64,000 nucleotides of DNA from assembly GCF_904426505.1 (NCBI RefSeq), contig NZ_CAJGBN010000012.1:434001-498000 (forward strand). The letters are read 5' to 3'. Position 1 is the first letter of the stretch. Each line of letters opens with the position of its first letter. Of this stretch, positions 1 to 64,000 are shown piece after piece. The DNA comes from Rubrivivax sp. A210 (lineage in GTDB: Bacteria; Pseudomonadota; Gammaproteobacteria; Burkholderiales; Burkholderiaceae_C). The notes under the pieces were generated by a model, which worked only from the letters and a program-made list of their open reading frames with translations, did no database searches and had not been told where the DNA came from. The position numbers and the translations under genes were made by a program.

Positions 1-2
1 TC

Positions 3-500
3 ACCGCGGGCTTCGACGTCAACACCAAGACCGACGCCGGCTACAACTCGAAGAAACGCATGCTGGTGCTGGGGCCGACCGTCTCGCTGGACGTGCCGGG
101 CTTCCTCAATGTGAGCCTGCTGCAGCTGTGGGAGAGCAATGCGCCCTACAGCACCTTGCCGCCCGCCGGCGGCGTGCCGCGCTACCAGTACAAGGCGCAC
201 CCGATGCTGACGGCGGCCTGGGGCATCCCGCTGGGCAAGACGGGCCTCTCGTTCGAGGGCTTCATGAACTACATCGCCGCCAAGGGAGCCGACGAATTCG
301 GCAATGGCACGGCGCCGGAGACCAATTTCGACGCCCAGATCATGTACGACCTGGGCAGCCTGATGGGCGCCGGGGGCAAGTTCAAGGTCGGCATCGAGTA
401 CCAGTACTGGAAGAACAAGTTCGGCAACAGCCACAAGGGCCCGGCCGGCAACGGTGCCTTCGCCAAGACGCCGATGCTGCGCGCCGAATACCATTTCTGA
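3..500 (+). CDS. Outer-membrane channel, nucleoside-type (5' partial)
   Basis: The gene enters the window already open; the frame runs from base 3 to the stop at 498-500, giving about 165 visible residues. The visible part has alternating hydrophobic and aromatic residues typical of outer-membrane beta strands (for example IEYQYWKNKFG) and ends in ...RAEYHF, a terminal phenylalanine as expected of a BAM-inserted barrel. It resembles Tsx-like nucleoside-binding outer membrane proteins. The next four genes encode a BMP-type ABC importer, so it probably lets the same substrates across the outer membrane. The Tsx assignment rests on partial sequence and context; another small barrel remains possible. 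Confidence 0.6.
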   Translation, partial: TAGFDVNTKTDAGYNSKKRMLVLGPTVSLDVPGFLNVSLLQLWESNAPYSTLPPAGGVPRYQYKAHPMLTAAWGIPLGKTGLSFEGFMNYIAAKGADEFGNGTAPETNFDAQIMYDLGSLMGAGGKFKVGIEYQYWKNKFGNSHKGPAGNGAFAKTPMLRAEYHF

Positions 501-587
501 CCGGCGCCCACGCCGTCGCAGCCTGCCCGGCCGCGGCGGCGCCCGCCTCACCTTTGATCACCGCGCCCGCGTGGCGCGGCTAGGGCC

Positions 588-2114
588 ATGCTCCGCCTGC
601 AACTCACCGGCATCAGCAAGCAATACCCCGCGGTGCGTGCCAACGACCGCGTGAACCTCGCCGTCAAGCCGGGCGAGATCCACGCCGTGCTGGGCGAGAA
701 CGGCGCCGGCAAGAGCACGCTGATGAAGATCATCTACGGCGCGGTGCAACCCGACGAGGGCGAGCTGCGCTGGAACGGCGAGCCGGTGAAAATCGCCAGC
801 CCGGCGCAGGCGCGGCGCCTGGGCATCAGCATGGTCTACCAGCACTTTTCGCTGTTCGACACGCTGACGGCGGCCGAAAACGTCTGGCTCGGCCTGGACG
901 GCAGGATGACACTGCCCGAGGTGGCCAAGCGCATAGACGAGGTGGCGCACAGCTACGGCCTGGACGTGGACGCGGCGCGCCCGGTACACACGCTGAGCGT
1001 GGGCGAGCGCCAGCGCGTCGAGATCGTGCGCGCGCTGCTGACGGCGCCGCAACTGCTGATCCTCGATGAGCCGACCTCGGTGCTCACGCCGCAGGCCGTG
1101 GACAAGCTCTTCGTCACGCTGCGCCAGCTGGCCGCCAGCGGCTGCAGCATCCTCTACATCAGCCACAAGCTCGACGAGATCCGCGCCCTGTGCCACCACT
1201 GCACGGTGCTGCGCGGCGGCAAGGTCACGGGCGAGGTCGACCCCACGCAGGAGAGCAATGCCAGCCTGTCGCGCCTGATGATCGGTGCCGAGCCACCGCC
1301 GCTGCGCCACCAGGCCCGCAGCGCCGGCGAGGTGGTGCTGCAGGTGCGCAACCTGAGCCTGGCGCGGCCCTCGCCCTTCGGCGCCGACCTGCACGACATC
1401 GGCTTCGAGCTGCGCGCCGGCGAGATCGTCGGCATCGCCGGCGTCTCGGGCAATGGCCAGCAGGAGCTGATGGCGGCGCTTTCGGGCGAAGACCCGCGCG
1501 GCGGGCCTGGCAGCATCGTGCTGGGCGGCGAGGACATCGCGCGTGCCGGCCCGCGCCGCCGCCGCGCGCTCGGCCTGCATTTCGTGCCCGAGGAGCGCCT
1601 GGGCCGCGGCGCCGTGCCGACGCTGGCGCTGGCCCAGAACACGCTGCTCACAAGGCTGCAGGGCGTGTCGCCGCGCGGCTGGATCAAGCCCGGCCGCGTA
1701 CAGCGCCTGGCCGAGGACATCATCGCGCGCTTCCATGTGCGCGCCGGCGGCGCCGGTGCCAGCGCACGCAGCCTGTCGGGGGGCAATCTGCAGAAATTCA
1801 TCGTCGGGCGCGAGATCAGCGCCGCGCCCAAGGTGCTGATCGTCTCGCAGCCGACCTGGGGCGTGGACGTCGGCGCCGCGGCCCAGATCCGCGGCGAACT
1901 GCTGGCGCTGCGTGACCAGGGTTGCGCCGTGCTGGTGGTGAGCGAGGAGCTCGACGAGCTGTTCGAGATCAGCGACCGCCTGCTCGTCATCGCCAAGGGG
2001 CGGCTGTCACCCAGCGTGCCGGTGGGCGATGCCACGGTGCCGCAGATCGGCGAATGGATGTCGGGGCTGTGGGCGGCGCCTGTCACTCCGACGGTCCAGG
2101 GGGCGGCGGCATGA
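588..2114 (+). CDS. BMP-type (nucleoside) ABC transporter, tandem ATP-binding protein
   Basis: This 508-residue protein has two ABC ATPase domains in tandem, as in sugar and nucleoside importers such as RbsA and NupA/YufO. The first domain has an intact Walker A (GENGAGKST, residues 36-44), a signature LSVGERQR and Walker B LLILDEPTSVL. In the second domain the P-loop is GVSGNGQQE, lacking the usual lysine, while the signature LSGGNLQK remains; this asymmetry is normal for the family. It energises import through the two permeases that follow. Its stop codon overlaps the next start (ATGA at 2111-2114), so translation is probably coupled. Substrate, probably nucleosides or purines, is inferred from the BMP lipoprotein at the operon end. 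Confidence 0.9.
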   Translation: MLRLQLTGISKQYPAVRANDRVNLAVKPGEIHAVLGENGAGKSTLMKIIYGAVQPDEGELRWNGEPVKIASPAQARRLGISMVYQHFSLFDTLTAAENVWLGLDGRMTLPEVAKRIDEVAHSYGLDVDAARPVHTLSVGERQRVEIVRALLTAPQLLILDEPTSVLTPQAVDKLFVTLRQLAASGCSILYISHKLDEIRALCHHCTVLRGGKVTGEVDPTQESNASLSRLMIGAEPPPLRHQARSAGEVVLQVRNLSLARPSPFGADLHDIGFELRAGEIVGIAGVSGNGQQELMAALSGEDPRGGPGSIVLGGEDIARAGPRRRRALGLHFVPEERLGRGAVPTLALAQNTLLTRLQGVSPRGWIKPGRVQRLAEDIIARFHVRAGGAGASARSLSGGNLQKFIVGREISAAPKVLIVSQPTWGVDVGAAAQIRGELLALRDQGCAVLVVSEELDELFEISDRLLVIAKGRLSPSVPVGDATVPQIGEWMSGLWAAPVTPTVQGAAA

Positions 2115-3205
2115 TGCGCCTGGAGGTCCGCCCCCAGCCGTCGCGGCTGATGTCGCTGGCGAGCCCGCTGCTGGCGCTGGCGCTGACGGTGGCCGTGGGC
2201 GTGCTGCTCTTCGTGCTGCTGGGCAAGGATCCTCTGCGCGGCCTGCAGATGTTCTTCGTCGAGCCGGTGAAGAACCTCTACCAGCTCAGCGAGCTGTCGG
2301 TGAAGGCCACGCCGCTGATCCTGATCGCGCTCGGCCTGGCGGTGTGCTTTCGCGCCAATGTCTGGAACATCGGTGCCGAAGGCCAGTTCGTGATGGGCGC
2401 GCTGGCCGCCGGCTGGGTGGCCATGCAGGCCGGGCCCGAGACTGCCTGGATGGGCCGCGCCATCGTGCTGCCCATCGTCGCCGCCGGCGTGCTGGGCGGC
2501 ATGGCCTGGGCGGCCATCGTGGCGCTGCTGCGCGACCGCTTCAATGCCAACGAGATCCTGGTCAGCCTGATGCTGGTCTACGTGGCCGAGATGATCCTCG
2601 GCTGGCTGGTCTACGGGCCCTGGAAAGACCCCAAGGGCTACAACTTTCCGCAGAGCATCACCTTCCTGCCCGTGACCCAGGTGCCGCGCCTGGTGGACGG
2701 GCTGCGCGCCCACGTCGGCGTGCTCGTCGCGCTGGCCGGCGTGGGCCTGTTCTGGGCCTTTCTCTTTCGCACCTACCGCGGCTTCGCGCTGCAGGTGGGC
2801 GGGCTGGCGCCGGCGGCGGCGCGCTACGCCGGCTTCTCGTCGCGCGGCGCCATCTGGCTGGCGCTGCTGCTCAGCGGCGGCATGGCCGGCCTGGCGGGCG
2901 GGCTCGAGGCCGCCGGGCCGCTGGGCCAGCTCACGCCCTATGTGCCGGCCGGCTACGGCTTCGCCGCCATCATCGTGGCCTACGTCGGCCGCCTGCACCC
3001 GGTGGGCATCGTGTTCTCGGGCGTGCTGATGAGCATGTTCTACATCGGCGGCGAGCTGGCGCAGTCGCGCATGGGCCTGCCGAAATCGCTCACCGGCGTG
3101 TTCCAGGGCCTGCTGCTGTTCTCGCTGCTGGCCTGCGACACGCTGATCCATTTCCGGGTGCGCCTGCGCCGTCCCGCGCCCGGCGCGACTTCCAAGGGGG
3201 CTTGA
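2111..3205 (+). CDS. BMP-type ABC transporter permease 1
   Basis: A 364-residue integral membrane protein with about eight to ten hydrophobic segments, belonging to the BPD_transp_2 permease family (YufP-like). The motif NVWNIGAEGQFVMGALAAGW near residues 90-110 is typical of nucleoside/BMP permeases. The start at 2111 is chosen because it overlaps the ATPase stop (ATGA); the frame is open further upstream but that stretch lies inside the ATPase gene. It forms half of the transmembrane channel, with the permease encoded one base downstream as the other half. Expression is presumably as one operon with its neighbours. Confidence 0.88.
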   Translation: MMRLEVRPQPSRLMSLASPLLALALTVAVGVLLFVLLGKDPLRGLQMFFVEPVKNLYQLSELSVKATPLILIALGLAVCFRANVWNIGAEGQFVMGALAAGWVAMQAGPETAWMGRAIVLPIVAAGVLGGMAWAAIVALLRDRFNANEILVSLMLVYVAEMILGWLVYGPWKDPKGYNFPQSITFLPVTQVPRLVDGLRAHVGVLVALAGVGLFWAFLFRTYRGFALQVGGLAPAAARYAGFSSRGAIWLALLLSGGMAGLAGGLEAAGPLGQLTPYVPAGYGFAAIIVAYVGRLHPVGIVFSGVLMSMFYIGGELAQSRMGLPKSLTGVFQGLLLFSLLACDTLIHFRVRLRRPAPGATSKGA

Positions 3206-3206
3206 G

Positions 3207-4127
3207 ATGGACAGCTTCGCACTGCTGCTGGCCGCCACGCTCAACGCCGGCACCGTGCTGGCCATCGCCGGCCTGGGCCTCCTGATCAACGAGCGCGCCG
3301 GCGTCGTCAACCTCGGCGCCGAGGGCCTGATGCTGGTGGCCGCCATTGCCGGCTTCGCCACCGCGGTGGCCAGCGGCAGCGACTGGCTGGCCTTTGCCGC
3401 GGGCGCCGCCGCCGGCGCCGGGCTGGCGGCGGTGTTCGGCCTGCTGGTGATCTGGCTCAACACCAACCAGGTTGCCACCGGCCTGGCGCTCAGCCTCTTC
3501 GGCGGCGGCTTCTCGGCCTTCGTCGGCATCGGCTTCGTGCAGGAGAAGCTGGGCGAGAGGGTGCAGTTCCGCATCCCGCTGCTGGCCGACATCCCGCTGC
3601 TCGGGCCAGCGCTGTTCCGCCAGCATCCCATGGTTTATGCGGCGATGGTGCTGACGCTGGCCCTGGCCTGGTTTCTCTACCGCTCGCGCGCCGGCCTGGT
3701 GCTGCGCGCAGTGGGCGAATCGCCCGAGGCGGCGCACGCCCTGGGCTACCCGGTGCGGCGCATCCGCCTGGCCGCGGTGGTGGCTGGCGGCGCGCTCTGC
3801 GGCGTGGCCGGCGCCTACCTCTCGGTGGTCTACACGCCGCTGTGGGTGGAGGGCATGGTGGCCGGCAAGGGCTGGATCGCCCTGGCGCTCACCACCTTCG
3901 CCACCTGGCGCCCGCTGCGCCTGCTGCTGGGCGCCTACCTCTTCGGCGGCGTCACCATGCTGCAGTTCCACCTGCAGGGCCAGGGCGTGCAGATCGCGAG
4001 CCAGTTCCTGAGCATGCTGCCCTATGTGGCCACCATCGTCGTGCTGGTGCTGATCTCGCGCAACGCGGCCTGGATTCGCATCAACATGCCGGCCTCGCTG
4101 GGCAAGCCCTTTGTCCCCAACGGCTGA
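3207..4127 (+). CDS. BMP-type ABC transporter permease 2
   Basis: A 306-residue inner-membrane permease of the BPD_transp_2 family (YufQ-like), with hydrophobic segments through its length and the family motif INERAGVVNLGAEGLML near residues 28-44. It starts one base after the stop of permease 1, as expected for a co-translated heterodimeric pair. The protein ends in ...ASLGKPFVPNG. It is followed after 44 bases by the substrate-binding lipoprotein gene. Family membership is clear; the exact substrate is inferred from the set. Confidence 0.88.
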   Translation: MDSFALLLAATLNAGTVLAIAGLGLLINERAGVVNLGAEGLMLVAAIAGFATAVASGSDWLAFAAGAAAGAGLAAVFGLLVIWLNTNQVATGLALSLFGGGFSAFVGIGFVQEKLGERVQFRIPLLADIPLLGPALFRQHPMVYAAMVLTLALAWFLYRSRAGLVLRAVGESPEAAHALGYPVRRIRLAAVVAGGALCGVAGAYLSVVYTPLWVEGMVAGKGWIALALTTFATWRPLRLLLGAYLFGGVTMLQFHLQGQGVQIASQFLSMLPYVATIVVLVLISRNAAWIRINMPASLGKPFVPNG

Positions 4128-4171
4128 TAATTTCCGTTTGACCTTCGCACACCCCCAGGAGAGAGAAGCCC

Positions 4172-5344
4172 ATGACCCATCCCACCAAGCGCACGATGTT
4201 GAAGCTGGCCAGCTGGTCGGCCGTGGCCGTAGCCGCGGCCCTGGCCGGCTGCGGCAAGAAGGAAGAAGCGGCGCCGCCGCAGGCCGCCGCGCCGGCCTCG
4301 GCCGCCTCGGCACCGGCCAAGGCCGAGCCGCTGAAGATCGCCTTTGCCTATGTCGGCCCGGTGGGCGACGGCGGCTGGACCTTCGCCCACGACAACGGCC
4401 GCAAGGCGGTCGAGAAGGAGTTCGGCGACAAGGTCGTCACCAGCTTCGTCGAGAAGGTGCCCGAGAGCGCCGACGCCGAGCGCGTCTTCCGCGATCTCGT
4501 GGGCCAGGGCAACAAGCTCATCTTCGGCACCACCTTCGGCTATATGGAACCGATGCTCAAGGTGGCCTCGGACGCCATGGGCACCAAGGGCGTGATGTTC
4601 GAGCACGCCACCGGCTACAAGCAGGCTGCCAATATGCGCACCTACGACAGCCGCACCTACGAGGGCGCCTACATGGCCGGGGTCATCGCCGGCGCCATGA
4701 CCAAGAGCAACACGCTGGGCGTGGTGGGCTCCATCCCCATCCCCGAGGTGATGCGCAACATCAACTCCTTCACGCTGGGCGCGCAGAGCGTCAACCCCAA
4801 GATCAAGACCAAGGTCGTGTGGGTCAACGAGTGGTTCAACCCGCCCAAGGAGACCGAGGCGGCGCAAAGCCTGGTCAACGGCGGCGCCGACGTGCTGTTC
4901 CAGAACACCGACAGCTCGGCCGTGCTGCAGACCGCGGCCAAGAACAAGAAGTACGCCTTCGGCTGGGACAGCGACATGACGGCCTATGCGCCCGAGGCCC
5001 ACCTGGCCAGCGCCATCATCAACTGGGGCCCCTACTACATCAAGGCCACGCGCGACGCGCTCGAAGGCAAGTGGGCCGGCGGCGGCGCGGTCTGGTGGGG
5101 TGTCAAGGAAGGCGCCATCGACATTGTCTCCATCAACGACAAGGTGCCGGCCGAGGCCAAGGCCAAGGTCGAGGCCGTCAAGGCCGGCCTCAAGGACGGC
5201 AGCTTCGTGATCTGGAAGGGCCCCATCGTCGGCCAGGACGGCAAGGAAGTGCTGAAGAAGGACGAGGTCGCCGACGACAAGTTCATGGGCGGCATCAACT
5301 TCTACGTCAAGGGCGTGGACAGCAAGCTGCCTTCGGGCAAGTAA
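4172..5344 (+). CDS. BMP/PnrA-like substrate-binding lipoprotein
   Basis: A 390-residue periplasmic binding protein of the BMP family (Bmp/PnrA/Med-type), which binds nucleosides or related purine compounds in characterised members. The N-terminus carries a basic stretch, a hydrophobic segment and a lipobox LAGC with the lipidated cysteine at residue 27, followed by an Ala/Pro-rich tether (about residues 32-50). The mature domain begins IAFAYVGPVGDGGWTFAHD, the usual first strand of this family. A strong ribosome binding site AGGAGAG (4157-4163) lies 8 bases upstream. It is the last gene of the importer operon and is followed by a hairpin terminator at 5371-5403. Confidence 0.9.
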   Translation: MTHPTKRTMLKLASWSAVAVAAALAGCGKKEEAAPPQAAAPASAASAPAKAEPLKIAFAYVGPVGDGGWTFAHDNGRKAVEKEFGDKVVTSFVEKVPESADAERVFRDLVGQGNKLIFGTTFGYMEPMLKVASDAMGTKGVMFEHATGYKQAANMRTYDSRTYEGAYMAGVIAGAMTKSNTLGVVGSIPIPEVMRNINSFTLGAQSVNPKIKTKVVWVNEWFNPPKETEAAQSLVNGGADVLFQNTDSSAVLQTAAKNKKYAFGWDSDMTAYAPEAHLASAIINWGPYYIKATRDALEGKWAGGGAVWWGVKEGAIDIVSINDKVPAEAKAKVEAVKAGLKDGSFVIWKGPIVGQDGKEVLKKDEVADDKFMGGINFYVKGVDSKLPSGK

Positions 5345-5370
5345 GCCACCACCCGGCAACCCCGCCCCCC

Positions 5371-5403
5371 AAGCCGCCGCGGCCCACGCCCCGGCGGCTT
5401 TTT
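5371..5403 (+). terminator. Rho-independent terminator after the BMP operon
   Basis: A perfect 9-bp stem, AAGCCGCCG (5371-5379) pairing with CGGCGGCTT (5392-5400), is followed by a T run through 5403. It lies 27 bases after the lipoprotein stop codon and is the expected end of the importer transcript. Confidence 0.8.
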
Positions 5404-5789
5404 CGTATCCGCGTGCAACTCGGTGCTCAAGTCGGCGGCGCCGGCGCCGAAACCCCCTTCAGAGACAGGCCAGAACCCGACACGCCCCGCCCGGGCGCCG
5501 CAACGGCACACGCCGGCGGCCAACCCGTGACAGCGGCCCGGCGCGCAACGCGCCGGCGCCGAGGGTGTGCTTGCGTGTGCGGCCTCGCGCCTGCGGCCAC
5601 CGCGGCCGCACCGAGCCGGGCCGCGGCTGGCCTTTCCGGCCGAAATGCTCGACCAACACCCGCCAGATCGCTTGCAGCCTCAAGTTCGGCCTGGGCCGCA
5701 CCGATAGACCGTGGACATGCCCCGGTAAGCGGTCCGCCTGCACGTGCAGGGCGGCGCTTTTTACCCGAGCCTTCCAGAAGGACAGCACC
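5404..5789 (+). promoter_or_regulatory. Leader region upstream of the giant repeat gene
   Basis: About 385 bases between the importer terminator and the ATG of the giant gene. The reading frame of the giant gene is open from 5565, but the encoded stretch is Arg/Cys-rich and unlike the repeat protein, so I treat it as noncoding. It holds a perfect 8-bp hairpin with a CAA loop, CCGGCGCG (5538-5545) and CGCGCCGG (5549-5556), of unknown role. The ribosome binding site AGAAGGA is at 5776-5782, 7 bases before the ATG at 5790. A promoter for the giant gene must lie here if it is not transcribed from further upstream, but I could not identify convincing -35 and -10 boxes. Confidence 0.45.
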
Positions 5790-8700
5790 ATGGCCTCCCT
5801 GATCCTCAACTTCACCTCGTCGCAGATCGCAGTCATGAGCACGGCGCAGATCGCCGCGCTGACCACCGAGGACTGGGCTGCATTCAGCACGGACAAGATT
5901 GCCGCGCTGACCGCGCAGCAGATCCCGGCAATCTCGCTCACGGGGCTGGGGTCGTTGAACACCACCCAGTTGGCGGCCTTCGAGACGGCGGACGTGACGA
6001 GGTTCACGACCACCCAGGTCCAGGCCTTCACCACGGTGCAGGTACGGGCCCTGACCAGCGAGCAGGTCGGCGCCCTGCAGACCCACCAGGTGCGCACCTT
6101 CAACACGACCCAGGTGGCGGCCATCGAAACCGCCGACCTCGCCCAGATGGGCACGTCGGCGGTCGGCGCCCTCACGTCGGTGCAGGTGGCGGCCCTGAGC
6201 ACGGCCCAGATCAGCGCCCTGGAGTCGAACCAGATCGCCGCCCTGTCGACGGCGGCCGTGCGCAACATGAGCACGGCGCAGATCGACGCCCTGTCCGGCA
6301 CCGACATCGATGCACTGGGTTCGTCCCAGATCGCCGCCCTGACCACCTTGCAGTTGCGGGCCCTGGGCACGGCCGAGATCCAGGCCATAGGCAGTGCCGA
6401 GATGGCCGTGCTGGGCACCACCGGGGTAGCAGCCCTGACGACGGCCCAGTTCGCGGCGCTCACGACCGACCAGTTCCGATCCCTCACGACCCAGCAGATC
6501 GCCGGCCTGAGCACGGCCCAGGTGGCGGCGCTCACTTCGGCCCGTGTGGATGTGATGGACTCCGCTGACCTGGCCAGCCTGTCCACCACCCAGATCCGCG
6601 CGCTGGGCACGGCGGCCATCGCCGGGCTCGACAGCGCCAACATCCAGGGCCTGAGCGCGACCCAGTTGGCCGCGCTGTCGACCCAGCAACTGGCCGCCAT
6701 CGAATCGGCCGACTTCGCCGCCCTGACGACGGCACAGTTCGCGACCCTGGGCACGGCCCAGCTGTCGCGCCTGAGTTCCGACCAGGCACGGGCACTGGAG
6801 ACGGCCGACCTGGCCGCTCTGGGCACCGCACAGATCCGTTCACTCAGCACCTCCGCCATCGACATGCTGGGCAGCGCCCAGCTCGAGGCACTGGGCACCG
6901 CCCAGGTGGCGGCCATGACAACCAGCCAGCTGGGACACCTGGCGAGCATCACCGACGAGCAACTGGCAGCCCTGAGCACCGCCCAGGTGGCATCGCTCGG
7001 CCTGGCCTACGGCGCCACGCTGACCTCGGCCGACCTGGCCGCCCTGACCAGCACCCAGCTCCGCCTGCTGAGCACGGGCGCCATCGCCGGCCTCGACAGC
7101 GGCGACATCCTCTCCCTGGGCACCGAGCAGCTGGCCGCGCTGACCACCAGCCAGCTGGGCGCCATCTCCACCGCCGCCCTGGCCGGCCTTGAAAGCGCCG
7201 ACCTGGCCGGGCTGGGCACCTCGCGCATCACCAGCCTCACGAGCACGCAGATCGGCGCCTTGAGCAGCGCCCAGCTCAATGAACTGGACACGCGCCAGAT
7301 CCGCTCGCTCACGGCCACCCAGCTCGACGGCCTGAGTTCCGGTGATCTGGCCTCGCTGAGCAGCGAGCGCCTCGCCGTGCTGACCACGACGCAGATTGCC
7401 AGCCTGAACGCCAGCCAGGTGCCCGGCCTGGATGTGCTGACCACGGCCCAGCTCAACGCCGTGAGCGTGACAGCCGTCTCCGCCCTGGACAGCACCAGCC
7501 TGCCGGTGGCCGACATCGCCAAGCTGACCTCGCCCCAGATGGCCGGCCTGACCTCCGCCCAGCTCTCGGGCATCAGCACCACCACGCTGGCCAGCCTGAG
7601 CACGTCCCAGCTCGCCAACCTGACCACGGCAGCCATCGCGTCGCTGGACAGCACCAGCATCGGCGCGCTGAGTTCCGGCCAGGTCCGCGCCCTCACCGCC
7701 GGGCAGATCAGCGCCCTGGCCGACGACATCGCCGCCTTCAGCACCACCGACGTGGCGGGCATGACGGCCAGCCAGGTCGCGGCCCTGTCCACGGCCCAGG
7801 TCGATGCACTTGTCCAGGGCAGCCTGCTCGCCTCCATCGCCACCTCGGCGATCACCAGCCTGACCTCGGCCCAGCTGGTCAGCCTGGGGACGGCCGGCTT
7901 CAACGACCTCTCCACCGCCCAGATCGCGGCCTTGACGGTGACGCAGATCACCAAGCTGACGACCGACCAGATCGACCAGATGGCGTCCGATGACTTCGGC
8001 GCCCTGACCTCGCGCCACATCGCGGCCATCTCGACCGAGTCCATCCGCAACCTGGGCTCGGCCGACTTCCAGGCCATGAGCACGTCGCAGATCCAAGGCC
8101 TCACCGCCGCCCAGCTGCAGCAGATTGCCACCGACGAATTCCTCGCCTTCGAGACCGCCGACCTCGCCGCCCTGACGACCGCGCAGATCCGCGCGCTGAG
8201 CACGGCGATGGTGGACGCCCTGTCGACCGATTCCAGCCAGGTCGCCGCCCTCACGGGCACGCAGATCGCGGCCATGACCACCTCGCAGCTGCAGGCGTTG
8301 AACTTCGGCACCGACGACATCGGCAGCATCTCCGGCAACCAGATCTCCGGGCTGAGCACCACCGTCATCGCCGGCATGTCCACCGCCGACGCCGCCGGGC
8401 TGACATCGGCCCAGGTCGCCGGCCTGAGCACGACGCAGATCCGCGCCCTGGCGATCGACGATCTCCAGGTTCTGGCCACAGACCGCATCGCCGCCCTGAG
8501 CTCCGCGCAGATCGCGGCACTGACGACCCTGCAGCTCGCGGCCCTGGACAGCACCGACCTTGCCGCCATCGCGTCCACGGCCATCCGCGGGCTCACCTCG
8601 GTGCAGATCGCCAGCCTGGGATCCGACCGTCTCAACATGCTGAGCACGGCCCAGTTCGACGGCCTCACCTCCGGGCAGATCGCCAAGCTCACCACGGGCC

Positions 8701-11700
8701 AGGTTGCCGGCCTCGAGACGGCCGACCTCGTGGCCATCGGCAGCGCCGAATTCCAGGCCCTGAGCACGGCCGGCGTGACCGCGCTGAGCGTCGAGGGCGC
8801 CGCCGCCCTCACCAGCGACCAGTTGCGCGCCCTGGGCACGACCCAGTTGCGCGCCCTGGGCGTCGATGACATCGCCGCCCTGTCGACCGGCACACTGAGC
8901 CAGCTCGCTTCGAGCCGCATCGCCGCGCTCACCACCTCGCAGATCGACGCTCTCACCACCAGCCAGCTCACGGCCTTGAGCACCGACCACATCCGCGCGC
9001 TCACCAGCGCGCAGGTGGCCAGCCTGAGCCCGGCCGACCTGGCCATCCTCGGCACGGCGGCCTTCGCGGCGCTGAGCACCAGCCAGGTGCGCGGCATCAC
9101 GGCCGAACAGATGGCCGCCATGGAAACCGCTGACCTGGTGCAGATCGGCAGCGCCCAGTTCGGCGCCCTGAGCACGCAGGCCATCGTGGCCATGGATGTG
9201 GCCCAGGTCGAGGTTCTCACCTCCGGCCAGGTCAGGGCCATGAGCACCAGCCAGCTTCGCGCCATGGAGGTGGACGACCTGGCCGCCCTGAGCAGCGGCA
9301 ACATCGCCGTGCTCGGCACCACCCAGCTGCGGGCGCTGACCACCGCCCAGATCGAGGCGCTGACGGCGACCCAGCTCGACGGCGTGACGAGCGCCCAGCT
9401 CAATGCGCTGACCAGCCAGCAGATCGCCAGCCTCGAGCCCGCCGATCTGGCCTCGCTGACCTCGACCCAGCTCGACGGACTCTCGGCAGCCCAGATCGCC
9501 GCACTGACCAGCGCCCAGGTGGCCAACCTTGGCGCCACCGCCGTGGCCTCGCTGTCCAGCACGCAGTTGGCCGCCTTGACCACGACCCACCTGAGCACGC
9601 TCGACGGCGTCCAGGTGGGCGCACTCGCCTCCGACCAGATCAGGGGCCTGACTGCGGCGCAGATTCGCGCCATTGACGCCGAAGACATGTCTGCCCTGGC
9701 CACCGCGACCGTGGCCGGCCTGAGCACGGTACAGATCGCCGCCCTCACCACCGGCCAGCTTGCGGCACTGACCGAAGAGCAGTTCTCCAAGCTCGGCGCC
9801 AGCCAGCTGGCCGCGCTGTCCACCACCCAGCTGGCGAGCGTCGATCCGGCCCTGCTGGCCGGCATGGCCACCTCGCAGCTGGCCGGGCTGAGCACGAGCC
9901 AGATCGCGCTGCTGAGCACCGACCAGGTCGCGCAACTCGATGCCGCCGACCTGGCCGCCCTCACGACGACGCAGATCGTGGCGCTGCGCACAGCGCAGAT
10001 CGAGGCGCTGCAGGCCGACGCCCTGCAGGGGTTGACCACCTCCCAGGCCGCCGTGCTGTCGTCGGCCCAGGTGATGGCGATCGAATCCGCCGACTTGTCG
10101 TCCCTGGAAACGGCCGACCTGGCCGCGCTGCAGACGGTGGCCGTGGCCGCCCTGAGCGAGGCGCAGATCGACGCCCTGAGCGCCGAACAGCTGGCCGCGC
10201 TCACCACCTCACAGGTCCGCGCCCTCACGACGGCCCAGCTCGCGCGGCTCGACGGCGATGACATCACCGCGATGGGCACGGCCCAGTTCGCGGCCCTGAA
10301 CACCCGCCAGATCCTTGCGCTGAACACCACGCAGGCCGCCGCCCTGAGCTCGGGCGACCTGGCAGCCATCGGCAGCACGCAGTTTGCCGCCTTGGGCACC
10401 GCCAACGTGGCGGCGCTGGCCGTCGATGCCATCGCAGGCCTGACGACGAGCCAGATGGCCGCCATGAGCACGGCCCAGGCCGCCGCACTGGAAGTCGCGG
10501 CACTGAACGTGATGGCGACTGCCGACCTGGCGGCGATAGGCACGGCGCAGATCCGCGCGTTCTCGGCAGACCAGCTCAATGCGCTGGATGCGGCACAGCT
10601 GGCCGGGCTGACCACGCGCCAGGTGGCCGCGCTGACCACGACGCAGATCGAGTCGATGCTGCCGGCCTCGTTGGCCGCGCTGGGCACGGGCCACTTCGCC
10701 GCCATGGGCACGGCCCAGGTGGCGGCCTTCACGACCGACCAGGCCGCGGCGCTGGAAACCGCCGATCTGGCCCGGCTGTCGACGGCCCAGATCCAGGCCC
10801 TTTCGAACCAAGACCTCACCGCCCTGGATGGCAGCCAGGTCGCGGCACTGACGACCGCGCAGGTGGCCGCGCTGAACACCGCGCAGGTGGCCGCCATCGA
10901 CCCGTCTGACCTGGCGCAAATGGGCACGTCCGCCCTTGCGGCCTTCAGCACCGCGGCCATCCGCAGCCTGAGCACCGCCCAGCTCGAGACCCTGGACGGC
11001 ACCCAGCTGCAGAAGTTCGGCACCTCGCAGATCGCGGCGCTGAGCACCGAGCAGATCGCCAGCCTGGAGGCCAGCGACCTGGCCGCCCTCTCGACCGCGC
11101 AGTTCTTCGCCATGAGCACCTCGCAGCTCGCGGCCATCACTTCCACGCAGGCCGGCTCGCTGGAGACCGCCGACGTGGCGGCCCTGAGCACGCAGCAGGT
11201 GCGCGCGCTGGACCAGAACGCGGTGGCGGCGCTGTCCTTGGCCACCTTCCAGGCCCTCAGCACGGCCCAGGTGGCCGCACTGCGCACCGAGCAGGTCTCG
11301 AGGCTGACGGCCGAGCAACTGGCCGGCATGGAAACCGCCGATGTGGCAGCGCTCACCAGCGCCCAGGTCGCCGCGCTGTCCACGGCGCAGTTCGAAGCCT
11401 TCTCGACGCCGCAGCTCGACGCCCTCAACGCCAACCAGATCACGGGTTGGAGCACGACGCAGATTGCCGGCCTCACGCCGGCCGGCCTGGCCGCCCTGTC
11501 CACCGACAAGTTCGCCGCCCTGACCACCGAGCAGCTCGGCGCCATCACGGCCGAGCAGGCCGCGGCCCTGCCGGGTGACCGCATCGGGGTGCTGACGACG
11601 ACGCAGATCCGGGCCCTGGACGCCGATGCCTTCGGCGCGCTGTCCACCGCCGCCATCGTGGCCCTGGGCACGAGCCAGGCCGTCGCCCTGACCTCGGCCC

Positions 11701-14700
11701 AGCTGCACAGCCTGAGCGCCGAACTGATGGGCGCGATGGAAACGCGCGACCTGGCCGCCCTCAGCACGACCCAGATCACGCTGCTGACGACTGCCCAGCT
11801 CGATGCGCTGAACACCGAACAGCTGTCGAACCTGACCACGCGCCAGGTGGAGGCCCTGACCACCGTCCAGCTCGCTGCGCTCGAAGCAACCGACCTGGCG
11901 GCCATGAGCTCCGCGCAGTTCGGCGCCATGACCACGCATCAGCTGGCGGCCATCACCACCGACCAGGCCACCCAGCTTGAAGGCGCCGATCTCTCGGCCC
12001 TCACGCCCACCGATATCCGCGCCCTTCGCGCCGCGGCGATCGGGGCGCTGTCCACCTCGGCCATCGCCGGCCTCGGCACGACGCAGGCCGCGTCGCTCAC
12101 GTCGGCCCAGCTGGCCACGCTCAACGCCGACCAGATGGCGGCCTTCGAGACCGCCGACCTGATGAAGATCGCGACGGCCCAGCTGGCCTCGCTGAGCACG
12201 GCGCAGATCGACGCGCTGAGCTCGCTGCAGCTGTCCAGCCTGACCACCAGCCAGGTGGCGGCCCTTACCACGACACAGTTTGCCGCCATCGAAGCCAGCG
12301 ACCTGGCGGCCATGGGCGGCACGCAGTACCGCGGCATGACGACGACGCAGCTGGCCGCGCTCACCTCCGACCAGGCCGGTGGCCTGGAGACCGCCGACAT
12401 GGCCGCGCTCTCGACCCTGCAGATACGCGCCCTGGACAACGACGCCCTGGGCGCACTGTCCTCGCAGGTGATCGTGGCACTGACCACGGCCCAGGTGGCA
12501 GGCCTGACCACGACCCAGATCGGCGGCCTGACGGCCGAGCAGATGCTGGCGCTGGAGACGCGCGACCTCGCGGCCATGGGCACGGCACAGATCGCGTCGC
12601 TGTCGACGCTGCAGCTCGACGCGCTCGACACCAGCCAGCTCAACAGCCTGGGCACACGCCAGCTCGCCGCGCTGACCAGCACCCAGATCGAATCGCTGGC
12701 ACCGGATGACCTCCGGTCGCTGGGCACTGCGCACTTCGCGGCGTTGAAGACCGCGCAGGTGGCGGCCATCACCGCCGAACAGGCAGCCGCCATGGACACG
12801 GCCGACATCGCCGTGCTGAACACGCTGCAGATCCGTGCCCTCGCCACCGATGCGCTGGCCGCGCTGTCCGACGCCAGCATCCTGGCCCTGGGCACCCTCC
12901 AGATGGCCGCGTTGACCACCAGCCAGCTCACCAGCCTGACGGCCGCACAGATCGCCGTCATCGCCACTGACGACCTGCGTGCCCTGAGCACGACCCAGGT
13001 CCAGGCCCTGACCACGAGCCAGATCGATGGACTCATCACCGAGCAGCTGACTTCGCTGACGACGCGCCAGTTCGGTGCCCTCACCACCGAACAGCTGGCG
13101 GTGCTCGATGCCGCCGACCAGGCCGCGCTCGGCCCGACGCAGTTCGGCGCCATGAACACGGCCCAGATCGCCGCCCTGAGCGCGGCCCAGGCCGCCATGC
13201 TGGTCACGGCCGACATCGCCGCGCTGAGCACGGTGCAGGTCCGCGCCTTGTCCACCGAGGCGCTGGCCGAACTTTCCAGCGCCGCCGTGCAGGCCCTCAG
13301 CACCGCGCAGGTGGCGGCGCTCACCACCGAGCAGGTGTCCAACCTCTCGGCCAGCGCGCTCGGCTCCCTCGAGACCCGTGACCTGGCCGCCATGAGCACG
13401 GCACAACTCGCGGCGCTGAGCACGGCCCAGCTCGACAACCTCGGCACAGCCCAACTGGCCGGCCTCACGACGCGGCAGATCGCCTCGCTGTCCGCCGACC
13501 AGATCGCCGGCCTCGAAGCCAGTGACCTGGCGGCCCTGGGGAGCGCGCAGTTCGCGGCCATGACCACCAACCAACTTGCCGCTTTCACGCTCGAGCAGTC
13601 CGCAGCGCTGGAGGGCGCCGACCTGGCCGCCCTGGGCCCGGTGAAGATCCGCGCCCTGCGCCCCGACACCATCGCCGAGCTGTCCACCGCAGCCTTGGCC
13701 GCGCTGACCACCCAGCAGGCCGCCGCCCTGACCACCGATCAGGTGGCCGCCCTCAGCGCGGCCAACCTGGTGGCGCTCGAAACGGCTGACCTCAGGGCCT
13801 TCAGCTCGAGCCAGATCAACGCCCTGGGCGACGCCGGCCTGGCCGCGCTGACCAGCACGCAGCTTGGCGCGCTGACCACCACCCAGGTGGCCAATCTCGA
13901 CGAAGGCCTGTTGGCCGGCATGGCGCCAGCCACGCTCAACGCGCTGACTCCGACTCAGTTTGCCGCCTTGCGCACGGCCCAGATCCGCGCCCTCACCGAC
14001 GAGCAGATCGCCGGCCTCGAAAGCGCCGACCTGCGGGCCCTGACCTCGTCCCAGGTCGCCGCCCTGGGCGACTCGCAGATCGTCGCGCTCGACGGCACCC
14101 AGATGGCCAGCCTGACCTCCAACCAGGTGCGCGCGCTCACCACCAACCAGATCGCGGTGATGGACGTGGCCGACTTCACGGCGATGGACACGAGCCAGTT
14201 CGCGGCCATGACCACGCTGCAGGTGGCCAACCTCTCGGCAGAGAAGATCGCCGCGCTCGAGACGGCCGACCTCGCCGGCTTGAGCATCACCCAGATCCGC
14301 GCCATCTCCACCGATGTCATCGGCAACCTCACGGCCGCGTCGGTGCAGGCCCTCACGGGCAACCAGGCGCAGGCGCTGACCACGTCGCAGCTCGCGGCCA
14401 TCGCCCCCGCGGCGCTGGCCTCGCTGGACACGGCCGACCTCGCACTGCTCAGCACGGCCCAGATCCGGGCCCTGACCGGCGAACAGCTCGCCGGCCTGAC
14501 CACGGCGCAGTTCGCCGCGCTGTCCGCACCGCAGGCCGCCGCCATCTCCACCGCCGAGATCAGCAACCTGTCGGTCGCCAACCTCAACGCCCTGGGCAGC
14601 GGCCAGTTTGCCGCGCTGAGCACGGCGCAGATCGCCGTGCTCACGGGCGAGCAGATCGCCGGCATGGAGACGGCCGACATCGCCGCCCTCACCACGCGGC

Positions 14701-17700
14701 AGCTGCGCACGCTCAATGAAGAGCAGCTCATTGCCCTCACCACGGCAGAAGCCGCCGCCCTGGGCACGAGCCAGATTCCCGGCCTGAACACGCAGCAGGT
14801 GGCCTGGCTCGAAGCCGCGGACCTGGCCGCCCTTGGCACGGCACAGTTCTCCAAGCTGACCGCCAGCCAGGTGGGCGCCATTACCGAAAGCCAGGCAACG
14901 CTGCTCGAGACGGCCGACGTGCGCGCCCTGGGCACGACCCTGATCACCGCGCTCAACACGGCGGCCATCGTGGCGCTCACGACCGAAGTCGTGGCCTCGC
15001 TGGCCACTGTGCAGGTCGCGGCGCTCACGACGCGGCAGTTCGTTGCGCTGGAAGCCAATGATCTGGCGGCCATGACCACCGACCAGTTCATGGCCCTGAC
15101 CACGCAACAGCTGTCCCGGCTGACGGCGGAGCAGGCTGCGGCCTTCCAGACCGACGACCTGAGGGTGTTGACCCAGCCGCAGATTGCCGCGCTCAGCACC
15201 GAAGCCATCGTGGCGCTGAGCACGGCCTCGATGTCGCAGCTGACGACCAGCGAGGTCCAGTGGCTGACCACCAGCCAGGTGCAGGCCATCGCGGCCGAAG
15301 ACCTGGCGGCCATGACCAGCGCCCAGTTCGAGGCGTTCCTGAACCCGCAGCTCGCGGCGATGACGGCCTACCAGGCCGGCGCGCTGCAGAGCGACGACCT
15401 CGCGCTGCTGAGCAGCAGCCAGCTGGCCTCGATCAGCACCGCGGCCTTCGCGGCGCTGAGCACCGACGTCATCAATGCGCTGGATTCAAGCCAGATCGCC
15501 TCGCTGGGCACGGCCCAGGTCCGCTCCCTGAGTGTCGCCACGGTGGCGGCCATGACCACCGACGACCTCAATTCGCTGACCACGGCACATGTGGCGGCGA
15601 TGACCACCAGCCAGGTGCGCGCACTGACCAGCGACCAGCTGACGGCCCTGGACAGCCAGCACCTGGCCACGCTGACCACGGCGCAGATTGCCGCGATCGC
15701 GGACGTCGACCTGGCAGCCCTGTCGTCGGCGCAGTTCGGCACGCTGACGCCGACGCAGATCGGCTCCCTGAGCGCGGCGCAGATCATCGCGATGGCCACC
15801 GACGACATCGCCGGGCTGACCACGTTGCAGATGCCGACCCTGTCCACCGCGGCCATCGTGGCGCTGGACAGCGCCAAGCTCGCGGCCCTGTCGTCCGACC
15901 AGCTGCGCTCACTGGTCACGACCCAGTTGCGCGCCCTCGAGACGGCTGACCTGGTGAGCCTGGGCACCGAGGCCATCGGCGCCTTCCTGCCCGGCCAGTT
16001 CGCGGTCTTCACCACGGCCCAGATCGCCGCATTGACCACCGACCAGCTGTCGACCCTGCCTGGCGCCAGCCTGGCCGCCATGACCGCGGCGCAACTCCGG
16101 GCCATCGATCCGGCCAACCTCGCGAGCCTGACCACCGGCGAGTTCGCCGCGCTGACGCCTGCCCAGATGGGCAGCCTGACGACGGCGCAGATGGCCGCCA
16201 TGGCCACCGACGACCTGGCTTCGCTGAGCGGCACCTTGCTGCGCGGCATCAGCACGGCCGGCATCGCGGCGCTCAGCGCCGCCCAGCTGGAAACGATGCA
16301 GCTCGGCGAGCTGACCACCAAGCAGATCCGCGCCATTGAAACCGCCGACCTGGCCGGCCTGAGCACCACCGCCATCAACGCGCTGCAACTGAACCAGCTG
16401 CCCGGCCTGAGCGCCGACCAGATGGCGGCGCTGAGTTCGACACAGCTGATGTCAATGACCGACCCGCAGCTCGGCGCACTGGGCACGACCCAGCTCAACG
16501 CCCTCGACTCGGCGCACCTGAACAGCCTGTCCAGCACGCAGTTCCAGATTCTTTCCACGACGCAGGTCGCCGGCCTGAGCACGACCCTGGTCGCTGCGCT
16601 GGAGACGGTTGACCTGGCCGCGCTGCGCACCGACCAGATCCGCGCGCTCGGCACCGCGGCCATCCAGGCCCTGGATGCCGCCCGGCTGCAGGCCCTGACC
16701 ACCGACCAGGTCATGGCGCTGAAGACCAGCCAGATCGTCGCCATCGACTCGGCCGACCTGGCCACGATGGAGACTGCCGACTTCGCGGCCCTGGGCACGG
16801 CGCAGATCCGCGCCATGACCAGCGACCAGGTGTCGGCACTGAGCGCGGCCCAGCTCACGGTGCTGAGCACCGCACAGGTCGCGGCCATCGGCACCGCACA
16901 GATCGGCGCCATCGCCACCGACGACCTCAATGCCCTGTCCAGCGCGCAGTTCGCGGCCCTCACCACCTACCAGGTGTCGCGCCTGACGACCGCGCAAGTG
17001 CAGGCCCTCGAGACGGCCGACGTCGTCGCCCTCTCGACCAACCAGATCCGCGCCCTGGGCACGGCCGGCGTGAATGTGCTGTCGAGCAGCGCGATCGACG
17101 CCATGACCAGCAGCCAGTTCATCGCGCTGACCACGGCGCAGGTCCAGGCGCTGAGCACGTCCACCATCGGTGCGCTGCAGACGGCCGACCTGGTGACCAT
17201 GAGCACCACCCAGATCAACACCCTGGCATCGCCGCAGCTGGCCGCCCTCACCGACTCGCAGCTGGCCAGCCTGACCACAAGGCAGGTGGCGGCGATCAAC
17301 GTCGGCGCCGTGGCCCAGCTCTCGTCGACCGACCTCAACGTGCTGGGCACGAGCCAGTTCGCGGCCCTGAGCACGGCCCAGATCGCGGTGCTGAACACGA
17401 CCCAGATGGGCGCCCTGGAAACGGCGGACATCGCCGCCCTGGGCACGACCCAGATCCGGGCGCTGACCACCGCCAGCATCGCCGCGCTCGGCACCGCAGG
17501 CATCGAGGCGCTGACCACGGCTCAGGTCGTGGCCCTGGCCACGGCGCAGGTCCGCGCCATCGAGACGGCGGACATCGCGGCCATGCAGACGGCCGACCTG
17601 GCCGCGCTGTCGACCCTGCAACTGGCCGCGCTGAGCACGGCACAGATCGACGCCCTGAGCACCGACCAGCTCTCGCACCTCAGCACCACGCAACTGGCCT

Positions 17701-19130
17701 CGCTGAGCACTGAACAGTTCGGCGCCCTCACGGGAGCCGATCTCTCTGCACTGACCAGCGCTCAGTTCCTGGCCCTGACACCCGTGCAGATGGCCAGCCT
17801 GGGCACGGCGCAGATCGCCACCCTGGAAACGCCGGAAGTGGCGCTGATGAGCACGGCACAGGTCCAGGCGCTGAGCGAGGCCAGCATCGCCGCGCTGAGC
17901 AGCAGCCAGCTGGTGGCCTTCACCACTGGCCAGGTCATGGCGCTGAGCGCCCTGCAGGTGCAGGCCATCGAGACGGCCGACCTCGTCAACATGGAGTCGG
18001 CGGACCTGCGCGCCTTCACGACGGCGCAGATCGCGGCCTTCACGTCCGAGCAGATCGACGCCCTCACCGACCCGCAGCTGGGGCAGCTGACCACCTTGCA
18101 GCTGTCGGCGTTGACGACGACGCAGCTGGCCACGTTCGACACCCAGGAGCTGGCGGCGCTGAGCACCGACCAGTTTGCCGCGCTGACCACCCTGCAGCTG
18201 CAGTCCCTGGACGAAGTGCAGATTGCCGGCCTGGGCACGGCCGACATCGCGGCCCTGACCACCGCGCAGGCCCACGCCCTGACGACGACGCAGATCGATG
18301 CGCTCACGACCACGCAGGTCGAGGCCTTCGAGACCGCCGACCTGGCGGCCATGACCGACGCACACTACAACGCCTTTGCCGGCGAAGACTGGGCCCACTT
18401 CAGCAACGAGCAGTTCCAGGCGCTGCAGAGCGTGACCCCGATCGTGCTCGACCTCAACGGCGACGGCGTGAAGACGCTGGCAGCCGCCCAGGGCGTGCAG
18501 TTCGACCTGACCGCTTCGGGCCAGGCCAGCCAGGTGGGCTGGGTCAGCGCGCAGGACGCCCTGCTCGTGCGAGACATCAACCAGGACGGCGTGATCAACG
18601 ACGGGCGCGAGCTCTTCGGTGGCGCCACCGAACTCGCCGATGGGCAGCGCGCAGGCGATGGCTTCCGGGCGATGGCTGCACTGGACAGCAGCGGCGACGG
18701 CAAGCTTTCGGCGGCCGATGCCAAGTTCGGTGAACTCAAGCTCTGGATCGATGCCGACAGCGACGGCAAGACCGATGTGGGCGAGCTCAAGGGCCTGGTC
18801 GACTTCGGCATCGCCGAGATCAACCTCGACTTCGCCAAGAGCACCGAGACCGACAACGGCAACTTGCTGGGACTCGTGGGCAGCTACACCGCTGCGGACG
18901 GAAGCCAGCACGCCATGGCCGACGTCTGGCTCGCCAAGCAGGCGGCTGCGCCGGCCCTCACCGCCGATGAGTTGCTGGCCGCACCCGCGCCGGCCCTGCT
19001 GGGCTCGCCGGCCGAGGGCGCGACCGCACAAGTCGCCACGGCAACGGCGGCGCCGATGCAGGTGCAATGCAGCCTGGGCGTCAGTGCCGCCGACGACGAA
19101 CTGCTGCGGCTCCAGCAGCCGCTGATCTAA
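5790..19130 (+). CDS. Giant octapeptide-repeat protein with C-terminal EF-hand calcium-binding tail
   Basis: This gene encodes about 4446 residues. After MASLILNF, residues 9 to about 4213 are nearly uninterrupted octapeptides with consensus [ST]-T-x-Q-[IVL]-x-[AS]-L, about 525 copies with a few slips (for example near 6937). Every few units the TxQI core becomes ETADL. From residue 4216 (TPIVLDLNGDG) a compact domain follows with EF-hand-type loops at 4262-4274, 4299-4310 and 4321-4332 (DxNxDG, DxSGDG, DADSDG), ending with an Ala/Pro-rich tail. This tail type is common at the C-terminus of large type I-secreted proteins. I see no Sec signal peptide and no RTX GGxGxD nonapeptides. The only cysteine I noticed is in the tail. 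Function is unknown; an exported surface or matrix protein is inferred from the tail and the adjacent TolC and glycosyltransferase genes. The start is set by the ribosome binding site. Confidence 0.88.
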   Translation: MASLILNFTSSQIAVMSTAQIAALTTEDWAAFSTDKIAALTAQQIPAISLTGLGSLNTTQLAAFETADVTRFTTTQVQAFTTVQVRALTSEQVGALQTHQVRTFNTTQVAAIETADLAQMGTSAVGALTSVQVAALSTAQISALESNQIAALSTAAVRNMSTAQIDALSGTDIDALGSSQIAALTTLQLRALGTAEIQAIGSAEMAVLGTTGVAALTTAQFAALTTDQFRSLTTQQIAGLSTAQVAALTSARVDVMDSADLASLSTTQIRALGTAAIAGLDSANIQGLSATQLAALSTQQLAAIESADFAALTTAQFATLGTAQLSRLSSDQARALETADLAALGTAQIRSLSTSAIDMLGSAQLEALGTAQVAAMTTSQLGHLASITDEQLAALSTAQVASLGLAYGATLTSADLAALTSTQLRLLSTGAIAGLDSGDILSLGTEQLAALTTSQLGAISTAALAGLESADLAGLGTSRITSLTSTQIGALSSAQLNELDTRQIRSLTATQLDGLSSGDLASLSSERLAVLTTTQIASLNASQVPGLDVLTTAQLNAVSVTAVSALDSTSLPVADIAKLTSPQMAGLTSAQLSGISTTTLASLSTSQLANLTTAAIASLDSTSIGALSSGQVRALTAGQISALADDIAAFSTTDVAGMTASQVAALSTAQVDALVQGSLLASIATSAITSLTSAQLVSLGTAGFNDLSTAQIAALTVTQITKLTTDQIDQMASDDFGALTSRHIAAISTESIRNLGSADFQAMSTSQIQGLTAAQLQQIATDEFLAFETADLAALTTAQIRALSTAMVDALSTDSSQVAALTGTQIAAMTTSQLQALNFGTDDIGSISGNQISGLSTTVIAGMSTADAAGLTSAQVAGLSTTQIRALAIDDLQVLATDRIAALSSAQIAALTTLQLAALDSTDLAAIASTAIRGLTSVQIASLGSDRLNMLSTAQFDGLTSGQIAKLTTGQVAGLETADLVAIGSAEFQALSTAGVTALSVEGAAALTSDQLRALGTTQLRALGVDDIAALSTGTLSQLASSRIAALTTSQIDALTTSQLTALSTDHIRALTSAQVASLSPADLAILGTAAFAALSTSQVRGITAEQMAAMETADLVQIGSAQFGALSTQAIVAMDVAQVEVLTSGQVRAMSTSQLRAMEVDDLAALSSGNIAVLGTTQLRALTTAQIEALTATQLDGVTSAQLNALTSQQIASLEPADLASLTSTQLDGLSAAQIAALTSAQVANLGATAVASLSSTQLAALTTTHLSTLDGVQVGALASDQIRGLTAAQIRAIDAEDMSALATATVAGLSTVQIAALTTGQLAALTEEQFSKLGASQLAALSTTQLASVDPALLAGMATSQLAGLSTSQIALLSTDQVAQLDAADLAALTTTQIVALRTAQIEALQADALQGLTTSQAAVLSSAQVMAIESADLSSLETADLAALQTVAVAALSEAQIDALSAEQLAALTTSQVRALTTAQLARLDGDDITAMGTAQFAALNTRQILALNTTQAAALSSGDLAAIGSTQFAALGTANVAALAVDAIAGLTTSQMAAMSTAQAAALEVAALNVMATADLAAIGTAQIRAFSADQLNALDAAQLAGLTTRQVAALTTTQIESMLPASLAALGTGHFAAMGTAQVAAFTTDQAAALETADLARLSTAQIQALSNQDLTALDGSQVAALTTAQVAALNTAQVAAIDPSDLAQMGTSALAAFSTAAIRSLSTAQLETLDGTQLQKFGTSQIAALSTEQIASLEASDLAALSTAQFFAMSTSQLAAITSTQAGSLETADVAALSTQQVRALDQNAVAALSLATFQALSTAQVAALRTEQVSRLTAEQLAGMETADVAALTSAQVAALSTAQFEAFSTPQLDALNANQITGWSTTQIAGLTPAGLAALSTDKFAALTTEQLGAITAEQAAALPGDRIGVLTTTQIRALDADAFGALSTAAIVALGTSQAVALTSAQLHSLSAELMGAMETRDLAALSTTQITLLTTAQLDALNTEQLSNLTTRQVEALTTVQLAALEATDLAAMSSAQFGAMTTHQLAAITTDQATQLEGADLSALTPTDIRALRAAAIGALSTSAIAGLGTTQAASLTSAQLATLNADQMAAFETADLMKIATAQLASLSTAQIDALSSLQLSSLTTSQVAALTTTQFAAIEASDLAAMGGTQYRGMTTTQLAALTSDQAGGLETADMAALSTLQIRALDNDALGALSSQVIVALTTAQVAGLTTTQIGGLTAEQMLALETRDLAAMGTAQIASLSTLQLDALDTSQLNSLGTRQLAALTSTQIESLAPDDLRSLGTAHFAALKTAQVAAITAEQAAAMDTADIAVLNTLQIRALATDALAALSDASILALGTLQMAALTTSQLTSLTAAQIAVIATDDLRALSTTQVQALTTSQIDGLITEQLTSLTTRQFGALTTEQLAVLDAADQAALGPTQFGAMNTAQIAALSAAQAAMLVTADIAALSTVQVRALSTEALAELSSAAVQALSTAQVAALTTEQVSNLSASALGSLETRDLAAMSTAQLAALSTAQLDNLGTAQLAGLTTRQIASLSADQIAGLEASDLAALGSAQFAAMTTNQLAAFTLEQSAALEGADLAALGPVKIRALRPDTIAELSTAALAALTTQQAAALTTDQVAALSAANLVALETADLRAFSSSQINALGDAGLAALTSTQLGALTTTQVANLDEGLLAGMAPATLNALTPTQFAALRTAQIRALTDEQIAGLESADLRALTSSQVAALGDSQIVALDGTQMASLTSNQVRALTTNQIAVMDVADFTAMDTSQFAAMTTLQVANLSAEKIAALETADLAGLSITQIRAISTDVIGNLTAASVQALTGNQAQALTTSQLAAIAPAALASLDTADLALLSTAQIRALTGEQLAGLTTAQFAALSAPQAAAISTAEISNLSVANLNALGSGQFAALSTAQIAVLTGEQIAGMETADIAALTTRQLRTLNEEQLIALTTAEAAALGTSQIPGLNTQQVAWLEAADLAALGTAQFSKLTASQVGAITESQATLLETADVRALGTTLITALNTAAIVALTTEVVASLATVQVAALTTRQFVALEANDLAAMTTDQFMALTTQQLSRLTAEQAAAFQTDDLRVLTQPQIAALSTEAIVALSTASMSQLTTSEVQWLTTSQVQAIAAEDLAAMTSAQFEAFLNPQLAAMTAYQAGALQSDDLALLSSSQLASISTAAFAALSTDVINALDSSQIASLGTAQVRSLSVATVAAMTTDDLNSLTTAHVAAMTTSQVRALTSDQLTALDSQHLATLTTAQIAAIADVDLAALSSAQFGTLTPTQIGSLSAAQIIAMATDDIAGLTTLQMPTLSTAAIVALDSAKLAALSSDQLRSLVTTQLRALETADLVSLGTEAIGAFLPGQFAVFTTAQIAALTTDQLSTLPGASLAAMTAAQLRAIDPANLASLTTGEFAALTPAQMGSLTTAQMAAMATDDLASLSGTLLRGISTAGIAALSAAQLETMQLGELTTKQIRAIETADLAGLSTTAINALQLNQLPGLSADQMAALSSTQLMSMTDPQLGALGTTQLNALDSAHLNSLSSTQFQILSTTQVAGLSTTLVAALETVDLAALRTDQIRALGTAAIQALDAARLQALTTDQVMALKTSQIVAIDSADLATMETADFAALGTAQIRAMTSDQVSALSAAQLTVLSTAQVAAIGTAQIGAIATDDLNALSSAQFAALTTYQVSRLTTAQVQALETADVVALSTNQIRALGTAGVNVLSSSAIDAMTSSQFIALTTAQVQALSTSTIGALQTADLVTMSTTQINTLASPQLAALTDSQLASLTTRQVAAINVGAVAQLSSTDLNVLGTSQFAALSTAQIAVLNTTQMGALETADIAALGTTQIRALTTASIAALGTAGIEALTTAQVVALATAQVRAIETADIAAMQTADLAALSTLQLAALSTAQIDALSTDQLSHLSTTQLASLSTEQFGALTGADLSALTSAQFLALTPVQMASLGTAQIATLETPEVALMSTAQVQALSEASIAALSSSQLVAFTTGQVMALSALQVQAIETADLVNMESADLRAFTTAQIAAFTSEQIDALTDPQLGQLTTLQLSALTTTQLATFDTQELAALSTDQFAALTTLQLQSLDEVQIAGLGTADIAALTTAQAHALTTTQIDALTTTQVEAFETADLAAMTDAHYNAFAGEDWAHFSNEQFQALQSVTPIVLDLNGDGVKTLAAAQGVQFDLTASGQASQVGWVSAQDALLVRDINQDGVINDGRELFGGATELADGQRAGDGFRAMAALDSSGDGKLSAADAKFGELKLWIDADSDGKTDVGELKGLVDFGIAEINLDFAKSTETDNGNLLGLVGSYTAADGSQHAMADVWLAKQAAAPALTADELLAAPAPALLGSPAEGATAQVATATAAPMQVQCSLGVSAADDELLRLQQPLI
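5814..18428 (+). repeat. 12.6-kb tandem array with 24-bp (octapeptide) period
   Basis: The DNA encoding the octads repeats with a 24-base period and therefore always keeps frame. Copies are diverged at the DNA level, with the strongest conservation at the codons for Thr, Gln, Ile/Val and Leu (ACSnnnCAGRTC-like core). Because 24 is a multiple of three and the codons are GC-rich, several very long open frames appear on the opposite strand; these are by-products. Such an array is prone to recombination and to collapse or expansion in short-read assemblies, so the true copy number may differ from that shown. Confidence 0.93.
10251..13922 (+). repeat. Higher-order repeat: nine 408-bp units of 17 octads
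   Basis: Within the octad array, acidic D-L units recur in a fixed order at octads 1, 5 and 12 of a 17-octad (136-residue, 408-bp) super-unit. Super-units start at 10251, 10659, 11067, 11475, 11883, 12291, 12699, 13107 and 13515, and a tenth begins at 13923. Octad 1 is of the type EASDLAAM, octad 5 ETADLAAL (followed by xTxQIRAL), octad 12 ETRDLAAM. In some copies octad 1 is diverged (for example LPASLAAL at 10659), and the octad-12 slot of the second unit is shifted by one. After 13923 the same marker octads continue at mixed spacings of 10 or 17 octads. The pattern implies block duplication of 408 bp on top of the 24-bp period. Confidence 0.85.
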
Positions 19131-19146
19131 GGCAGCGGCCTGCGAC

Positions 19147-19167
19147 CCGCCCCGGCTGAAGGGGCGG
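19147..19167 (+). terminator. Hairpin after the giant gene, possible terminator
   Basis: A perfect 7-bp stem, CCGCCCC (19147-19153) and GGGGCGG (19161-19167), with a 7-base loop, starts 17 bases after the stop codon. It is followed by TTCG rather than a T run, so termination is plausible but not certain. Confidence 0.4.
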
Positions 19168-19307
19168 TTCGCGGGCTCCGGCCCCAACGCAGGCAATCCG
19201 GCCCACAGGGTCGCCTTGAAAGGGTCTGCTCAAAGTGGCGCATAGTGGCGCGTCATTGGCGGCGGGCAGGAACCAGCCGCCACCCAGATTCCGCTCTGGA
19301 GGAACAC

Positions 19308-19967
19308 ATGATCGAGACGTATGCAGGCCAATCGCCGATTCCAAAAGCATGCTTTTAGTTCGACAAAACACCCGTCCCTCATTTCATTGCCAACCACAAT
19401 GTAAACTATCCACCATTTCGGATGACTGATCGATCCATTGAAATGGCCGTGGCCGACGAATTTCTGAAACAATATCAGAGAGACGATGTCATGGAAATTG
19501 GCGCAACAACGCCATATTATTGGCCACATCGAATACCAAATATCGTCGACCCCACAGACAAGCACCCTCTCGTGAACATTAGAAGAGGTTTCATGGATGT
19601 CGAGATTGCCAATACGCCCGCCATCCTGTCGATCTCGACATTCGAGCACATAGGTCTTTCCGATTATGGCCTGCCTGAGGATCCGGCAGCCGTATCGGCC
19701 GCGCTGGCCAAGCTGCTGGCCGAAGGCCACGATTTTCTCGTGACCATACCAGGCGGCTACAATCCGACCCTGGACAGGCTGATACCAAAGGCCCGCGCGG
19801 GCAACGGCTTTGAAGTGTATTACTGGGAACGCCCAGTGATTGGCAACGAGTGGGTTTGGACCGACCCAGCAAGCATCGATATCGAAAAACTGAAATATGG
19901 CCCATTCTGGGCCAACCAGTTATTCATATTGCACCGCGGCCAGCCGCTTTTTGCCGGCACAAAGTAG
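19308..19967 (+). pseudogene. Methyltransferase-like protein interrupted by an in-frame amber codon
   Basis: An ATG at 19308 follows a strong ribosome binding site (GGAGGA, 19298-19303). It opens MIETYAGQSPIPKACF and meets TAG at 19356-19358. The same frame then stays open from 19359 to the stop at 19965-19967. The residues after TAG but before the first later Met (19422), FDKTPVPHFIANHNVNYPPF, read as ordinary protein and join smoothly to MTDRSIEMAVADEF. The body (VMEIG, then ILSISTFEHIGLSDYG) resembles the SAM-methyltransferase-like proteins found in surface-polysaccharide loci. The simplest reading is one gene of 219 codons broken by a nonsense mutation; a non-ATG restart or a shorter product from 19422 is also possible. 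Base composition is much less GC-rich than the surroundings. Confidence 0.6.
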
Positions 19968-20081
19968 AGGCCCTGCTCGACACCCCCGGGAACGCCTTTC
20001 GCCGGGTGTACTACGGCCTTCAACGCTGACGCCGCAGCACCGGGCGGCGCCGGCGGGCTTCAGCCAGGAAGCCGGGTGGTT

Positions 20082-20930
20082 TTAGGCACGGCCCAGCACG
20101 GACTTCCAGATGTCCAGGTGCTTTTCAGTGTACTTGGCCCAGGTCCAATCCTTGACCGGGTTGTATTCAAGACGCCTGAATATATTGTCCAGGTCTTCCT
20201 GGGTGCGGAATGGATAGTCGACCGGCAAGTCCTTCTGCCAATCCTGCACGCTTGAGATGGTTCGAATGCCGGCCTGTGAAGCGTCGAGGATGCTCTGGGC
20301 CATGCAATCCTCATCGCCGGTATACAGCACAAAATCCGCCCGCTCCAGGATCACCTTGTAGGTATCCATGTCGAAATCCGGCCGGTACTTGATGTCGAAA
20401 CCCTCGCGGGCCAGTGGAGCCAGGACATACTCCCAGCCCTTGCCCATGACCAGAAAGGTGAAGCTCGATTTGTCTATCACCTTGCAGACCTCGGCCAGCA
20501 TCCACTCCCGCTTGCGCTTGTCAGGGTACACGTTGGAGAGAATTGCGACGTTCTTCGGCCGCCTGGGAATGCTGTCATGGGCCGGCAGAACATAATCCAG
20601 CTTGCCGACTCCGAAACCATTCAGGTAAGACATCATCGTCGGCGAGAAGCAGATCCCGACATCGGCCGTAGCCATAATCTCCCGAATTCTCTCAATCTTG
20701 GAATCCGTGCCCTGGGTAAAATGGGTGATCATCACCGTATTGATGGTGTCCACATACTGGTATGGCCCGTAGTTGATGTGGTGGTTCACCGTCGCATCCG
20801 GGTCCGGCAGCGCCTTCACCGTGCATTCGACGCCGAGCTTGTCCAGCTCGGTCTTCATCGCCTGCGCATACTTTGACAGAATGCCAACGATGGCCAGCCC
20901 TTCCTCGTAATTGACCAGATTGACTCTCAT
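20082..20930 (-). CDS. Glycosyltransferase-like protein (GT-B type)
   Basis: A 282-residue protein with an N-terminal segment MRVNLVNYEEGLAIVGILSK and a C-terminal nucleotide-sugar-binding-like half containing FLVMGKGWEYVL and ADFVLYTGDEDCMAQSILDASQAG. The last resembles the acidic ExxxxxxxE-type donor-binding region of GT4 glycosyltransferases, though the classical EGFG motif is not present. It is the third gene of a minus-strand operon after a DegT aminotransferase and a methyltransferase; its start overlaps the methyltransferase stop by 4 bases. A role in transferring a modified sugar is inferred from these neighbours. It is moderately GC-poor for this genome. Confidence 0.65.
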   Translation of the reverse strand: MRVNLVNYEEGLAIVGILSKYAQAMKTELDKLGVECTVKALPDPDATVNHHINYGPYQYVDTINTVMITHFTQGTDSKIERIREIMATADVGICFSPTMMSYLNGFGVGKLDYVLPAHDSIPRRPKNVAILSNVYPDKRKREWMLAEVCKVIDKSSFTFLVMGKGWEYVLAPLAREGFDIKYRPDFDMDTYKVILERADFVLYTGDEDCMAQSILDASQAGIRTISSVQDWQKDLPVDYPFRTQEDLDNIFRRLEYNPVKDWTWAKYTEKHLDIWKSVLGRA

Positions 20931-21604
20931 GCTGATTTCCTTGCAATGTTGCGGCCACCGCCGACATCAATAACCACAATCAAGTTTGCGAGCAAGGGCG
21001 TCTTGTCGCCGCCCAAGCGCCAGAATATTGAATCTAGCGTGGCACAAAGCCAGCGCGGAATGCCGATCTTGGCATAGGCGAGCAGCGGCCTGACCCGGCT
21101 GGCATCCTCGATGTGGGCCTTGAAGGCACCGGTCTGCGCCAGCAGCCCGGCAATGATTTGGCGCGTGTAATAGTGTCGATGCGTGGGATCGACATAGGGC
21201 CGGTAGGTGACCCTCGAATCCGGCAATGACAGATCGTCTTCCTTCGGAATGGAGAGTATGACATTGCGCGAGGCAATCCTGATCATCTCCTGCAGAGCGC
21301 CAACATCGTCTTCGATGTGCTCGAGGACATTCCAGGCGATGACGCTCTCGAACTGCTTGTCGGAAAACTGCCTCAATTCGGTGCCGCAGTGAAACTCGCA
21401 GTCTGGATGGGCTTTCCGCGCCGCCTCCACATGCGCCGATTCAGAGTCGATTCCAACCGCCGGGATGCCCGTGCGGTTGAGAAACGCGACGAGATTACCC
21501 GTGTTGCAGCCGATATCAAGCGCCGAGCCCTGGCAGAACCGAAGAATGTGATTGCACTTCCACGCGTCCAGGGCGCCATCGTACTTGAATGGCTCAGCAG
21601 ACAT
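20927..21604 (-). CDS. Class I SAM-dependent methyltransferase
   Basis: A 225-residue methyltransferase. Motif I is LDIGCNTGNLVAFL (residues about 31-44), followed by an acidic residue at the end of strand 2 (VGIDSES) and the motif IAWNVLEHIEDDVGAL, typical of Methyltransf_11/23 enzymes. It probably methylates a sugar or glycan intermediate, because it lies between a DegT aminotransferase gene (11-base overlap) and a glycosyltransferase gene (4-base overlap). The overlaps argue for one translated unit. The acceptor cannot be told from sequence. Confidence 0.8.
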   Translation of the reverse strand: MSAEPFKYDGALDAWKCNHILRFCQGSALDIGCNTGNLVAFLNRTGIPAVGIDSESAHVEAARKAHPDCEFHCGTELRQFSDKQFESVIAWNVLEHIEDDVGALQEMIRIASRNVILSIPKEDDLSLPDSRVTYRPYVDPTHRHYYTRQIIAGLLAQTGAFKAHIEDASRVRPLLAYAKIGIPRWLCATLDSIFWRLGGDKTPLLANLIVVIDVGGGRNIARKSA

Positions 21605-22700
21605 CGGCCGTCTCCATCTGCACGACCTTGCATACCCTTTCCACGAATGAATTCGGTATGGTGTAGTAAGTCGGCAAGGTAATGCCGCGATAGGCCACGC
21701 CGATGGAGCAGGCGCAACGATGCCTGACGTACTGCTTGTAGATATCCATCTGATGCAGCGGATAGAACATCGGGCGCGTCTCGATGTTGTTTCTGGCGAG
21801 CCTGGCCATTACCTCATCCCTGTGGCGGGCGAGGCAGGTATAGAGCCAGACCACCGGCTTGATATTGCTGGGCGCGCACCTGATCTCGATGCCGTCCACG
21901 CCGGTCAGCTGTTCGTCATACCAGATACCCACGTTCCGCCGGCGCCGCAGTATGTCGTCGATTTCTTCCAGCTGGGCCAGCCCGAGCGCCGCCTGCGGAT
22001 TGGTCATGCGGTAGTTGTAGCCAACCACATCGTATTTGTACTTGTTATTCTTGTTCATGCCGTGATCCCGCATCACCAGCATTTTTTCGTAAACCTCGTC
22101 ATCGTCGGTGGTACACATGCCACCTTCGCCGGTGGTGATGATCTTGTTACCATAAAAGCTGAATGCCCCGATGTCTCCGAGGCTGCCGACTTTTTTTCCC
22201 TGGTACTCGGCGCCATGCGCTTCGGCCGCATCCTCGATAATTTTCAGTCCGTACTCCACGCCGATGGCGGCTATCTCACTCATATTACACGGATAGCCGT
22301 ACAGGTGGACAGGGATGATCGCCCTGGTTTTTGAGGTGATGGCTTCCCGAATCCTGGCCGGAGATATGTTCCAGGTGTCGGGGTCAATATCGACGATGAC
22401 CGGCGTGGCCCTGGCATGCAGCACCGCATTGATGGTCGCGGCGAACGTCAAGTCCGGCACGATGACTTCATCGCCCTCGCCGATATTCAGGCTCAGCAGT
22501 GCGAGATGCAGCGCCACCGTGCCGTTGGTGACGGCCACGGCGTGCTTGGTGCCCACAAAGCGGGCAAAGGCGCGCTCGAAGTCGGGGATGAAGTGGCCCC
22601 TGGAACTTATCCAGCAACTGTCGAAGCACTCGTCGACATACAGCCGGGCCTTCTTGCCCAGGTAGGGCTCTATGAGTGGAATCGTCTGTTCGATCATCAT
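21594..22700 (-). CDS. DegT/DnrJ/EryC1/StrS-family sugar aminotransferase
   Basis: A 368-residue PLP-dependent aminotransferase that converts a nucleotide-linked keto-sugar into an amino sugar. Visible family features are VTNGTVALHLAL (PLP phosphate region), VIVPDLTFAATINAV, IEDAAEAHGAEYQGKKVG and the PLP-lysine segment SFYGNKIITTGEGGM. It is most like perosamine-synthetase-type enzymes, but the exact sugar is not decidable. It is the first gene of the minus-strand operon and its start faces a 347-base intergenic region shared with the plus-strand operon. Such genes mark O-antigen, capsule or protein-glycosylation loci. Confidence 0.88.
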   Translation of the reverse strand: MMIEQTIPLIEPYLGKKARLYVDECFDSCWISSRGHFIPDFERAFARFVGTKHAVAVTNGTVALHLALLSLNIGEGDEVIVPDLTFAATINAVLHARATPVIVDIDPDTWNISPARIREAITSKTRAIIPVHLYGYPCNMSEIAAIGVEYGLKIIEDAAEAHGAEYQGKKVGSLGDIGAFSFYGNKIITTGEGGMCTTDDDEVYEKMLVMRDHGMNKNNKYKYDVVGYNYRMTNPQAALGLAQLEEIDDILRRRRNVGIWYDEQLTGVDGIEIRCAPSNIKPVVWLYTCLARHRDEVMARLARNNIETRPMFYPLHQMDIYKQYVRHRCACSIGVAYRGITLPTYYTIPNSFVERVCKVVQMETADVC

Positions 22701-23047
22701 GGCATTGGCCTTTGCGCGCCCGGCTGCCCGGCGCCAGCGGCCACGCCATCCCGCAGTTCCGTTGGAGCGCAGACCAACCGCGCACGAGGATTCGCCCAGG
22801 CGCAGGGGGTTCTGACTGCCGAACTGCGCATGGCGCCGGCGGCGCCTTGCGGGAACTGGATCGGAAGAGTGGCCACGGCTCAGGCTCTTTGGCTACAGTG
22901 CCACGAGCCTATGCGAGGCGTGGCCCGCCGATGGCCTCATTAGGCGTGCTTGCCGGCCCCAATTCGGCCTGTCGCCAGCCGCCAGCGCATGCACCATGGC
23001 AAGCCAACGGACGAAGGCGCCGCGGCAACTGCAGCGCCAGCCATGCC
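22701..23047. promoter_or_regulatory. Divergent intergenic region between the two glycan operons
   Basis: About 347 bases separate the start of the minus-strand aminotransferase operon from the start of the plus-strand TylF operon, so at least two outward promoters are expected here. A GC-rich near-palindrome GGCGCCGGCGGCGCC lies near 22831-22845. I found no coding sequence I could support and no clear sigma-70 boxes. The plus-strand frame is open through this stretch but has no protein-like character. Confidence 0.4.
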
Positions 23048-23833
23048 ATGAAACCCACCCTCCCCGAGCTCGCCCCCCTGCGCATGGACGCGGTCGTGAA
23101 CTTCGCTTCGCACAAGTACTGGGGCGTGAGCGATCCGGTGCGATTTCGCGCTTTGCTGGATGAGGCGCGGTCGCTGGTCACTTCAGGCCACTTCCTGGGC
23201 GACAACCTGTTCACCTGGGGGCGCAACAACTCGCTGTTCGAGGATGGTCCTTTCCGCGCCGCCTGGGAGGGCAACATCCAGAACGACGCCGACCATGCCA
23301 TCGCCTGGCGCCGCTACATCCTGGCCTGCGCCGGCTTCCACTGCGTGCAGCTCGAGGGCGACTTCGTGGAGTGTGGCGTCTACACCGGCACCGGCATCAA
23401 GACCGTGATGGACTATCTCGGCGGGCCGGCCTTCCCCAAGACCTACTGGGGCTTCGACACCTTTGACTACAACCCCGTGCCCGGCCACAAGTTCGAGGGC
23501 CAGGAAGAAGGCTTCCACCAGAAGGTGCAGTCGCGCTTCGCGCAGTACCCGCAGGTGCGTCTCATCAAGGGCTTCATTCCCGATTCCTTTGCCCAGGGCT
23601 GCCCCGACAAGGTGGCCTATCTGCACATCGACCTCAACAACGCCGCCGGCGAACTGGCGGCGCTGGAGGTTCTGTTCGACCGCGTCGTGCCGGGAGGCAT
23701 GGTGGTGATGGACGACTACGAATGGGCCGGCACCTACCGCCCGCAGAAGCAGCAGGAAGACCCGTGGTTCGCGGCCCGCGGCTACCGCATCTTCCCGTTG
23801 CCCACGGGCCAGGGCTTCCTGATCAAGCGCTGA
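23048..23833 (+). CDS. TylF/MycF-like O-methyltransferase
   Basis: A 261-residue protein of the TylF/macrocin O-methyltransferase type. It shows GDFVECGVYTGTGIKTVMDY as the SAM-binding strand and loop, YWGFDTFDYNP as the second acidic strand, and the metal-binding-type acidic cluster VAYLHIDLNNA and GGMVVMDDYEWAG that these Mg-dependent enzymes use. It probably methylates a sugar hydroxyl. The start at 23048 is chosen because protein-like sequence begins there; the ribosome binding site is weak. It leads a three-gene plus-strand operon (next gene 7 bases on). Confidence 0.75.
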   Translation: MKPTLPELAPLRMDAVVNFASHKYWGVSDPVRFRALLDEARSLVTSGHFLGDNLFTWGRNNSLFEDGPFRAAWEGNIQNDADHAIAWRRYILACAGFHCVQLEGDFVECGVYTGTGIKTVMDYLGGPAFPKTYWGFDTFDYNPVPGHKFEGQEEGFHQKVQSRFAQYPQVRLIKGFIPDSFAQGCPDKVAYLHIDLNNAAGELAALEVLFDRVVPGGMVVMDDYEWAGTYRPQKQQEDPWFAARGYRIFPLPTGQGFLIKR

Positions 23834-23840
23834 TCCCGCC

Positions 23841-25217
23841 ATGCTGGTGATCTACACCGTGCTGGTAGGGCCCAAGGAGCCGCTGAACAACCCCCTTGCC
23901 GATCTGCCCAAGGGCACATCGACCGACCTGGACATCGACTTCGTCTGCATCACCGACGACCCGGCGCTGCATTCCGACGTCTGGCGCTTCGTGCCGCTCG
24001 CCACCCGGCACCTGCCGCCCGAGAAGCTTTCGCGGCGCCCCAAGGCCCTGCCGCACGATTACTTTCCCGACGCCAGCCACAGCCTGTACCTGGACAACAC
24101 GGTGCGCCTGCGGCGGCTGCCTCAGGCGGCCGACCTGCACACCGAGCGGCCCTACCTGTTGCGCGCCTTCCGCCACCCTTCCCGCACCACCATGCTGGAC
24201 GAGGCCGACGCGGTGGCGGCCCTGGGCTATGACGACGTCGACACCCTCTGCCGCCAGATCGACTTCTACGCCAGCCTCGCGGCCCTGGACAGCCTCACGC
24301 CGTTGACCGCGGGCACGGTGCTGCTGCGCTCGCACCATCACGAGACCGTGCGTCGCTTCGGCCAGCTGTGGTGGGAGACCCTGCTGGCCTTCTCCAAGCG
24401 CGACCAGTTGGCGCTGGACTTCGCGGTCCGGCAAAGCGGCGCCGAGATCGACTACCTACCTGGCGCCACGCACGACAACGACCTGCTGCACTGGCAGGGC
24501 TCGATGGGGCCCAAGCGGGTAAAGGCCAATTTCGACGCCCCGCTGTATGCCTGGCGGCACCGCCAGGACCCCGCGGCCCAAGCCGATCCCAGGGCACACT
24601 TTCTCGCCCACGACGAAAGCCACGACCGCTACCAGCGCCGCGTACCCTTGCTGGAATATGTGTGCCACCGCCAGCACAGCAGCCTGGGCCGGCATGTCGC
24701 GCCGCGGCGGGGCATGGCCGGCGCGCTGGAAGACCTGCTGCTGCCGCACCGGCGCCGGGGAGGTTGCCGCTACCTGATGGTGCTGGTGCAGGGCAGCCGC
24801 ACACCCTGCGCCTTTGCCGCCGATGAACTCGCCAGCGCACAACGCGCCATCAGCATGGTGATGGGCCAGGGCGCCGTGGGTTCATCGATCGAGGTCCAGG
24901 CAGCCGAACTCGCGGGCTCGGCCATGGCCTACGGCGCCCAGAATCTGGCCTTCGACCTGATCGTGGTGCTGGGGGCCGAGGGCGAGCATCTGGCCGCCAC
25001 CACGCAGCGCTTCGTGCGCCTGCTCGCGCCCGAGCGGGGCAGCCTGGTGCTGGCGCTGGCCAGCCCGGTCGCGCTGGAAGAGGCGCTGCGCGCCCGCGCC
25101 CTCATCGGCAGCCATGCGGCAGCGCCCGTGCGGGCCGCGCTGCAGGGCTCGCGCCACGACGACCTGGATGGGGGGCTGGACCACACCGTGGTCGGGTTCT
25201 CCTACGGCCCCGCCTGA
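23841..25217 (+). CDS. DUF616 (TOD1/MUCI70-like) glycosyltransferase with C-terminal extension
   Basis: A 458-residue protein. The first 220 residues match the DUF616 glycosyltransferase-like family: YTVLVGPKEPL at the N-terminus, DIDFVCITDDP, then RRPKALPHDYFPDASHSLYLDNTV, where the LDN is the likely metal/donor DxD-type site, and RDQLALDFAVRQSG near residue 190. Residues from about 300 contain FDLIVVLGAEGEHL and RLLAPERGSLVLAL, which look like a worn-down Rossmann methyltransferase domain. The stop overlaps the next start (TGATG, 25215-25219). A role in glycan synthesis is inferred from the fold and neighbours. Confidence 0.7.
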   Translation: MLVIYTVLVGPKEPLNNPLADLPKGTSTDLDIDFVCITDDPALHSDVWRFVPLATRHLPPEKLSRRPKALPHDYFPDASHSLYLDNTVRLRRLPQAADLHTERPYLLRAFRHPSRTTMLDEADAVAALGYDDVDTLCRQIDFYASLAALDSLTPLTAGTVLLRSHHHETVRRFGQLWWETLLAFSKRDQLALDFAVRQSGAEIDYLPGATHDNDLLHWQGSMGPKRVKANFDAPLYAWRHRQDPAAQADPRAHFLAHDESHDRYQRRVPLLEYVCHRQHSSLGRHVAPRRGMAGALEDLLLPHRRRGGCRYLMVLVQGSRTPCAFAADELASAQRAISMVMGQGAVGSSIEVQAAELAGSAMAYGAQNLAFDLIVVLGAEGEHLAATTQRFVRLLAPERGSLVLALASPVALEEALRARALIGSHAAAPVRAALQGSRHDDLDGGLDHTVVGFSYGPA

Positions 25218-28189
25218 TGGACCGGGTGAGCCCCATGCCGCCGGCACCCGAAGCCGTCGAACGCCAGCTTCCCGCCGACGACGCTGCACCGCGTCGGGGC
25301 CGCTTCCTGCTCATCGAGCCCTGCGGGCGCGACTTCTGGCTCAACGTCCAGCACGTCGTGGCCCAGTTGCTGGTGGCCCAGCTCGATGACCGCCGGCCGG
25401 TGGTCCACTGGCCCCTGGATCAGGCCGCTGGCGCGGGCGCACCGGGCAATGCCTTCGAGCACTTCTTCGAGGCCGTGAGCCCGCTGAGCCTGGCCATGCT
25501 GGTGGACGCCACCGAAGCCGGTTCGGTTTACCCCCCTGCATGGCGCACCCGGCGCCCGGGGGCCGCGCCCGCCGCCGTGCGCCTGCCGCCGCCTGGGCCG
25601 CTCGGACGCAGCGAAACGCTGGTGGTGAGCGACCGCTATCTCGGCGTGGGCGACATCCTGCCGTCGATCTCCGGGTCGTCGCCCTATTTCGGATGGACCG
25701 AAGACAGGATCCACGAGTCCATCCTGGCCAGCCAGCTGCGCCCGGTGCCGGCCATCGTGCAGAAGGTCGAGGCCTTCGCGCGCCAACGCCTGGCCGGGCG
25801 GCCCTGGGTGGCGGTACACGTTCCAGGCCGCCAGGGAAGCGCGCCTGCGCAGGCCCGGGCCGGGCTGTTGGCGCAGAGCCTGTCCTTCGTCGACCGCATC
25901 GTCGAGCTCAATCCGCGCATCGGCGTCCTGTTGCTCAGCGCCGACAGCGAGGCGATTGCAGGCTTCGGCAAGCACCATGGCGCACGCCTTGTCTGCCCCG
26001 CGGCCGAACGCCCCGGCGCGCTGGACGGCGCAAGGCCGCCGGGCTGGGCCGACCGCGCCGGTGCCGAGGCCCAGCTGATCGACGCGCTGCTGGCCGCCCG
26101 CTGCCACTACCTGGTGGGCGATCAGGCGGGCGGACTCTCGCAGATGGCCTCACGCCTGCGGAGCTGGCCCCGGGGCCAGGTCTTCCTGCTGGGCATGCCG
26201 CCAGACGCGGAGGGCGCGTTGCCGCCGCCATCGCCGCGCGACTCCGATGCCCCGCCCGGCGCGGCCACGCAGGCCTGCTGCCGCCTGTGCGGGGGCGCGC
26301 TCGATGCCGCGCCGGGCCCGGGCCTCGGCCAGCGCCGCGGGGCGGCGCTCTACCGTTGCGCGGCCTGCCACTCGCTCCAGGCCGGGCCGCCGCAGGAGCC
26401 TGGCCATGCCGGCCCGGGCCTCGCGGCGGCCATCGACACCGGGCGGGCCGCCCGCACCCTGGCCCACGCCGGCGTCGTGCCGGCCCTGCTCCAGGCCCTG
26501 CCGTTCCGCCAGGACCGGCTGGCGCTGGACATCGGCAGCGGCCTCTTCACCCGCCTCATGCGGGACGCCGGCTACAACTTCCATTGCCTCGACAGCCAGG
26601 CCGCCGCCGAGTTCGCCGCCGGCTTCCGGCGCGACGGGCCGAGCCCCGCCTTCGACCTCGTCACGCTGCGCGAAGGACATGGGCTCGGCGCCGATCCGGC
26701 ACGGCTGTGGCAGCAGGTCTTCGCCTGCGACCCCGATCTGGTGATCGGCGAACTGGGCGCCAGGGCCGACACCTGGAACGACCCCTGGAACGACCCCTGG
26801 AACGATACCCAGCACGGCACCCGCCCCGAGCATGAGGAGCCCGGCGCCCCGGCGCCGGACTTCCTGTATTCGCGCGCAGCGCTGGACAGCCTGGCCCAGC
26901 GCGCCGGCCGCCAGGCCTATCACTTCGGCAACTGGTTCATCTTCAGCCGGCGACGCCTTGGCGACACCGTGCTCGGCCGGCTGCAGGCCTGGCACGACGG
27001 CCTGCCCGCCCACGCGCAGCGGGCCTCGGTGCCGCCGTCGCCGCACAGCCGCACGCAGGCCGCCGCCGACCTGCAAACCGTCACGGCCTTCGAGCGCCTG
27101 CGCGCCAGCGGCCTCTCGATTGCCATCGACGGCGTGTTCTTCTGCTTCACCTCGGGCATTGCGCGGGTCTGGAAGAGCCTGCTGCAACACTGGTCGGTCA
27201 GCGATCTGGCGCCCAGCCTGGTGGTCATCGACCGCGGGCGCACCGCGCCCCGCCTGCCCGGGCTGCGCTATGTCGACGCGCCGCCCTATGACTACGCCCG
27301 CATGGTCCAGGACCGCGCCCTCATGCAGCAGATCTGCAATCGCGAGCGGGCGGGGCTGTTCGTGTCCACCTACTTCACGCAGCCGCTCACCACGCCGAGC
27401 GCGCTGATGGTGCACGACATGATTCCCGAGGTGATGGGCTTCGACCTGACCAATCTGCAATGGGTAGGCAAGCGGCTGGCCATCGCATCGGCCCAGGCCT
27501 TCCTCTGCGTCTCGCACAGCACCGAGGCCGACCTGCTGCGCTTTCATCCCCAGGCCCGCAGCCTGCGCCGGCGCGTGGTCCACAACGGCTGCAGCTTCGA
27601 GCCGGCCGACGCCGTCGACGTGGCGTCATTTCGCCAGCGCCATGGCATCACGCGGCCGTACTTCATGGTCTCGGGCAGCCGCACCGACTACAAGAACGTC
27701 GAACTTTTCTTCCGCGCCTTTGCCCGCCTGGGCGACGAGCGCTCGCGCCTGGCCATCGTCTGCACCAATGCCAATGCGGCCCTGGAGCCCGAGATGGCCG
27801 CGCTGACGGGCGACGCGGCGGTACACATGCTGGTGCTCAGTGACCATGAGCTCCAATGCGCCTACAGCGGCGCCCTGGCCCTGGTCTACCCCTCGCGCTA
27901 CGAGGGCTTCGGCCTGCCGGTGGTGGAGGCCATGGCCTGCGCCTGCCCGGCCATCACCTGCCGCAACAGCTCGCTCGGCGAGGTCGGGGGCGAGGCCGCG
28001 CTCTACGTCGGCGAGGACAGCATCGACGAGATGCACCAGGCGCTGCGGGACGTGCAGGTGCCCGGCACGCGCTCGGCACTCGTGGCCCTTGGCCTGGCCC
28101 AGGCGGCGACCTTCTCCTGGACCAAGATGGCGCGCGAGGCGGGGCTGGCCCTGGCCACCTGGGCCGTCGACCTGCCTGGCCCCGTCTGA
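25217..28189 (+). CDS. Three-domain glycan enzyme: degenerate fucosyltransferase-like, methyltransferase-like, GT4 glycosyltransferase
   Basis: A 990-residue fusion. Residues 1-320 are a paralogue of the C-terminal domain of the convergent gene at 28233-31349 (shared EHFFEAVSPLSL, LVVSD, RLAGRPWVAVHV, LIDALLAARCHYLVG), but the signature HVRGTDK there is HVPGRQG here (residues 191-197), so activity is probably lost. Residues 344-374 carry a CxxC...CxxC zinc-ribbon-like motif, followed by LDIGSG (427-432) of a methyltransferase-like domain. From about residue 635 comes a GT4 glycosyltransferase with VHDMIPE, VSGSRTDYKNVELFFRAF and the donor-binding YEGFGLPVVEAMACACP near the C-terminus. It closes the plus-strand operon. 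Only the GT4 domain looks clearly active. Confidence 0.8.
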   Translation: MDRVSPMPPAPEAVERQLPADDAAPRRGRFLLIEPCGRDFWLNVQHVVAQLLVAQLDDRRPVVHWPLDQAAGAGAPGNAFEHFFEAVSPLSLAMLVDATEAGSVYPPAWRTRRPGAAPAAVRLPPPGPLGRSETLVVSDRYLGVGDILPSISGSSPYFGWTEDRIHESILASQLRPVPAIVQKVEAFARQRLAGRPWVAVHVPGRQGSAPAQARAGLLAQSLSFVDRIVELNPRIGVLLLSADSEAIAGFGKHHGARLVCPAAERPGALDGARPPGWADRAGAEAQLIDALLAARCHYLVGDQAGGLSQMASRLRSWPRGQVFLLGMPPDAEGALPPPSPRDSDAPPGAATQACCRLCGGALDAAPGPGLGQRRGAALYRCAACHSLQAGPPQEPGHAGPGLAAAIDTGRAARTLAHAGVVPALLQALPFRQDRLALDIGSGLFTRLMRDAGYNFHCLDSQAAAEFAAGFRRDGPSPAFDLVTLREGHGLGADPARLWQQVFACDPDLVIGELGARADTWNDPWNDPWNDTQHGTRPEHEEPGAPAPDFLYSRAALDSLAQRAGRQAYHFGNWFIFSRRRLGDTVLGRLQAWHDGLPAHAQRASVPPSPHSRTQAAADLQTVTAFERLRASGLSIAIDGVFFCFTSGIARVWKSLLQHWSVSDLAPSLVVIDRGRTAPRLPGLRYVDAPPYDYARMVQDRALMQQICNRERAGLFVSTYFTQPLTTPSALMVHDMIPEVMGFDLTNLQWVGKRLAIASAQAFLCVSHSTEADLLRFHPQARSLRRRVVHNGCSFEPADAVDVASFRQRHGITRPYFMVSGSRTDYKNVELFFRAFARLGDERSRLAIVCTNANAALEPEMAALTGDAAVHMLVLSDHELQCAYSGALALVYPSRYEGFGLPVVEAMACACPAITCRNSSLGEVGGEAALYVGEDSIDEMHQALRDVQVPGTRSALVALGLAQAATFSWTKMAREAGLALATWAVDLPGPV
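26774..26809 (+). repeat. Three copies of a 12-bp tandem repeat
   Basis: TGGAACGACCCC occurs at 26774-26785 and 26786-26797, and as TGGAACGATACC at 26798-26809. It encodes WNDP units in a linker of the three-domain glycan enzyme and can gain or lose copies without a frameshift. Confidence 0.85.
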
Positions 28190-28204
28190 CCCGGCCTGAC
28201 CCGG

Positions 28205-28223
28205 CCCCGGCTGCGCGCCGGGG
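28205..28223. terminator. Hairpin between convergent glycan genes, weak terminator candidate
   Basis: CCCCGG (28205-28210) pairs with CCGGGG (28218-28223) across a 7-base loop, in the 43 bases between two converging stop codons. No T run follows on either side, so this is only a candidate bidirectional terminator. Confidence 0.3.
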
Positions 28224-28232
28224 GCTACGGAC

Positions 28233-31200
28233 TCAGCGGCGCTGGTGCAGCACGAAATTGTGCGAGCGCGCGCTTTCGGCGCCCAGCAAGACGGCAAAGC
28301 CCGCCGGCCAGGCCTTGAGGCTGGAGACCGCCAGTGAGACGTTGGACTCCTGGTTGCCGACGAAATAGCTGCAGCGTGCCGCCAGCAGCGCGTCGACGAG
28401 CACCTCCTCGCCCATCGTGCGCCCGGGGTGGCCCTGCATGTGGACGCCGTCGGGCGTGCTGCTGCGCCGGGCCGGCGTGACCAGCACCCTGGCGCCGTAG
28501 CGTTGCAGGTAGGCCTGGTGAAGCTCCACCGAATCGGTCAGCAGAAACAGGCCGATCGAGGGGTTGAGTTCGACGATGCGGTCGACAAAGGGGAAGTAGC
28601 CCTGATTGGTCTGGTTCAGTGCGCCCGACTCCAGGATCTTGTCGGTGCCGCGCACATGGACGGCCACCCACGGACGGCCTTGCATGTGCTCGGCGTGGAA
28701 GGCATCCACGCGCGCCTGGATCGCGGGAACCGGCCTGAGGTAGCGGGCGAAGAGCTCGCGGTAGATCTGGTCGTCGCTCTGGCCGTGGTAGCGCGAGCCC
28801 GTGCCTATCCAGGGCTGGATCGAGCTGACCGTGGCGTAGAAGTCCGACACCACCAGGGTTTCCTCGCGCCCGAAGAAATACGGTGCCGCCAGGCGCGCCC
28901 CCGGCCCATCCCACTTGTCGCGATTCTCGGCCGCGAGTTCACCGTCCTGCCACTTGGCCGGGTAGACCGTCACCTGCCGGGCAATGTCCAGCAACATGGG
29001 CAGGCTCAGCGGGCTCACGGCCTCGAAAAAGTGTTCGAAGGCATTGGCGGGCGTGCCGTCGCCGAACAGGCTGTTCGAACCCCAGTGCACCACCGGCCTG
29101 CGCCCGGTCAGCTCGGCCAGCAACAACTGGCCCAGCACATGGTGGACGTCGCTCCAGAAGCCGAAGCCCCAGGCCTTGATGAGCATGAACCGGCCTGAAC
29201 GGGCCCGTTCGGCCTCGGAGGGTTCCACCAGCTGGAAGTCAGGCGCCAGGCCGTAGCCTCGCGCCACCTCGCCGAGGAGTCCGGCCACGGAGTCGGGATC
29301 GGCGCCCCGGCGGACCAGGCGGCGCAGGTGAAGCTCTGCCTGCGGGTAGTTCTTTTGCGCCAGCATCGCCGTGCCGGCCTCGAGATCCTTGTCGACGGCG
29401 GCGGCGGCCGGTGGCGGCAGGGCCTGCACCGGCCGGCCGGCCAGGCCCAGCAACACGTCCTCGAGCTTTCTGCAGAAGCCGTCGGTGTCGAACAGGGGAT
29501 GGGTGGCACGGTTGGCCGCCAGCTTGGCCTTCACCGCGGCCAGGCGGCTGCGGTCGGACACCAGGTCGACGACCAGATCCTCATAGGCGCTCAGCGAGTT
29601 GGCGATGAGCTCGGGCAGGCCGATGGCGTGGAGCAGGCTGCCGGCCACCCGCGACTGGAAGGCATGGCCCTCGAAAGTGACCACGGGAAGGCCCACCATC
29701 AGCGCGTCGGCCGCCGTGGTGTGGGCGTTATAGGGCGAGGTGTCCAGGAAGACGTCGGCCAGCCGGTAGCGCGCCAGGTGGTCTTCCACCAGCGGCACGC
29801 GGGGTGCAAAGACCAGCCGCGCCGGGTCCACGCCGTGAGCCTGGGCCTGCTGGCGCAGGTTGGCCGTGGCCAGTTCGTTCTGCGCCACCAGCCACAACAC
29901 GCTCGATTCCAGCCGCCCGAGGATGCGCATCCAGGCCGCGAACATGGCCGGATTGATCTTGAAGGCATGGCAGAACGAGCACAGCACCGGCCCGGTCTCG
30001 GGCAGGCCGCATTCAGCCCGCGTGGGCGTGCGCTCCGCGGGCGCGAGGCTGGCGTCGGTGGGGAGGTAGGCGTCGGGCAGGTAGGCGATCTTCTCGCTGT
30101 AGAAGGGCTGGTGTTCCGGCGGGATCACGTAGCGGTCGGCCAGCAGGTAGTCGAAGTGCTCGCTGCCCAGCGTGCCGGGGTAGCCGAGATAGGTCATCTG
30201 CACCGGCGCCGGCCGGTGGACGAAGACGTCGACGCGGGTATCCGAGGTGTAGCCGGCCAGGTCGATCAGCACGTCGATCTCGTGCGCGCGGATCAGTTCG
30301 GCGATCTGCCGCCCGCCGCGGCCCCGCACGTCGATGAAGTGGTCGAAGGCCTTGCGGATGCGCCCGCGCAGGCGGCTGCCGTCCTCGATGCCCACCGAGT
30401 AGGCGAAGGTCTCGACGCGCGTCCTGTCGTGGCGCTCGAAGATGCCCGCCATCAGGTGGCCCACGGGGTGCTCGCGCAGGTCGGGCGAGATGTAGGCCAC
30501 GCGCAGGCGAGGGTGGGCATAGGCCTCGCCCTGCCACAGCGCAGGCCCCTTGCGGGGGAAAAAGTGGCCGGCGTACACCTGGGCCGCCAGGAACTGGTCT
30601 TCGGCCCGGTCGGAGATCGCCATCAGGGCCAGCGTCAGGCACACCTTGCGGTTGTTGCGCACCCCCTCCACCACCTGCGCCGACAGGGCCGCGTGGTCGG
30701 TCCAGTCGCAGATATGCACCATCTCGTGGCACAACTGGCCCAGGCCATAGGGATAGCCGGGGTTGATCGCCAGCAGGCGCCTGAAGATGTCGATGGCCTC
30801 CTGGCTGCTCTTGGTCTCGGTGAGCAGGATGCCGGCATTGGAAAGCGCCAGCTCGTGCTTGGGATTGATCTCGAGCACCCGCTTGAAGCGCTCCAGCGCC
30901 TCGAGGTGGCGGTGCATCTCGCGCAGCATGACACCGCTGTTGACCAGGGCACTCAGGTGCTCGGGGCTGAGCTCCAGCGCCTTCTCGTAGCTGCGCAGCG
31001 CCTCGTCCATCCTGCCCAGCGCATGCAGTGCCTTGCCGCGCGCAAACCACATCGGCACGAAGCCTGGCGCCGCCTTCACGCCCCTTTCGATGCAGTCCAG
31101 CGCCTCTTCGGTGGCCTGCGAATTCATCAGCAGCACGGCCAGCGAATACAGGGCCACCGGCTCGTCGGGGCTGCGCGCGAGGATGGCCCGGAAGGCCGCC

Positions 31201-31349
31201 ATGGCCCTGGCGTCCAGGCCCTGGTTCTGCAGCTTCAGGGCCTGGGCGACGGCCGCGGCCTGGGATTTGGGGGCGCGTTGTGAGGGCATCGGCTTGGGCG
31301 GGCGCGGGCGCGGCCCGGATTTCTGAGGCGCTTGGGCGCTTGCGGTCAC
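28233..31349 (-). CDS. TPR - O-GlcNAc transferase-like (GT41) - fucosyltransferase-like fusion
   Basis: A 1038-residue protein. Residues about 30-230 form tetratricopeptide repeats (for example EEALDCIERGVKAAPGF, ALRSYEKALELSPEH). Residues about 270-640 match the GT41 catalytic region of OGT/SPINDLY: HPVGHLMAGIF, IDLAGYTSDTR, RPAPVQMTYLGYPGT and DTSPYNAHTTAADALMVGLPVVT. GT41 enzymes glycosylate Ser/Thr or Asn of cytoplasmic proteins, with TPRs recognising the acceptor. From about residue 715 a second domain resembles NodZ/FUT8-type fucosyltransferases, with RPWVAVHVRGTDK (motif 898-904) and YFVGNQESNVSL. A protein glycosyltransferase adding and extending a glycan is inferred. It lies 64 bases after a TolC-type gene on the same strand, probably one operon. 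Confidence 0.85.
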   Translation of the reverse strand: MTASAQAPQKSGPRPRPPKPMPSQRAPKSQAAAVAQALKLQNQGLDARAMAAFRAILARSPDEPVALYSLAVLLMNSQATEEALDCIERGVKAAPGFVPMWFARGKALHALGRMDEALRSYEKALELSPEHLSALVNSGVMLREMHRHLEALERFKRVLEINPKHELALSNAGILLTETKSSQEAIDIFRRLLAINPGYPYGLGQLCHEMVHICDWTDHAALSAQVVEGVRNNRKVCLTLALMAISDRAEDQFLAAQVYAGHFFPRKGPALWQGEAYAHPRLRVAYISPDLREHPVGHLMAGIFERHDRTRVETFAYSVGIEDGSRLRGRIRKAFDHFIDVRGRGGRQIAELIRAHEIDVLIDLAGYTSDTRVDVFVHRPAPVQMTYLGYPGTLGSEHFDYLLADRYVIPPEHQPFYSEKIAYLPDAYLPTDASLAPAERTPTRAECGLPETGPVLCSFCHAFKINPAMFAAWMRILGRLESSVLWLVAQNELATANLRQQAQAHGVDPARLVFAPRVPLVEDHLARYRLADVFLDTSPYNAHTTAADALMVGLPVVTFEGHAFQSRVAGSLLHAIGLPELIANSLSAYEDLVVDLVSDRSRLAAVKAKLAANRATHPLFDTDGFCRKLEDVLLGLAGRPVQALPPPAAAAVDKDLEAGTAMLAQKNYPQAELHLRRLVRRGADPDSVAGLLGEVARGYGLAPDFQLVEPSEAERARSGRFMLIKAWGFGFWSDVHHVLGQLLLAELTGRRPVVHWGSNSLFGDGTPANAFEHFFEAVSPLSLPMLLDIARQVTVYPAKWQDGELAAENRDKWDGPGARLAAPYFFGREETLVVSDFYATVSSIQPWIGTGSRYHGQSDDQIYRELFARYLRPVPAIQARVDAFHAEHMQGRPWVAVHVRGTDKILESGALNQTNQGYFPFVDRIVELNPSIGLFLLTDSVELHQAYLQRYGARVLVTPARRSSTPDGVHMQGHPGRTMGEEVLVDALLAARCSYFVGNQESNVSLAVSSLKAWPAGFAVLLGAESARSHNFVLHQRR

Positions 31350-31413
31350 GGTCTGGCTCCGGACGATAGGGGGAACGGACCCGAGGCAAGGCCCGGGCAG
31401 CGACGGCGATGCT

Positions 31414-32811
31414 TCATTTCAACCATTCGAGCACTCCGCGGGCCAGCGACAGCAGGTTGGCATTCAGCTGCTGGCCGTCGGTGATGGCGTTGACATGGCT
31501 GATGCGCAGGTTGTAGTGCTCGGCCTCGGAGCCCATCACGTCGAACAGGCTGCGGCGGCCGAGTTGCTGCCACTGCTGCAGCGTGTAGTTGCGCACCTGC
31601 TCGCTGTCGCGCAGCACCATGCCCAGGCGGCGCGAGCGGTCGAAGCTGGCCTGCGTCTGCTCATGCACCTCGGCGGCGCGAAAGCGGCGCGCATCCAGCG
31701 CATCGGCGCGCTGCAGCTCGGCGGCGCGCGCACGCTTGCGCGCCGCGTCGCTGGCCGGTGCCACGCCGGGATTGAGCAGCGGGATGTTGACGGCCACGCC
31801 CAGCGAATAGCTGCTGTTGCGCGTGCTGCCGGTCGAGCCGCCGGCGCCCGCGGCCGAGGAGCCGTTGACGTTCCAGCTCACCTGCGGCTTGCTGCCGGCG
31901 GCCACCGCCTGCGCATAGCTGCCAGCGGCACGCGCCTGGGCCTCCAGCGCGGCGATCTCGCTGTTGTGCTCCAGCTCGGGCAGCAACTGCTCGAGCGCCG
32001 GCACCTGCAGCAGCAGCGTGCTCATGCCCTGCACGCTGGGCAGGCCGTCGCCCACCAGGCGGCGCAGCCTCACCTCCACCTGGCGGGCCTGCGACACCGC
32101 CTGCGCCTGGGCCAGCTCGGCCTGCTGCAGCGTCTTGCGCGCCTGCACCAGCTCGCTGGCGCGGCCACGGTCGGCACGCACGATGGTCTCCAGCGCCTCC
32201 AGCAGGCAGCTCATCTTGCGCACGTACTGGCCGTAGACCACCACATGCTGGCGGTAGCGGCTGCGCTCGAGCGCCAGCGAAACCGTGTTGAGCGCCAGCT
32301 GCTCGCGCGCCGTCAGGTGGCCCTGGCGCGCCGACTCGGCGAGCTGGGTGCGCCAGTCGGTGAGGCGGTCGATGCGGCCGCCGTCGTAGAGCAGCTGGCT
32401 CACGCTGATCGAGGCGCGCAGTTGCAGCGCCGAGGTCTCTGTGCCCGCCAGCGACTGGGAGCCGCCCGGCCCCAGGCCTGCATTCAGGCTGGCCTGGACC
32501 TGCTTGCCAGCGGCCGTTTCCTCGATGTCCTCCTGCGCCGCCTCGGCCGACAGGCGGGCCGCGCCGATCTGCTGGCTGCGCTCGAGCGCGTCGCGCACGA
32601 GGGTCTGAAGATTCACGCGCGGATCGACCGGCCTGGCTTCGACCGTCCTCACGTCCCCCGCCGCGGGCACGGCGGCAGCGTCGGGATCGTAGGCATCCTC
32701 GTCGACGCAGCGCGCCAGCGCAGGAAGCGCCTGCAACGCCAGGCTGGCGGCCAGCGCGATGGCGCCCAGGCACAGGTGCGGCCGACGGGCGAAATAGGGG
32801 CGGGGCATCAT
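31414..32811 (-). CDS. TolC-family outer membrane exit-channel protein
   Basis: A protein of about 465 residues from the ATG at 32811; the frame is open to 32874 but a signal peptide (CLGAIALAASLALQALPALA) sits properly behind the later start. Long Ala/Gln/Leu-rich helices and the paired repeat of the outer-membrane efflux protein family are visible, with the strand-like segments ISVSQLLYDGGRIDRLTDW and YSLGVAVNIPLLNPGVAP typical of TolC-type barrels. TolC proteins form the outer-membrane exit of type I secretion and efflux systems. No inner-membrane ABC exporter or HlyD-type adaptor lies in this window. Its pairing with a GT41 gene and closeness to the giant repeat gene suggest export of that protein. 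Confidence 0.83.
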   Translation of the reverse strand: MMPRPYFARRPHLCLGAIALAASLALQALPALARCVDEDAYDPDAAAVPAAGDVRTVEARPVDPRVNLQTLVRDALERSQQIGAARLSAEAAQEDIEETAAGKQVQASLNAGLGPGGSQSLAGTETSALQLRASISVSQLLYDGGRIDRLTDWRTQLAESARQGHLTAREQLALNTVSLALERSRYRQHVVVYGQYVRKMSCLLEALETIVRADRGRASELVQARKTLQQAELAQAQAVSQARQVEVRLRRLVGDGLPSVQGMSTLLLQVPALEQLLPELEHNSEIAALEAQARAAGSYAQAVAAGSKPQVSWNVNGSSAAGAGGSTGSTRNSSYSLGVAVNIPLLNPGVAPASDAARKRARAAELQRADALDARRFRAAEVHEQTQASFDRSRRLGMVLRDSEQVRNYTLQQWQQLGRRSLFDVMGSEAEHYNLRISHVNAITDGQQLNANLLSLARGVLEWLK

Positions 32812-33000
32812 GGCGGCAATCCGAACGGGCGCGGGCCGGATCGGCTCGCACCGGGAAGTCTGGGCCGCAGGCACGGCTGCGTTCGCCGGAAATCAGGCGC
32901 CTAAGCCGGGCAATTCGGGGGCCTGCGCGGCAGAGGCCGCCATCCGTCCCCGTCGTCCATCCCGAGCTTTCGTCACTGCCGGCAGTCGCTCGTCGCATCG

Positions 33001-33026
33001 CGCAAGCGGCACCCCCGCCGCTTGCG
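33001..33026 (+). other. Perfect 10-bp hairpin in the leader of sppA
   Basis: CGCAAGCGGC (33001-33010) pairs perfectly with GCCGCTTGCG (33017-33026) across a 6-base loop ACCCCC, ending 35 bases before the sppA start. There is no T run after it on either strand. It could be a transcript-processing or regulatory hairpin of the sppA mRNA, or a terminator for upstream transcription. Confidence 0.5.
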
Positions 33027-33061
33027 TAAGCTCCCGGTCTTCGCCCCTTGCGGAAAGCCCC

Positions 33062-34933
33062 ATGCCCTCGAAGACCTTGTCAGCCGCCGTCACCGCCCTG
33101 CGCCGCCTGTGGTGGCTGCTCGATGCCAGCCGCCGCGCCCTGCTCAATCTGTTGCTGCTCCTGCTTGTCGGTGGCCTGCTCTGGGCCTGGCTGGGCAGCG
33201 GCCCGGCCGGGCTCGAACCCAAGACCGCGCTGGTGATTGCCATCAACGGCAGCATCACCGAGCAGGCCAGTGGCGGCGGCCGCGACAGCCTGCTGCGCCA
33301 GGTCGACCAGCGCCAGGGCGGCCAGACGCGGCTGCGCGACATCGTCGCCGTGCTCGACGCAGCGGCCAAGGACGAGAAGATCACGCATGCGGTGCTGATG
33401 CTCGACGGCCTCACGGGCGCCGGCCTGCCGACGCTGCGCGAGGTGGCCGCGGCACTGCTGCGCTTCAAGGCCGCAGGCAAGCCGGTGCAGGCCTGGGGCT
33501 CGGAGTTCGACCAGCGCCAGTACTACCTGGCCGCCCACGCCAGCGAGGTCTGGCTGCACCCCATGGGCGCCGTCGTGATCGAGGGCTACGGCCGCTGGCG
33601 CAGCTATTACAAGGATCTGCTGGATCGCGCGGGCGTCAGCGCCAACGTCATCCGCGTCGGCAAGTTCAAGAACGCGGCCGAGACCTTTGCCGCCAACGCG
33701 CCCTCGCCCGAGACGCAGGAGTCCGATGCCGCGCTCTATGGCGGCCTGTGGGCCAGCTATACGGCGGCCGTGGAAGGTGCGCGCAAGCTGCCCGCCGGCA
33801 GCATCGCCCAGGCCATTGAATCGCTGCCGGCCAGCCTGCAGACCGCCCAGGGCGACATCGGGCGCTGGGCGCTCGAGCGCAAATGGGTGGACGCGCTGAA
33901 GACGCGCGACGAGTTGCGCGCCGCCATGATCGAGCGCGGCGCCCGCGACGAAGAGAACAAGACCTTCCGCCAGATCTCGCTGGCCGACTACCTGGGCCAC
34001 CTCAAGCCGCGCCAGGACGGCGACGCCGTCGGCGTGATCGTGGCCCAGGGCACGATCAGCGATGGCCAGGCGCCGGCCGGCAGCATCGGCGGCCTGTCGA
34101 CGGCCGAACTGATCCGCAAGGCGCGCGAGGACGACAAGATCAAGGCCCTGGTGCTGCGCGTCGATTCGCCCGGCGGCAGCGCCTTCGGCAGCGAGCTGGT
34201 GCGGCGCGAGCTGGAACTGGCGCGCAAGGCTGGCAAGCCGGTGGTGGTGTCGATGGGCGATGTCGCCGCCTCGGGCGGCTACTGGATCAGCATGGCCGCC
34301 GACGAGGTGATCGCCGACGAGGCCACCATCACCGGCAGCATCGGCGTGATCGCCCTGCTGCCCACCGCGGCCTCAGCCATGGACAAGCTGGGCGTGCGCA
34401 CCGGCGGCGCCGGCACCACCTGGCTGGCCAGCGGCTACGACCTGCGCCGCGACACCGATCCGCGCTTCACGCAGCTGATCCAGACCGCCATAGCCCACGT
34501 CTACCGCGACTTCACCGTGCGCGTCGCCGCCGCGCGCAAGAGCACGCCCGAGAAGATTGACGCGGTGGCCCAGGGCCGCGTCTGGATCGGCAAGGACGCA
34601 CTGGCCCAGGGCCTGGTCGACCGCCTCGGCGGCCTGGACGAGGCGCTGAAATCGGCCACCACCCGCGCCAAGCTGCCCGAGGGCAGCCGCATCCAGTACA
34701 TCGAGGCCGAGGGCAGCCGGTTTGATCGCCTGTTGCGCCGCTTTGGCGCCGCCACCGGGCTGGACCTGGGTGGCTTGCAGGCCGGCTGGCGGCAGGCCCT
34801 GCTGGGCCCGGCCGCGGCGGTGGCCGGCCCGGTGGTCGATGCCACGGCCCGGGACCTCGGCCTGCTCGCCGAACTCACGCAGGGGCGGCGGCCCTTCTCG
34901 GCGGTGGTGCACTGCCTTTGCACGGCGCCCTGA
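33062..34933 (+). CDS. sppA: Signal peptide peptidase SppA, long (67K) form
   Basis: A 623-residue, membrane-anchored serine protease that cleaves leftover signal peptides at the periplasmic face of the inner membrane; the length matches the E. coli enzyme. It has an N-terminal basic stretch and one transmembrane segment (residues about 28-45), then two ClpP-like S49 domains. The likely general-base lysine is K203 in GKFKNAAE, and the nucleophile is S404 in GDVAASGGYWIS. The start at 33062 gives a normal N-terminus; upstream open frame to 32810 is not protein-like. It is divergent from the tolC-type gene. Confidence 0.92.
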   Translation: MPSKTLSAAVTALRRLWWLLDASRRALLNLLLLLLVGGLLWAWLGSGPAGLEPKTALVIAINGSITEQASGGGRDSLLRQVDQRQGGQTRLRDIVAVLDAAAKDEKITHAVLMLDGLTGAGLPTLREVAAALLRFKAAGKPVQAWGSEFDQRQYYLAAHASEVWLHPMGAVVIEGYGRWRSYYKDLLDRAGVSANVIRVGKFKNAAETFAANAPSPETQESDAALYGGLWASYTAAVEGARKLPAGSIAQAIESLPASLQTAQGDIGRWALERKWVDALKTRDELRAAMIERGARDEENKTFRQISLADYLGHLKPRQDGDAVGVIVAQGTISDGQAPAGSIGGLSTAELIRKAREDDKIKALVLRVDSPGGSAFGSELVRRELELARKAGKPVVVSMGDVAASGGYWISMAADEVIADEATITGSIGVIALLPTAASAMDKLGVRTGGAGTTWLASGYDLRRDTDPRFTQLIQTAIAHVYRDFTVRVAAARKSTPEKIDAVAQGRVWIGKDALAQGLVDRLGGLDEALKSATTRAKLPEGSRIQYIEAEGSRFDRLLRRFGAATGLDLGGLQAGWRQALLGPAAAVAGPVVDATARDLGLLAELTQGRRPFSAVVHCLCTAP

Positions 34934-35078
34934 ACCCGCACACAGGACAGTCCCCGAGGGAACCCGACGGCTGGCACGGGCCTCGCGCAGGCCTCGCACG
35001 CAAGCGCTGAGCGTTGCCGTAGGCCGGCGGGGATAATCCGGGTTCTCCCTGATCGCCCGACTGCCTCGGCCCCGCTGC

Positions 35079-35426
35079 ATGAAACCTGCTCTCGCCACCC
35101 CCTTCGGCACCCTGGCGCTTGCCACCTTGGCGCTTGCCGCCCAGGGACTGGCCCGGGCCGAACCCGGCCCGTCGCTCTACGAGGCACGGCGCGGCATCAT
35201 CCACGGCAGCTCCAAGGGCATCCCCATCTTCGAGACCAGCCCCAAGGCCGCCGCTGCCGCTGCCAGCGCCGCCGCCGCCGCTTCAGCCGCGGGCAAGACC
35301 CCCGCCGAAGCAGCCGCGGACCGCTTTGCCCCCACCGGCACGGCCCTGCCCGCGGCCAAGCGCCTGGAAGCGGCCGACCTGGGCACACCGCTGCCCACCG
35401 GCACGCCGGCGGGCAAGGCCAGGTAG
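35079..35426 (+). CDS. Small exported Ala-rich protein
   Basis: I do not recognise this 115-residue protein. It begins with a signal peptide-like N-terminus (MKPALATPFGTLALATLALAA, then an AxA-type site near LARAEP) and continues as a low-complexity chain with an Ala-rich block around residues 55-75 and a Pro/Thr-rich tail. The motif SLYEARRGIIHGSSKGIPIFE, residues 32-52, is the only complex part. It stands alone between sppA and the convergent riboflavin synthase gene. Codon use is like that of its neighbours. Probably periplasmic or secreted. Confidence 0.55.
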   Translation: MKPALATPFGTLALATLALAAQGLARAEPGPSLYEARRGIIHGSSKGIPIFETSPKAAAAAASAAAAASAAGKTPAEAAADRFAPTGTALPAAKRLEAADLGTPLPTGTPAGKAR

Positions 35427-35513
35427 CCGGTCCGGCTCAGTCCTGGCGTGCGAAACACGCCCGGGCCATCGCCAGGCACGAGGCAGTCCGCAGGGGCGGC
35501 CGCATGGCCAGGC

Positions 35514-36236
35514 TCAATCCCCGCGCGGCGGTGCGATGGCCGGCCTCGCCATCTCGTCCAGGCTGAGGCCCTGCTGGCGCAGCAGCGCCTCCAGCGCCGG
35601 CCGCAGCGGGCCCAGGCGCTCGTCGATGGCGTCGCGCACGGTGTCGACGAAGACCTGGGTGCTGCGCTCGATCTCGATATTGAGCGCCGCACCCTCGGCC
35701 TTGCTGCCGAAGGTGGTGGCGCGCAGCGTCTCGGGGATCAGCCAGACCTCGAACCAGCCGCCGCCCCCGGGCTCGCGCGCCGCCTCGGCCACCGTCAGGC
35801 TGGCGCCATTGACGGCGATATAGCCTTTGGCGAAGACGTAGCGCATCCAGGGTGCCGGCACCGCAATGCGCAGCACCTGGTTGTTCTCGGGCCGGCGCAC
35901 CTCGGCCAAGGTGGCCTTGAAGTCGACATGGCCCGACAGCGGGTGGCCGCCGATCTCGGCGCCATCGCGCGCAGCGCGCTCGACATTGACGCGGCTGCCC
36001 GCGGCCAGCTCGCCCAGCGTGGTGAGCGCCAGGCTTTGCTGCATGACGTCGAAATCCGCCGCATCGGCACCGGCCAGCGCGGTGACCGTGAGGCAGACCC
36101 CGTCGACCGCCACGCTGGCGCCTATGGCCAGGCCGGTGCAGAAGCCAGGCGCGAAGCCCAGCCTGAAGCTGCGCAGGCCGGGACGGTCTTCGAGGGCCTG
36201 GACGACCGCGATGCCTTGAACGATGCCGGTAAACAT
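35514..36236 (-). CDS. ribE: Riboflavin synthase alpha chain
   Basis: A 240-residue riboflavin synthase, which dismutates two 6,7-dimethyl-8-ribityllumazine molecules in the last step of riboflavin synthesis. It starts with the family hallmark MFTGIVQGI and shows two lumazine-binding repeats: VAVDGVCLTV with GGHPLSGHVD in the first half, IAVNGASLTV and the matching strands in the second. It is about 20-30 residues longer than usual because of a C-terminal tail after residue 205. No other riboflavin genes are nearby, and I saw no FMN riboswitch in the short region upstream. Confidence 0.92.
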   Translation of the reverse strand: MFTGIVQGIAVVQALEDRPGLRSFRLGFAPGFCTGLAIGASVAVDGVCLTVTALAGADAADFDVMQQSLALTTLGELAAGSRVNVERAARDGAEIGGHPLSGHVDFKATLAEVRRPENNQVLRIAVPAPWMRYVFAKGYIAVNGASLTVAEAAREPGGGGWFEVWLIPETLRATTFGSKAEGAALNIEIERSTQVFVDTVRDAIDERLGPLRPALEALLRQQGLSLDEMARPAIAPPRGD

Positions 36237-36365
36237 GGCCGCAATTTAACAGCCCGCGCCGAACGTGAAATCCGCGCGCCCTGCGAATGCGGGGTCTGAC
36301 GCGCACACCGCAAATCAGAAAACTACCATCCCTAGATCGTGGTCCGTGATCCATCGGACCTGGAG

Positions 36366-36614
36366 ATGGTGGTGCTGAACTTCTACATTCCCGACTGGCT
36401 TTACGAGCGCCTGCCCCTGCTTTATGCAGCCGCCGGCCTGTGCGCAATGCTCTTCCTGCAGGGCGGATTCGCAAAATTCAGCGGCCTCGTGCTGTGCGCG
36501 ACGGCGGCCCTGGTCTGGAGCCAGCGCCGGCAATACCGCGCCCGCGAGCAGAAAAGGCTGCAGTTCCAGCGCCGCCAGCGCCGCCGCCACACCAACAACA
36601 CACAGTGGGTCTGA
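36366..36614 (+). CDS. Small two-helix membrane protein with basic tail
   Basis: I do not recognise this protein of about 82 residues. It has two hydrophobic segments (around LPLLYAAAGLCAMLFL and FSGLVLCATAALVW) separated by QGGFAK, then a strongly basic tail (RRQYRAREQKRLQFQRRQRRRH). This suggests a small inner-membrane protein with a cytoplasmic, positively charged C-terminus. The ATG at 36366 has GGA seven bases upstream; a GTG at 36339 in frame is an alternative start. It is divergent from the riboflavin synthase gene, and shares no obvious function with it. Confidence 0.5.
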   Translation: MVVLNFYIPDWLYERLPLLYAAAGLCAMLFLQGGFAKFSGLVLCATAALVWSQRRQYRAREQKRLQFQRRQRRRHTNNTQWV

Positions 36615-36785
36615 GCGAAAGACCCCCGAGCCCCGCACCGACAGCTGCCGCGCATTCGTTCACGAAGCGCGTTCGGCTTGCGCTCGCCCCCCCGATTCCG
36701 GTGGTATCTGGGGTCAGGCCTGGGCCCTAGATTCGCGCCCCATGCAGCCACGGGCGGCGGCGTTGGGGGAGTGGGTGTGGCAAAG

Positions 36786-37454
36786 ATGATTTCAAACGCG
36801 GTGACGTGGCTGCGCAGTACGATGCTGCTGGCGGCCGTGGCGGCCGCTCCGGCCCAGGCAGCCATTTATACCGGCGTCTGGGATCCCGCCTTTGGCGCAC
36901 CCTTCACCAATCTGGGCTGGCGAGGCAGCGCCACCTTCACGGTGCCCGGAGCCTGTACGGCGCCTCGCGACGAAGAGGAGGAACCCCTCGCCGTCTGTGC
37001 GGCCGCAACGGTCAGCAATGCTCGCGTCTTCTTCTACGACATCCGGAATGCCGCCAGGACGACGATCGCGACGCTGACCTTTGCCGACGGGACATTGCCG
37101 GTGAGCGCCATCAGCCCTCCCGGAGGCCCTTTGTCGGCAATAGCGACCAATCTTTCGCCTTTCCTGAACCCGGTTGCCGAGGATCCGACGTTCGACCTTT
37201 CGCCGTTCGCCATCGGCCCCAACACTGCTTTCGCGCTGCAGTTCACGTTGAGCGGAGGCCCGCAACTGCATTACAGAAGCCCGCTCTGCACGACGCAAAC
37301 GTCCTGCAACCCGACGGGAACCAACGACGCGACGACCTTCCCGGTGCAGTTCGCGATCACGCTCAACAGCGTCCCGGCGCCGGCCACCCCCTGGCTGGCC
37401 GGAACAGCCCTGCTGGGCCTGCTGGCACTGCGCCGCCGCAGCGCGGTGCTCTAA
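36786..37454 (+). CDS. Exported protein with PEP-CTERM-like C-terminal sorting signal
   Basis: A 222-residue protein with a signal peptide (cleavage probably after PAQAA) and a C-terminus of the PEP-CTERM type: VPAPATPWLAGTALLGLLALRRR, that is a VPxP motif, a hydrophobic helix and an arginine cluster. Such proteins are processed by exosortase in bacteria that make exopolysaccharide. Here the central motif reads VPAP rather than PEP. The middle (GSATFTVPGACTAP, four Cys visible) looks like a small beta-rich extracellular domain. The start at 36786 precedes the signal peptide directly. No exosortase gene is in the window. Confidence 0.68.
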   Translation: MISNAVTWLRSTMLLAAVAAAPAQAAIYTGVWDPAFGAPFTNLGWRGSATFTVPGACTAPRDEEEEPLAVCAAATVSNARVFFYDIRNAARTTIATLTFADGTLPVSAISPPGGPLSAIATNLSPFLNPVAEDPTFDLSPFAIGPNTAFALQFTLSGGPQLHYRSPLCTTQTSCNPTGTNDATTFPVQFAITLNSVPAPATPWLAGTALLGLLALRRRSAVL

Positions 37455-37474
37455 GCCCAAGTCCGCGATCAAGG

Positions 37475-37498
37475 CATCGGCGGCGCACGGCGCCGATG
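37475..37498. terminator. Hairpin between convergent genes, possible bidirectional terminator
   Basis: CATCGGCG (37475-37482) pairs perfectly with CGCCGATG (37491-37498) in the 49 bases separating the stop codons of the PEP-CTERM-like gene and the kinase gene. There is no T run, so its function as a terminator is plausible but unproven. Confidence 0.45.
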
Positions 37499-37503
37499 TC
37501 GCT

Positions 37504-40500
37504 TCAGCGACGTGCAGCGCCGGCCATCACGGTCGGCAAATCGGATTCCTCGGCCAGCGCGGCGTTCACCGCGTCCTCGGTTTCCCACTCACGGCCGGCC
37601 CGCACCGCGGCTTCGGCGTCGGCCGGCGCCATGCGCGCTCGGCCCTGTTGCAGCCGGGCTTGCCAGTTGGCTTCGTCCCAGGGAGATCGGCGCAGCTTGA
37701 GGCGCCCGCGTGCCTGGTCGGCCGCAGTGGCCAGCGAAAGCCCGGCCGTGGCGACGCCCCCGGCCAGTTCGAGCAGCGCCAGGTCATCCATGCAGCCCAG
37801 CATCTGGGCCCGCGTATCGAAGGCCTGGAACTCGCGCAAGGCCTGCTGCAGCAGCGGCCGTGCCGCCGCACTGCGGCCCAATTCGAGCTCGACGCGGCCC
37901 AGCCGCCAGGTGGCGCTGGCCTCGCCGCGCCTGTCACCCGCCGCCTTGCACACCTGGAGCGAGCGCTGCGCGGCGGCGCGGGCGCGCTCGGGCTGGCCCT
38001 GGCGCAGGTGGATGTCGGCCGCGGTGAGTTCGCACTCGGCCTCGACCTCGCGGTTGGCGATGTCGCGTGCAAAGCCCATCGCGCGCTCGAGGTGGTCGAG
38101 CGCCGATTCGGACTCGCCCGCCCAGGCGCTGATCTGGCCCAGGTGCAACCAACCAATGGCCTGGCCGCGCGGGTCGTCGACCGAGGCGAAGAGATTGAGC
38201 GCCTCGGCCTCGCAGTCGGACGCGCCCTCGGCATCGCCGGCCTGCAGGCGGGCCAGCGACAACGTCGACAGCGTGGCCGCGATCTCCACCGGATTGCCCT
38301 GCTGGCGGCGCAGCGCCAGACAGGTGGCGAGCATGCGACTGGCGGCCTCGTGGTCGCCCTGGCTCTCGGCCAGCGCGGCGCCGGTGTAGAGCGCCCAGGC
38401 CTTGGCCAGGCCGGACTTCTGCACCGCCGGCAGATCCAGCGCCGCCTGCACCAGCTCGCGCCCCTCGCCGGTGTGGCCGCGCAGGATCCAGAAGCTGGTG
38501 AGCGCCACAGCCAGCTTGACCGCCAGCACGGCGTCGGCCGTGCCCGCCAGCGCGGCGGCGATGGCGGCGCGCAGGTTCTCGAGTTCCTCGTCCAGGCGCA
38601 GCACCCAGCGCCCCTGCTCGGCGCCCTGCATGCCGCGCGCCGCCGCCTTGGCCAGCTCGAAATAGTGCGCGCAGTGGCGCATCGCCGTCGGACCGACGCC
38701 GCCGCACTCGACGAGCTTCTCGCGGGCATAGTCGCGCAGCGTGTCGAGCAGGCGGTAGCGGCGTGCCGCGCCTTCGCCCTCGCGCACGACCAGCGATTTC
38801 TGCACCAGCGAAACCATCAGCGGCGCGATGCGGCCGGCCGGCACCGCGCCCTCGGCGCAGACGGCGCGCACCGCGTCCTCGTCGAAGCCGCCGGCAAACA
38901 CGGCCAGGCGCACGAAGACGCTCTGCTCCTCGGCGTCGAGCAGGTCGTAGGACCAGTCGACCAGTGCGCGCATGGTCTGCTGGCGTCGCTGCAGCAGGCG
39001 GCTGCCACCGGCCAGCAGCTCGTAGCGGTCATCGAGACCGTCGACGATCTCGGCGATGGACATCGTGCGCAGCCGTGCCGCCGCCAGTTCGATGGCCAGC
39101 GGTATGCCTTCGAGCCGGGTCACCAGCTCGAACAGCAGCCAGGTTTCCTGGGCCTCGAGGGCGAAATCCGGCTGCTGGGCACGGGCGCGGTCGGCGAACA
39201 TGCGCACGGCCGGCGAATCCAGCACCGTCTGCGCGCCGGCCTCGCGCGGCGGCAGGGGCAGCGGCCGTATCGGATAGGCCTGCTCGCCCGGCACGTCCAG
39301 CAGCTCGCGGCTGGAGGCCAGCACCTGGGCCAGCGGCGCGCGGTCGAGGATGGCGTCCACCAACTCGCCGGCGGCGGCGGCGACGTGCTCGCAGTTGTCC
39401 AGCACCAGCAGCACGCGGCGCGACTTGAGCCAGGCGCAGACGGTGTCCAGCAGCGGCCGGCCGGGCTCGTCGAAGACGGCCAGCGCCCGCGCTGCCGCGC
39501 CCACCACCAGGGACGGGTCGGTGACCACGGAGAGGTCGACGAACCAGGCGCCATCGGGGTAGCGCGGCAGCAGATGGGCGGCGGCCTGCAGCGTCAGCCG
39601 CGTCTTGCCCATGCCGCCCATGCCCAGCACGGTAACCAGCGGCGAGGCGTCGAGCAGGGCCTGGATCTCGGCCAGCTCGGCCTCGCGGCCGACGAAGCTG
39701 GTGCGCTGGCGCGGCAGGTTGTTGGGGATGTCGGCCACCGCCGGGCGCGGGATGCGCGGGCCGGTGGGCACGGCTGCCTGGGCCGGGATGTCGCCCATCA
39801 GGATGGCGCGGAAAGCGGCTATCGACTGCGGCCGGTATTGCGGCAGCACCGCCAGGCCGCGGTCGACGGCAGCGATGAAGCCCGCGCTCAGGCGCCCGCC
39901 CGCCAGTTCGGACAGCGGCTTGAGGCGGTCGACGACGATGCGCTCGACCGAGGGCGTGGGCCGCACGCCCGAGGCCGCCACGTAGAGCACACTGGAAAGG
40001 GCGAAGACATCGGTCCACGGGCCCTGCTTCATGTCGGGCGATTCTCCGTACTGCTCGATGGGCGCAAAGCCGGGCTTGAGCACGGCGGTGAGGGCGTGGG
40101 TGAGATCACCGATGACGCGCCGCGCAGCACCGAAATCCAGCAGCACCGGCCCGCCGGCGGTGATGACGATGTTGTCGGGCGCAATATCGCGGTGGAAGCA
40201 GTTGTCGGCGTGCAGCACCTCGAGCGCATCGAGCAGCGGCATCAACCAGGCGCGCAATTCCTCTTCGGTGGGCAGGCGGCCAAGCTTGGTGAGCACGCGG
40301 CGCAGCGTCGGGCCCTCGTGGTAGGGCATCACCATGTAGGCCGTGCCGCGCTCTTCCCAGAACTGGTGTACTTTCACCAGCGCCGGGTGCTCGAAGCGCA
40401 CCAGCAGCCTCGCCTCGGCCAGAAAGCCCTGCAGACCCTGGGCATAGGTGGCGGCATGGTCGCCGCTCTTGACCACCACCGAGATGCCGTCGCCACCGCG

Positions 40501-40698
40501 CGTGGCCATCTGCGACGGCAGGTACTCCTTGATCGCGACGCGGCGGTTCAGCGCCGGGTCGGTGGCCAGGTAGACGATGCCGAAACCGCCCTCGCCCAGC
40601 ACGCCTTCGACCAGGTAGTCGCGCAGCCGCGTGCCCGGCGCCAGCGTGTGGCTGGGCGCGGCTGTGCCGCCACCCGTGGTCCCGGCGTCCACCGTCAT
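37504..40698 (-). CDS. Ser/Thr protein kinase - STAND ATPase - TPR signalling protein
   Basis: A 1064-residue cytoplasmic regulator. Residues about 25-310 form a Hanks-type kinase: glycine loop GEGGFG (35-40), lysine K57, HRD (169-171, in CFHRDIAPDN) and DFG (188-190), so it looks active. From about residue 335 a NB-ARC/AAA-like ATPase follows, with P-loop GMGGMGKTRL and Walker B LLVLDNCEH, as in AfsR- and MalT-like STAND proteins. The C-terminal 400 residues are helical TPR-like repeats. There is no DNA-binding domain at the end, unlike MalT. It probably integrates a ligand or partner signal by ATP-driven oligomerisation and phosphorylates an unknown target. It is a single gene, convergent with the PEP-CTERM-like gene. 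Confidence 0.87.
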   Translation of the reverse strand: MTVDAGTTGGGTAAPSHTLAPGTRLRDYLVEGVLGEGGFGIVYLATDPALNRRVAIKEYLPSQMATRGGDGISVVVKSGDHAATYAQGLQGFLAEARLLVRFEHPALVKVHQFWEERGTAYMVMPYHEGPTLRRVLTKLGRLPTEEELRAWLMPLLDALEVLHADNCFHRDIAPDNIVITAGGPVLLDFGAARRVIGDLTHALTAVLKPGFAPIEQYGESPDMKQGPWTDVFALSSVLYVAASGVRPTPSVERIVVDRLKPLSELAGGRLSAGFIAAVDRGLAVLPQYRPQSIAAFRAILMGDIPAQAAVPTGPRIPRPAVADIPNNLPRQRTSFVGREAELAEIQALLDASPLVTVLGMGGMGKTRLTLQAAAHLLPRYPDGAWFVDLSVVTDPSLVVGAAARALAVFDEPGRPLLDTVCAWLKSRRVLLVLDNCEHVAAAAGELVDAILDRAPLAQVLASSRELLDVPGEQAYPIRPLPLPPREAGAQTVLDSPAVRMFADRARAQQPDFALEAQETWLLFELVTRLEGIPLAIELAAARLRTMSIAEIVDGLDDRYELLAGGSRLLQRRQQTMRALVDWSYDLLDAEEQSVFVRLAVFAGGFDEDAVRAVCAEGAVPAGRIAPLMVSLVQKSLVVREGEGAARRYRLLDTLRDYAREKLVECGGVGPTAMRHCAHYFELAKAAARGMQGAEQGRWVLRLDEELENLRAAIAAALAGTADAVLAVKLAVALTSFWILRGHTGEGRELVQAALDLPAVQKSGLAKAWALYTGAALAESQGDHEAASRMLATCLALRRQQGNPVEIAATLSTLSLARLQAGDAEGASDCEAEALNLFASVDDPRGQAIGWLHLGQISAWAGESESALDHLERAMGFARDIANREVEAECELTAADIHLRQGQPERARAAAQRSLQVCKAAGDRRGEASATWRLGRVELELGRSAAARPLLQQALREFQAFDTRAQMLGCMDDLALLELAGGVATAGLSLATAADQARGRLKLRRSPWDEANWQARLQQGRARMAPADAEAAVRAGREWETEDAVNAALAEESDLPTVMAGAARR

Positions 40699-40841
40699 CG
40701 GTACTGGCCCCGCAGAGCGCCGTCGCGATGGACTGCGGCTGTCGAATTCACCCTTGCAACCTCCGGCCCGCGGCCTGCCAACCGGCCCCCAGCGGACCGA
40801 GCCGTGACTCTAGTGCAGTGCGGGGGGTGGCAACAGGGTGT

Positions 40842-41804
40842 TCACGAGGCAGGAGTTGGCGCGACGGCTGCATCCCCCACGGTCGCAGGCGCCTCTGCCG
40901 CGGCCTCGGCCTGCGCTTCGGGCTCGATCCCGCCTTCGGCCAGTGCCACATGCCCCCCGCTGAGGTGGTCGACGAACACGATCCGGTCGGGGAAGTGCTG
41001 CAGGAAGAGCTTGAAAGACGAGAAGCCGAGGGTCTGCTCGTCGAAGGCGGGGAAACGCCGCTTGATGCCCTGCTTGACCTTGCCGCAGAAGATGTAGTTG
41101 CCCTCGCGCTCGGCCAGTTGGCGCAGCACCTCCAGCACGACCGGCTCCAGTTCCGACAGCGACGGCAGCGACGAGCCCTCGCCTTCCTCGGCCGCCAGCG
41201 CCGCGACAGGGCCAGCCAGCGCCACCGCGCTGGCATCCACCGCTTCGGCCGGGAGCGCGACGGCCGCCGGCTCGGGCTTGGCGATCTGCGGCAGCAGGTT
41301 CTCGTAGAACTTGTACTCGTTGCAGGCCGAGACCAGGAAGCGGCTGCTGCGCCCGATGACGCCGACGCCCGAGACAAAGCGTCCGGCCTGCTTGACCTTC
41401 TGCACCAGCGGAATGAAGTCCGAATCGCAGGAGACGATGACGACGTGCGAGAGGTGGTCGTGCCCGTGTACGTCGCTCAGGCAGTCCACCGCGAGGCGGA
41501 TGTCGGCCGAGTTGCGCATATTGGCGCCACGCGGAAAGAGCTGGATCAGGTCGACCGCGCCTTCGTTGAGCACATGGCGGTAGTTGGCGAAGAACTGCCA
41601 GTTCGCATAGGCCTTGCAGATCACCACGTCGCCCAGCGAGGCGGCGTAGTTGAGGATGGGCACGATGTCGAAGAACATCGGCTGCACCGCCATGCGGTTG
41701 TCGCGGTAGGAGCCGTCGCCATGCAGCGCATCGGCGAAGGTCGCGTGCAGGTTCTCGAAGTCGATGTAGACCCCGACCTTGGGTGATTCGTCCCTGATCG
41801 CCAT
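40842..41804 (-). CDS. NYN-domain protein with C-terminal OST-HTH/LOTUS domain (first paralogue)
   Basis: A 320-residue protein. The N-terminal NYN (LabA/DUF88, PIN-like nuclease) domain shows VGVYIDFENLHATF (first Asp), SADIRLAVDCLSD (second Asp) and VVIVSCDSDFIPLVQKV (DSDF), the acidic cluster of this RNase fold. Residues about 225-300 look like an OST-HTH/LOTUS winged helix (LEPVVLEVLRQLAEREGNYIF, GFSSFKLFLQHFPD). Such proteins are thought to act on RNA. The start at 41804 is chosen because the domain begins there. A second NYN-OST-HTH protein lies at 52454-53413. Confidence 0.82.
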   Translation of the reverse strand: MAIRDESPKVGVYIDFENLHATFADALHGDGSYRDNRMAVQPMFFDIVPILNYAASLGDVVICKAYANWQFFANYRHVLNEGAVDLIQLFPRGANMRNSADIRLAVDCLSDVHGHDHLSHVVIVSCDSDFIPLVQKVKQAGRFVSGVGVIGRSSRFLVSACNEYKFYENLLPQIAKPEPAAVALPAEAVDASAVALAGPVAALAAEEGEGSSLPSLSELEPVVLEVLRQLAEREGNYIFCGKVKQGIKRRFPAFDEQTLGFSSFKLFLQHFPDRIVFVDHLSGGHVALAEGGIEPEAQAEAAAEAPATVGDAAVAPTPAS

Positions 41805-42072
41805 CGGCCAGCCTGTGTGAGTGAGGGCGCTGCATCTTGGCACAGGCACGGCAGGCCGCCCGCCAGCCGCCGGGCGGGGCAGGCATGGCGCATCGGCAAA
41901 GCGGACGATGCGCCGCGCCGGGCGGCCGTTGCAGCAATCTTGAGCTAGCTCATGGCAGGGGGCGAGGTGGGAGGCCTATGGTTCGCCTCGGCAGCTCGAC
42001 CGAGCTTCCACCACGCCTTCGTGGGGGCCGTGCCAAGGCCTCGCACGGGGCCGTACTGTTGCCGGAGGTGCC

Positions 42073-42624
42073 ATGTCTATCAAGCTCGATTTCTCGAAAC
42101 TCTCGCTCATGGACGCGCTCGATCTCGCCACGCTGATCGAGGTCGAGGCGTTCAAGCGCTACACGCAGTTCGCCGAAAGGCTGGGCAGCAGCGCCGCCGG
42201 CGACGCAGCCTCGGTCTTCGAGTCCATGGCCCTCAACGAGAACAAGCACGGCGAGCAGATCGCCGAGCGCCGCATCGCGCTCTTCGGCGACCAGCGCCCG
42301 CAGGTCAGGATCACCGACATCTTCGACGTCGAGGCCCCCGACTACGGCGCACCCACGCGCGGCATGTCGCCGCTCAAGGCCTACTGGGTGGCGCTGTCGG
42401 CCGAGCGCAAGGCCTACGCCTTCTATGACCAGGCCCTGCGCCATGTGAGCCAGCCCGAGATCAAGGCGCTGTTCGAGGAACTGCGCGAGGAAGAGGCAGA
42501 GCACGTACAGATGATCGAGGCCATCATCGCCAAGCTGCCGCCCGAGGCCCGCGTCGACCAGGACGACGAAGACGACTACCCGAATTCGGACGTGCGCCTG
42601 CTGGCCAAGGACAGGTTCGAGTAG
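42073..42624 (+). CDS. Ferritin-like (rubrerythrin-type) protein
   Basis: A 183-residue four-helix-bundle protein. The metal-binding pattern expected of a di-iron ferritin-like fold is visible: LIEVEAFKRYTQF and ALNENKHGEQI in the first helix pair, then ALSAERKAYAFYDQAL and EELREEEAEHVQMIEAI in the second. There is no C-terminal rubredoxin domain. It may store or oxidise iron or handle peroxide. A good ribosome binding site (GGAGGT, 42065-42070) precedes the ATG. The gene is divergent from the NYN gene and convergent with the HDOD gene; it stands alone. Confidence 0.8.
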   Translation: MSIKLDFSKLSLMDALDLATLIEVEAFKRYTQFAERLGSSAAGDAASVFESMALNENKHGEQIAERRIALFGDQRPQVRITDIFDVEAPDYGAPTRGMSPLKAYWVALSAERKAYAFYDQALRHVSQPEIKALFEELREEEAEHVQMIEAIIAKLPPEARVDQDDEDDYPNSDVRLLAKDRFE

Positions 42625-42662
42625 CTGGGGCGCGCGCCCACCTGCCCACCCAGCCGGCGGGT

Positions 42663-43487
42663 CTACGCCATGCCGTGGCGGTAGCGGGCGCGGCAGCGGC
42701 CGAAGCAGTCGAGCATCTCGGGCGCGTCCCAGCGCAAGCCCAGCAGTTCGACAGCGTCGGAATTCAGCCGCATGACGCGGTTGCGTGGCGAGGGCGGCAC
42801 GTCCAGCGCCCGGGCCAGGGTCTCGCCCAGGCAGACGGCCGCCTGCAGCCGGCTGGTGGTGCAGGCATCGTCGTGGTGCGTGCGTATTGCCGACAGCACG
42901 TCAGCGGGCAGGTTCCAGTAGGCAGCCAGTTGCTCGCCGATCTGGCAATGGTCCAGCCCGAATATCTCAGCCTCCCGCTCAAGCAGGCGCCCGTCCGCGA
43001 TGGACTTTTCGTAGGCTTCCTGGAATGCCCGCTCGTCCAGCAGGTGAAAACACAGTTGCCCGACGTCGTGCAGGATGCCGGCCACGTAGGCTTCGTCGGG
43101 CGAGACGTCGGAGAGCAGCGCCAGTTCCTGGGAAGTGACAGCCACCGCGAACGAGTGGTGGTAGAAGAACTCGCTGCCCTTGCCGCCGCCAATGAAGCGG
43201 TTCATGCCGACGCTGACGATGATGCGCCGCATATGGTTGATGCCGATCAGCGAGGCCGCATGAAAGGGGTCGGTGAGGTCTTCCTGGGCGTGCAGGCGGC
43301 GGATGTGGTTGGCCAGCCCGAGGATGTTGCCCGACAGCACCGGGTCGTTGCGGATCAGCCGCGCCATGACCTCGAACGAAGCCTGCTCGTCACGCACAAG
43401 GTCCAGCAGGCGCAGGACGACCCTGGGAAACGCCGGCAGCCGTGCGGCAAGAGCCTCGATGTCGTGCGCCGAGCCAGGCGCATTCAT
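42663..43487 (-). CDS. HDOD-domain signalling protein
   Basis: A 274-residue protein of the HDOD family, a catalytically variable relative of HD-GYP domains used in bacterial signal output. The hallmark stretch FPRVVLRLLDLVRDEQASFE, LIRNDPVLSGNILGLAN and GINHMRRIIVSVGMN is followed by AYVAGILHDVGQLCFHLL, an intact HD pair. The start at 43487 overlaps the upstream stop (ATGA). The upstream gene encodes a small DUF3391-like domain, which in other bacteria is fused to HD-GYP proteins, so the two proteins probably work together. Confidence 0.85.
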   Translation of the reverse strand: MNAPGSAHDIEALAARLPAFPRVVLRLLDLVRDEQASFEVMARLIRNDPVLSGNILGLANHIRRLHAQEDLTDPFHAASLIGINHMRRIIVSVGMNRFIGGGKGSEFFYHHSFAVAVTSQELALLSDVSPDEAYVAGILHDVGQLCFHLLDERAFQEAYEKSIADGRLLEREAEIFGLDHCQIGEQLAAYWNLPADVLSAIRTHHDDACTTSRLQAAVCLGETLARALDVPPSPRNRVMRLNSDAVELLGLRWDAPEMLDCFGRCRARYRHGMA

Positions 43488-43855
43488 AGGACGCGACGCG
43501 CCAGGATCAGGGCGTCCCGCAGGGCCAGGCATGAACCGCTGGGCGACGGGCCGAAGATCTGGTCGAGCCGACGGCCGAAACGGGTGGCTGCCAGGTCGTC
43601 TTCAGGCTCATCACAGTCCGGCGGGCCGCCCACAGCCACGCACTCCACGCCCTTGACGACCATCTGCTCGATCGTGGCCTCGGTGATGGCGGCCCCGGTG
43701 GCCAGGTACATGGTCTGCAGCACGCCCGATTGCCCCACCACCGGGCGGGCGATCACCATGCCGGGGTGTACATCCACCATCGGCAGCCAGCGGTAGCCCG
43801 CGGGCACCATCGGTGCAGCGGATGCCTGGTTATCGTCGACGGGCTGGCTCGGCAT
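43484..43855 (-). CDS. DUF3391-like small protein, partner of the HDOD protein
   Basis: A 123-residue protein from the ATG at 43855; in-frame starts at 43909 and 44011 exist, but the added sequence has no protein-like domain. The core (YRWLPMVDVHPGMVIARPVVG, then AAITEATIEQMVVKGVECVAV) resembles the small N-terminal DUF3391-type domain found before HD-GYP modules. The last residues overlap the HDOD gene by 4 bases, so the two are translationally coupled. It is likely an accessory or sensory half of a split HD-type signalling protein; the family match is by eye. Confidence 0.6.
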   Translation of the reverse strand: MPSQPVDDNQASAAPMVPAGYRWLPMVDVHPGMVIARPVVGQSGVLQTMYLATGAAITEATIEQMVVKGVECVAVGGPPDCDEPEDDLAATRFGRRLDQIFGPSPSGSCLALRDALILARRVL

Positions 43856-44020
43856 GCGGGTCTGCTCCAGGCCGGGAAGGGCCAAAAAAACGCTTGTCCG
43901 GATCAGCATAGCCTGCGGCAGACCGGCTGAGAATGCGGCAAGCCCGATGTGCGACCGATCCGGCAAGGAAGAGGTCGCGGCGGCGGCGCGACCCGCGGCC
44001 GCAATGCCCATCAGAAGGAC

Positions 44021-44052
44021 AAAAGGGACCTGACATCACTGTCAGATCCCTT
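44021..44052 (-). terminator. Rho-independent terminator after the tRNA-Lys pair
   Basis: On the minus strand a 13-bp stem with one mismatch, AAGGGATCTGACA and TGTCAGGTCCCTT, with a 4-base loop, is followed by TT (44021-44024 read on the opposite strand as AAAA). It starts 11 bases beyond the 3' end of the first tRNA gene and should end the tRNA transcript. Confidence 0.75.
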
Positions 44053-44063
44053 CGTCGTCTACC

Positions 44064-44139
44064 TGGTAGGCCCTGGCAGGCTCGAACTGCCGACCAACGG
44101 ATTAAGAGTCCGCTGCTCTACCAACTGAGCTAAGAGCCC
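44064..44139 (-). tRNA. tRNA-Lys (CTT)
   Basis: A 76-base tRNA gene on the minus strand, from GGGCTCTTAGCTCAG to an encoded 3' CCA. The anticodon loop is CTCTTAA, giving anticodon CTT for lysine codon AAG. The T-arm (GTTCGAG) is intact. It is 21 bases from the second tRNA-Lys gene and followed by the hairpin terminator. Confidence 0.95.
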
Positions 44140-44160
44140 GAAAACTTTGCAAACGTCGCG

Positions 44161-44236
44161 TGGTGGGTCGTGCGTGACTCGAACACGCGACCAACGGATT
44201 AAAAGTCCGCTGCTCTACCGACTGAGCTAACGACCC
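44161..44236 (-). tRNA. tRNA-Lys (TTT)
   Basis: A 76-base tRNA gene on the minus strand, beginning GGGTCGTTAGCTCAG and ending with an encoded CCA. The anticodon loop is CTTTTAA, anticodon TTT for lysine AAA/AAG. It differs from the neighbouring tRNA-Lys mainly in the acceptor and T arms and lies upstream of it, so the two are probably cut from one precursor. Confidence 0.95.
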
Positions 44237-44248
44237 ATCCGTAGAGCC

Positions 44249-45049
44249 TCACATTATATGCTGCAAATTCGCCTCTGTGTCACAGGCCAGCAAAAGTGTG
44301 ATCGCTTCGCCGGCGGCAACCATGCCGAAGGTGGCGGTGACGGCCACGCTGGAGCCGTAACCGTGGCAGTTGAGCGAGCCGTCGCCCATGACGCAGCCAT
44401 CGGCCGGCGCAGCCACGGCTTCGCGCGAGAAGACGCAGCGCACGCCGATGCGGCCCTGGCGCGGCGCGCCGTGGTCGCGGCGCAGACGCTGGCGCAGGCC
44501 GGCCAGCAGCGGATCGTGCGTGACCCCGGCCAGATCCTCGACCTCCACGCGCTGGGCCATGCGCTTGCCGCCGGCAGCGCCCACGCACACCAGGGGAACG
44601 CGGCCGTGCAGGCTCCAGGCCGCCAGCGCCAGCTTGGCGCGCGTGGCGTCGCAGGCGTCGATGAGCACGTCCACCGGCTGACGCAGCAGGGCCGGCCAGT
44701 TGGAGGGTTCGACGAAGTCTTCTACCGCCGACACCTGGCACCCGGGGTGGATGTCGGCGATGCGTTCGGCCAGCGCAATCGCCTTGGCCTGGCCGAGCGT
44801 GCGGCCCAGGGCCTGGACCTGGCGGTTGATATTGGATTCGGCCACATGATCGAGGTCGATCAGCACCAGGGCGGCGACGCCGCTGCGCGCCAGCGCCTCC
44901 GCGGCCCAGGAGCCGACGCCACCCAGCCCCACCACCGCCACGCGCGCACCGCGCAGCCGCGCATAGCCAGCATCGCCATAGAGGCGGCGCAGGCCGCCGA
45001 ACCGGCGCTCTGCGTCGACCTCCAGGTCTGGCGGTGCGGCGGCCGTCAT
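44249..45049 (-). CDS. tcdA: tRNA threonylcarbamoyladenosine dehydratase (TcdA/CsdL, ThiF family)
   Basis: A 266-residue E1-like enzyme that, in characterised members, activates the carboxyl of t6A in tRNA to make cyclic t6A. Visible features: adenylate-binding GLGGVGSWAAEAL (residues 41-53), DLDHVAESNINRQ, and LIDACDATRAKLAL. The conserved ThiF-type tail FGMVAAGEAI is present. Its start overlaps the sulfur-transporter stop (ATGA, 45046-45049), so the two are translationally coupled. Just downstream lie two tRNA-Lys genes; anticodon NNN recognition of ANN codons, such as tRNA-Lys, is the known site of t6A, but the gene adjacency may be chance. Confidence 0.87.
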   Translation of the reverse strand: MTAAAPPDLEVDAERRFGGLRRLYGDAGYARLRGARVAVVGLGGVGSWAAEALARSGVAALVLIDLDHVAESNINRQVQALGRTLGQAKAIALAERIADIHPGCQVSAVEDFVEPSNWPALLRQPVDVLIDACDATRAKLALAAWSLHGRVPLVCVGAAGGKRMAQRVEVEDLAGVTHDPLLAGLRQRLRRDHGAPRQGRIGVRCVFSREAVAAPADGCVMGDGSLNCHGYGSSVAVTATFGMVAAGEAITLLLACDTEANLQHIM

Positions 45050-46161
45050 GCCTGGCGCTCCAGGCGCCAGGCCAGGTAGCGCAGCCCCAGCACACCACCG
45101 GCCAGGATGGCAGCCAAGGCGATGAAACTGCCCAGCGCCAGCGTCGAGACACCGCTGATGCCCTGGCCTACGGTGCAGCCCATCGCGGTGACGCCGCCCA
45201 CGCCCATCAGCACTGCACCGGCCAGGTGATTGGCCGAGTCCTCGGTGCCGGCAAAGCCCTCCCAGCGGAAGCGCCCGGTGGCGAGCGCCACGGCGGCGGA
45301 GCCGAGCACCACGCCCAGCGTGGTGACGATGGCGAGGTTGAGCACGCGGCTCTTGTCGCTGAACATCGTCAGCCACTCCAGCGTGTAGGCGGTGGGCGCG
45401 ACGAAGCTGAAGGACTCCATGCGGCCGGAGACGCTGGCCAGAAAGGCCGGCTCCAGCGTCAGCGGGTGCTCGTCCAGATGGCCCAGGCGGCCCGACACCC
45501 ACCAGAGCCCCAACACCAGCGCACCCACGCCCAGGCCGCCGAGCAGCACTTCGGGCCGCCGGCCTTCGGGACGCGCCATCACCCAGGTCATGAGGCCAAG
45601 GCCGAGGCCGCCACCCAGCGCCAGGGCCAGTGATCTGGATGACATACCCAAGGCCGGGGCGAGCAGGCTGGGCAGATCCTGGCCCGTGGCCAGTGTCAGC
45701 GCCACCGTGTCGACGCTGGCGACGCGCGCCACTGCGGTGATGCCGCGCAGCGTTGCCGCCGTCGCCGTGGCGAGCACGAGGAAGACGACCAGCGCCTTCA
45801 GGCTGCCGCCGCCCATTCGCACCAGCGTCTTGCTGCCGCAACCCGACGCCAGCACCATGCCGAAGCCGAACAGCAGCCCGCCCAGGGCATGGGACAGCCA
45901 CAGCAGGCGTGGCCCGGCATAGACGGTATCGGCGGCGCGCACCCAGCCGGCAGCCACCATGGCATTGAAGCCCAGCATGGCCACGGCCACGGCCAGCAGC
46001 CACATGCGCATGCGCGCCCAGTCGCCGGTGTAAACCACATCGGCCAGCGCGCCCATGGTGCAGAAATGGGTGCGCTGGGCCAGCGCACCGAAGGCCACGC
46101 CAAGCGCGAACCCCGCACCCAGAACCTGGGCCACGAGCCCGGGGAGATCGGCCTCCTGCAT
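45046..46161 (-). CDS. YeeE/YedE-family thiosulfate/sulfur-compound transporter
   Basis: A 371-residue membrane protein of the sulfur-transport (YeeE/YedE, TsuA-like) family, with about nine to ten hydrophobic segments. The conserved cysteine motifs are visible: RTHFCTMG (residue about 34), LASGCGSK (about 106) and MGCTVGQGISGVS near the C-terminus; in the characterised protein these cysteines pass thiosulfate across the inner membrane. Full-length, so both internal repeats are present. It ends in an ATGA overlap with tcdA, a tRNA-modification gene whose relatives belong to sulfur-relay clusters (CsdA/CsdE). Upstream 13 bases away is the stop of cpoB on the same strand. Confidence 0.85.
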   Translation of the reverse strand: MQEADLPGLVAQVLGAGFALGVAFGALAQRTHFCTMGALADVVYTGDWARMRMWLLAVAVAMLGFNAMVAAGWVRAADTVYAGPRLLWLSHALGGLLFGFGMVLASGCGSKTLVRMGGGSLKALVVFLVLATATAATLRGITAVARVASVDTVALTLATGQDLPSLLAPALGMSSRSLALALGGGLGLGLMTWVMARPEGRRPEVLLGGLGVGALVLGLWWVSGRLGHLDEHPLTLEPAFLASVSGRMESFSFVAPTAYTLEWLTMFSDKSRVLNLAIVTTLGVVLGSAAVALATGRFRWEGFAGTEDSANHLAGAVLMGVGGVTAMGCTVGQGISGVSTLALGSFIALAAILAGGVLGLRYLAWRLERQA

Positions 46162-46174
46162 GCGCCCCAGCGGC

Positions 46175-46981
46175 CTACTTGATCGAGGCCAGCCGTTCCT
46201 TGCCGGCCTGCGCCGCCTCGGACGCCGGATAGGCCTTCATCAGTTCCTCGATGGTCTTGCGCGCGGCCTTGGGGTCTTTCATCTCGGCCTGGCTGTTGGC
46301 CAGCGCCAGCAGGGCCTCGGCCGCACGCGGATGCTCGGGCGCGGCGGTGACGAAGTTGCGGAAGGCGTTGATCGCCTCCTTGTAGTCGCGCTTGCCGTAG
46401 AGCGCATTGCCATACCAGAAGCGCGCCGAATCGCTGTAGGGGCCGGCCGGGTAGCGCCGCTGAAAGGTGCCGAGCAGGTTGACCGACTTGTCGAAATCGC
46501 CGGTGCGGATGGCGGCAATGGCGTCGTCGTAGGCCTTCTTCTCGTTCTGGTCAACCATCACCTCGGTGCCGTCGATGGCCACCTTGATGGGCTCGAGCTT
46601 GCGCATGCGCTCGTCGAAGGCCTGCGCGATGTCTTTCTGGCGCCGCTGGGCCTCGGCGATGTCGCGCGCCAGTTGCTCATCATTGCCGCGCAGCCTGGCC
46701 AGTTCGCCGCGCATGGCCTCAAGCTGATTGTTGAGGTCGAGCAAGCCGCGCCGCAGGCCCGCCAGTTGCTCGGTGAGCTGGGTATTGAGCGCCGCCAGTT
46801 CGCTGGCGCTGGTGGTGGCGTGAAGCTTGGCCTGGTCGTCCAGCGCGGCTACGCGGGCACGGAGTTCGACGATGGCCTTGCGCGCCTCCTCGTCGTCGAA
46901 CAGGCCGGCACGGGCCGCGCCCGGGGCCAGCCCCAGGGCCGCGGCGAGGGCCAGCGCCGCGCCCCCGATGGCCAGCCGCAT
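46175..46981 (-). CDS. cpoB: Tol-Pal coordinator CpoB (YbgF)
   Basis: A 268-residue periplasmic protein that couples outer-membrane constriction by Tol-Pal to peptidoglycan synthesis during division. It has a signal peptide (ending APGAARA), a coiled coil at residues about 30-110 (heptads around LRARVAALDDQ, QLAGLRRGLLDLNNQLEAM) that mediates trimerisation, and TPR repeats in the C-terminal half (YDDAIAAIRTGDFDKSVNL, YGNALYGKRDYKEAINAF). It follows pal by one base, the usual tolB-pal-cpoB order. Confidence 0.9.
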   Translation of the reverse strand: MRLAIGGAALALAAALGLAPGAARAGLFDDEEARKAIVELRARVAALDDQAKLHATTSASELAALNTQLTEQLAGLRRGLLDLNNQLEAMRGELARLRGNDEQLARDIAEAQRRQKDIAQAFDERMRKLEPIKVAIDGTEVMVDQNEKKAYDDAIAAIRTGDFDKSVNLLGTFQRRYPAGPYSDSARFWYGNALYGKRDYKEAINAFRNFVTAAPEHPRAAEALLALANSQAEMKDPKAARKTIEELMKAYPASEAAQAGKERLASIK

Positions 46982-46982
46982 C

Positions 46983-47561
46983 TCAGCGGTCCTTCAGCTC
47001 AGCGCGGCGGTTGCGCGACCAGGCGTTCTCGTCGTGGCCTTGCTCGAGCGGACGCTCTTCGCCGAAGCTCACGGCCTCGAGTTGCGGGCCGGTGGCGCCC
47101 AGCAGCTCGAGCGACTTCACCACCGCGACGGCCCGCTTCTGGCCCAGGGCCAGGTTGTATTCGCGGCCACCACGCTCGTCGGCATGGCCCTCGATCACCA
47201 TGCGCTTGGCACGGCTGGCCGCCAGCACCTTGGCGTGGCCTTCGATCATGTTCTTGTAGCTGTCCTTGATGGCATAGCTGTCGAAATCGAAGAAGACCAC
47301 GCGCTCGCTCGGCGCGGCGCCGACGGCAGGCGGCTTCTGCGCCGCGGTGGAGTTCTTGGTGAGATCGACCGAGGAGACCTGCGACTGGCCGACACCGCCC
47401 GCATTGGCCGACGGAGTCACGGGCTTCGGCGCATCAGCGACGCTGCGTGACTCGACCGGCGCCGCGGCGGCGGGCGCCTTGGCCACCGGAGTGCTTTCAC
47501 AACCGGCCAGCAGGGCCAGCGCAGCGGCGGCGACGACGGAAGCTCGGATCTGCAAACTCAT
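46983..47561 (-). CDS. pal: Peptidoglycan-associated lipoprotein Pal
   Basis: A 192-residue outer-membrane lipoprotein that anchors the outer membrane to peptidoglycan and is part of Tol-Pal. Lipobox LLAGC ends with Cys at about residue 21. A flexible Ala/Pro linker precedes the OmpA-like domain, with RVVFFDFDSYAI and the peptidoglycan-binding helix region IEGHADERGGREYNLALGQKRA. The start at 47561 follows a strong ribosome binding site (GAAGGAGAT). It lies between tolB and cpoB in one transcription unit. Confidence 0.93.
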   Translation of the reverse strand: MSLQIRASVVAAAALALLAGCESTPVAKAPAAAAPVESRSVADAPKPVTPSANAGGVGQSQVSSVDLTKNSTAAQKPPAVGAAPSERVVFFDFDSYAIKDSYKNMIEGHAKVLAASRAKRMVIEGHADERGGREYNLALGQKRAVAVVKSLELLGATGPQLEAVSFGEERPLEQGHDENAWSRNRRAELKDR

Positions 47562-47614
47562 GCTATCTCCTTCTAGGTATGGCGACGGCAGGGCCATCGT
47601 CGGGAATGGCCGCT

Positions 47615-48925
47615 TCAGCGGCCGAACGGGCCCCACGCAGGCTCGCGCATGTCGGCGCCGCTGGTGAGCAGACGCGTCTTGATCTTGCCATCAAGCGTGG
47701 TGGTCATCAACACATCGGCACCTTGCAGGCGGGTTGCATAGACGAGCAACCGGCCGTTGGGTGCAAAACTGGGGCTTTCGTCATCGTTGGTATCGGTCAG
47801 CGGGGTCAAGGTTCCGCTGTCGAGATCCTGGATCATCAGCCTGAAGGCCTGGTTCTGGCGCGTGATGAAGGCCAGCTGCTTGCCGTCGGGGCTGACGGCG
47901 GGGCTGATGTTGTAGTCGCCGACGAAAGTCACGCGCTCGACCGCACCGCCACCGGCGGGCAGGCGATAGACCTGGGGGCCGCCGCCCCGGTCGCTGACGA
48001 AGAAAATCCAGCGCCCGTCGGGCGCATACACCGGCTCGGTGTCGATGCCGCTGCTGCTGGTCAGGCGCGTGGGCGCGCCGCCGCCTGCCGAGATCGTGTA
48101 GAGCTGGGCCAGGCCGTCCTGCGACAGCGTCACCGCGAGCTGGCGGCCGTCGGGCGACCAGGCCGGCGCGCTGTTGGAGCCGCGGAAATTGGCCAGCACG
48201 CGGCGCTCGCCAGTGCCCAGGTCCTGCACCCAGACCACCGCCTTCTGCATCTCGAAGGAAACGTAGGCCAGCCGCTTGCCATCGGGCGCCCAGGCCGGCG
48301 AGATGACCGGCTCGGGGCTGGTCAGCGCGATCTGGCCGCCTTCGCCGTCGGCATCGGTGACGCGCAATTCGTAGCGGCGCCCGCTGCGCACGACGAAGGC
48401 GATGCGGGTGGCGTAGACGCCGCGCTCGCCGGTGAGCTTCTCGTGGATCTCGTCGGCCACGCGGTGCGCCGCGAGGCGCAGGTCGGCGGCCAGCACGACC
48501 TTGCTCTGGCCCAGCAGTTGGGTGTTGCGCACCGCGTCCCAGAGCTTGTAGCGCACATCGAATCGGCCATCGGCCAGGCGCGCCAGAGAACCGGCCACGA
48601 GGGCGTCGGCGCCGCGGCCGCGCCACTGCGTCAGGTCGACATTGCTGCGTTCGTCCAGGGCCTCGTCGGCCGCCAGGTTGCGGAACAGGCCGCTGCGCTC
48701 AAGGTCGGCGCGCACCAGCGCAGCGATGGGCACGGGGTACTTGGCCTCGTCGCGGAAGGCGGCGATGGCGATGGGCACCTGGGTCGCGCCGACGCCCGAG
48801 ATCTCGACGCGAAACTGCGCCAGAGCGGGCCAGGCCGCGCCAGTGCCCCATGCGCCCAAGGCCGCCAGCAGGGCGCGCCGGGGCCGGTGCATGGCGTGGG
48901 GAGTCGGTCGTATCGGGTCGGGCAT
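47615..48925 (-). CDS. tolB: Tol-Pal periplasmic protein TolB
   Basis: A 436-residue periplasmic protein from the ATG at 48925 (a later ATG at 48892 is an alternative). A twin-Arg/hydrophobic leader MHRPRRALLAALGAWG precedes the mature protein. The N-terminal alpha/beta domain (FRVEISGVGATQVPIAI) and a six-bladed beta-propeller with repeated APDGKRLAY and SPDGRQLAV motifs are visible, as usual for TolB. It leads tolB-pal-cpoB. The genes tolQ, tolR and tolA, normally just upstream, are absent here; the neighbouring gene is a divergent msbA. Confidence 0.93.
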   Translation of the reverse strand: MPDPIRPTPHAMHRPRRALLAALGAWGTGAAWPALAQFRVEISGVGATQVPIAIAAFRDEAKYPVPIAALVRADLERSGLFRNLAADEALDERSNVDLTQWRGRGADALVAGSLARLADGRFDVRYKLWDAVRNTQLLGQSKVVLAADLRLAAHRVADEIHEKLTGERGVYATRIAFVVRSGRRYELRVTDADGEGGQIALTSPEPVISPAWAPDGKRLAYVSFEMQKAVVWVQDLGTGERRVLANFRGSNSAPAWSPDGRQLAVTLSQDGLAQLYTISAGGGAPTRLTSSSGIDTEPVYAPDGRWIFFVSDRGGGPQVYRLPAGGGAVERVTFVGDYNISPAVSPDGKQLAFITRQNQAFRLMIQDLDSGTLTPLTDTNDDESPSFAPNGRLLVYATRLQGADVLMTTTLDGKIKTRLLTSGADMREPAWGPFGR

Positions 48926-49035
48926 GTTCGGGGTTCGCAGCGGCGGATTGTAGGCAGCGCTTGGAAGGGGCCTGCCGGCGCCGATAATCGCCGCCGGCCA
49001 GCGGCCCAACCCGGCGCCCGCGCAACCGCCATCCC

Positions 49036-50760
49036 ATGCCCACTCTGCTGCAGCGCCTGGCGCGCCTCCTGCCCTACATCCGCCACAGCCGCCTGGGCCT
49101 GCTGGCGGCATTGCTGGGCGCCATCGTCACCGCGGCCACCGAGCCCATGATTCCGGCCCTGCTGGGCCAGTTGCTCGACCGCGGCTTCGCCGGCGGCGGC
49201 CTGCCGCTGTGGCTGGTGCCGGTGGTCATCATCGGCCTCTTCACGGTGCGCAGCGTCGCGGGCTTCGTGGCCCAGTTCGGCCTCTCATGGGCGGCCAACC
49301 GCGCCGTGCTCAGGCTGCGCGAGCACATGTTCGCCCGCCTGCTCGCCGCCGCGCCGGCACTGTTCACGCAGAACACCGCCAGCGGCATGACCAACACCCT
49401 GGTCTACGAGGCACAGGGCGGTGTCTCGACCCTGGCCACGACCCTGCTGACCCTGGTGCGCGATTCGTTGATGCTGGTGGCGCTGCTGGCCTATCTGCTG
49501 ACGCTGAATTGGCAGCTGACGCTGATCGTGGGCCTGCTCTTCCCCGCCGTGGCGCTGGTGATGCGGGCGCTGGGCCGCCGCCTGCACCGGCTGACGGTGG
49601 AAGGCCAGGTCGCCACCGACAGCCTGGCCTATGTGGTGGAAGAGAACATGCTGGCCTGGCGCATCGTGCGCCTGCACGGCGCCCAGGCCCACCAGGTGGC
49701 GCGCTTCTTTGAGCGCGCCGACCGCGTGCGGCGCCTGGTGATCAAGGCCGTCGTCGCCGGCGGCACGATGACACCAGTGACGCAGTTGCTGGCGGCCTGC
49801 GCGATTTCGGTGGTCATCGTCATCGCGCTCTGGCAAAGCCGCAACGGCGGCAGCTCGGTGGGCGAATTCACGGCCTTCGTCACCGCCATGCTGCAGCTGG
49901 TGGCGCCGGCCAAGCACCTGTCGGACGTGATGGCGCCGCTGACGCGCGGCCTGGCCGCGGTGGAGCGCGGCCTCGACCTGATCGACAAGAGCCCGACGGA
50001 GCTGGCCGGCGGCCACGACCCCGGCCGCGCCCGCGGCGAGATCGGCTATGAGGCGGTGAGCCTGCGCTACCGCGACGACGGCGCCGCCGCGGTGGAAGCG
50101 CTGTCGCTGCAGGTGCGCGCCGGCGAGACGGTGGCCCTGGTCGGGCCCTCGGGCGCCGGCAAGACGACGCTGGTGAACCTGCTGCCGCGCTTCATCGAGC
50201 CCACGGCCGGCCGCATCACGCTGGATGGCGTGGCCCTGGCCGACTGGGACGTGCGCGCGCTGCGGCGCCAGTTCGCCCTCGTGAGCCAGGACGTGGTGCT
50301 GTTCAACGACACGGTGGCGGCCAATGTCACCCTGGGCGCCGCGATGCCGCTTGAGCAGGTGCGGCAGGCGCTGGCGGCGGCCAATCTGCTGGCCTTCGTC
50401 GACGCCCTGCCCCAGGGCCTGGACACGCCCATAGGCCACAACGGCAGCCAGCTCTCGGGCGGCCAGCGCCAGCGCCTGGCGATCGCACGCGCAGTGGCCA
50501 AGGACGCGCCGGTGCTCATCCTCGACGAGGCCACTTCGGCGCTGGACAGCGAATCGGAGCGCGCGGTGCAGGAGGCGCTGGACCGCCTGATGCAGGGCCG
50601 CACGACCCTGGTCATCGCCCACCGCCTGTCAACCATCGAACACGCCGACCGCGTGCTTGCGCTCGAAGGCGGGCGCCTGGTCGAGCAGGGCAGCCACGCC
50701 GAACTGCTGGCCGCCGGCGGGCTTTATGCACGGCTGCACGCAATGCAGTTCAGATCATGA
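49036..50760 (+). CDS. msbA: Lipid A/lipopolysaccharide flippase MsbA (ABC half-transporter)
   Basis: A 574-residue exporter half-subunit: six transmembrane helices in residues 1-310, then an ATPase domain with Walker A GPSGAGKTT (residues 370-378), Q-loop FALVSQDVVLFND, signature LSGGQRQRLAIARA and Walker B PVLILDEATSALDS. MsbA flips lipid A-core across the inner membrane; close relatives export other lipids, so substrate assignment is by similarity. It is divergent from tolB with 110 bases between. Confidence 0.85.
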   Translation: MPTLLQRLARLLPYIRHSRLGLLAALLGAIVTAATEPMIPALLGQLLDRGFAGGGLPLWLVPVVIIGLFTVRSVAGFVAQFGLSWAANRAVLRLREHMFARLLAAAPALFTQNTASGMTNTLVYEAQGGVSTLATTLLTLVRDSLMLVALLAYLLTLNWQLTLIVGLLFPAVALVMRALGRRLHRLTVEGQVATDSLAYVVEENMLAWRIVRLHGAQAHQVARFFERADRVRRLVIKAVVAGGTMTPVTQLLAACAISVVIVIALWQSRNGGSSVGEFTAFVTAMLQLVAPAKHLSDVMAPLTRGLAAVERGLDLIDKSPTELAGGHDPGRARGEIGYEAVSLRYRDDGAAAVEALSLQVRAGETVALVGPSGAGKTTLVNLLPRFIEPTAGRITLDGVALADWDVRALRRQFALVSQDVVLFNDTVAANVTLGAAMPLEQVRQALAAANLLAFVDALPQGLDTPIGHNGSQLSGGQRQRLAIARAVAKDAPVLILDEATSALDSESERAVQEALDRLMQGRTTLVIAHRLSTIEHADRVLALEGGRLVEQGSHAELLAAGGLYARLHAMQFRS

Positions 50761-50782
50761 AAAGTAGCAAGGAGATGCGAGC

Positions 50783-51385
50783 ATGAGCCCCCCCGCCCTT
50801 TCACGATTCCCGGTGCCCGAGCTGAAGGACCTGCCCGACGACCTGCGCGCACGCATCCTCGAGGTGCAGGACAAGGCCGGCTTCGTGCCCAATGTCTTTC
50901 TCACGCTGGCCCACCGGCCGGCCGAGTGGCGCGCCTTCATGGCCTACCACGACGCGCTGCTGCTCAAGGAAGGCGGCTCGCTCAGCAAGGGCGAGCGCGA
51001 GATGATCGTCGTCGCCACCTCGGGCGCCAACCACTGCCTCTATTGCGTGGTGGCGCACGGTGCCATCCTGCGCGTCTACGAGAAGAAGCCCCTGCTCGCC
51101 GACCAGGTGGCGATCAACCACCGCAAGGCCGACATCACGCCGCGCCAGCGCGCCATGCTCGACTTCGCGATGAAGGTCTGCACCGCGTCGCACGAGGTCG
51201 AGGAGGCCGATTTCGCCGCGCTGCGCGGCCATGGCTTCAGCGACGAGGACGCCTGGGACATCGCCGCCATCACCGCCTTCTTCGGCCTGTCCAACCGCAT
51301 GGCCAATGTGATGGGCATGCGGCCCAACGACGAGTTCTTCCTGATGGGCCGCGTGCCTCGGCCGCCCAGGCCGGCCACGGCCTGA
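50783..51385 (+). CDS. AhpD/carboxymuconolactone-decarboxylase-like peroxidase-related protein
   Basis: A 200-residue protein of the AhpD-like fold, annotated in related genomes as uncharacterised peroxidase-related enzyme. The redox motif CxxC is in ANHCLYCVVAHGA (Cys at about residues 78 and 81), with the proton-relay His three residues on. The N-terminal RFPVPELKDLPDDLR is typical of this subfamily. It starts 22 bases after msbA and may be co-transcribed. It may reduce peroxides; substrate unknown. Confidence 0.8.
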   Translation: MSPPALSRFPVPELKDLPDDLRARILEVQDKAGFVPNVFLTLAHRPAEWRAFMAYHDALLLKEGGSLSKGEREMIVVATSGANHCLYCVVAHGAILRVYEKKPLLADQVAINHRKADITPRQRAMLDFAMKVCTASHEVEEADFAALRGHGFSDEDAWDIAAITAFFGLSNRMANVMGMRPNDEFFLMGRVPRPPRPATA

Positions 51386-51412
51386 CGACGCAACACCGGG
51401 CGCGGCCTGGCG

Positions 51413-51439
51413 GCACAGCCGGCCGGGGGCCGGCTGTGC
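51413..51439. terminator. Strong hairpin between convergent genes
   Basis: A perfect 12-bp stem, GCACAGCCGGCC (51413-51424) and GGCCGGCTGTGC (51428-51439), with a GGG loop, lies between the stop codons of the AhpD-like gene and htpX. GGGTTT follows on the plus strand. It is a good candidate for a terminator of the plus-strand transcript and perhaps for both. Confidence 0.6.
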
Positions 51440-51443
51440 GGGT

Positions 51444-52319
51444 TTACTGCGCCTGCTGCAGCGCGCGAATGCGGTCTTCGATGGGCGGGTGGCTGCTGAA
51501 CAGCGCCATCAGGCCGCTGGGCTTGCCGCTGATGCCCATGGCCGCCACGCTCTGCGGCAGTTCGCCCGGCGCTATGCCGCCCAGGCGGGCCAGGGCATTG
51601 ATCATCGGCTGCTTGCGGCCCATCAGCGCGGCGGCGCCGGCGTCGGCGCGGTATTCGCGGTGGCGCGAGAAGGCGGCCACCACCACGGCGGCCAGCACGC
51701 CGAGCACGATGTCGAGCACGATGGTGGTGATCATGTAGCCGATGCCGGGGCCTTCGCGGTCATTGCGCAGCACCACCTTGTCGACGAAGTAGCCGATCAC
51801 GCGCGAGAGAAAGACCACGAAGGTGTTCATCACGCCCTGGATCAGCGTCATCGTCACCATGTCGCCATTGGCGACGTGGGCCACCTCGTGCGCGATCACG
51901 GCCTCGACCTCGTCGCGCTGCATGCTGTGCAGCAGGCCGGTGGACACCGCCACCAGGGCCGAGTTGCGGAAGGCGCCGGTGGCGAAGGCATTCGGCTCAC
52001 CGTCGTAGAGGGCGACCTCGGGCGTGGCGACGCCCGACTTCTGCGCGAAGCGCTCGACGGTGGCGACGATCCAGCGATGGGTGGGGTCGGACGAGCCGTT
52101 GATGACCTGGGCGCCCGTGCTCCACTTGGCCATGGGCTTGCTCATCAGCAGCGAGATGAGGGCGCCGCCGAAACCCATGAGGGCGGCAAAGCCCAGCAGC
52201 AGGCCCAGGTTGAGCCCGTTGGCCGTGAGGTAGCGGTTCACGCCCAGCAGGCTGGCAGCGATGCCCAGCACCAGCATGACGGCGATGTTGGTGACGAGGA
52301 ACAGCAGGATGCGTTTCAT
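51444..52319 (-). CDS. htpX: Membrane-bound zinc protease HtpX
   Basis: A 291-residue M48-family protease that degrades misfolded membrane proteins. Two N-terminal hydrophobic segments ([21 protein letters not shown] and [20 protein letters not shown]) are followed by the catalytic zinc site [10 protein letters not shown] (HExxH at about residues 142-146), a third hydrophobic stretch [23 protein letters not shown], and EYRADAGAA, the second zinc ligand. Length equals that of the E. coli enzyme. Confidence 0.93.
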
Positions 52320-52453
52320 GGCGTGCTTGGGCGGCCGGCGGGCCGCGGAGGTTCGGGACAGCGCGTCATGTTAGGCCGCGGCCCCGCATTTCAAGCAGGC
52401 CCGTCCCGGCGTGGGGGCTCTCGGGCGGTGGCCCGCCGCCGCCAAGGCGCGGG

Positions 52454-53413
52454 CTATCGACGCAGACGCACCTGGGCCGGGTTGTCGGCCGGCACCAGTT
52501 CGAAGTGCTCGGCCAGCTGGCCGAAGAGCCGCGTCGACGGCGTGTTGCGGCCGAGCAGGCGCGCCTCGCGCAGGCGCTGCACCGCGACATTGAGCGCCAG
52601 GCCCTGGCCGGCGGCCAGTTCGGGCAGGCAGTCCAGCACCTCGGCCAGCGTGGGGCCGGCGCGGCCGAGGCCACGGGTGGCGGGCGCGGCAGACCGGGCG
52701 GGCGTTGCGGGAGCGGGCACCACTGGCGGCGGCGTTGGCGTCTCCGCCGTGATGGCCTGGACCGGCGCTTCGGCAGACACGGCCACGGGCGCTGCCGCGG
52801 CCGACTTGCGCGCCGCGGTCTTGCGCGGCGTCTTGGTCGCGGCGGTCTTGGCCGCCGCCTTTTTGGCCGCGGGCGCCTTCTTCGCCGCCGGTGCCTTGGC
52901 GGTGGCGGTCTTGGCAGTTGCGGTCTTGCCCGTGCTGCGCGTGGCGCGCTTGCGCGGTGGCGACTTCGCTTCGCTGGGTGCGGCGGTGGATTTGCGGTGT
53001 TCGAGCACCGTGAAGTCGTCGTAGACCTCCTGCGTCTCGTCGCCGGTCTTGCCCTGCTGGCCGATGCCGCGCACGACGCAGCCCTTCTCGCGCAGGCGCT
53101 GCACCAGGGGCGCGAAATCGCTGTCGGAGGAGGCGATCACCACCACGTCGGGCCGCTCGGCGAGCACCAGATCGATGGCGTCGACGGCCAGGGCGATGTC
53201 GGTGCTGTTCTTGCCCGCCGCCAGGTTGACCATAGGCTTGATGCCCAGGCGCTTGAAGGCGCCCTGGTTGGCCACCGCGCTCTCGGCGGTGCAATAGGCG
53301 CGCCGCACATGCAGGCCGCCGTGCTGGTTGAGCAGCAGGCGCACCGCCTGCTCCATCACGTCCACCGACACGTTGTCGGCATCGATCAGCAACATCACGC
53401 GGTCGGTGCTCAT
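52454..53413 (-). CDS. NYN-domain protein with histone-H1-like linker and OST-HTH-like domain (second paralogue)
   Basis: A 319-residue protein. The NYN domain (residues 1-145) has [29 protein letters not shown] and [18 protein letters not shown], the three acidic sites of the PIN-like fold. Residues about 150-235 are a Lys/Ala/Thr/Pro-rich linker with repeated [14 protein letters not shown] blocks, similar to histone H1 tails and probably nucleic-acid binding. Residues about 250-319 ([20 protein letters not shown]) look like an OST-HTH-type winged helix. The start overlaps the pyrC stop (ATGA). It is a paralogue of the protein at 40842-41804. Confidence 0.82.
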
Positions 53414-54453
53414 GGCATTTTCCAGTTCAGGGTTTCGCCGGCGCGCAGCGGCTTGATGAGCGCGTCGCCGAAGGGCAGCGCTTCGGGCAGGGTCCAGGGC
53501 TCGCGCCTGAGCGTCAGCGTGCCGGCGTTGGGCGGCAGGCCGTAGAAGGCCGGGCCGTGCAGGCTGGCGAAGCCTTCCAGCCTGGCCAGCGCGCCGGCGG
53601 CCTCGAAGGCCTCGGCATAGAGCTCGAGCGCCGCCGGCGCGGTGTAGCAGCCGGCGCCGCAGACGCTTTGCTCCTTCAGCGCGGCGGCATGCGGCGCGCT
53701 GTCGGTGCCGAGGAAGAACTTCGCGCTGCCCGAGGTGGCGGCCTTCACCAGCGCCAGGCGGTGGCGCTCCTTCTTGAGCACCGGCAGGCAGTAGTAGTGC
53801 GGCCTGAGCCCACCGATGAAGAGGGCGTTGCGGTTGTAGAGCAGGTGGTGGGCGGTGATCGTGGCCGCGGTCAGCGGCCCGGCGCTGTCCACGTAGTCGG
53901 CCGCTTCCTGCGTGGTGATGTGCTCGAACACCACCTTCAGCGCCGGAAAGTCGCGCCGCAGCGGCTGCATCACGCGATCAATGAAGACGGCCTCGCGGTC
54001 GAAGATGTCGACCTCGGGGTCGGTCACCTCGCCGTGTACCAGCAGCGGCAGGCCTTCGCGCTGCATGGCTTCCAACGTCGCATGGGTCTTGCGGATGTCG
54101 CTGACGCCGGCATCGCTGTTGGTGGTGGCGCCGGCCGGGTAGAGCTTGAGCGCCACCACGCCGGCCTCGCGCGCACGCCGGATCTCGTCGGGCTGCAGGT
54201 TGTCGGTGAGGTAGAGCGTCATCAGCGGCTCGAAATCCGAGCCCGCCGGCCTGGCCGCCAGGATGCGCTCGCGGTAGGCCGCCGCCGCCGCCGCGGTGGT
54301 GACCGGCGGGCGCAGGTTCGGCATCACGATGGCGCGGCCGAACTGGCGCGCCGTGGCGGGCAGCACCGCCGCCAGCGCGGCGCCGTCGCGCAGATGCAGA
54401 TGCCAGTCGTCGGGACGCCGCAGCGTCAGGATCTGGATGGGCGAAAGGCTCAT
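53410..54453 (-). CDS. pyrC: Dihydroorotase PyrC (class II)
   Basis: A 347-residue zinc hydrolase that cyclises carbamoyl aspartate to dihydroorotate in pyrimidine synthesis; length fits the E. coli enzyme (348). Visible features: [10 protein letters not shown] (first metal ligands), [19 protein letters not shown] with the carboxylated Lys, [12 protein letters not shown], and [15 protein letters not shown] (catalytic Asp). The start at 54453 is the family N-terminus. It lies upstream of the second NYN gene and overlaps it by 4 bases, so that gene is probably co-translated. Confidence 0.93.
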
Positions 54454-54488
54454 GCGGACGATTCTCGCATCCGCCCCTGCCGCTGCAT

Positions 54489-55223
<735 letters not shown>

Positions 55224-55255
55224 TTGGGGACGGTCCGTTGGGTTGGAGGCGCGCG

Positions 55256-56215
55256 CTATTGGCGGCCCAGAAAGTCCCACAGCGCCTGCACGCCGGGCTT
55301 GACATGGCGGGCCGACTCGGGGCGTTCGCGGTAGATGCGCACCTCCATCGTCAGCTCCAGTTCGCCGGCCGGCGCCGCGTGTACGAGGCGGCGAGCCTTC
55401 AATTCCTTGCGCACCGAACTCTGCGGCAGGAAGGCCAGGCCGTGGCCTTCGAGCGCCATCGCCTTCAGGCCCTCGGCCATGTCGGTCTCGTAGATGGCGT
55501 CCAGCTGCAGCGGCTCGCCGGCCTGCTTGAGGATGACCTCGACCAGGCGCCCCATGTAGGCGCCCGAGGCATAGCTCAGGAAGGGCACGCGCACGCCCGG
55601 CCGCCCCGGCAGCGCGAACAGCGGCTCGCCCTCGGGCCCGGCCTTGGCATAGGGCGAGAGCGTCTCGCTCGACAGGCTCAGCATCTCGTAGCGCTCGGGG
55701 CTCAGCTGCAGCGGCGCCGAGGCATGGTGGTAGGCGATGAGCAGGTCGCAGCCGCCCTCGGTAAGGCGCAGCACGGCATCGTGGACGTTGAGCGCCGTGA
55801 GCCGCGTCTTGACGGCGCCGAAGCTGGGACGCAGGTCCATCAGCCAGTGCGGGAAGAAGGTGAAGGCCAGCGTGTGCGGCACGGCGAACTCGATCATGTC
55901 CTGCCCCGCCTGCTGGTGGCTGCGCATCATGTTGCGCGTGGCCTGCAGCGCTTCGAGCATTTCCAGCGCCTGGGCGTGCAGGGTCTCGCCGGCCGGCGTG
56001 AGCCGGGTCGGGTAGGACGAGCGGTCGACGAGATCGATGCCGGCCCAGGCCTCGAGCGCCTGGATGCGGCGCGAGAAGGCCGGCTGCGTGACATGGCGCA
56101 TCTGGGCCGAGCGCGAGAAGCTGCGCGTCTCGGCAAGGCTCACGAAGTCTTCGAGCCACTTGGTTTCCACGGCGCGGAGTGTATCGGCGGGCAAGAGGCG
56201 TGGCGCAGTTGCCAT
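55256..56215 (-). CDS. LysR-family transcriptional regulator
   Basis: A 319-residue LysR regulator. The helix-turn-helix ([20 protein letters not shown], then [21 protein letters not shown]) lies at the N-terminus, followed by the effector-binding domain with the [10 protein letters not shown] start and [10 protein letters not shown] near residue 265. A GTG at 56170 (VETKWLED) is an alternative start that would place the helix-turn-helix at the normal distance from the N-terminus. It precedes the amino-acid ABC ATPase gene on the same strand. Its target genes and effector are unknown. Confidence 0.88.
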
Positions 56216-56295
56216 AGACAGGCCCGTGGCCGGCCCAGGCGGCGGTATTGCGCGCTAGCATGGCCGCAACCCCTTCACGCCATCGGGAGAATCCC

Positions 56296-56748
56296 ATGAT
56301 CCACGCCTCATCCCGCCTCGTCGCCGTCGCGTTGCTGCTGGCCGCGGCCACCCTGCCGGCCAGCGCCGGCAGCTCGGCCTCGTCGGCCTCGTCCGAGGGC
56401 GCATCGGCCTCGGTCGGCAGCTCGTCGACCTCGGTCGAGAAGTCCAGCAACAGCTCGTCCAAGGACGACAAGGTCGCCGCCGGCGACTACCGCATCGTCG
56501 AGATGGCCGATGCCTCAGCCCGCCCCGGCCAGGTGCGCCTTCACTTGCAGGCCGCCGCCGGCGGCGACGAGTTCTACCTCTACGTGCCGCGCGAAACCGT
56601 GGCCCAGGGCGGCCTGGCCGCCGGCCAGCGGGTGACGGCGCGCACGCGCGACTACGGCACCGAGTTCGCGCGCACCGACAGCAAGCAGGCCTTCTTCCTG
56701 GTGCTGGAAGACGCCTGGCACCGCGAGCTGCAGACGCGGGCGCTCTGA
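56296..56748 (+). CDS. Exported Ser-rich protein of unknown function
   Basis: I do not recognise this 150-residue protein. It has a signal peptide ([24 protein letters not shown]) and then a Ser/Gly-rich stretch (about residues 25-55, e.g. [20 protein letters not shown]), followed by a folded-looking 90-residue segment ([36 protein letters not shown]). The ribosome binding site GGGAGA lies upstream. The stop at 56746-56748 precedes the TTG start of the DUF2145 gene by two bases, so the pair is probably one unit. Confidence 0.65.
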
Positions 56749-56750
56749 GC

Positions 56751-57662
56751 TTGCGCGCCGGCCGCGCCGCGGCGCTGGTCCTGGCGCTGCTGCTGGTTGC
56801 CGGCTGCGCCCAGGCCGGCTCGACCCGCTATTGCGACGAGGGCCAGCCGCTCAACGCCGCGCAGAAAGACCGCCTGCTGCGCTTTGCCGGCATCGTGAAG
56901 GCCGAGCTCGGGCGCTCGGGCGCGCGCCTGGCCCTGGTCTCGCGCTCGGGGCTGGATCTCGATTTCTTCGGCGTGCGCTACTCGCACGGCGGCGTCAGCT
57001 TGCTGGCCGGCGCCGACACGCCCTGGGCCGTGCGCCAGCTGTATTTTTCCTGCGACGAACGCCGCCCCCGCATCTACGACCAGGGCATAGCGGCCTTTGT
57101 GCTGGGCACCCACCAGCCCGACATCGGCTATGTCTCGGCCGTGCTGCTGCCGCCCGAGGCGGAGGCGGCCGTCCAGGCGGTGGCCGCCGACAAGCAGCGC
57201 GCGCTGCAGTTGCTGGGGCCTGTCTACAGTGCCAACGCCTATGCCTTCGCCACCCTCTACCAGAACTGCAACCAGTGGACGGCCGAGCTGCTGGCCGCGG
57301 CCTGGGGGCCGGATCTGGGCACGCTGGACAGCGAGACGGCGCGCGGACGCGCCCAGGCCTGGCTGCGGGCCAGCGGCTACTACCCGATGGCGATGGAACT
57401 GGGCTGGCGCCCGCTGATGTGGGCCAGCGCCGCCATCCCCTGGCTGCACCGCGACGACCACCCGGCCGCCGATCTGGACGCCAACCGCTTTCGCGTCAGC
57501 ATGCCGGCCGCCATCGAGGCCTATGCCCGCGCCCGCGCGCCGGGGGCGCGGCGGCTGGAGTTCTGCCACGACGCCAAGCAGGTCGTCATTCGCCGCGGCT
57601 GGGAGTTGCTGCCCGAGGGCTGCCGGCCCGGCCCCGGCGACGAGGTCATCGCGCTGGACTGA
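56751..57662 (+). CDS. DUF2145 exported protein
   Basis: A 303-residue protein of the DUF2145 family. It has an N-terminal signal or lipoprotein-type leader (ALVLALLLVAGCAQAGSTRYC; LVAGC could be a lipobox) and the family stretches LALVSRSGLDLDFFGVRYSHGGVSL, YQNCNQWTAEL and YPMAMELGW. A TTG start is used; upstream is the stop of the Ser-rich gene. Its biochemical role is not known. The gene end overlaps that of the convergent lipoprotein gene by 17 bases. Confidence 0.75.
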   Translation: MRAGRAAALVLALLLVAGCAQAGSTRYCDEGQPLNAAQKDRLLRFAGIVKAELGRSGARLALVSRSGLDLDFFGVRYSHGGVSLLAGADTPWAVRQLYFSCDERRPRIYDQGIAAFVLGTHQPDIGYVSAVLLPPEAEAAVQAVAADKQRALQLLGPVYSANAYAFATLYQNCNQWTAELLAAAWGPDLGTLDSETARGRAQAWLRASGYYPMAMELGWRPLMWASAAIPWLHRDDHPAADLDANRFRVSMPAAIEAYARARAPGARRLEFCHDAKQVVIRRGWELLPEGCRPGPGDEVIALD

Positions 57663-58436
57663 TCCGGCCCGGCCCGCCGCAGCCCAGGCGGGCGTAGAGC
57701 GCATCGAAGGCCTGGCCCTGGTCCACGCCGGCCAGCAAGCCGGCCAGGCCCTCGCGGCCGGCGCAGGCCAGCCAGCCGCGCAGCTCATGGCCGGCGGTGC
57801 TGTAGACCCGGCGCAGGTTGTCGGGGTCTTCGGCGCGCGTTTCGCCATAGCGGCGCACGGCTTCGGTCCAGTCGCGGCGCGTCACCAGCTCGTCCAAGGT
57901 CGGCGTGCTGAGGCCGCGGCGCTGGATCTCCTGCCAGTTGGCAGGGCTGTGGCGGGCCTCGTCGGCCAGCACCACCGCAACGCCCTCGTCGAACCAGCGC
58001 GGGATGGCGCTGATGCGCCACCAGCCGCCCACGCGCCGGTAGAGCTCGGCGTGCGACCACTCGTGCGCCACCAGGGCGGCCTGCAGGCCATCGGGCGAGA
58101 GCCGGATGGCGCTGTCGCCGAAGGCCGCCGCGCGTTCGCCATAGGAGCCGAAGCGGCGCGCGCAATCGAAGCTGATGCAGGCGACGAAGTACGGCGCGGT
58201 GACGATGGCGCCAAAGAAGCGCTCGACCTGGGCGCGGCCGAGGGCGATCTGCTGCTCCAGCGCCTGGCGCTGGGCGGCGCTCATCGCAGGCTCGACAAAG
58301 AGGCCGGGCCGCCACTCCTCCATCCCCGACAGCGAGGGCGCCAGCATGCGCGCGCTGTTGAGCGTGCCGCAGCCGGCCAGCAGCAGTGCGCAGGCCGCCA
58401 GCAGGACCGAGCGCCAGAACACCGTCAAGCCCGTGC

Positions 58437-58449
<13 letters not shown>
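57646..58449 (-). CDS. Zinc-peptidase-like lipoprotein (HExxH type)
   Basis: A 267-residue lipoprotein with lipobox LLAGC (Cys at about residue 26) and a metalloprotease-type motif in [13 protein letters not shown], HExxH at about residue 143, with a downstream acidic segment [17 protein letters not shown] that is typical of gluzincin-like MA-clan peptidases. The start at 58449 overlaps the end of the 5-oxoprolinase gene, and the 3' end overlaps the DUF2145 gene on the other strand by 17 bases. The substrate is unknown. The peptidase call rests on the motif alone. Confidence 0.65.
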
Positions 58450-62114
<3,665 letters not shown>

Positions 62115-62190
62115 GGTTCGGGGAAGCCCCGGGCAGGCGCGGGCCGGGCACGCCCTATGCTAGCCGGCACCGCGCACAAGAGGAGTCCGC

Positions 62191-63162
62191 ATGACCGTCA
62201 AGTTCCTTCCCCTGGCCGCCACCCTGCTGGCCCTGGCTGCCACGGCCGCCCAGGCCCAGACCAAGTGGGATCTGCCCGCCGCCTATCCGGCCACCAATTT
62301 CCACACCGAGAACCTGGTGCAGTTCGCCGCCGACATCGACAAGGGCAGCGGCGGCAAGCTCAAGGTCACGGTGCATGCCAATGCCTCGCTGTTCAAGGCG
62401 CCCGAGATCAAGCGCGCGGTACAGGGCGGGCAGGCGCAGATGGGCGAGGTGCTGCTGGTCAACTTCCAGAACGAGTGGCCCATCTTCGGCGCCGATGGCC
62501 TGCCCTTCCTGGCCGACAGCTACGAAGAGGCGGCCAAGCTCTGGAAGGTGCAGCGCCCGCTGCTCGAAAAGAAGCTGGCCGAGCAGGGCATGATGGTGCT
62601 GTATGCGGTGGCCTGGCCGCCCCAGGGCATCTACACCAAGCGGCCGTTGGCCAGCGCGGCCGATCTCAAGGGCATCAAGTGGCGCGCCTACAGCCCGGCC
62701 ACCAGCCGCATCGCCGAACTGGTGGGCGCGCAGCCGGTCACGGTGCAGGCGGCCGAGGTCAGCCAGGCCTTTGCCACCGGCGTCACCGAAAGCATGATGT
62801 CCAGCGGCTCCACTGGCTGGGACAGCAAGCTCTACGAGCACGTCAAGTACTGGTACGACACCCAGGCCTGGCTGCCCAAGAATGCGGTGCTGGTCAACAA
62901 GGCCGCCTTCGATGCGCTCGACAAGCCGACCCAGGCCGCGCTGCTGAAGGCCGCCGCCGACGCCGAGACGCGCGGCTGGGCCGCCAGCCGGCGCGCCAAC
63001 GGCGAGACGCTGGAAAAGCTCAAGGCCAACGGCATGCAGATCCTGCCGCCCTCGCCGCAGCTCAAGGCCGATCTCAAGAAGGTGGGCGACACCATGCTCA
63101 AGGAGTGGCTGGACAAGGCCGGCGCCGAGGGCCGCCAGCTCGTCGACGCCTTCCAGAAGTAG
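62191..63162 (+). CDS. TRAP transporter substrate-binding protein (DctP family)
   Basis: A 323-residue periplasmic binding protein with a signal peptide (cleavage after AQA, before QTKWDLPAAYP) and the DctP-type motifs LVQFAADIDKGSGGKLKVTVH, FKAPEIKRAVQGGQAQMGEV and GIKWRAYSPATSRIAELVGAQPV. It is the first gene of a TRAP transporter operon, divergent from the 5-oxoprolinase gene. The substrate is a small anionic compound, perhaps 5-oxoproline; this is an inference from the adjacent enzyme. Confidence 0.88.
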   Translation: MTVKFLPLAATLLALAATAAQAQTKWDLPAAYPATNFHTENLVQFAADIDKGSGGKLKVTVHANASLFKAPEIKRAVQGGQAQMGEVLLVNFQNEWPIFGADGLPFLADSYEEAAKLWKVQRPLLEKKLAEQGMMVLYAVAWPPQGIYTKRPLASAADLKGIKWRAYSPATSRIAELVGAQPVTVQAAEVSQAFATGVTESMMSSGSTGWDSKLYEHVKYWYDTQAWLPKNAVLVNKAAFDALDKPTQAALLKAAADAETRGWAASRRANGETLEKLKANGMQILPPSPQLKADLKKVGDTMLKEWLDKAGAEGRQLVDAFQK

Positions 63163-63172
63163 CCGCCGCGGC

Positions 63173-63682
63173 ATGCGCAGGCTGCTCGACGGCCTCTACG
63201 ACGGCGCCGCCTGGCTGGCGGCGGCCTTCATGGTGGGCCTGCTGGTGATGGTGCTGCTCAGCGTGGCCAGTCGCGAGCTGGGCTTCCATGTGCCGGGCAC
63301 CGACGCCTATGCCGGCTACCTGATGGCGGCGGCCGGCTTCCTGGCGCTGGCCCACACGCTCAAGCGCGGCGAGCACATCCGCGTGACGCTGCTGCTGTCG
63401 GCCCTGCCCGCCGGCCTGCGGCGCGGCTTCGAGCTGTGGTCGCTGACCGCCGCCTCGCTGCTGGCCGGCATCAGCGCCTGGTACAGCTGCCGGCTGGTGT
63501 GGCAGTCGCGCCTGTTCAACGACATCTCCACCGGCAACGACGCCACGCCGCTGTGGATTCCCCAGCTCTCGATGGCCGTCGGCACCGTGATCCTGGCCAT
63601 CGCCTTTGTCGACGAGCTGGTGCTCGAATGGCGCGGCCTGCGCGCCGCGCCAGCCGCCGAAGCCGCCCTGCACAACGAATAG
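63173..63682 (+). CDS. TRAP transporter small membrane subunit (DctQ family)
   Basis: A 169-residue four-helix membrane protein of the DctQ family. The segments WLAAAFMVGLLVMVLLSVASREL, AYAGYLMAAAGFLALAHTLKRGEHIRV and IPQLSMAVGTVILAIAFVDELVL are typical, with the GEHIRVTLLL motif between helices 2 and 3. It lies 10 bases after the binding-protein gene and 9 bases before the DctM start. Confidence 0.88.
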   Translation: MRRLLDGLYDGAAWLAAAFMVGLLVMVLLSVASRELGFHVPGTDAYAGYLMAAAGFLALAHTLKRGEHIRVTLLLSALPAGLRRGFELWSLTAASLLAGISAWYSCRLVWQSRLFNDISTGNDATPLWIPQLSMAVGTVILAIAFVDELVLEWRGLRAAPAAEAALHNE

Positions 63683-63691
63683 GCAGCAGTC

Positions 63692-64000
63692 ATGGGCGAC
63701 CTCGCCATCACCTTCGTCCTCATCGCGGCGCTCTTCCTCATCCTCGCCAGCGGGGTCTGGATAGGCCTCACGCTGACCGGCGTGGCCTGGATCGCGATGC
63801 AGCTGTTCAGCAGCCGGCCGGCCGGCGACGCGATGGCCGTCACCACCTGGGGCTCGGCCTCAAGCTGGACGCTGACGGCGCTGCCGCTCTTCGTGTGGAT
63901 GGGCGAGATCCTGTTCCGCACCCGGCTCAGCCAGGACATGTTCCGCGGCCTCGCGCCCTGGCTGCAGGCGCTGCCGGGGCGGCTGCTGCACGTCAACGTG
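63692..64000 (+). CDS. TRAP transporter large membrane subunit (DctM family), 3' truncated by window
   Basis: About 103 residues of the large TRAP permease are visible before the window ends. The N-terminus MGDLAITFVLIAALFLILAS and the stretch ALPLFVWMGEILFRTRLSQDMFRGLAPWLQALPGRLLHVNV match the DctM family start (usual length about 430). It completes the DctP-DctQ-DctM order of the operon. Confidence 0.88.
   Translation, partial: MGDLAITFVLIAALFLILASGVWIGLTLTGVAWIAMQLFSSRPAGDAMAVTTWGSASSWTLTALPLFVWMGEILFRTRLSQDMFRGLAPWLQALPGRLLHVNV

What the first reader, a model, noticed from the sequence alone, without database searches (positions are those of the whole stretch)
5790..19130. A 4446-residue protein made of about 525 octapeptides
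Direct reading shows one gene of 13.3 kb in which residues 9-4213 are a near-perfect succession of 8-residue units ([ST]TxQ[IVL]xAL), with an EF-hand-type tail. An octad period is unusual: most solenoid repeats are 5, 6, 7 or 20-40 residues long. I know of no characterised protein of exactly this design, though similar arrays may exist in other Burkholderiales genomes.
Basis: seen in the sequence. Interest (0 to 1): 0.9.

Follow-up and report, generated by a model that had tools for sequence, protein, structure and literature searches.

The report
Giant helical rod, probably sugar-coated
A bacterium encodes a 4446-residue protein built from about 520 eight-residue helical steps, a repeat that is listed in protein databases but for which we found no published study, and genes near it and its relatives suggest that the rod is decorated with sugars and exported from the cell.

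Summary
In detail: window 5790-19130 (+) is one 4446-aa gene whose residues 9-4213 hold 519 complete in-phase octads, without long exact DNA repeats. The repeat is not new: Pfam PF20080 "ALTTAQ repeat" matches 150 stretches, and 14 of 300 sampled genomes of the order and 28 of 398 of the phylum have it. I found no paper on it. AlphaFold2 predicts each octad of a 34-octad stretch as one short helix (pLDDT 94.9); solved entry 9zem "HeliScrew4" has the same octads. The tail is a homologue of FrpC's calcium-folding self-processing module, with Thr/Ser in place of the scissile Asp in the 26 of 34 array proteins where the site was found. Most telling: arrays lie within 15 kb of a TPR-GT41 protein glycosyltransferase in 13 of 23 array-bearing genomes (0.72 expected), often with type I secretion genes; 0 of 28 RTX loci counted in six control genomes do. 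Best reading: a type I-secreted helical rod, O-glycosylated on its Ser/Thr-rich octads before export and capped by a calcium-folded, probably non-cleaving domain. Export and glycosylation are inferred, not shown; in this window the GT41 gene is 9 kb away and no ABC-HlyD pair is present.

The parts
5776..5782 (+). AGAAGGA, likely ribosome-binding site for the ATG at 5790
   Evidence: read in the sequence; function inferred
5790..19130 (+). giant ALTTAQ-repeat gene, 4446 aa
   Evidence: PF20080 150 stretches, 2338.6 bits
5814..18428 (+). octad array, residues 9-4213, 519 complete in-phase octads, 17-octad higher-order repeat
   Evidence: AlphaFold2 of residues 1896-2167 (11475-12290) pLDDT 94.9
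18438..18938 (+). FrpC-SPM-like domain, residues 4217-4383, four calcium-type loops, Thr-Pro instead of Asp-Pro at its start
   Evidence: 6sjw E 6.4e-36; alignment A3; model
18990..19127 (+). predicted disordered C-terminus ending in PLI, candidate type I secretion signal
   Evidence: pLDDT under 50 in model residues 284-329; PLI end in 7 of the 34 array proteins listed, some of which are cut by contig or stretch ends; signal role inferred
19422..19967 (+). 181-aa ORF, no Pfam match at E <= 0.001, in a lower-GC stretch
   Evidence: GC of 19422-22700 is 0.568 against about 0.70 in the array and beyond
20082..20930 (-). 282-aa ORF, no Pfam match
20927..21604 (-). methyltransferase
   Evidence: Methyltransf_23 E 3e-12
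21594..22700 (-). DegT/DnrJ/EryC1 sugar aminotransferase, also found near other arrays
   Evidence: E 1.5e-122; its cluster occurs in 8 of 32 sources, window included
22676..23833 (+). TylF-type methyltransferase
   Evidence: E 1.7e-12
23841..25217 (+). TOD1/MUCI70 glycosyltransferase-like protein
   Evidence: E 2.2e-9
25217..28189 (+). GT4-type glycosyltransferase; residues 19-326 are 46% identical to part of the GT41 protein
28233..31349 (-). TPR + GT41 (O-GlcNAc-transferase-like) protein glycosyltransferase, 1038 aa
   Evidence: PF13844 E 6.1e-85 plus TPR
31414..32874 (-). TolC-family outer-membrane protein, same strand as the GT41 gene
   Evidence: OEP E 2.2e-27; TIGR01844 67.5 bits, below its cut-off 225.15

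Best explanation
The gene makes a very long, thin helical rod that is exported by a type I secretion system. Each octad is one short helix: the Ser/Thr at position 0 starts it, Gln/Asp at position 3 caps it, positions 4 and 7 pack inside. Hundreds of octads wind into one superhelical solenoid. Before export, in the cytoplasm, a TPR-GT41 enzyme encoded nearby puts sugars on the Ser/Thr residues that recur through the octads. The C-terminus leaves first; its SPM-like domain folds on meeting calcium outside and serves as a cap or nucleus on which the octads fold in turn. It lacks residues with which FrpC cuts itself, so the rod should stay in one piece. The product would be a glycosylated surface or released rod (adhesion, biofilm matrix or protective coat). 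Shown here: the array, the predicted fold, the SPM homology, the changed residues and the gene linkage. Inferred: export, glycosylation, the folding order and the final role.
For: Fold: AlphaFold2 gives 34 of 34 octads a helix of 4-6 residues, pLDDT 94.9, pTM 0.83; 9zem aligns gap-free over 110 residues, E 1.1e-27. Export: no room for a Sec signal if ATG 5790 is the start (octads begin at residue 9); three relatives with PF20080 also carry RTX repeats (P0004, P0005, P0016) and others further listed domains that I know as Ig- or cadherin-like (recalled names); ABC and HlyD genes both lie in the fetched stretches beside arrays in L033, L034, L040 (named) and G058, G180, G187, G278, G644, G343, G332, and HlyD alone in L028; ABC alone in G129 and G281 could be another kind of exporter. 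Glycosylation: GT41 within 15 kb of an array in 8 of 14 array-bearing genomes of the order sample (expected 0.26) and 5 of 9 outside it (expected 0.46); 59-434 bp between array gene and a same-strand GT41 gene in eight loci; in 4 of 6 genomes with a single GT41 locus that locus is the one beside the array; RTX control 0 of 28 counted loci in six genomes; 1.84 Ser/Thr per octad. Cap: 6sjw E 6.4e-36, T or S before the Pro in 26 of 26 array proteins with the site. Precedent: FlmG, a cytoplasmic O-glycosyltransferase that binds flagellins through its TPR region (PMC7591256, abstract and passages).
Against: In this window the GT41 gene is 9.1 kb away on the other strand with other glycan genes between, and no HlyD gene was found in the window; the genome's GT41-ABC-HlyD trio is on another contig. 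G096, G166 and G193 in the order and G363 and G474 outside hold GT41 elsewhere; G234, G245, G251, G664 and G487 hold none. Ser/Thr content shows no contrast, by eye, between arrays with and without GT41, and Ser/Thr at a helix start is also explained by capping alone. The linkage idea arose from the order sample itself (all but G180, G234 and G251 had been read), so only G180 and the nine outside genomes are a fresh test. The probabilities assume random placement. The alignment for the AlphaFold2 job was made of copies from the same protein. Thr/Ser before the Pro also occurs in SPM relatives without octads (L044, L045, L051, P0011, P0012), so its loss of Asp is not tied to the arrays. A self-folding helical array is not an obvious type I substrate.
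Confidence: 0.57

Rival explanations
1. The rod is exported by type I secretion but is not itself glycosylated; the GT41 and sugar genes modify something else (surface polysaccharide, flagellin, another secreted protein) and share a cell-surface island with it.
For: In the window the genes between are ordinary glycan genes, part of them with foreign GC; FlmG shows that TPR glycosyltransferases can have flagellin as substrate (PMC7591256); array genomes without any GT41 exist.
Against: Eight loci have the two genes 59-434 bp apart on one strand; the linkage recurs outside the order and was absent at the 28 RTX loci counted.
Confidence: 0.25
2. Mesothelin-like binding rod: the solenoid is mainly a protein- or ligand-binding surface in the manner of ARM/HEAT or mesothelin, sugars being incidental.
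Confidence: 0.1
3. The protein is a cytoplasmic scaffold that is never exported.
For: No HlyD gene found in the window; the octads show no calcium-binding motif.
Against: Some relatives carry RTX repeats in the same chain; the FrpC module is unfolded without calcium and folds with it (PMC7078468 passages); T1SS-type genes beside arrays.
Confidence: 0.05

Closest known systems
Pfam PF20080 ALTTAQ repeat
   Same: Sequence family of the array, far over the cut-off.
   Different: The listing gives no function; 0 papers with the word were found.
PDB 9zem HeliScrew4
   Same: Gap-free octads over 110 residues, E 1.1e-27.
   Different: 120 residues, often Pro at position 1 where the natural array has Thr/Ser; by its name I take it for a designed protein, which I could not check (0 papers).
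FrpC self-processing module (6sjw)
   Same: Tail homologue, E 6.4e-36, four calcium-type loops.
   Different: Thr/Ser for the scissile Asp, no Asp at the FrpC D478 place; placed at the end of an octad array.
FlmG of Caulobacter crescentus
   Same: TPR region plus glycosyltransferase, cytoplasmic O-glycosylation before export (PMC7591256 passages).
   Different: Different presumed substrate; not compared by sequence here.
Mesothelin and ARM/HEAT solenoids
   Same: Superhelix of short helices.
   Different: Irregular; not among the 60 sequence matches shown.
Giant T1SS adhesins (SiiE, MpAFP)
   Same: Very long repeat proteins; type I export, here inferred.
   Different: Those are built of calcium-binding Ig-like domains (SiiE 53 of them, MpAFP about 120 repeats of 104 residues; PMC5466336 and PMC4083281, abstracts seen in the listings), not short helices.

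Membership tests
PF20080 ALTTAQ repeat | profile score over the gathering cut-off | tested here: met
   2338.6 bits against 26.4, 150 stretches
FrpC-type self-processing module | homologous domain | tested here: met
   phmmer to 6sjw E 6.4e-36, residues 4-170 of the tail
FrpC-type self-processing module | four EF-hand-like calcium loops | tested here: met
   loops LDLNGDG, DINQDG, DSSGDG, DADSDG align to the four loops of 6sjw, with Asn or Ser at some ligand places; binding not measured
FrpC-type self-processing module | scissile Asp before the N-terminal Pro | tested here: not met
   Thr in the window protein; Thr (21) or Ser (5) in the 26 of 34 array proteins of the loci where the site was found. 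Asp in L047, L048 and P0015, which lack octads; Ser or Thr in L044, L045, L051, P0011, P0012, which lack octads too
FrpC-type self-processing module | Asp at the D478 place of the fifth calcium site | tested here: not met
   0 of 20 rows of A3 have Asp after ELFG; the D579 counterpart is Asp in 20 of 20; residue roles from PMC7078468 passages
RTX protein | RTX repeats (PF00353) | tested here: not met
   not among the 8 families at E <= 1; some relatives have them
Type I secretion substrate | no N-terminal signal, octads from residue 9 | tested here: met
   read in the translation from ATG 5790; no signal-peptide program was run
Type I secretion substrate | ABC and HlyD genes next to the gene | tested here: not met
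   no HlyD hit in this window; ABC hits only at 558-2111, 48988-50757 and 54492-56486; present beside several relatives
Type I secretion substrate | actual export | not testable with these tools
   needs an experiment
GT41 protein glycosyltransferase (gene 28233-31349) | TPR plus PF13844 | tested here: met
   PF13844 E 6.1e-85, TPR
GT41 protein glycosyltransferase (gene 28233-31349) | acts on the array | not testable with these tools
   only gene linkage
Mesothelin / ARM solenoid | same fold | tested here: inconclusive
Leucine-rich repeat | beta-strand in each repeat | tested here: not met
   no strand in the 272-residue model, despite LRR profile and sequence matches

The most novel reading that the evidence does not exclude
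ALTTAQ arrays are a widespread, unrecognised class of bacterial glycoprotein rods: a short-helix solenoid of hundreds to thousands of residues, O-glycosylated along its length by a dedicated TPR-GT41 enzyme, exported by a dedicated type I system, and in many cases started by a calcium-folded SPM cap that does not cut itself and serves as a folding nucleus. A bacterial, helical counterpart of a mucin.
Probability: 0.4. Interest if true: 0.85.

Novelty: new variant of a known kind. Interest (0 to 1): 0.62.

Why it matters
A named repeat without a study that I could find gets a predicted fold, a testable enzyme partner, an export route and a cap. If the arrays are glycosylated, GT41 enzymes gain a natural substrate class with hundreds of nearly equal sites per chain, useful for asking how TPR glycosyltransferases choose sites. 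The octad is also a very short helical solenoid unit, with natural arrays of hundreds of units to compare with designed ones.

Tried and rejected
Leucine-rich repeat or beta-solenoid reading: rejected on the model. Fresh DNA expansion or assembly artefact: not supported, third codon positions are near background and no exact direct repeat reaches 27 bp. GT41-linked arrays having more Ser/Thr or less Pro at position 1: no contrast by eye, no statistic made. Genome-level co-occurrence alone: weak, GT41 is in 163 of 300 genomes of the order sample and in 11 of its 14 array genomes, so only position is informative. Turn number from sequence: a strong period of 3.40 octads in both window segments, and 3.37-3.40 as top period in L030, L031, L067 and P0009 (6 of 20 runs in all); other runs peak elsewhere (near 2.1, 2.4, 4.8, 5.4, 7) and 5 of 20 do not exceed the shuffles; with a 17-octad repeat any k/17 is a harmonic, so 3.4 octads per turn is only a guess and no coordinates were available to check it. 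Mesothelin homology by sequence: not among the 60 of 91 matches shown. The 0 of 23 GT41 hits among tail relatives without octads (L044-L066) was not used as the control, because those loci come from other taxa and differ in length. The first linkage count (7 of 11 genomes with upper-bound GT41 counts; 12 of 17 and 12 of 31) was replaced by exact GT41 loci for all 14 genomes of the order sample. The numbers of array loci, RTX loci and GT41 loci that went into searches were counted by me from printed lists, those being truncated; the 12 control genomes were picked by hand among GT41-bearing genomes, GT41-rich ones preferred.

Full report
1. The observation. The gene at 5790-19130 (+) encodes 4446 residues without a break. 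Residues 9-4213 are octads: 519 complete in-phase units, eight interior phase breaks, 375 units fitting all six position classes. Against 200 residue shuffles the excess is large (384 matches against a mean of 46). Copies 136 residues (17 octads) apart are the most alike, but codon position 3 is near background and no exact direct DNA repeat reaches 27 bp: an old array held by selection on the protein, and not one likely to be mis-assembled from short reads.

2. Known family. Pfam PF20080, ALTTAQ repeat, hits the protein in 150 stretches. The seven weaker families listed (CAAP1, LRR_EndoS and others) had 0 stretches passing on their own and are taken as composition. PF20080 was found in 14 of 300 genomes drawn from the order, 13 of them over the cut-off, and in 28 of 398 from the phylum, 25 over the cut-off; both samples include the window's own genome. 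In the own genome all 120 matches lie in this gene (150 of 195 first-look candidates were scored). A protein search limited to proteins of 0.55-1.75 times this length gave 16 relatives, 12 listed with PF20080, of which three also bear RTX repeats. A tail search of named genomes gave 39 loci, of which 16 (L028-L043) have octads, among them Methylibium, Rhizobacter, Roseateles, Malikia, Duganella, Pseudoduganella and uncultured relatives. No paper in the library holds 'ALTTAQ' or, as sequence words, STAQIAAL, TTAQVAAL, TAQIAALTT or LTPEQIAAL; the two papers holding 'LTTAQ' are unrelated by title.

4. Tail. Residues 4217-4383 match the self-processing module of Neisseria FrpC (6sjw, E 6.4e-36). 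In FrpC this module is unfolded without calcium, folds with four calcium ions and cuts an Asp-Pro bond at its own start (PMC7078468, abstract and passages). Here the four loops are kept, but the residue before the Pro is Thr (21) or Ser (5) in the 26 of 34 array proteins of the loci in which my pattern found the site; P0001, P0002 and P0005 have Thr and P0003 has Ala. Among relatives without octads Asp occurs in L047, L048 and P0015, and Ser or Thr in L044, L045, L051, P0011 and P0012. The D478 counterpart is not Asp in any of 20 aligned rows, the D579 counterpart is Asp in all. I infer a calcium-folding cap that does not cut. The pattern was not found in eight array proteins (L071, L072, L075-L077, L079-L081), several cut by contig or stretch ends; L080 does have the tail by BLAST. 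The 9542-codon frame of G180 shows no tail match near its end. The last 46 residues are predicted disordered; seven of 34 array proteins end in PLI, a possible secretion signal.

5. Neighbourhood. Between the array and 32874 lie two ORFs without a Pfam match, a sugar aminotransferase, two methyltransferases, two glycosyltransferase-like proteins, a TPR-GT41 enzyme and a TolC-family protein; 19422-22700 has 56.8% GC against about 70% around it, suggesting import. Clustering the neighbours in 31 fetched array stretches and the window put GT41-related proteins in 13 of these 32 and DegT aminotransferases in 8; Pfam confirmed GT41 in ten of ten proteins scanned from ten of the stretches.

6. Test of the GT41 link. 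With GT41 loci listed in full, GT41 lies within 15 kb of an array in 8 of 14 array genomes of the order sample (G000, G058, G129, G131, G180, G187, G278, G281; expected 0.26) and in 5 of 9 outside it (G644, G401, G343, G625, G332; expected 0.46); Poisson-binomial tails 6e-12 and 1e-5 under random placement. The nine were picked by me from 26 array genomes outside the order before their GT41 genes were looked at; the other 17 were not tested. The idea came from the order sample, so the fresh test is the nine plus G180. Misses: G096, G166, G193, G363 and G474 hold GT41 elsewhere (some arrays reach contig ends); G234, G245, G251, G664 and G487 hold none. G234 has only sub-cut-off array matches and G251 only short ones. 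Control: of 12 GT41-bearing genomes of the order sample without PF20080, six have RTX proteins; none of the 28 RTX loci that I counted in the truncated list has GT41 within 15 kb. By genome 13 of 18 holding both against 0 of 6, P 0.003; by locus 13 of 35 against 0 of 28, P 1.4e-4. In eight loci the two genes are 59-434 bp apart on one strand. GT41 with ABC and HlyD genes lies near arrays in G058, G180, G187, G278, G644, G343 and G332 and in named L033, L034 and L040; in G278 the HlyD gene is beside the second array, on another contig. The own genome has a GT41-ABC-HlyD trio on another contig, 58, 54 and 52% identical to the trio near the array of G058.

7. Mechanism. FlmG shows that a TPR glycosyltransferase can modify an export substrate in the cytoplasm, with the TPR region binding it (PMC7591256, abstract and passages). 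I infer the same order here: glycosylation of the unfolded chain, export C-terminus first, calcium folding of the cap, then folding of octads on it. None of these steps was observed.

8. Verdict. As a repeat and as a large protein it is a member of a known family; as a system (octad rod, non-cleaving SPM cap, TPR-GT41, type I export) I found no description in the searches, whose listings, and passages of three papers, are all that I saw. The taxon of the window is not given; the named tail relatives point to Burkholderiales, an inference.

Noticed in passing
G180 C16:292849-319806, L103, L104: An array in a 9542-codon open frame, followed on the same strand by the genome's only GT41 gene, then, after another ORF, ABC and HlyD genes.
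   Followed up: partly
L029:4446-8147, L032:5270-8971: A second ALTTAQ protein of 1233 aa directly downstream of the first, ending in TMI rather than PLI.
   Followed up: partly
P0001: A 7283-aa protein in which ALTTAQ arrays alternate with stretches that I read as beta-propeller-like repeats, ending in the same SPM-like tail.
   Followed up: no
family f87 (G363, G401, G412 and others): One family outside the class makes up most of the phylum hits, several genomes with arrays on several contigs and frames up to 6436 codons; G401 also has a 3781-codon frame with several GT41 domains.
   Followed up: partly
window 7007-11935 (-), 10209-15107 (-): Antisense open frames of over 1600 codons across the array, probably a by-product of its GC-rich codon pattern.
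   Followed up: no
window 19422-22700: Low-GC glycan genes (56.8% against about 70%), probably imported.
   Followed up: partly
window 37504-40698 (-): Protein kinase domain with an AAA/NB-ARC-like domain and TPRs, 1064 aa.
   Followed up: no
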